A stretch of 25,987 nucleotides of DNA, taken from a virus. Numbering within the stretch: the first letter of the stretch is position 1; every line of letters starts with the position of its first letter. A program made the translations under genes and the position numbers. The notes beneath the pieces are model-generated. The model ran no database searches, was not told the origin of the DNA, and saw only the letters and a list, made by a program, of their open reading frames with translations. Below are positions 1 to 25,987 of this stretch, one piece after another. The stretch lies in IMG/VR virus record IMGVR_UViG_3300010883_000382, positions 1 through 25,987 of that record. One strand, written 5' to 3'.

Positions 1-3000
1 GTCCGTCTATTATTATTTGGTTATCTACATTATCTACCTTTTCTTTTATTTTTATCTCACTATCAATTAATTCAACTTTTTCTTGTAGTGTAGGGGTAAA
101 ACATGGAGTATAAAGACATTCAGATGGTGTTACCACTATAAAATGGTCTTTTTGTGTGCCTTTAACGTTAGAAATGGTATTCTTTATAACATAACTTTGA
201 TTTATTTGTGGAAATTTATAATTACATAATGTTGATTCTTTCTGGTCGTATCTAGGTAAGTTAAATATTAGAATTCCTGATTTTATTTCTACTAAATCTT
301 TTTGGTTTGGTAGGTAGTAATCCACCAAACTATTATTTTGTATTTGTTTTGCCCAATTATTTGTAGGTACCTGTGATTCTAAATTTAGATTTAGTGTGGT
401 ATCTGATTTTTCATTATCTACAAAAGTAAGACTTTGGAAAGTCTGGGAATTAACTATTGGTGTTGAGATTGGGGAGTATTTATCGTCTATTATATATAAC
501 GAACCTTTAGATGTTTGTTCTAGTGTTTCGTTTTTATTATTGACGTATTTTTCTGGGGATGATTTTTTTTGTGGGTTCATAAATAACTTTTTCTTTAAGT
601 TAGATGTTAAACCTGTTGATGGGCTGTACTTGGTGATTCTATAGAATGGTGAGTGCGTCGCACTACCTGATAAGTCTAATTTATGACCTAAGTTCATTTC
701 TATGTTTGCAACACCGCCCGCAACCTTAGAAGTTGCCTGGAACATACTATTATATTTTAACACTATAGTCTCCCCACTTATTAAAGTTATAAGACCACTA
801 TCCAATTTTATAGGTATCTGAGTGTGGAATACAGTATTTGCGGAAGTGCCCGAAGCATAACAATTACTAAACCCACTCATACTATTTTGTACGTTATTTG
901 TTTGGTTTAGTAAAAATAAATTTGCTGATGGGTTTGTTACTGGACTGGCACCCACAACTGTACTTACCACATTATTTGTAACCCCACTAGTGGTTTCTTT
1001 TTCTAAAAACACTTCAAAATTAAAATCCAATATTCCGGTATTATTATTTAATCCATTTTTTCCTGGAAAATAAATACCTTCCGTATCTTTTTTAACTGTA
1101 TTACCTTCAGTTAATCCTTTCTCTATAATAGAAGAATTAATCAATCTTTTAAGTTCATATTCTGTAGCGGGATACCCAATACTACTTGTATCACCCGAAA
1201 GATAATTAGTGGTAATATATTCACACCATTTTGTGTCGGTATACTTAATATCTAAATAAGCACTGTATTGAAATTTATATGTGCCCCCACTTAAACTTTT
1301 ATAAATCATGTAGTTTATTGGGTCACCACTTTGTACTATTAGTGCCCCTGCACCTGAAAGTGACGTGGTGGTCCCAGTCTGTGATGATAAACTTTGCCAT
1401 GAATTATATGGCACCCAACTAGGTGAATTTACACCTATAAAGGGTTTATGGTCTAACCTAGTAACATTATTAATAGGAATTGCAACACCAGTCATTAAAC
1501 TAGTGGTGGCCGTATATCCATTACCAGAAAAATATATATCGTATGTATTTTTACCTGTAATACCCCCCGACGTATATCCAGTATATTTCGTAGCTGCAGA
1601 AAATGACTCTCTTATCGTTGAGTACGTAGTCCCAAAAAAGTCATTTCTTAAATCTTTTATAGGACTATAGTATGTTTTTTCACAGGTCCAGCACTTTTCA
1701 TACTTGTTGGTGTTGTAAGCTTTTCTACACACCTCATCACAATTACCGTCTGTGGAATTTAATAGTATTGTTGTTAGTTTTTGGTCTGACCCATTAGAAT
1801 ATTTACACTTACACTTATTACCACCCCATATATTTTTTTTAATATATTCGTCTACTTTAGTTTCTTTTGATGGGCAAATTACCATACTCTTCAATTTACC
1901 CCCTGGGCTATATTGCAATCTTAAATCGTTAAAATAATCATTATCAGTCCTACTTATCCATTCTGATATTCCGTTATAAGTTCTAGGTTTTAAACCGGTT
2001 TTACCATTAGTACCATCTTGTGTTGTGTAAGTTTCTAAATTAGCTATTTGGTTTTCTTTTAGTGATTGGTCAAAACTATCCAAATGTTCTTCACAATAAA
2101 ATGTTAATTCTATACATCTATTTAATTGACTAAAATATTCATTATTACGTAATTCAGACACCCAATTTAATGGATATTTTTTTAATCCTTTTTCAAAATA
2201 TGGTGCTGATGGTTTTATCGTGTTACCGTCTAACTTTCTAGACACATTATATGGTATTTCTTTAGTACTATTCTTTAAAAAATTACCCATATTAAGATTA
2301 TAATTTTCATCATTTTTAACCACATACACCTCTGATGATTTTATATAATAATCTGTATATTCTTGATTTAGTTTTTGGAAGTAGTCAAAATAATTAAATT
2401 TAAATTGCCCCAATTCTAAGTCCTTACCGTCCATAACTTCATAACTTGTAGGTGCTGTATTTAAAGTTTTAATTCTTCTAGGTTCTACTAATATTACATT
2501 ATCTACATCCCCAGTTTTATCTTTAAAATATTTTTTTACTAAATTTGATTGTGGATTTGGTAAATTTAATTTAAAAAATATACTGGTAACAGGTCCTGTA
2601 GTACTAAACACCCTTAAATCAACATCAAACCCTAAATTTAAGTATGGTTTGAAGAATTCTTTATTTTCTGTAATTCCTGGGAGCACCATCTCTATTTTGT
2701 GAGTCTTACCCCCTTTTGGTCTACTGAATTTGTTTAGGGCACTTTCCTTACCTACCACATAAAATTCTTTTGTTGTTAATAAGGACTTTTCTCTTTTATT
2801 ACCAATCTGTTTTAGAGATAATGTCCTATTATTCTCTATATTTAACCTTATTATAAAATCTGATAGGAATGGTGTTTTATTAACCTTAAATTCTCCTAAT
2901 TTAAAATTTTCTTTTTTAAAATATAAGAAAGCTTCTAATATGTCCTTCCCACTATATACCTCATATAGTTGTACAGGCATAGAGACATCATAATCCATCG

Positions 3001-3154
3001 TAATAAACTGAGATTTATTATATTTTTTACCTAAAACTGTTCCTGTGGCGTATACTTTTACTTGTAAAGAATCAGCTACCTGTCTTATGTCTACATTCTT
3101 ACTATACCTTACAACATCGTTAGTATTTTTTATTTTATTTTCTATAGTGTCCAT
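1..3154 (-). CDS. Large virion structural protein, C-terminus cut by window edge
   Basis: An open frame starts at ATG 3154-3152 (MDTIENKIKNTNDVV) and runs without an in-frame stop to base 1, giving at least 1051 codons; I checked every line of sequence in this frame. The start overlaps the stop of the upstream 1170-residue gene as TAATG, which suggests translational coupling. I do not recognise a family. The first 400 residues are mixed alpha/beta. A cysteine cluster lies at about residues 448-491 (C448, C450, C472, C476, C488, C491; a CKC, a CxxxC and a CxxC), which could bind metal. After it the protein is Gly/Ser/Thr-rich with alternating hydrophobic residues, like phage tail beta-sandwiches. 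I see no signal peptide or membrane segment. As the last member of the baseplate block, a tail or baseplate-periphery role is likely but inferred from position only. Confidence 0.85.
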   Translation of the reverse strand, partial: MDTIENKIKNTNDVVRYSKNVDIRQVADSLQVKVYATGTVLGKKYNKSQFITMDYDVSMPVQLYEVYSGKDILEAFLYFKKENFKLGEFKVNKTPFLSDFIIRLNIENNRTLSLKQIGNKREKSLLTTKEFYVVGKESALNKFSRPKGGKTHKIEMVLPGITENKEFFKPYLNLGFDVDLRVFSTTGPVTSIFFKLNLPNPQSNLVKKYFKDKTGDVDNVILVEPRRIKTLNTAPTSYEVMDGKDLELGQFKFNYFDYFQKLNQEYTDYYIKSSEVYVVKNDENYNLNMGNFLKNSTKEIPYNVSRKLDGNTIKPSAPYFEKGLKKYPLNWVSELRNNEYFSQLNRCIELTFYCEEHLDSFDQSLKENQIANLETYTTQDGTNGKTGLKPRTYNGISEWISRTDNDYFNDLRLQYSPGGKLKSMVICPSKETKVDEYIKKNIWGGNKCKCKYSNGSDQKLTTILLNSTDGNCDEVCRKAYNTNKYEKCWTCEKTYYSPIKDLRNDFFGTTYSTIRESFSAATKYTGYTSGGITGKNTYDIYFSGNGYTATTSLMTGVAIPINNVTRLDHKPFIGVNSPSWVPYNSWQSLSSQTGTTTSLSGAGALIVQSGDPINYMIYKSLSGGTYKFQYSAYLDIKYTDTKWCEYITTNYLSGDTSSIGYPATEYELKRLINSSIIEKGLTEGNTVKKDTEGIYFPGKNGLNNNTGILDFNFEVFLEKETTSGVTNNVVSTVVGASPVTNPSANLFLLNQTNNVQNSMSGFSNCYASGTSANTVFHTQIPIKLDSGLITLISGETIVLKYNSMFQATSKVAGGVANIEMNLGHKLDLSGSATHSPFYRITKYSPSTGLTSNLKKKLFMNPQKKSSPEKYVNNKNETLEQTSKGSLYIIDDKYSPISTPIVNSQTFQSLTFVDNEKSDTTLNLNLESQVPTNNWAKQIQNNSLVDYYLPNQKDLVEIKSGILIFNLPRYDQKESTLCNYKFPQINQSYVIKNTISNVKGTQKDHFIVVTPSECLYTPCFTPTLQEKVELIDSEIKIKEKVDNVDNQIIIDG

Positions 3155-6100
3155 TATATATTGTTATAATTTTTTTCTAAATCAAATTTATAACCCCATG
3201 GTTCTTTTTTATTCTTACTTAAAGGTAAAGTTCGCTTAACTCTAAACATTATATTATTATTCATTGTACTAAGTATATTGTAAGCTCCATTTATTGTAGA
3301 GTCATTACTAGCAAATCTTTTAGTAATTAAATTTATACTGTTATTAACACCAGGGTTTGATGTTGTAGCTGAATGACCATTATAATCTATAAATGAAGGC
3401 CACACAGACTTACAAGTCGCACTTAATGGTCTCATTTGTAACACCATACTATTTTCAGGTAAAGAACAACAATCACAAGACTTAGTAATACTTGTAGATT
3501 CTATTGGTCCTATTTTTGTTTGTGTACCCCCAGTATTTTGACAACCTGACGAACAAGTAGTCCCTGTGTTTGGACTTGTTAGTCCTACCCACGGGAAAGT
3601 TTCTCCTAGAGTATGTGGTTTACCCTCAGCAGGTCCGGTACCCCCATTTCTGTCATAAGAACAAGTACCATCATATTGGGTCGCTAGCGGATTAAAATTA
3701 CTAGCTGAAGGGTCGGTACACCCAGGTACATACCCTGTTTTTATTGGGTTATTGAATCCTGGTAGTGGTCTTAGTGGGTAATGTTTATATGTAAATTTGT
3801 CTCTATGAAATAATGAATTTTCTATTTTCACACCTCCTTGCCATAAAGTTGTTGCTGGTACTAATTGTTCTATTATTCTAATCCAGTATGTACCTAAACT
3901 TTGGGCGTAATCTATCATTTTAGTGTAGGTATATTGATTATTTTCACCACATACCTCTGATAAGTAATCAATATATAATTTTTGTAAGAGTGGGTACCCA
4001 CCTGTCTTACCATCATCTATAGTTTGTCTATTTCTTACATTAATAAATGTTCTCCAGAATCTATTCACAAATTCTTTAAATGAATAGTTCTTACCGTTTA
4101 TAAGGGTTACCGTATCATCAATCCCACCTTTTTGTGGGTATGGAGGTGGTAGTGGTCCACCACTAAAAGGACAACCACTTAAAACTGATTGTTGCCAAAC
4201 ATCATAAACTAAAGCTTGCCCTACATTCAAAAATATATCAACATTTTTAACATTTAAAACATACCTTTCATCGTGAACGTGGTAATCAGCATATCTAACA
4301 TCTTCAAATGAGTACACCCTATCTTCATTTCTTTTATCAATCTTAACCCATGATTTTTTATCATCAACAACAGCTTTTAAACCAAAACCCATATGTTGCA
4401 TGTGTGGGAAATTTCTAAATCTTTCAAGATATGGAGCACCGGGGTCGTTAGATGTAACTCCAAGTGGTAAATCCCCAAAAAAACCACCCCAACTAAACTG
4501 ATTTAACTTTGTAACAACCTTAGGTGTACACCCCGATAGAACAGAATTATCCATATCAATAATTGTAACACCATGGTGTTCTTCAGTCTCTTCAAACCAC
4601 CCAGCTCCTCTTTGGAAATAATAGTGTGTGGTCTCTCTAGGTTTGGTTGGGTATCCTTCTTCATCTATAGGGTAGTCTTCTCTTACAAAACCGTGTGATT
4701 TAGTTGTAGAAGATAATAAAGTATTGTTAGTGGTTAGGTCAAGTATATACTGTTGTGTGGTACTTACCCCACCTGATATTTTTTGAAATTTGTTTAAGAA
4801 TCCTGGTGTTCCATCGTCTTCACAACCTAAAAGTGATAACGCTTGTTGTATCTGGGAAACTGATGATGTTGCGTTGGTTGGTGTTGGACCACCCATTTGT
4901 GGTACATACCCATTAGGTTGTGTCGTACCTAACCCAGATTCTCGTGGGACGTTACTAAATTTTGGTCCTTTCGGGTGTGGTGTTTCACATCTTTCATCTA
5001 CCGGGTCCCATATTTGTCCTGGGGGACATTTAATACCATTACCACCATTAGTGGATGCGTTTAATAAAGCAAATAACTTATTACATCTAGGGTCTTTTGC
5101 TGGTGAGGCTTTACCCATCTTAATTCTACAATCTGCTAAAATAACATATTCATTAAATTCTGTTAAAGCTTCAGGTGCACCAATAAATCTAAATAAAAAT
5201 TCTATAGCTTTTCTAGTACCTTTGGATTTGAATAAGAATGCTGTATTCATCAAAATTCTTCTATACACTTCAATGTCCAATTCTGCTGGTGTCATACCTA
5301 TAGATTCACCAGAATACTGTGGTTCGTACCTATCTAGTACCGTATCTAAAAACTTTTCTTTAGTGGTGGTGGATGGTGTTTTCCAACCCAACATCTTTGC
5401 TAAATTTCTTAGTAGTTGGTTTGGTACGTTATTTTTACCATCGTATGTCATGTTGGTCATGTACGCGATACCATCTATAAACTTTTTGGTGTCGTCAAAA
5501 CTTCTACCGTATATTTGTAATGTTTTTTCTACTTTTCTACTATCCGAGTCAAAATCTTTTAATGCCCCAGTAGTTAAAAATCTAGAAACTAAATTAGTTT
5601 TATAGTCATCTAATTCATCCCCAATACCTACTAATTTTTGTAAATAGTCGGTATATTTTTGAGTACTAACATCTATATTCCAAAGGTCTTGTTTTTCCCA
5701 TATAACATTTTCTTTTAAAATATAGTTTCGACCATTATCTGTTTGCCTAGGTAAATTTATTTCTGCTTTATATTGTGGAACACTTTTTTGGTTTAATAAG
5801 AATTTTTCTACAGCATCAAAATTATTAAATTCGGTCTGAGTTTCAAAACTATTAGGTTTTATATAAAATTTAGTAGTGGATGATGTTGCTGTGGTTCCAA
5901 ATGGTGAACCAGATATTACGATGGTTAAATTATTAGTCCCGTCCTCAATAGGTGTGTAGTCTAGTACGGTATAGTTAGTTGTCCCACTACCATTAAAAGT
6001 TAAACAGTATCTACTATATTCTTTAGAAAAATTTCTAAGAGGAGAAACTTTGCCTGTTTTTGCTTTAATAGTGGTGTCGGTAATTTTGCCAGTTGTTGGG

Positions 6101-6666
6101 TCATCGGTTAAATAATTCATAGTTAGTGAATCACCGAATTCTAATTCTCCAGCATCTGTAAATTCAATATCAAATGGGTTAGATATTTGGTATTTGGATA
6201 TTACTAGTGTGGTTCTATTATGTACAACATCATAAGAAATAGTCTCTACGGTATTACTTTGGTTCTGGGTAACTTCATTTACACCATTAAAGTATAGTGC
6301 GGCTGGAAAAAAATTAACAATCTGTTGAGCTGCAACTCTAAATCTATCTTTTAAAGAACCGTATTGTACAAATTTAGTAACATCACTATTGTCATAGTTA
6401 AATTCTACTAAAAGACTATTGTTTAAATTATATTTTATTAGATTAGTATCCCCAGCGCTTAATTGTTCTAGTGTTATTGGTCCAGAAAACCCACCTAAGT
6501 TAAATTCTCTATCTTGTGAAGATGAAGAGCTGTCGGTTATATTGAAATTTCCCAACGTCATCTGTGCGGACCCTTTGGTGTATTGGAACCCCACTAAATC
6601 ATCATTAAATGTTCCTGCTCCACTTGGTGGTGCTGGTGGGTAATAAAATTTCTTTTTATCTGTCAT
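3154..6666 (-). CDS. Giant baseplate/tail protein with P2 gpI / T4 gp7-like segment
   Basis: 1170 residues, ATG start two bases after the stop of the 310-residue gene; the TAA end overlaps the next ATG. The N-terminus is proline-rich (KFYYPPAPPSG). Residues about 370-500 are predicted helical and include TAFLFKSKGTRKAIEFLFRF followed by IGAPEAL (residues 475-501). This 'lack-of-turn, KGT, A, hydrophobic, G' pattern is typical of P2 gpI-type tail proteins, the counterpart of the core of T4 gp7, which joins gp25 and gp6 in the wedge. Further on are a short CPPGQ...C loop (547-560), a second helical segment ending IEQLVPATTLW (932-942), a single GCTDPSASNF repeat (982-1003) and a cysteine cluster (1038-1067). 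Known: gpI/gp7 family role in wedges. Inferred: that this is the wedge gp7 equivalent, expanded by insertions. Alternative: a tail-fibre connector. The reading frame is secure, the function moderate. Confidence 0.88.
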   Translation of the reverse strand: MTDKKKFYYPPAPPSGAGTFNDDLVGFQYTKGSAQMTLGNFNITDSSSSSQDREFNLGGFSGPITLEQLSAGDTNLIKYNLNNSLLVEFNYDNSDVTKFVQYGSLKDRFRVAAQQIVNFFPAALYFNGVNEVTQNQSNTVETISYDVVHNRTTLVISKYQISNPFDIEFTDAGELEFGDSLTMNYLTDDPTTGKITDTTIKAKTGKVSPLRNFSKEYSRYCLTFNGSGTTNYTVLDYTPIEDGTNNLTIVISGSPFGTTATSSTTKFYIKPNSFETQTEFNNFDAVEKFLLNQKSVPQYKAEINLPRQTDNGRNYILKENVIWEKQDLWNIDVSTQKYTDYLQKLVGIGDELDDYKTNLVSRFLTTGALKDFDSDSRKVEKTLQIYGRSFDDTKKFIDGIAYMTNMTYDGKNNVPNQLLRNLAKMLGWKTPSTTTKEKFLDTVLDRYEPQYSGESIGMTPAELDIEVYRRILMNTAFLFKSKGTRKAIEFLFRFIGAPEALTEFNEYVILADCRIKMGKASPAKDPRCNKLFALLNASTNGGNGIKCPPGQIWDPVDERCETPHPKGPKFSNVPRESGLGTTQPNGYVPQMGGPTPTNATSSVSQIQQALSLLGCEDDGTPGFLNKFQKISGGVSTTQQYILDLTTNNTLLSSTTKSHGFVREDYPIDEEGYPTKPRETTHYYFQRGAGWFEETEEHHGVTIIDMDNSVLSGCTPKVVTKLNQFSWGGFFGDLPLGVTSNDPGAPYLERFRNFPHMQHMGFGLKAVVDDKKSWVKIDKRNEDRVYSFEDVRYADYHVHDERYVLNVKNVDIFLNVGQALVYDVWQQSVLSGCPFSGGPLPPPYPQKGGIDDTVTLINGKNYSFKEFVNRFWRTFINVRNRQTIDDGKTGGYPLLQKLYIDYLSEVCGENNQYTYTKMIDYAQSLGTYWIRIIEQLVPATTLWQGGVKIENSLFHRDKFTYKHYPLRPLPGFNNPIKTGYVPGCTDPSASNFNPLATQYDGTCSYDRNGGTGPAEGKPHTLGETFPWVGLTSPNTGTTCSSGCQNTGGTQTKIGPIESTSITKSCDCCSLPENSMVLQMRPLSATCKSVWPSFIDYNGHSATTSNPGVNNSINLITKRFASNDSTINGAYNILSTMNNNIMFRVKRTLPLSKNKKEPWGYKFDLEKNYNNI

Positions 6667-6668
6667 TA

Positions 6669-7601
6669 TTAACTAATTATTGTACCAAATTGTTTACTAA
6701 AATCAATCTGATTACCCCTATCCTGTCTAACCTCAAATAAGTTTTCATCAAATTGGTCCCTAATTTCAAATAGGTTATATTGTTTATAAATGTTATTAAC
6801 ACCGGATAAATCATACATCGTATAGATTCCATCTTCTATAGATTTTGTTTGATTACCATAAAGTCCAATCGCTAAAGTGTCAAAATCATGGTCCGCCATC
6901 TCAACCTCTAAAACTACTGGGTTAAAATAAGTGTTTGTTATTATAATATTTTGTCCAGATTTACCTATATCTGGTATAGCGTTTGGTTGGTTTGTAGGTG
7001 CACTACTAGGGGATAGTGTTAGAAATACTAGATTAGATGGTGAATCTGTATATGCGTATCGTGGGGAAACTTTATTAGGGTTTGCCGCTGTATTTTGAAC
7101 TCTTTCACAATAAAAACTAGATGTTACAACCCTAAAGAAATTAGGTATCTTAGTACCTTTTGCTTCTGAATTCATATATTCTATTCTATACCCAACTAAA
7201 CCACTATTAACAAACCTATTTTTAAATTGTTGTGGAACCTGATTTAAATCAATAACCAAACCTTTTACATTAGGTAAAGCTGATAATATACCACAATCTA
7301 ATATTTTTGTCCTAATTTCTACCGGTCTTATATACACTGTATAATACCCTTTATTACTAAAAATAGTAGATGGTAAATTTAACGCATATAACCCACCTAA
7401 AATTGTATTACCAGCCACAGCACTTGACTGATTTAAAGCTGTTGTTGCGTTATGTACGTGGTATGTTAGATTTGTAGAGGGTAATGTCCCCAATGTAAAA
7501 CTACTACCAGCATCTCTAGTAGCTTGATAATGATATAAAATTTCTACATCGTTTGGGGATACGTCAGCTGGTCTTTTAATCCCATAATTTCCTAAAGCCA
7601 T
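6669..7601 (-). CDS. Virion structural protein, unassigned (310 aa)
   Basis: 310 residues, ATG start one base after the stop of the 1064-residue gene. It opens with MALGNYGIKRPADVSPNDVE, a start resembling small structural proteins I recall from marine T4-like phages, but I cannot name the family. The body is rich in beta-prone and Asn/Thr/Ser residues (residues 35-260) with only two cysteines, in contrast to its neighbours, and no hydrophobic segment. Near the C-terminus, QFDENLF (283-289) also occurs in the neighbouring 1064-residue protein; a shared short motif between adjacent structural genes may be a common docking site. Its place between two giant baseplate genes argues for a tail or baseplate subunit. 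The function is otherwise unknown. Confidence 0.8.
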   Translation of the reverse strand: MALGNYGIKRPADVSPNDVEILYHYQATRDAGSSFTLGTLPSTNLTYHVHNATTALNQSSAVAGNTILGGLYALNLPSTIFSNKGYYTVYIRPVEIRTKILDCGILSALPNVKGLVIDLNQVPQQFKNRFVNSGLVGYRIEYMNSEAKGTKIPNFFRVVTSSFYCERVQNTAANPNKVSPRYAYTDSPSNLVFLTLSPSSAPTNQPNAIPDIGKSGQNIIITNTYFNPVVLEVEMADHDFDTLAIGLYGNQTKSIEDGIYTMYDLSGVNNIYKQYNLFEIRDQFDENLFEVRQDRGNQIDFSKQFGTIIS

Positions 7602-7602
7602 A

Positions 7603-10600
7603 TTATTCTTGTATTAAAATATTATAATATCCATAACCGTGAAGTTCTAGTTCTCCAATTGTGGATGTTTGAGCTAATCTCTGTGGTCTTTCAAAAACTG
7701 AAACTTTACCTCTTTCAATAAATATATCTGACTGCGTTTCTGGTTTCTGCACAACATTCATCATAAACTCTTGTTTTGTTAGTCTAGGTAAACACCCCCC
7801 ACGCCCTTCTGGTGGTTCCACACAACACTCTTGATTGTGGATTGTTGGTAGACACCCTGGGAACGGATGGCAACACATATTAAAGTTTATCGCGGTTGAA
7901 TCTAAACAACCTTCTTCGTCTATAGGGGTACACCCATCTTTTTGTGACGCTCCATATATAGGGTTTGATGGTTTTCCCGAAGAAACTGTGGTTACGTTTC
8001 CTATTGGTGTTGTTGTGTCTATAACTAAACTACTCACATCCATATCAAATACCTCAGCACCATTTACAGTAGCTCCTGCAGCGTACCAACTTAATGTACC
8101 AGCATAGTCCCAAGTAAATAGCCCAAATAAGTATGGGTTTGTCGGATATGCCTGTACTTGTATTTCCCACCATGTACTCCCAATATTTGCACTGGTCCCC
8201 ATTTCTATACCAGTACCAGCTCCTAGTGAAAATTTACCTAATTTACCATTATTTGGCCAAGTATCATAATATGTAATAATTAAATCACCACTATTTTTAT
8301 CCAAAATAATATCACCAATAGCTTCTCCTTGTTGAGTTGTTGTAGCTGCTCCGGTACCAAAAGATGGCCACATCATATTTGGTAATGTGAATAGTTCAGT
8401 TGAAACCCCTATAGGCCCTGTAATATCGATATCTTGGACTGTCCATCCAGCAGATATTAAAGTGTTATTGTCTCTCGCAACTAACGCATTACCCAGATGA
8501 TAAAGTGGTTCACCCAAATCATTTACTCTGGTAGGGTTGTCAAGAGAAAGGTCGTAACCGTTTGAACATACGTCAGTAATATCTATATCTCTATTATATG
8601 TAGGGTTCTGTACTGGAGGTGGTACCATCGTCGCACCGTCACCAACCGTGAATGTTGGTAGGGTAATGGTATATTCTCTAATTATTCCTTTATTTTTACA
8701 GGGATTACTCGCATCACATATCCCTGGTGGTATATTATCACTTTCCCACTCCAAACCACTATTTGCATCTATAAAAATATCATTACCTGTTGCTGGGTTA
8801 ACAACCCTACAACTATATAACCATAGTCTGTCTACTGTGTTTGCTATATCCCAAGAACCTGTAGCGTACTTATAATTCTGTCCAAAAAGATTTTCATCAA
8901 ATTGTTCATCTCTAAATAAGAATGTCAAGTCAGATGAAGTAGTGTGTGTTGGTGGGTTGGGTGGTCCATAAAAATAAACATTGCCTTCTTTATCGTTCAT
9001 AAAGACAACACAATCCTCTAATTCAGGTGTTGCACAAATTGTATTACAATCAGCTAATGCCGCAGCACATGAAGCAGCATCAGTACATGGACCAAACATA
9101 GGTGGTCCTGACCAAACATAAGGTGGTATTACCGAAGAAAGGTATATATCTATACAACAGTCAACACCAGGACTACACCCTGGATTGTTAACTATATTAC
9201 AGTAATACCCACCTTCACATGCACACATATTAGGGTCATGTTCATTAGCATTTGGGTCATAATTACAATCAATACAATCTATTCCTGGAGTACATCCAGG
9301 TGGGAAACTACTACTGATAGAAGGACCCCCACCTGTGGTAGGACATAAATGTGTACCGTTTGGACATTGTCCTGTAGAGGTTGGGTCTACTAAGTTAATT
9401 GTACCATCTACACAACATCCGTCATCCATACACCCTACTATTATTGGGTCTTCACAATTATCTGGAATACATGGGCCCGTAGGTAATACATTTTTATCGT
9501 TAATAACGTTAAATAAACCATTACACGAGTCTCCATAGTTTGGGGATGCTGGGTCGTCACACCCTAAGTATTCACAACAAGCTACATCATCAAACCCAGA
9601 TGTGGGTGGGAAAACACAACCGTGAGCACCAGGACTATAATTAGAAGCGTCTGAATCTGGACAACCAACATAAAAACAACCATTTGTCCAACAAGTGTCT
9701 GTTGTTGCGATTAAAACCCCACCACTTGGTGGTGGGCCTGTATAGTTCCCATTACAATCATCTTGATAATTTGCAACACAACCAATAGGTCCTGGTTGAC
9801 CAGTACTTGGTATTGGGGTCGATGTATCACATATTAAAGTACCATCAAAACAACCGGGATATTCACAACAGTCTTCATTATTTGGTCCTCCGGTTACCCA
9901 ACTACCATTAGAAATTGTACCACACCCATTAATGTTTGGTGGACTCCAATTTAGAGATGAACTATTAGGACATCCGGGGTATATACAACAACCATCGTCT
10001 ATAGTTGGTATCCCTACGTATGTACCTGCACAATTATATTCGTAATTGATAGCTAGTGGGTCCGTACACCCTAAAACATTGGTTACACAACTATTACAAT
10101 TTGTTTCTACATTTGTGACTGGGTCACCACCTGTCGCTAAAAGTCTTAAATCTGTATAGTTTATTAAACCACCATTTGGTGCGTTAGAACCACCATTATT
10201 TCCATCATTAGCAAAAATACCATCTCCCCTCGTAAAAGGACTAGGACAATCAACTTGTCCACTAGTCCAAGTAGCTTCATCGTGCACTATATCTATAATC
10301 TCAACACAACCATCTATCGTTCCAGCTGGAGTCATACCCGCAACCACTAACCATTGTGCACCAGGGAACCCTGATTGGTAATTTATATTTGGGAGGGCTG
10401 AATAGTACTCACCATATGTACAATTATCTGGTTGGGGGTTAGGACAATTATTAGAACATGAGAGGATTGGGTCTGTACCTGGGGAACCGAGTGGTGTCTG
10501 TGTACAAGTTCCATTAGCAGGTGCTGAACAACCAACTGCGTGACATGGGTTAGAATTACCATTGTTAAGGGTTGGGGTGGTATAGTCCACAAATAATGAC

Positions 10601-10797
10601 CTTTCCATAGCAAAACAACCAGCCCAACCTTCAAGTGGACAACATTGTCCAGGTGTACAATTCGGGTCTTGTTGTGTACCCACAACTACTCTTCCTACAA
10701 TACCTACAGCATTTCCAATCCCATCGACGATTGTACCTATCGCGTTAGGTCCTTCACTATTAAATTGTACTGAACTCCATGGTGCTGTATTTGACAT
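7603..10797 (-). CDS. Giant cysteine-rich virion protein with GCxDxxAxNY repeats
   Basis: 1064 residues with about 67 cysteines by my count. The start is ATG 10797, preceded by 18 A/T-rich bases with no Shine-Dalgarno. Residues 20-40 form a Gly-rich, weakly hydrophobic stretch (GTIVDGIGNAVGIVGRVVVG). Residues 243-548 hold an array of diverged repeats: GCTDPLAINY (243), GCPNSSSLNW (275), GCFDGT (315), GCPDSDASNY (378), GCDDPASPNY (412), GCMDDGCC (455), GCTPGIDCID (501), GCSPGVDCC (540), and later GCLDSTAINF (963). Many units are preceded by CC-E/I-Y. Residues 640-950 are cysteine-poor and beta-rich with GDIILDKNSGDLIITYYD-like strands, perhaps a beta-propeller or lectin-like region. GCTDPxAxNY repeats are known from Bacteroidota surface proteins and some marine phage proteins. 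The likely place is the baseplate periphery or adsorption apparatus; receptor binding is inference. Confidence 0.85.
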   Translation of the reverse strand: MSNTAPWSSVQFNSEGPNAIGTIVDGIGNAVGIVGRVVVGTQQDPNCTPGQCCPLEGWAGCFAMERSLFVDYTTPTLNNGNSNPCHAVGCSAPANGTCTQTPLGSPGTDPILSCSNNCPNPQPDNCTYGEYYSALPNINYQSGFPGAQWLVVAGMTPAGTIDGCVEIIDIVHDEATWTSGQVDCPSPFTRGDGIFANDGNNGGSNAPNGGLINYTDLRLLATGGDPVTNVETNCNSCVTNVLGCTDPLAINYEYNCAGTYVGIPTIDDGCCIYPGCPNSSSLNWSPPNINGCGTISNGSWVTGGPNNEDCCEYPGCFDGTLICDTSTPIPSTGQPGPIGCVANYQDDCNGNYTGPPPSGGVLIATTDTCWTNGCFYVGCPDSDASNYSPGAHGCVFPPTSGFDDVACCEYLGCDDPASPNYGDSCNGLFNVINDKNVLPTGPCIPDNCEDPIIVGCMDDGCCVDGTINLVDPTSTGQCPNGTHLCPTTGGGPSISSSFPPGCTPGIDCIDCNYDPNANEHDPNMCACEGGYYCNIVNNPGCSPGVDCCIDIYLSSVIPPYVWSGPPMFGPCTDAASCAAALADCNTICATPELEDCVVFMNDKEGNVYFYGPPNPPTHTTSSDLTFLFRDEQFDENLFGQNYKYATGSWDIANTVDRLWLYSCRVVNPATGNDIFIDANSGLEWESDNIPPGICDASNPCKNKGIIREYTITLPTFTVGDGATMVPPPVQNPTYNRDIDITDVCSNGYDLSLDNPTRVNDLGEPLYHLGNALVARDNNTLISAGWTVQDIDITGPIGVSTELFTLPNMMWPSFGTGAATTTQQGEAIGDIILDKNSGDLIITYYDTWPNNGKLGKFSLGAGTGIEMGTSANIGSTWWEIQVQAYPTNPYLFGLFTWDYAGTLSWYAAGATVNGAEVFDMDVSSLVIDTTTPIGNVTTVSSGKPSNPIYGASQKDGCTPIDEEGCLDSTAINFNMCCHPFPGCLPTIHNQECCVEPPEGRGGCLPRLTKQEFMMNVVQKPETQSDIFIERGKVSVFERPQRLAQTSTIGELELHGYGYYNILIQE
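9154..10071 (-). repeat. Diverged GCxDxxAxNY protein repeat array in the 1064-aa gene
   Basis: This stretch encodes residues 243-548. Eight units share Gly-Cys followed by Asp/Pro/Ser-rich residues, and the better ones follow with A-x-N-Y/W. Units are 25-65 residues apart, and a CC-x-Y doublet often precedes the next GC. The units differ strongly in length and sequence, so this is a protein-level repeat and not a recent DNA duplication. An isolated unit lies at 7870-7911 in the same gene and another at 3658-3723 in the 1170-residue gene. In such repeats the acidic residues and cysteines could bind calcium or form disulfides; that is inference. Confidence 0.75.
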
Positions 10798-10815
10798 ATC
10801 TTATATTTTTATATT

Positions 10816-13800
10816 TTATATTACACAGGGTGCCCAACAGGTCCCCGAATCTAATCTTGATTTCGCTATATCTACTGGTGGTGGGACATTTTGTAGAGGT
10901 GGATTATTACAAACCATACCAACTTGGTTCATACATGGATGGTTTTGAGCTGAATTTGCGATGGGGTCTTCACATGTATCCATGTCAGTGGTATTCGGGT
11001 TACAAAGAAAGATTCCTATCCATGGAGCTGAAGTACCAATTTGCATTCCAAGCCCATCATCACAAACTGGTGAAGGGTCGTAGAAATATTTGTATTCACT
11101 ATTCTGGGTGGAACCGTTAAACTGGTATGAAATTACAGTATCATAGAACATATAAGGTGTGGTTGCAGAATAAGCTACAAATGGTGCATCTGTACTAGGA
11201 TTTGCGTCACAAGGACCACAACCCTGACCACATTGTTGACTTAGAGGTGAATTACAGGTAATTTCATCTATTTCATTACAAGCTATACCTAGCCAATTAT
11301 TTGCTGTAACCCAATCAATACCTGTTCCACCAAGTGCAGCATGATTTGGGTTTACATATGTGGTATCATTTACATCAACTTCTGTACAGTTTCCAAAATT
11401 ACCAAGTCCACCCGTCAAACATATGTGTGTACTTGGTAGTGTGCAAACGACATCACAAGCTGTAATTGGGATGGCATTAGTAGGACCACCAGTTAAAATT
11501 TCAGTACCAAAGAAACCAAGGAATTCAGAACAATGTTGCCCTGGTGAAGTATTGGTGGCGTCTTTTTGTGTACACACACCCGTATTATCATCACAGTCCC
11601 ATGATAGACAATTTTGTTCACAATCTATCTGAGTCCCAAAACCACCAGCGGTACCAGAAGGAGCATTAGGCCAATTTACACAGTATTGACCCCCAAATTG
11701 TCCAGGAGTTAAAGGAACCTGAACCCCTTCAAATGTTGCATTACACATACAGAACCATAAGTCATTATTACTTATACATGTTGTTTGACAATCCGCATAT
11801 GTCGAATATGGTATACCTGTCACAGCATTAGCTGGTACTGGGTCTCCGGCCGCGACACCTCTACAAACATTAATTAAAACATCATCACTATTTCCTAATG
11901 TACCATCAGGTCCAGATGTTATTTCTTCTGTACAATACCAATCATATACACTACCCGAACCACCACAGGTATTCTGACAACTTGTTAAGTCTGGGTAAAA
12001 ACCTCCTGACGCTGGAAAACAGGAAGATGTGTTTGATGTTGAGTTGTAAATACAATCATACTTTATACCACCACTTGTGTTGGTACAGAGTAATGCTGAA
12101 ACATCCGCTTGGCAATCCGTTAAAGCTGTTGGTCCCTGGTAAGTACATGTTCCATAGTTATATGGAATCGTAGCTCCCGGAGTAACTTGCACACAAGCAC
12201 CATCTTCACACTCATAATGCATAACCTGACCACCTGTTGGTACACATGGGTAGTTAATACAATCACTTAACGCGTTTGATGTGCTGGGTGGGCTTCCAAT
12301 AAATGTTGCAGTGTTGTAATAACTACTACTAGGTGAAATTAAGATACAAGTACCGTCTACACACATATATCTTGATGGTAATGAATCTTCTATAAAACAA
12401 GAACCGTGACACACTCTCCAAAATACTGAATTTGCGTCTAGGATGTTTGGTGGGCTATTATTTGCCAATATGTTAGTAAGGGCAAAGAAACAACAACCAT
12501 CATAGTATACATAATCTTTAGGTTCGTAATCTTCAAGAACATCCCATTCACCCCTATCATTATTCACTGGTTGTGTTATGTAACTATTACCATCAAAATA
12601 AATCTGGTCTACATTACATATGTCACATGCCCCTTGTAAAGAAAAACCACATTTTCTGGTTAAAAAATCATCAGCACTCATCCCATAACCCACAGTAGAA
12701 AAAACTGTTTCCCCATTTATATGGTCCATCATCTGAAACACTTCTGTACCATTTGTAATTGTGTAAGCTGTCATTACAGAATTAAAACTATCTATCTGTC
12801 CTGTTAGATTATCAACATAACTTCCGTCTGGCATTAGAACTTGTCCAGCAACAACAACTGTGTTTCCTTGAACATATCCCGGTGGTAAACCAGGTGTAGA
12901 TGTGGTATTATAAGACTGTAAAGCTGATATCATACTTTGAGTCACCCCATTTATCGGGTATGGTGTAGAACCGTAATTAGATGTCATATACCCATGAATG
13001 TCTAATCCAGAATCTAATGGTCCCCAATCAGAAAATTCATAATCCATACTTACCGGCGTACTAAATCCTGGTGGGATAAAAGTGTAAGTTTGCCCAGTTA
13101 AACCTCCAGCTGAAATATAATTAGACCATAGTTGTGCTCCTGTTTGAAATGGAACTGTTACCCTATGTGATACTGAACTTACACCCCATGGTGCTGACAT
13201 TCTTACATTTATTATAAATGTTCCTGGGTTAGGATACGTGGCTATAACAGTATCTAATGGTGCTGTAACTGTGGTTGGAGGCATAGCTGGGTCACCCCAG
13301 TCTATAGTATATTGTATGTTTTCTAAAAATTTAAAAAATCTAAATTCTGTACTATTTTTTAAACTAACCATATACGGGTTAGTGGTATCCCCCACAACTG
13401 TAAAGTTAGAAAAAGTATCATCTTGTTCCATTTCTCCGTCCCACATAGAATAATGACCTATATCGTTAAAATCTTGGTCTAGAAATATGGATAACATAGA
13501 ATCTTGACTATTTTTCTTTGTTCTATTACAACATTTACATAAGTTGCGTGGGTCTGTGAATATTGGGGTTATGGCTTTACTAGCTGCTTTTGATATAAAG
13601 TTAGTCTCCCACTCTTTTAAATTTTTTCTATTATTATAACATTTTGCACAGTACTCATTTTGGTCTTCCACCTCCATAGCATGTAGTTTTTCACAATCAT
13701 CTATAATTAACCCACAACAATTTGTATTGTTATCTGGACAACATGGGTTAATCATGCCAGTCCAACAGTCCAAACAAGCGTCTATGACTGTAGTTGCGTT

Positions 13801-13950
13801 TCCTAAACCACTACAAGCGTCACAATCTGATGGGTTATCTGGGGGTTTTGGTGCGTTTCTTCTAACTCCAACCAATTTTTTATCTTCACAAGGTTCCGTA
13901 TAAACTCCTGGTATATTACCAGTCCATATTTTATATCTATAAATTTCCAT
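10816..13950 (-). CDS. Giant cysteine-rich virion protein with PKD-like domain and Cys repeats
   Basis: 1044 residues; the ATG at 13950 overlaps the preceding stop as TAATG. Three regions are visible. Residues 43-141 carry a cluster of about 14 cysteines in CxxC, CC and CxCC pairs (C43/46, C59/62, C101/104, C138/140/141), possibly metal-binding. Residues 142-433 have no cysteine and include a PKD-like fold (about 185-268: YTIDWGDP, then YPNPGTFIINVRMSAPWGV), a beta-sandwich seen in many extracellular Bacteroidota proteins. Residues 434-1044 are again cysteine-rich, with seven diverged repeats at about 528-900. In total I count about 63 cysteines. No signal peptide or membrane segment is seen. 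Its position among baseplate genes makes a tail-tip, fibre or adhesin role the best guess. The order of domains is read from the sequence, the role is inferred. Confidence 0.85.
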   Translation of the reverse strand: MEIYRYKIWTGNIPGVYTEPCEDKKLVGVRRNAPKPPDNPSDCDACSGLGNATTVIDACLDCWTGMINPCCPDNNTNCCGLIIDDCEKLHAMEVEDQNEYCAKCYNNRKNLKEWETNFISKAASKAITPIFTDPRNLCKCCNRTKKNSQDSMLSIFLDQDFNDIGHYSMWDGEMEQDDTFSNFTVVGDTTNPYMVSLKNSTEFRFFKFLENIQYTIDWGDPAMPPTTVTAPLDTVIATYPNPGTFIINVRMSAPWGVSSVSHRVTVPFQTGAQLWSNYISAGGLTGQTYTFIPPGFSTPVSMDYEFSDWGPLDSGLDIHGYMTSNYGSTPYPINGVTQSMISALQSYNTTSTPGLPPGYVQGNTVVVAGQVLMPDGSYVDNLTGQIDSFNSVMTAYTITNGTEVFQMMDHINGETVFSTVGYGMSADDFLTRKCGFSLQGACDICNVDQIYFDGNSYITQPVNNDRGEWDVLEDYEPKDYVYYDGCCFFALTNILANNSPPNILDANSVFWRVCHGSCFIEDSLPSRYMCVDGTCILISPSSSYYNTATFIGSPPSTSNALSDCINYPCVPTGGQVMHYECEDGACVQVTPGATIPYNYGTCTYQGPTALTDCQADVSALLCTNTSGGIKYDCIYNSTSNTSSCFPASGGFYPDLTSCQNTCGGSGSVYDWYCTEEITSGPDGTLGNSDDVLINVCRGVAAGDPVPANAVTGIPYSTYADCQTTCISNNDLWFCMCNATFEGVQVPLTPGQFGGQYCVNWPNAPSGTAGGFGTQIDCEQNCLSWDCDDNTGVCTQKDATNTSPGQHCSEFLGFFGTEILTGGPTNAIPITACDVVCTLPSTHICLTGGLGNFGNCTEVDVNDTTYVNPNHAALGGTGIDWVTANNWLGIACNEIDEITCNSPLSQQCGQGCGPCDANPSTDAPFVAYSATTPYMFYDTVISYQFNGSTQNSEYKYFYDPSPVCDDGLGMQIGTSAPWIGIFLCNPNTTDMDTCEDPIANSAQNHPCMNQVGMVCNNPPLQNVPPPVDIAKSRLDSGTCWAPCVI
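11251..12369 (-). repeat. Seven diverged Cys-repeat units in the 1044-aa gene
   Basis: This stretch encodes residues about 528-900. Each unit begins with an aromatic or hydrophobic residue and a cysteine, then a second cysteine (YMCVDGTC, YECEDGAC, YDCIYN...C, WYCTEE...C, WFCMC, WDCDDNTGVC, HICLTG...C). Each ends with a spaced pair preceded by a small or polar stretch (SDCINYPC, TDCQADVSALLC, TSCQNTC, ADCQTTC, IDCEQNC, TACDVVC, IACNEIDEITC). Units are 33 to 58 residues, commonly 40 to 55. Four cysteines per unit would allow two disulfides or one metal site. The DNA is not repetitive, so the duplication is old or under diversifying change. Confidence 0.75.
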
Positions 13951-14879
13951 TATGGGTTTATGTATTCGTAAAATCTTACGGGAGTTAAAAAATCACCTCC
14001 CACTTTAGGGCCTAATCCGTTATTTCCATTATATAAAGCTACATCATATTCATTAAACATATATGTAAATTTAACAGGGTCAAAAGTTATCTGATAGTAG
14101 TAATACTCAGGTATACTTAAATTATATGTATTTAGTGGTTGTACTTTATTTATAAATCTATGTACTTTACCTGTTTCAGCGTTAAAAAATTTACAGGTCA
14201 TAAAAAACACATTATATTTTACTAATTCTCTATTTTTTAACCATTGTATGTAGTAGTTTTCAGTATTTCTCCCAACTGCGGAAAATTCAAATCTAGAAGA
14301 TTCTAACTTATCATAATAATATGGGGGACCAACTAACACCCCATCTTCTAAATCCTCAATTTCTGCGGCTCTATAGGTTATTGGGTCATAGTTAATTGAG
14401 GTTGGGTCGTTGGATATTTCTATTAGAGAGGAAAACATTCCTGTTTTTGAAAAACTTTTACCATTATTAGCTGGATTTACTATCGAAAAATATAACCTTT
14501 GTTTCTGAGGGTCTGCTGTATCATAAAAATCAAATTTAAAAAAACTTCTAGTAAAATTACTTTTTCTATCTACAATATCTGGGTGGGTTATACCCACCAC
14601 CGAATAATCGGGAATATAGTCTGAACTACTTCCTGTTGGTGTGGAGACTAAACTAAATCCCATATCATAAACTATATGTTTATCTACGTTATCAGTATCT
14701 GGTGAGTACCTAGTAGTTTCAAAATCTTGAACTATGTTGACACTGTCTTGCATCTCCGACCTTTCATACAATTTAATTAATTGTTCTCTTCCTAAAGATT
14801 CGTCAAAGTCATTTGCAATAGGTAGTGTTACTTTTTTATCAGTATCACTTCTTAATATTCTTACTCTATTCACAGTCAT
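13950..14879 (-). CDS. Virion structural protein, unassigned (309 aa)
   Basis: 309 residues. The ATG at 14879 lies inside the end of the 578-residue gene (14-base overlap), and the TAA overlaps the start of the 1044-residue gene. Both junctions suggest translational coupling. The N-terminus (MTVNRVRILRSDTDKKVTLP) is basic and beta-prone, then an acidic helical stretch follows (DFDESLGREQLIKLYERSEM, residues 24-43). The rest is beta-rich with many Tyr and Phe residues (YYYYQITFDP near residue 256) and a single cysteine. No known motif is recognised. By position after gp25, gp6 and two further wedge-type genes it could correspond to one of the smaller T4 baseplate proteins (gp8 to gp11), but I see no sequence support for a particular one. 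Confidence 0.8.
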   Translation of the reverse strand: MTVNRVRILRSDTDKKVTLPIANDFDESLGREQLIKLYERSEMQDSVNIVQDFETTRYSPDTDNVDKHIVYDMGFSLVSTPTGSSSDYIPDYSVVGITHPDIVDRKSNFTRSFFKFDFYDTADPQKQRLYFSIVNPANNGKSFSKTGMFSSLIEISNDPTSINYDPITYRAAEIEDLEDGVLVGPPYYYDKLESSRFEFSAVGRNTENYYIQWLKNRELVKYNVFFMTCKFFNAETGKVHRFINKVQPLNTYNLSIPEYYYYQITFDPVKFTYMFNEYDVALYNGNNGLGPKVGGDFLTPVRFYEYINP

Positions 14880-16602
14880 CTGCTGGTAAACTTATATAAG
14901 GGGGTGTTAGATAATCTTTATCGATTATTATTGGTTTAATTTTAAATATCAAGTTGGTGTAGGGGTAGTGTGCTCCATTTACAAAAGCATAGTCAACACC
15001 ATGAGTTTTGGTTTCATAAAACCCTATAGGCAACATGGGCCTCCACCTAAATTGATTTTCGAACATAGAATATGTTGCATATTGCGGTACAAATTCAAAA
15101 TTTTCGTTTACGGATGGGGCTTCAGATAATTTTCTTATAGGTATTCTGTGGTGTGGTTGATAATAGAACCCACCTTTTATTTCATCAAAACTATCACCAT
15201 ATAATCCTGGGTCGTAAAAAGAAAACCCATCCGTCATAACATCATTGTAAGTTAATTTATGGTGCACTTCCGATATAATTCTTTCTGTTAAATCCCATTC
15301 ATTATACTCGACAAAAGCCCCAAGGAAAGTATCACCACTTTGTGGTAAATTCCAAGGTGTTGTAAGATTGTCTTCTCTTTTGTTATTGGGATATGGGTCT
15401 GGAATGCCTGTTGGGATGAAATTCCAATCCCAACCTACCCCAACACAACTACCAAACGTGGTTTTCCAAATTTTAGTTTCGTTAACAGCAAAAACACTTA
15501 AGTACAAATTTAGAAGTGGTCTACCTAAATTATCCGAATAGTCACTAACATCTAAATCATTGGTGAAATTCCATAAGTAGGATTTATACTCATCTTTAAT
15601 TACTTTATGTGTAACACCTAACATTGGTGCGTCTTCACCTATAAAAGTTTTCTCTCTTTTAGAGTAAATACCTAGTTCAAAAGAGGTTTTATCTAGTACG
15701 TGGTCTGTTGGTTTGGTTAGTATAGTGTGTACATGCACATAATAACTAGATAATGTCTCATTAATATTGTCTGGATTTATTAATCTTTTAAAGACACCAA
15801 AATCATTATCAACAAGTGTTAGGTCTGTATCACGTAATAATACTGTAAAAACTTTAGATTCACTATCTAAAGTCTCATCCCCTAAAGAAAAAATTGGTGA
15901 CGTTACTTCATTATTTATAGTAGTTACAAGACCAACAGCTCCAATCGTATTTATGTTTGGGTTGGATTGTAACTGAATATATTCTCCTTCATTTAATCCG
16001 TGTTCCATAGGACATACGAACTTAATAGCCGCCTTACCTTGTACCACCACATTTTCAATATAGAATGGTATTCCATCTCCGGACGTAAAAGAAACACCAT
16101 TATAACTATACACCCCGTTGTTATCTTTTTCACCTATACTATATTCCATAGGTTGGTCAATTTTTGTATCTTTAACATACGATTCGTAAATTATCCAATT
16201 ATCTTTTTTTGCTTTTAGTTCTTGGAAGTTGTGAGCTGAAGTTAACCCAGTGGAGGTTATAAAATTAAAGAATTCATTAGAGGGATACCCACAAGCAACA
16301 GCAGATTCAGCTATCACAATTGGGTCATAATATAAATGATTAGATACAAATTGTGAGTCGTAACTACACCCAGAAATTGAATTGTCTGTTAGTACGTTTA
16401 TTTTCCCATATAATCTATAAGTGTAACTTTCTTCTCTTTCTCGACCGTATTGGTCTGCTAAGTTTAAAACTAAGTTTCTTTCACCTTCGATTAACGCTCT
16501 ATTAGTTGCCTCTAGGGTATACGGTAACATTATATCCTTATCTTGAGCTCCTATATATTTTTGTGAACCTCTAACTATATGTAAACCTTCTGGATATCTC
16601 AT
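14866..16602 (-). CDS. Baseplate/tail structural protein, unassigned (578 aa)
   Basis: 578 residues; the ATG at 16602 overlaps the stop of the 1178-residue gene as TAATG. The N-terminus is MRYPEGLHIVRGSQKYIG. The protein is mostly beta-strand and loop, rich in Tyr, Asn and Asp, without membrane segments or a cysteine cluster. The C-terminal 80 residues contain FRWRPMLPIGFYETKTHGVD and a following NGAHYPYTN, a conserved-looking aromatic block. Gene order (gp25, gp6, large protein, this one) matches the T4-like order 25, 6, 7, 8, so a gp8-like wedge role is a positional guess; marine T4-like gp8 proteins are often longer than the 334 residues of T4. The sequence alone does not show homology to gp8. 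Confidence 0.8.
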   Translation of the reverse strand: MRYPEGLHIVRGSQKYIGAQDKDIMLPYTLEATNRALIEGERNLVLNLADQYGREREESYTYRLYGKINVLTDNSISGCSYDSQFVSNHLYYDPIVIAESAVACGYPSNEFFNFITSTGLTSAHNFQELKAKKDNWIIYESYVKDTKIDQPMEYSIGEKDNNGVYSYNGVSFTSGDGIPFYIENVVVQGKAAIKFVCPMEHGLNEGEYIQLQSNPNINTIGAVGLVTTINNEVTSPIFSLGDETLDSESKVFTVLLRDTDLTLVDNDFGVFKRLINPDNINETLSSYYVHVHTILTKPTDHVLDKTSFELGIYSKREKTFIGEDAPMLGVTHKVIKDEYKSYLWNFTNDLDVSDYSDNLGRPLLNLYLSVFAVNETKIWKTTFGSCVGVGWDWNFIPTGIPDPYPNNKREDNLTTPWNLPQSGDTFLGAFVEYNEWDLTERIISEVHHKLTYNDVMTDGFSFYDPGLYGDSFDEIKGGFYYQPHHRIPIRKLSEAPSVNENFEFVPQYATYSMFENQFRWRPMLPIGFYETKTHGVDYAFVNGAHYPYTNLIFKIKPIIIDKDYLTPPYISLPADDCE

Positions 16603-19600
16603 TATACTATTACGTAATCATCACCTATCTCATCTTTAGTCGCTGGTACATATTTCTTTAGAAAAGTATCATACGAAGTAGCTCCAGGTATTAAACCAAA
16701 ATAATAATGAAACCCACTACCTAGTGATAGTCTGCCTTCTGTTTGATTTGGTGATATTGGTGTTGTGGTTGGTATTGCGGTACCATTATTCATTGTCCAA
16801 CTATAAATATTTTGTATATCACCTACAATCATATCTGTTTCTTCTGTTTCCCAATCTCCCCAAACATATTGGTCATTCCCATATCCTGCACCGTTTTTTC
16901 CCCATGGGAAGAATGGTACGACCTGTGATGTGTTATTATTAACTTCCACCAAACATTCTCTAAGATGTTCAGCTGACGGATTAACCGAATCACCACTTAA
17001 ATACGCAACTGTTAATTGCACACTATCGTCACTACCACCACCAGGTACACTAGTTGAACGTGATAACCATAGATTTAACCCTTGTGGGTCCCAACCAGAA
17101 GGCCATAAAGAGTTTGTGGGCATTATTGTAGGTATGGAGGTATCGTTAGGCCAATCAGTATCCCACATTGTAGGTGGACTTCCACCTGGATTAGTTCCAC
17201 CACCTGCTGGAGCATAATCCCAACTTAAATTTTGTGCTGTATACTGTGTTGCTGGATTACAATCTGGTGGGCTACATTGTGACGCAAAATATTGCACTTC
17301 TTTAGTTTGTGGTGTGTCATATTCTTCTGCCCCTAATTCGTTCATTTGTGAAATTATAGAAGCCATCCCACCACCTAATTCTCTTCTCCTACCTGGTACT
17401 AACCAACCGTCACCATTTCTTCTAAAGGGGGTTCTTAGAGTTATCCTTTCAAACAACCCAGTATTATAGTTAACTATCTCATTAATCGCGTCAAACATAA
17501 AATCACCAGCAGCATCAAATGTTGTAGCTCCAATATAAGGTCCAATAGAACAACTTTCTGCCATCCCACCAGTCTCACTACATATTTCTCCTATATTTGT
17601 TTTTACAGGTCCTAAATCTAATATTGTAGTAGGCCAATGTAAATTTTTAATATTTGCTCCCGCTGCCTTATCGGCTGAAATAGCATTTAAAAATATACCA
17701 ATAGGCCCACCTAATAACGCAGATATTAATAAAGGTCTTCTAGCGTCATATGTTGGTCCACCTACAAAATTACCAAGACCTGTGTTTAAATCGTATTGGT
17801 AAGGGGTACACCTATAATAGTATTCTTGGTCTTTTGCATGAAAAAATACAACTTCCTCACAGTGTTTAGACCTATAATGTTCACCATCTGAACTTCCTAT
17901 TATTTTAGCTCTGAATTGGAAGGAGTATAGAAACCCTCCAACCCAATTATTAGACCAAAAATAATTCATTAACCCATCACACATAGACCTAAATAAATTT
18001 TCTCTTTTTCTCCAATCTGCAATCATTGCTATTTTTGATGGGTCGTTTGGGTCTGATTTTATCATAGATACTATAGCGGTAAGTATGTTATCCCAAGAAA
18101 TACTATAACATCCCTGGTCTAACCCTTTATCACTTTTTGTGGGTGAATTACACGGTATATAATCTTGGTCTTTGACTTGTCCAAATAAATTTGGTTCGTC
18201 ATCAGCACCGTGTAGACCACCTTGACATTCATTACTAGCACTACCATTCATAGCGTCAGAAAAACAACCACACTTATCACATTCCGGATATTTTGTTATT
18301 CTTAGAAATAAACAACCGAATAGAGAATTACAATCTAATGTTTCAGTTGATTTATTACAAATACAGTCAGGACAAGTACATTTCCTCTTCTTTTTCTTTC
18401 TATTAAAGACATACCATAATTTACAAGCTAAACAGGATAACCAAATGATGAATTTTTTGATTAAACCTACAATCCACATAATAAAATCAACTATAGTACA
18501 AACAAAAATCATAAGATAATACAAGAAGGTATATACCCCTTGTAAGAATCTTGTTACAAACTGATTAATTATTATCTGGAAATTTACATTTTTATTTGCC
18601 GTGTTCATAGGGAATGGCATTGCTTGACCTGCACACGCATCTTCTTCCCTTGGTTGTATTTCTTTTATCCCTATAAACGCATCTTTTGCTCTGTGCTTCC
18701 AATGATTATGGAATGATGCGAGAGTGTAAACTTTAGAATATGAAAACTCATAAAAAACATCATTACATGTTAATATATCCCCATTATCCACAGACGCTTC
18801 CGCATAATCATAATAATCTACAGAAAAGGAATATGACCTTGGGTCTGGCATTGTGGATTGTTGTTGTGTACCTAACCCTAATTGACTCCAAGGCCAATCA
18901 CTTTCAAAATCTATGTTTTCTAAGGTGTGTTCTTTTATTTGGGGTACTAAGAATGCTCCTCTTCTTCTTTGTCTAGCTGTCCCTGCTGTTTCTAAAGGTT
19001 TAACCCTAAATCTGTATTTACCTTTGGTTGGTATCCCTACTCCTGGTTTTTTAGAAATTACTTGTTCACCAAACTCATTTGTTATTACATAATCTAGATT
19101 CATTGGTACATTAATTAAAAATGCCCCATTATCATCCATTGAGTATCCACCATTGATATCGAACCTCTCTAAAACTGGTACTAATTCTGTTTGGTTTGGA
19201 TTATTTGTATATCCCGAAGGTCTAGTGTCTGGTTTAAAATATGGGGTAAACCTTATAGATTCTATTTTACCTTGTGAGGGTGAAAGGTCACATAACTGAC
19301 CCATTTTTCTTTTAGGTTTACAATTCTTATTAACAGAATATTTATCAGTGTCTGTAGCCATAGAACCCATAAAAACAGATGTAGGTTTAATCTCCACACT
19401 TCCCGAATCTCTCAAATCAAAATCCGCTCTAGTAATAGTAGCACCACATCCAGAATCTTTATCACCCCATAAAGGTTTTACATCTATTGATTTTGATAGC
19501 ATTACTATCTGAGGTAATGAGTCTAGGTTTGAATTTGTTTTAAATGCTGCACCATCGAAAGACCCTTCTGGTTCTCCCTGTAGTTTAAAATCTTCTGGTA

Positions 19601-20138
19601 CCATAGAAAAACACCCAATATCAGATAAATCTACATTCATTTGTAGACTTTGTTCTCCTAGTGGTACCCCATAAATCATAAAGTCACCACTATCGTTAGT
19701 TTTTGCGGTATACTTATAATATTTGTCATAAACATATGAAACTTCTTGATTAAGAAGTGCATTGTCTAGTGTTGGGAAACTACCTGTAGATTGGTGACCT
19801 TTGTAGTTAGGTACACTAGATAAAAGATTGTATCTATACCCCTCCTCATTTCTAAAATTTGGTGTTTTGTAGGGGTATATAGAACTTATTACTGGGTGTT
19901 CTTCATCATCACTATCTAAAGGTATAAAAATAGAAACTTTAGCGTTTGGTAGCCCAAACCCCCCATTAACGAGTACTCTACCACATACAACACCAAATCT
20001 TGCACAATCTTTAGGGTACACATCTGTTTGGTGTAATTTTAGACTTAAAATCTCTAGTAGGTCAAACTCTTGATTTAAATCTAAAGTGACTTCCTTATCC
20101 ACACCGACCTCAGTTCTAATTCTTAAACTTTTTACCAT
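16602..20138 (-). CDS. Large baseplate protein with CarboxypepD_reg-like domain and membrane hairpin
   Basis: 1178 residues, ATG start after a 72-base leader. Residues 48-170 look like a carboxypeptidase-regulatory-like (transthyretin-type) domain: GRVLVNGGFGLPNAKVSIFI (53-72), then TNDSGDFMIYGVPLGEQSLQ (147-166), separated by an insertion of about 70 residues. A second similar strand set with DINGGYSMDDNGAFLINVP occurs at 327-345. Residues 531-578 are strongly hydrophobic and fit two membrane helices (YTFLYYLMIFVCTIVDFIMW, then a KK turn and FIIWLSCLACKLWYVF). They are followed by RKKKKRK and a cysteine cluster (CTCPDCIC and later CDKCGC, 587-625). The last 230 residues are Trp/Pro/Gly-rich. 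It lies directly after gp6, where T4 has gp7 (1032 residues), but no gp7 similarity is evident. A membrane hairpin is odd for a tail protein and hints at contact with the host membrane during injection (inference). Confidence 0.88.
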   Translation of the reverse strand: MVKSLRIRTEVGVDKEVTLDLNQEFDLLEILSLKLHQTDVYPKDCARFGVVCGRVLVNGGFGLPNAKVSIFIPLDSDDEEHPVISSIYPYKTPNFRNEEGYRYNLLSSVPNYKGHQSTGSFPTLDNALLNQEVSYVYDKYYKYTAKTNDSGDFMIYGVPLGEQSLQMNVDLSDIGCFSMVPEDFKLQGEPEGSFDGAAFKTNSNLDSLPQIVMLSKSIDVKPLWGDKDSGCGATITRADFDLRDSGSVEIKPTSVFMGSMATDTDKYSVNKNCKPKRKMGQLCDLSPSQGKIESIRFTPYFKPDTRPSGYTNNPNQTELVPVLERFDINGGYSMDDNGAFLINVPMNLDYVITNEFGEQVISKKPGVGIPTKGKYRFRVKPLETAGTARQRRRGAFLVPQIKEHTLENIDFESDWPWSQLGLGTQQQSTMPDPRSYSFSVDYYDYAEASVDNGDILTCNDVFYEFSYSKVYTLASFHNHWKHRAKDAFIGIKEIQPREEDACAGQAMPFPMNTANKNVNFQIIINQFVTRFLQGVYTFLYYLMIFVCTIVDFIMWIVGLIKKFIIWLSCLACKLWYVFNRKKKKRKCTCPDCICNKSTETLDCNSLFGCLFLRITKYPECDKCGCFSDAMNGSASNECQGGLHGADDEPNLFGQVKDQDYIPCNSPTKSDKGLDQGCYSISWDNILTAIVSMIKSDPNDPSKIAMIADWRKRENLFRSMCDGLMNYFWSNNWVGGFLYSFQFRAKIIGSSDGEHYRSKHCEEVVFFHAKDQEYYYRCTPYQYDLNTGLGNFVGGPTYDARRPLLISALLGGPIGIFLNAISADKAAGANIKNLHWPTTILDLGPVKTNIGEICSETGGMAESCSIGPYIGATTFDAAGDFMFDAINEIVNYNTGLFERITLRTPFRRNGDGWLVPGRRRELGGGMASIISQMNELGAEEYDTPQTKEVQYFASQCSPPDCNPATQYTAQNLSWDYAPAGGGTNPGGSPPTMWDTDWPNDTSIPTIMPTNSLWPSGWDPQGLNLWLSRSTSVPGGGSDDSVQLTVAYLSGDSVNPSAEHLRECLVEVNNNTSQVVPFFPWGKNGAGYGNDQYVWGDWETEETDMIVGDIQNIYSWTMNNGTAIPTTTPISPNQTEGRLSLGSGFHYYFGLIPGATSYDTFLKKYVPATKDEIGDDYVIV

Positions 20139-20210
20139 TCCTTTTGTTTATTAATAAATACTTGTTATTGCAAAACTAAGAATAGGTTGTCTGGTTAATT
20201 ATGTAAATAA
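20139..20210 (-). promoter_or_regulatory. Possible promoter/leader of the giant baseplate operon
   Basis: This is the longest non-coding stretch in the window (72 bases) and precedes a 20-kb run of coupled genes. On the minus strand it contains TAGTTTTG (20178 to 20171), which fits the TAnnTTTG -7 element of Bacteroidota promoters, but I find no clear TTG element 19-23 bases upstream. Downstream lies a perfect 12-base palindrome TTTATTAATAAA (20158 to 20147) inside AAGTATTTATTAATAAA. The 11-mer AAGTATTTATT also occurs in the 24-base gap before the gp25 gene. AAAGGA touches the ATG with no spacer and so is unlikely to act as a Shine-Dalgarno. Evidence is motif-level only. Confidence 0.35.
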
Positions 20211-22064
20211 TTATGAGAAGTTGGGCCTGTTAATTTGTTTAACCCTAACACGTATGTCTATATCGGGATATTTTATTTGTGGCATTTCATCCGGTAAGAA
20301 GAAAAGTGTTTGGTCTATAGTGGCTATCTGGTAAGTGGAATTAATTGTAGACCCTGAAACTATGGGTTGTGTAGTTATGGAATTTGAGTATGTGGCACCA
20401 ACCTCATTATACACCCTAACATCTATAACGTTTAACACCCCTGGTTGGCGTGACACATCACTATAAAAACTACTAAGACTTATAGTTTCACCCATTTCAT
20501 GAGAATCAATATCGAAGAATTTTTTTACAGTTTCTATCACATTGGAAACAACTTGGCCTTGATTAGCCTCTGTTGTGATAACAATATCTAACTCCACACT
20601 TATGTCTATAACCTTAGCTGATGAAATTTCTATATAATCATTTAACATCCTATAATTAGAAAGATATTCAGCTACATTATTTTTTAATGTGGAACTAACA
20701 TTAGATGTTAATGTACCATTAGGGGAGTACGATAATAAACCAATTTTAACTTTATTTTCTATTTCTGTAACACCAACTTTTGCCGCGGCTCCAAATTGTG
20801 CGGGCATAGTTCTTATCCTTGCTACATAATCGTTTATCGTGACAGCTCTGTTCTGTGCCGCAAAATTAAAAGTAACGTAATTTCTAACTTCTTCCGTTGA
20901 CATTTGGTCGTCCCCACCTAAAGCAGATGTTACATTAGTAACCTGTAGACTGTTTGAGACACTACTGTTTATTAATGATACTGGTCCACCTACCACAAAA
21001 TCTATAACACCTAATGAATTTATTGCCCCAGCACCTAAATTAGAAGCTTTACCACCCCCAACTCTATATTGTATAAATAAAGTGGTGTTAGGTCTAGGTA
21101 CAGTACCTAAAGATACATTATTTATAAACTTATTTAAATTTATATTAACCCCATGCTTGGAGAATTCATCTAATAATTTTTGTGAGTTATTATTACCACT
21201 ACCAAATGTTAGAAAAAAGAATCCTTCTGGTGTGAATTCTGTTACAAATTTATCATCTGTCCTTATATATTTCCCTACTTTCATACCAGGGTCATCAGCT
21301 GGTGTAGATTGGTCTATTTCAAAAACTTCTGATTCGGCTAAAGCCTGCATTTCGTACCACTTATTTTCTCTCGCGGTTATAAATTCTAAAGAAGATGGTA
21401 AATTTGTATACCCTAAACCCTCTTTTTGCATTACAGCTGTCACACCTAACACATTTCTTTCAGGTAAAAATAACTTAAAAAACGGTTTGCTGTCCATATC
21501 TGTTATTTCTTTTTTAAATATTTTTGTCACCCCATTCACAACAACTTCTCTCTTAGTAATTGTATAATTTTGTATTACACCGTTAGAGTTACGGTTAGGA
21601 ATTTTTGTTCTGTTTACAGCCCCTTCTACATTATATTGTGTTGAGAAGTCGCAGTCATTCATTAATTCAAACACTTGTCCACCACCCCTTACTTGTGCTC
21701 CTCTCCTTAAAAACCCTAAATACCTACTATCCTCTTTATCCCCTCTTGCTGGTACTACTATTGAGAAGTCACAAAGTGTTAATGATGGTCTATTTCCCGG
21801 TATTTTAAGTCCGTAGGTTCTAGCTATATTAAAAATAGAACTTCTTTCTTGTGCATAATCTAAAACTGTTTCCTGTAAAGTTCTATCTATATTAAAATGT
21901 AGGTTATCTGTAACGGCAGCATTTAAATCTAAAAATACCGAAAATATAGATGCGTCGTTGGAATTTTTAATTAAGTCAGGATAGTAGATATTTGTTAATC
22001 TAAGTAATTCATTTCTTAGTCCTAAGAAATCTCTTTCAGTGTAAGCTATTTTTTTCTCTGCCAT
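20211..22064 (-). CDS. gp6: Baseplate wedge protein, gp6 / baseplate J family
   Basis: 617 residues, ATG start two bases after the stop of the gp25-like gene. The N-terminus (YTERDFLGLRNELLRLTN, residues 8-25, then YYPDL) resembles the start of T4 gp6. The baseplate-J hallmarks are present: a Gly-rich turn VGGGKASNLGAGAIN (335-349), then GGDDQMSTEEVRNYV (383-397) and NRAVTINDYVARIRTMP (405-421), matching the 'E-E-x-R ... NRAVT-x-x-DY-x-x-x-I ... P' pattern. The size is close to T4 gp6 (660 residues). In T4 and P2, gp6/gpJ dimers form the ring of the inner baseplate and bind gp25/gpW and gp7/gpI. The adjacent gp25-like gene supports the call. No oddities are seen. Confidence in family is high from motif, size and synteny. 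Confidence 0.92.
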   Translation of the reverse strand: MAEKKIAYTERDFLGLRNELLRLTNIYYPDLIKNSNDASIFSVFLDLNAAVTDNLHFNIDRTLQETVLDYAQERSSIFNIARTYGLKIPGNRPSLTLCDFSIVVPARGDKEDSRYLGFLRRGAQVRGGGQVFELMNDCDFSTQYNVEGAVNRTKIPNRNSNGVIQNYTITKREVVVNGVTKIFKKEITDMDSKPFFKLFLPERNVLGVTAVMQKEGLGYTNLPSSLEFITARENKWYEMQALAESEVFEIDQSTPADDPGMKVGKYIRTDDKFVTEFTPEGFFFLTFGSGNNNSQKLLDEFSKHGVNINLNKFINNVSLGTVPRPNTTLFIQYRVGGGKASNLGAGAINSLGVIDFVVGGPVSLINSSVSNSLQVTNVTSALGGDDQMSTEEVRNYVTFNFAAQNRAVTINDYVARIRTMPAQFGAAAKVGVTEIENKVKIGLLSYSPNGTLTSNVSSTLKNNVAEYLSNYRMLNDYIEISSAKVIDISVELDIVITTEANQGQVVSNVIETVKKFFDIDSHEMGETISLSSFYSDVSRQPGVLNVIDVRVYNEVGATYSNSITTQPIVSGSTINSTYQIATIDQTLFFLPDEMPQIKYPDIDIRVRVKQINRPNFS

Positions 22065-22065
22065 A

Positions 22066-22572
22066 TTATAAATTTATAATTATAAAGTCTCTAGTACCAA
22101 AAACATCATCTTTTATACTATAATCTATAAAAATTTTAGTAGTGTATTCTTCAGCACCATCACCAGCTACCCTATAAATTCTATCGTCTAAATTATTATC
22201 TAAAGTACTATCATTAGAAGCTAAAGAAGGGTGGTTGACTGACCCGTTACTCCTTTCTTCTTCTCTCGCATCTTCTAAATCTTGTATTTTTATTTCGTTT
22301 ACTATAATATTAGGTATGTATTTTTTTATCACATCTCTTAATTCTGAGTCTATAGCTTGAAACGTTTGACTATCCATAGGTTCAAAAATATATTCATACA
22401 ATCTTGTTCCGAAGTCGGGTAAAAAATACCTTGACCCTTTCCTAGTTAATATTAAATGAATTAAATCGGTTTTAGTTTCTTCAGCGACAGTTGTTGTTGT
22501 TTTTAAAAACAGTCCACTGTCACTATTTTGGAACGGAAACGCGATACCATATCTTTCTCTAGCTATTGTCAT
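22066..22572 (-). CDS. gp25: Baseplate wedge protein, gp25 / GPW family
   Basis: 168 residues, slightly longer than T4 gp25 (132). The family signature is clear: GIAFPFQNSDSG (residues 9-20), the helix TKTDLIHLILTRKGSR (34-49) and then YFLPDFGTRLYEYIFEP (50-66), matching the usual 'I-x-x-L-L-T-x-x-G-x-R-x-x-x-P-x-F-G' motif of lysozyme-like gp25/GPW proteins. The catalytic role is lost in this family; the protein is the structural core that ties sheath to baseplate. A non-family acidic, Ser-rich insertion (about 105-130) and a C-terminal strand follow. The start ATG at 22572 is preceded by AAGTATTTATTTAAT, with no Shine-Dalgarno. The gp6-like gene follows after one base, the expected order. 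Confidence 0.95.
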   Translation of the reverse strand: MTIARERYGIAFPFQNSDSGLFLKTTTTVAEETKTDLIHLILTRKGSRYFLPDFGTRLYEYIFEPMDSQTFQAIDSELRDVIKKYIPNIIVNEIKIQDLEDAREEERSNGSVNHPSLASNDSTLDNNLDDRIYRVAGDGAEEYTTKIFIDYSIKDDVFGTRDFIIINL

Positions 22573-22596
22573 ATTAAATAAATACTTTCGTTTAAA

Positions 22597-22806
22597 TTAT
22601 CGCTCTACTTTTTGAAACATACCCTCCAATACCTGTTCTATAGCACCCATAACAGCATACTGGTCACCATCCCAACTATCTTTATGACGGTCAATTAAAC
22701 GTTCAACAACGTATCTTAGGTCCTTTTCTAAACTATTCCATTTATCGTCATCACTTGTTTGCCAATAAGTTTCTTCTCTTAATATATTTTTAATTAGATG
22801 TTTCAT
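22597..22806 (-). CDS. Small protein of unknown function (69 aa)
   Basis: I choose the ATG at 22806 (MKHLIKNILREETYW), giving 69 residues; an in-frame TTG at 22824 would add six hydrophobic residues but is less likely. The gene overlaps the end of the zinc-ribbon gene by 17 bases. The product is charged and predicted helical: LEKDLRYVVERLIDRHKD (26-43) and AVMGAIEQVLEGMF (51-64), a pattern fitting a small helical hairpin. No cysteine, signal peptide or membrane segment is present. The position between a nucleotide-metabolism gene and the baseplate genes gives no clear role. I do not recognise the family. Confidence 0.7.
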   Translation of the reverse strand: MKHLIKNILREETYWQTSDDDKWNSLEKDLRYVVERLIDRHKDSWDGDQYAVMGAIEQVLEGMFQKVER

Positions 22807-22999
22807 TACTATTATAAATATCAACCCCTTCTAATTCTTCTTTATATTCACAAAAAGGACAAGTTATTGAATTAGGTACCGTTTCTTCTTTTTTTGGTGT
22901 TTTATTAGAAAATAAATGGTAATCAGCAACTGACCACCATTTTTTACATTTACCACAGTTAAAGTGGTATAAAATTTCCTTACTAAATTTGTGTTTCAA
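22790..22999 (-). CDS. Zinc-ribbon mini-protein, TTG start
   Basis: 69 residues with two CxxC pairs, CGKC (C15/C18) and CPFC (C47/C50), spaced as in a rubredoxin-like zinc ribbon; an aromatic block KKWWSVADYHLF lies after the first pair. It probably binds one zinc ion; the partner is unknown. There is no ATG in the frame before the first CxxC, and an in-frame TAG lies just upstream (23008-23006), so translation must begin at TTG 22999 or another non-ATG codon. That TTG lies within the last codons of the ribonucleotide reductase gene (17-base overlap), so coupled translation is plausible. Small zinc ribbons of this kind are common in phage genomes; a regulatory or nucleic-acid role is only a guess. 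Confidence 0.72.
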   Translation of the reverse strand: MKHKFSKEILYHFNCGKCKKWWSVADYHLFSNKTPKKEETVPNSITCPFCEYKEELEGVDIYNSNETSN

Positions 23000-24902
23000 T
23001 TGTTTCTATTTCTTTAGTGTCCACACTTAACGATTTTAAATCCACATCAATTTCACAACTACCCCCAGAACAAGCTAATTCCCCAGATAAATCAGTATTA
23101 TCGTCCAATTCTATAACTTTAGTTAAATCAATGTCTGTTAATAGTTTCATCAACACATCATATCGTTCCCTTGTAATGTCCTCGAAGGGAGCTTGAATGT
23201 ACGAACCTCCATCATACGGTAACACAGATAGTCCATTGTAGTAATTTCTATTTTCCCACATCCATTCACCAGCCGTATCCCATTCATCTTCTTTCAAACT
23301 TATTGTTGCAGACACGTTGTGACTGTTAGACCCTTTTCTATGTCCAGAACGTACCCATTCTGTAGCAACCTTCTTAACTCTTTCTAATAGGTCAAAAGGT
23401 GATTCGGTCCTTAGTATTGAACCTTCAGGTGCTTTTTGTGGTATACTAATCACAGCTGTATCATGAGGTCTAAAGTAATCGTCCTCTAGTAATTCTGGGT
23501 GGTTAATATTTAGATAAACATAAATTGACTCATTTTTACCAACCCTAACCCTTCTAACATAATAATCATTATGCCAAGCATGTATTCCAGATGATGTACC
23601 TAACGTTAATGATGTTGTTCCAGCTGGTTTAACTGTTGTTGTTCTAGCTGCTTGGTTAATACCTAATAATTTAGAAACTCTAGTATTTTCTCTTTTAACT
23701 AAACTAGCAGCTTTTTTCATATCATAATCAAAAACTTTACCAGAACCAATCCCCGTCATTGACACCCCAATTAAAGCGTCTTTCTCTGTGGTCTCTTGCC
23801 AAACTTCTCTTAAATAATGAAATGCTGTATATCCAGCTTGGAGTGTACCTATAAAAGCTGCAACTTTTACCCGTTCATTTAAGTCTTCTTGTGATTCGAT
23901 ATTTGAAACGTTAACTTCACACAGATTACAGAACTGATATGGCCTTAACGCAATTTCACAACATGGGTTAGTTCCCCAATCTTTATCGTTGTTTAAATAT
24001 ATACCAGGTTCACCAGCACCGGATAACTCAACTCGTTTCCAAAGGTCCATGAAAAATTCTTTAGTAATTTTATGTCTCATTAAACAAGCTGAGTTGTTTG
24101 CTCTACCTCTTTGTGGGTTTAATTCCCACCAGTTACCTGATTTGCAAGATATCATAGAATCGTCATCAGCACTAAATAGACTAATTAAAGCTGCTCTTCT
24201 AATACCACCAGCTAATACAGCATCAGCTATATAGCAGATAATATCATGTACCTCTAATGTAGTTAATTGTTCACCATTTTCTTTTTCTAATAATATACCT
24301 TCTATCTTAAGTAAACATTCTTTAAGTGGTTGTGGTCCTGGTGCTTTACCTCCTGATGTCACTAATCTAGCTCCTTTAGCTCTAATGTCTGTGAAATCAA
24401 ATTCTACTCTAGACCCACCACCATTCATATAGGATTTCATTAAAACTTTAATTGCGTCAGCCCAACCTTCAATTGAATCACCAATTAAAAATCTTCGTTT
24501 TCTTTTTGGGTATGGCTTACTTATTACGGGTAATTTTTCTACATGGTGTTTTTGTACTGAGTACCCAACACCGGTTCCTCCTAATAATAAGAACATTGTT
24601 TCACTAAACGAATCTATATGGTCTAATGGTAGGTACGCACAATTATAAATCCTATTTGGTGATATTTCGATTGGTTTTCCTCCAAATTGCATTGACCTCA
24701 TTGATGGTAACACCTTCTTATCGTGAACTAGTTTGTATTTTTCTTGTATTTCACTCTCTAGTTCTGGGTATTTTTTTATATGCATGGCTTTGTTTCTCAT
24801 AACTAATTCATCCCAAGTTTCTCTTCTTTCTAACTCCGGTGTGTATTTTGCATATTTCATATGAACAGTTATGTCCGATAAAATTTTGTTTGAAATTTCC
24901 AT
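22983..24902 (-). CDS. nrdJ: Adenosylcobalamin-dependent (class II) ribonucleoside-triphosphate reductase
   Basis: 639 residues, ATG start 15 A/T-rich bases after the helicase stop. It reduces ribonucleotides to deoxyribonucleotides with an AdoCbl-generated thiyl radical. The active-site residues align by spacing with Lactobacillus leichmannii RTPR: C88 (C119), N312, thiyl C314 and E316 in NPCCEI (N406, C408, E410), C325 in FCNLCEV (C419), and the C-terminal redox pair C611/C616 in CSGGSCEI (C731/C736). VKPAGTTSLTLGTSSGIHAW (425-443) is the typical phosphate-binding region. It is about 100 residues shorter than the Lactobacillus enzyme, mostly between C88 and C314 and at the N-terminus, the region that holds the effector-binding insertion there. 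No ATP-cone or intein is seen. Reductant (thioredoxin or glutaredoxin) must come from elsewhere. The host or phage must supply cobalamin. Confidence 0.95.
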   Translation of the reverse strand: MEISNKILSDITVHMKYAKYTPELERRETWDELVMRNKAMHIKKYPELESEIQEKYKLVHDKKVLPSMRSMQFGGKPIEISPNRIYNCAYLPLDHIDSFSETMFLLLGGTGVGYSVQKHHVEKLPVISKPYPKRKRRFLIGDSIEGWADAIKVLMKSYMNGGGSRVEFDFTDIRAKGARLVTSGGKAPGPQPLKECLLKIEGILLEKENGEQLTTLEVHDIICYIADAVLAGGIRRAALISLFSADDDSMISCKSGNWWELNPQRGRANNSACLMRHKITKEFFMDLWKRVELSGAGEPGIYLNNDKDWGTNPCCEIALRPYQFCNLCEVNVSNIESQEDLNERVKVAAFIGTLQAGYTAFHYLREVWQETTEKDALIGVSMTGIGSGKVFDYDMKKAASLVKRENTRVSKLLGINQAARTTTVKPAGTTSLTLGTSSGIHAWHNDYYVRRVRVGKNESIYVYLNINHPELLEDDYFRPHDTAVISIPQKAPEGSILRTESPFDLLERVKKVATEWVRSGHRKGSNSHNVSATISLKEDEWDTAGEWMWENRNYYNGLSVLPYDGGSYIQAPFEDITRERYDVLMKLLTDIDLTKVIELDDNTDLSGELACSGGSCEIDVDLKSLSVDTKEIETIETQI

Positions 24903-24917
24903 ATTTTTTATTTTTAT

Positions 24918-25987
24918 TTATTTATTTAATACTTTTTCTCTTCTTTCCAGAGCATCCATTACTCTTTTTCGGTTTCTTTGTGTTTTGTCTTCTTCAAAAC
25001 CTAAAAAGGTTTGTGTTGATTGGGTGTCTATTTCTAGGGTGGCATTATTAAATGTACAGTTTTCAAATATAATACCGTCCTGACCCAGTCTAGATTTAGT
25101 AATAGCGATAGTAGCTAACCCCAATTCTTTTTGTTGTAGTGTTTTTGCCACTGAAATTATGACATGTCCTACTTGAGCTTTTTTAATGGACCCACCCATT
25201 TGGTCTGTTGTTACCACTTCAGAGGAGATTGATGACCTATTACCTTGTGCTGCGGTCCAACCAACTAAATTTAATTCATGACACATACCTTCAAATTTTC
25301 TCATAACAGAACCTTCACCTTTCCATTCATCATTATAACTCCTATCTGGTATGACACAATCTATATAATCTAAAACCACAATATCTAAAGTAATACCTTC
25401 TGCTGTTATTTTTCTGATTTGGTTTTTAATTTGAGCGATGGTAAACTCGTCCGAAGCCAATTTCTTTAATATTAACTTACCACCATTTTTTTTCATCTCA
25501 TCAGCCTTAGAAAGTACTATTTCTTTATTTTCACTTAGTTTTTGAGGTTCTATCCCAGTCCAACAAGTAAAATGTTTTCTTTGTATTATTTTAGGGTTAT
25601 CTTCAAAAAATATTTGTAGAACGTTATACCCCATATTAAAAGCTGTATTAGCGAATCTTGTTAGTATAGTAGTTTTACCAACCCCAGTAGGTGCTAGGAT
25701 AACACCTAACTCACCTTTTGCTAGACCACCATTTAATAAATTGTCGATACCGTCTATACCAGTAGGGATTGGGTGTCTGTAATCTTCTTTTAAAACATCC
25801 TCTAGATTGTGAAATACCTCTACTGTTCCTTCATCACCCTCCCCAATACTAATAGCTTCTCTTATATACTCTTCACACAAATCATAACTCTCAAAGTCAC
25901 CTTTTTCTAATATAGTTTCTACCTTTCTAATAGCTTTTTTTAATTCTTGTTGTTTACAAAATTTTATTGTTTTTTCTTTTATAAACA
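24918..25987 (-). CDS. Replicative DNA helicase, DnaB / T4 gp41 type, N-terminus cut by window edge
   Basis: The frame is open to the window edge; 355 residues are visible and the true start lies upstream (the first in-window candidate, TTG 25880, is in mid-protein). The order of motifs is that of a RecA-fold hexameric helicase: PTGIDGIDNLLNGGL, Walker A APTGVGKTT (Lys codon at 25676-25674), the glutamate strand FFEDN, Walker B IVVLDYID, the Gln sensor GWTAAQGNR, and the C-terminal KSRLGQDG that supplies the conserved Lys/Arg near the neighbouring subunit's ATP. The visible N-terminal part is helical (KQQELKKAIRKVETILEK), as in the DnaB/gp41 linker. It unwinds DNA at the phage fork with ATP. 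A KaiC-like RecA protein is the main alternative, but the DNA-helicase motifs and phage context favour gp41. The downstream reductase fits a replication module. Confidence 0.9.
   Translation of the reverse strand, partial: FIKEKTIKFCKQQELKKAIRKVETILEKGDFESYDLCEEYIREAISIGEGDEGTVEVFHNLEDVLKEDYRHPIPTGIDGIDNLLNGGLAKGELGVILAPTGVGKTTILTRFANTAFNMGYNVLQIFFEDNPKIIQRKHFTCWTGIEPQKLSENKEIVLSKADEMKKNGGKLILKKLASDEFTIAQIKNQIRKITAEGITLDIVVLDYIDCVIPDRSYNDEWKGEGSVMRKFEGMCHELNLVGWTAAQGNRSSISSEVVTTDQMGGSIKKAQVGHVIISVAKTLQQKELGLATIAITKSRLGQDGIIFENCTFNNATLEIDTQSTQTFLGFEEDKTQRNRKRVMDALERREKVLNK

Follow-up and report, generated by a model that had tools for sequence, protein, structure and literature searches.

How contractile phages bring their DNA across the inner membrane, once the outer one has been pierced by the tail tube, is not yet well understood. 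The DNA analyzed here, a 25,987-base IMG/VR virus record (the whole of which we call the window), raises this question at the baseplate. A protein of 1178 residues, P0001, which is encoded beside wedge genes, carries an extremely hydrophobic segment. Does this segment enter the host envelope during DNA delivery, does it hold the baseplate together as a buried core, or does it tie nascent baseplates to the membrane of the producing cell? The genes concerned are:

22066..22572, minus strand: gp25-like wedge protein (PF04965, PHROG 261)
20211..22064, minus strand: gp6/Baseplate_J-like wedge protein, the upstream neighbour of P0001 (PHROG 219, PF04865)
16602..20138, minus strand: open reading frame of P0001, which carries the hydrophobic helix and founds an undescribed family
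14866..16602, minus strand: 578-aa protein, second of a conserved trio with P0001 (position conserved)
13950..14879, minus strand: 309-aa protein, third of this trio (position conserved)

The gene order is gp25, gp6, P0001, a protein of ~570 aa, one of ~300 aa, a variable part, a protein of ~305 aa and finally one of ~1000 aa or longer. It is common to both main clades of mapped contigs, in which the P0001 relatives measure ~1150 aa and ~1700 aa, respectively. The gp6/Baseplate_J-like gene is present in 10 of the 12 related records and adjoins P0001 wherever it was mapped. In the related contigs, the sheath, tube and hub proteins encoded upstream match T4-type families, indicating that the tails are contractile. 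P0001 is best explained as a baseplate-region structural protein of a T4-like, contractile tail, probably present in the virion, and the baseplate setting proposed in a preliminary description of this DNA is borne out by the operon position next to the gp25- and gp6-like genes.

The surrounding genomes show further features of their own. The tail sheath proteins (L071 6422-9856 and its equivalents) reach ~1070-1370 aa, as compared to 659 aa for T4 gp18. Positions 7603-13950 of the window encode two Cys-rich proteins, of 1064 and 1044 aa, in which repeats such as GCTDPxAxNY occur, and proteins of 2454 and 2991 aa occupy the position of this pair in related contigs. A ribonucleotide-reductase-like protein (22983-24902) is 67.6% identical to one of Microcystis phage Mel-JY01, the gp6 of which is likewise among the nearest cultured relatives. 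Flavobacterium phage immuto is also a cultured relative by gp6. Together with Bacteroidota-like lipoprotein signals in related contigs, a cultured gp6 relative makes marine or freshwater Bacteroidota the likely hosts.

P0001 itself matched nothing in Pfam, PHROG, the PDB sequences or INPHARED, and the proteins encoded after it in the window were likewise without a known-family match. Its predicted organization is as follows:

18699..20138, minus strand: residues 1-480, beta-rich, CarboxypepD_reg/Ig-like, the best conserved part (AlphaFold2 pLDDT mostly 80-97)
18405..18581, minus strand: residues 520-578, modelled as one unbroken helix, extremely hydrophobic except for a narrow stripe of polar/small residues
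18381..18401, minus strand: residues 580-586, RKKKKRK, a lineage-specific polybasic tail
18264..18287, minus strand: residues 618-625, a P-x-C-x-x-C-x-C motif after the helix, near-invariant in the alignment columns
17604..18113, minus strand: residues 676-845, a beta-rich C-terminal domain (AlphaFold2)

A weak CarboxypepD_reg domain was detected by Pfam in the N-terminal part of 20 of 36 P0001 relatives, and a Foldseek search against PDB folds returned weak Ig/pilin-like matches with low TM-scores. Among viral structures, Foldseek yielded one relative, A0A8S5LA66, an uncharacterised protein of the metagenome-assembled phage Myoviridae sp. ctPuP5, which aligned across 810 columns at 25% identity (E 1.4e-37).

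T4 gp7, which binds gp10 and initiates the wedge, is a solved baseplate component, and resembles P0001 in being large, in being encoded right after gp6 and in having one hydrophobic stretch. It differs in the length of that stretch, ~20 residues (one 19-aa stretch with a mean hydropathy of 2.07), and in that P0001 gave no PHROG, Pfam or PDB-sequence match to wedge or gp7 families. P0001 directly follows gp6, and the 310-aa and 1170-aa proteins encoded further on are, on positional grounds, the better gp8 and gp7 candidates. The 1170-aa protein at the gp7 position (3154-6666) shares the conserved motif YLFKSKGTRKSIEFL with its relatives, and is itself without a Pfam, PHROG or PDB sequence match. 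Since P0001 has no profile match to this ORF, which adjoins the gene at the gp8 position, we consider its identity with gp7 unlikely. The preliminary description had contrasted P0001 with soluble T4 wedge proteins; this contrast needs a caveat, as an integral membrane domain is predicted for the C-terminus of gp7 in the T4 record.

The hydrophobic stretch of P0001 is real. The mean Kyte-Doolittle hydropathy of residues 531-578 (48 aa) is 1.65, above the maximum (1.59) of 5000 shuffles of P0001, the mean of which is 0.75. No protein in the window has a more hydrophobic stretch: the 19-aa maximum is 2.58, as compared to 1.64 for the next protein. The segment as described at first, 18381-18548 on the minus strand (residues 531-586), lacks 11 residues at its N-terminal side, as the hydrophobic helix begins at about residue 520. 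While its strong hydrophobicity stands, it is slightly more charged than "broken by one KK pair" would imply, as residues 531-578 contain four charges (D551, K561, K562 and K573). The polybasic RKKKKRK is present as described, but is not a family feature: at least five K/R in eight residues occur at this flank in 10 of 250 relatives, so that anchoring by positive charge does not hold in general.

P0001 has at least 600 relatives in IMG/VR (585-600 or more confirmed in individual scans). By contrast, 50,697 phage records contained no relative, even with distant members used as queries. The sole match in the genome scan was a P0001 relative in a Prochlorococcus single-cell assembly, which does not by itself prove the host; the contig, QCKH01000004.1, carries the whole module and is probably a captured phage. 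In this contig a strongly hydrophobic, membrane-type ORF of 137 aa lies between gp6 and the P0001 relative (L168 10879-11292; also L067).

The presence of the segment in homologues, on which the preliminary description depended, was confirmed: of the 263 relatives that are 620 aa or longer, 257 contain, within the region 400-720, a 19-residue stretch whose hydropathy averages 2.0 or higher, which points to a selected feature. L011 (1.89) and L129 (1.82) are borderline, and the segment is clearly missing in four short, distant relatives only (L063-L066, 711-786 aa). The longest uncharged run in the segment has a median of 39 residues across the family. In a comparison of the window with its close relative L002, identity is 50% for the segment and 83% for the N-terminal half. 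The segment thus drifts faster than the N-terminal part yet stays hydrophobic, suggesting that selection keeps the hydrophobicity rather than the letters. The helix-less L063-L066 are collinear with residues 1 to ~500 of P0001 (27% identity, hhalign 5e-118) and keep the other two trio genes: their 482-aa protein is related to the 578-aa protein of the window (hhalign 88.9%), and their 261-aa protein to the 309-aa protein (96.1%). Within one family, the helix has thus been either added or lost.

The strict PxCxxCxC motif is absent from L063-L066, and a looser form occurs in 239 of 254 proteins; the motif, which directly follows the helix, may be a metal site or form disulfides. A C-terminal domain shared with the helix-less relatives, seen by eye (NNWVNG/KNQWMN), was not supported by profile comparison, and an N-terminal docking motif common to P0001 and the 309-aa protein was marginal (25%).

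The preliminary description read the segment as a two-helix transmembrane hairpin. Two AlphaFold2 runs were made, and in the one that used 91 natural relatives (mean pLDDT 80.8, pTM 0.70) residues 520-578 were modelled as one unbroken 59-residue helix, mostly at pLDDT 85-95. The linkers flanking it on both sides have weaker confidence and are probably flexible. Sequence periodicity agrees with the model. The column-averaged hydrophobicity over 520-572 peaks at 100 degrees per residue (0.84, reached by none of 5000 permutations), and the helical phase stays within 197-227 degrees, unbroken through column 551, the central position where a turn would be expected. The second half of the segment continues the polar pattern of the first in phase, and none of 20,000 column permutations was as periodic and in phase. 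The polar/small stripe runs along positions 526, 530, 533, 544, 551, 555, 558 and 562, the commonest residues being S/N/Q526, T/Q/D/R530, Q/T533 and His544 (192/256).

Mean-field coevolution on the segment, computed from 256 sequences (174 effective), is strongest at separations 3, 4 and 7, the helix periodicity, and gave no antiparallel (antidiagonal) signal, including at 551. The power of this test is limited, since it detected one of five other P0001 windows used as controls, namely a strand hairpin predicted around residue 313 (p = 0.003, Neff 61). Two antiparallel hydrophobic helices, as an integral membrane hairpin would have, were thus not found. We conclude that, at least outside the membrane, the segment is most probably one long helix bearing a narrow polar stripe rather than a hairpin, as the model and the periodicity both suggest.

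Could the other proteins of these tails supply a membrane-inserting element? A tape measure is mostly helical, scales in length with the tail and is encoded after the tube and hub genes, whereas P0001 has a beta-rich N-terminus and is encoded after gp6. In eight P0001-bearing contigs, proteins of 598-729 aa, assigned by position and composition, are the candidate tape measures. They are encoded after the tube and hub genes and have a helix-forming composition with few aromatics, while family profiles gave no match naming them. Their hydropathy maxima are 1.04-1.27, as compared to 2.20 for T4 gp29 and 2.24 for the annotated tape measure of immuto, which has four segments above 2.0. The sheath, hub-region and spike/peptidase proteins of these contigs do not exceed 1.57, apart from one value of 1.88. 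Given that the tape-measure candidates lack a hydrophobic segment, the P0001 helix is the strongest candidate for membrane insertion in these tails, and by this hydropathy survey the only strong, conserved one within the mapped tail modules. In one helix-less contractile phage, a 418-aa protein with hydrophobic segments (2.27) lies beside the gp6-like gene (L063 contig 27058-28314; L162 7058-8314). In this single case, it may be a functional substitute for the helix.

A membrane role of the segment is plausible, and the reading that we favour, with a probability of roughly 0.4, is that the baseplate-borne helix enters the host envelope as the DNA is delivered. We infer a course of events in which P0001, present in the virion as an oligomer, would hold its hydrophobic helix of 53-59 residues by flexible linkers. 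As long as the virion is free, the helix would be stored, probably packed with the copies from neighbouring subunits. A shape change of the baseplate at the host surface would release the helices, which would then enter the host membrane and pack via the polar/small stripe, thereby anchoring the tail or lining a channel for the DNA. The in-phase, narrow stripe would suit helices that pack, or line a passage, inside lipid. A simple single crossing fits poorly, as a straight 59-residue helix measures ~88 A, more than twice the hydrophobic core of a bilayer.

The P0001 helix would thus do the job attributed to tape-measure hydrophobic segments in phages such as T5, where a 46-residue hydrophobic stretch of the tape measure pb2 was proposed to form the outer-membrane channel (PMC10038345). 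T5 pb2, however, is a siphophage tape measure stored in the tube, whereas P0001 is encoded in the baseplate operon, is Ig-like and beta-rich, and stands apart from the tape-measure candidate. Among the papers covered by our literature search, none described a myophage baseplate protein with a membrane-inserting segment.

Another possibility, which we regard as tentative, is that the helix never meets a membrane and packs with neighbouring subunits or other proteins, holding the baseplate together as a buried core. The single continuous helix predicted in place of a membrane hairpin, together with its one in-phase stripe, would be expected of such a core. T4 gp7 provides the precedent of a hydrophobic segment in a non-membrane wedge protein, and in L011 and L080 the second half of the segment is charged (9-12 charges in 59) and more like an amphipathic helix; this precedent and these variants also count against envelope insertion. 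However, hydropathy in most members averages close to 2 or higher across more than 50 residues, and the hydrophobic face covers most of the helix, far beyond what is normal for soluble helices.

We consider it rather unlikely that the segment serves assembly, by holding baseplates under construction at the inner membrane of the cell that makes the phage. This role is that of Cis13, which ties thylakoid contractile systems to their membrane through a transmembrane helix on a tail component (PMC8894136). Cis13 resembles P0001, as predicted here, in being a peripheral component of a contractile tail with a transmembrane helix; it is, however, fibre-like and keeps the machine in its own cell by means of a helix at the C-terminus, while the helix of P0001 is internal, much longer and belongs to a phage. 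Column 516, which is 90% charged (K or R), and the polybasic C-flank of the window's close relatives would be in line with such an anchor. On the other hand, few relatives have positive charge at the C-flank, we saw no element for release from the membrane, and virions that leave the cell would still need to shield a long hydrophobic helix.

The hairpin, a claim on shape that overlaps these functional readings, is improbable given the continuous model, the phase preserved through 551 and the missing antidiagonal signal. In its favour, the segment is long enough for two short crossings, P/N/G/D/S make up 62% (weighted) of column 551, and some freshwater-type members have W-N-N-F-A-V-P at 551 along with further hydrophobic segments; such a fold might also arise only on insertion into a membrane.

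To conclude, the mapped tail module has a single strong and conserved membrane-like element, which is carried by a protein of the baseplate operon, and the family is widespread. If the helix does insert in the host envelope, it is possible, though far from assured, that a large group of T4-like phages, so far without cultured members, no longer penetrates the membrane by means of the tape measure, and that a ring of baseplate proteins has taken over this task with unusually long helices, which would be stored in the baseplate and then deployed into the host envelope. P0001 turns a vague question about entry into a short list of testable residues, and it provides a marker gene for an abundant group of aquatic phages that has no cultured member in the phage collection searched.
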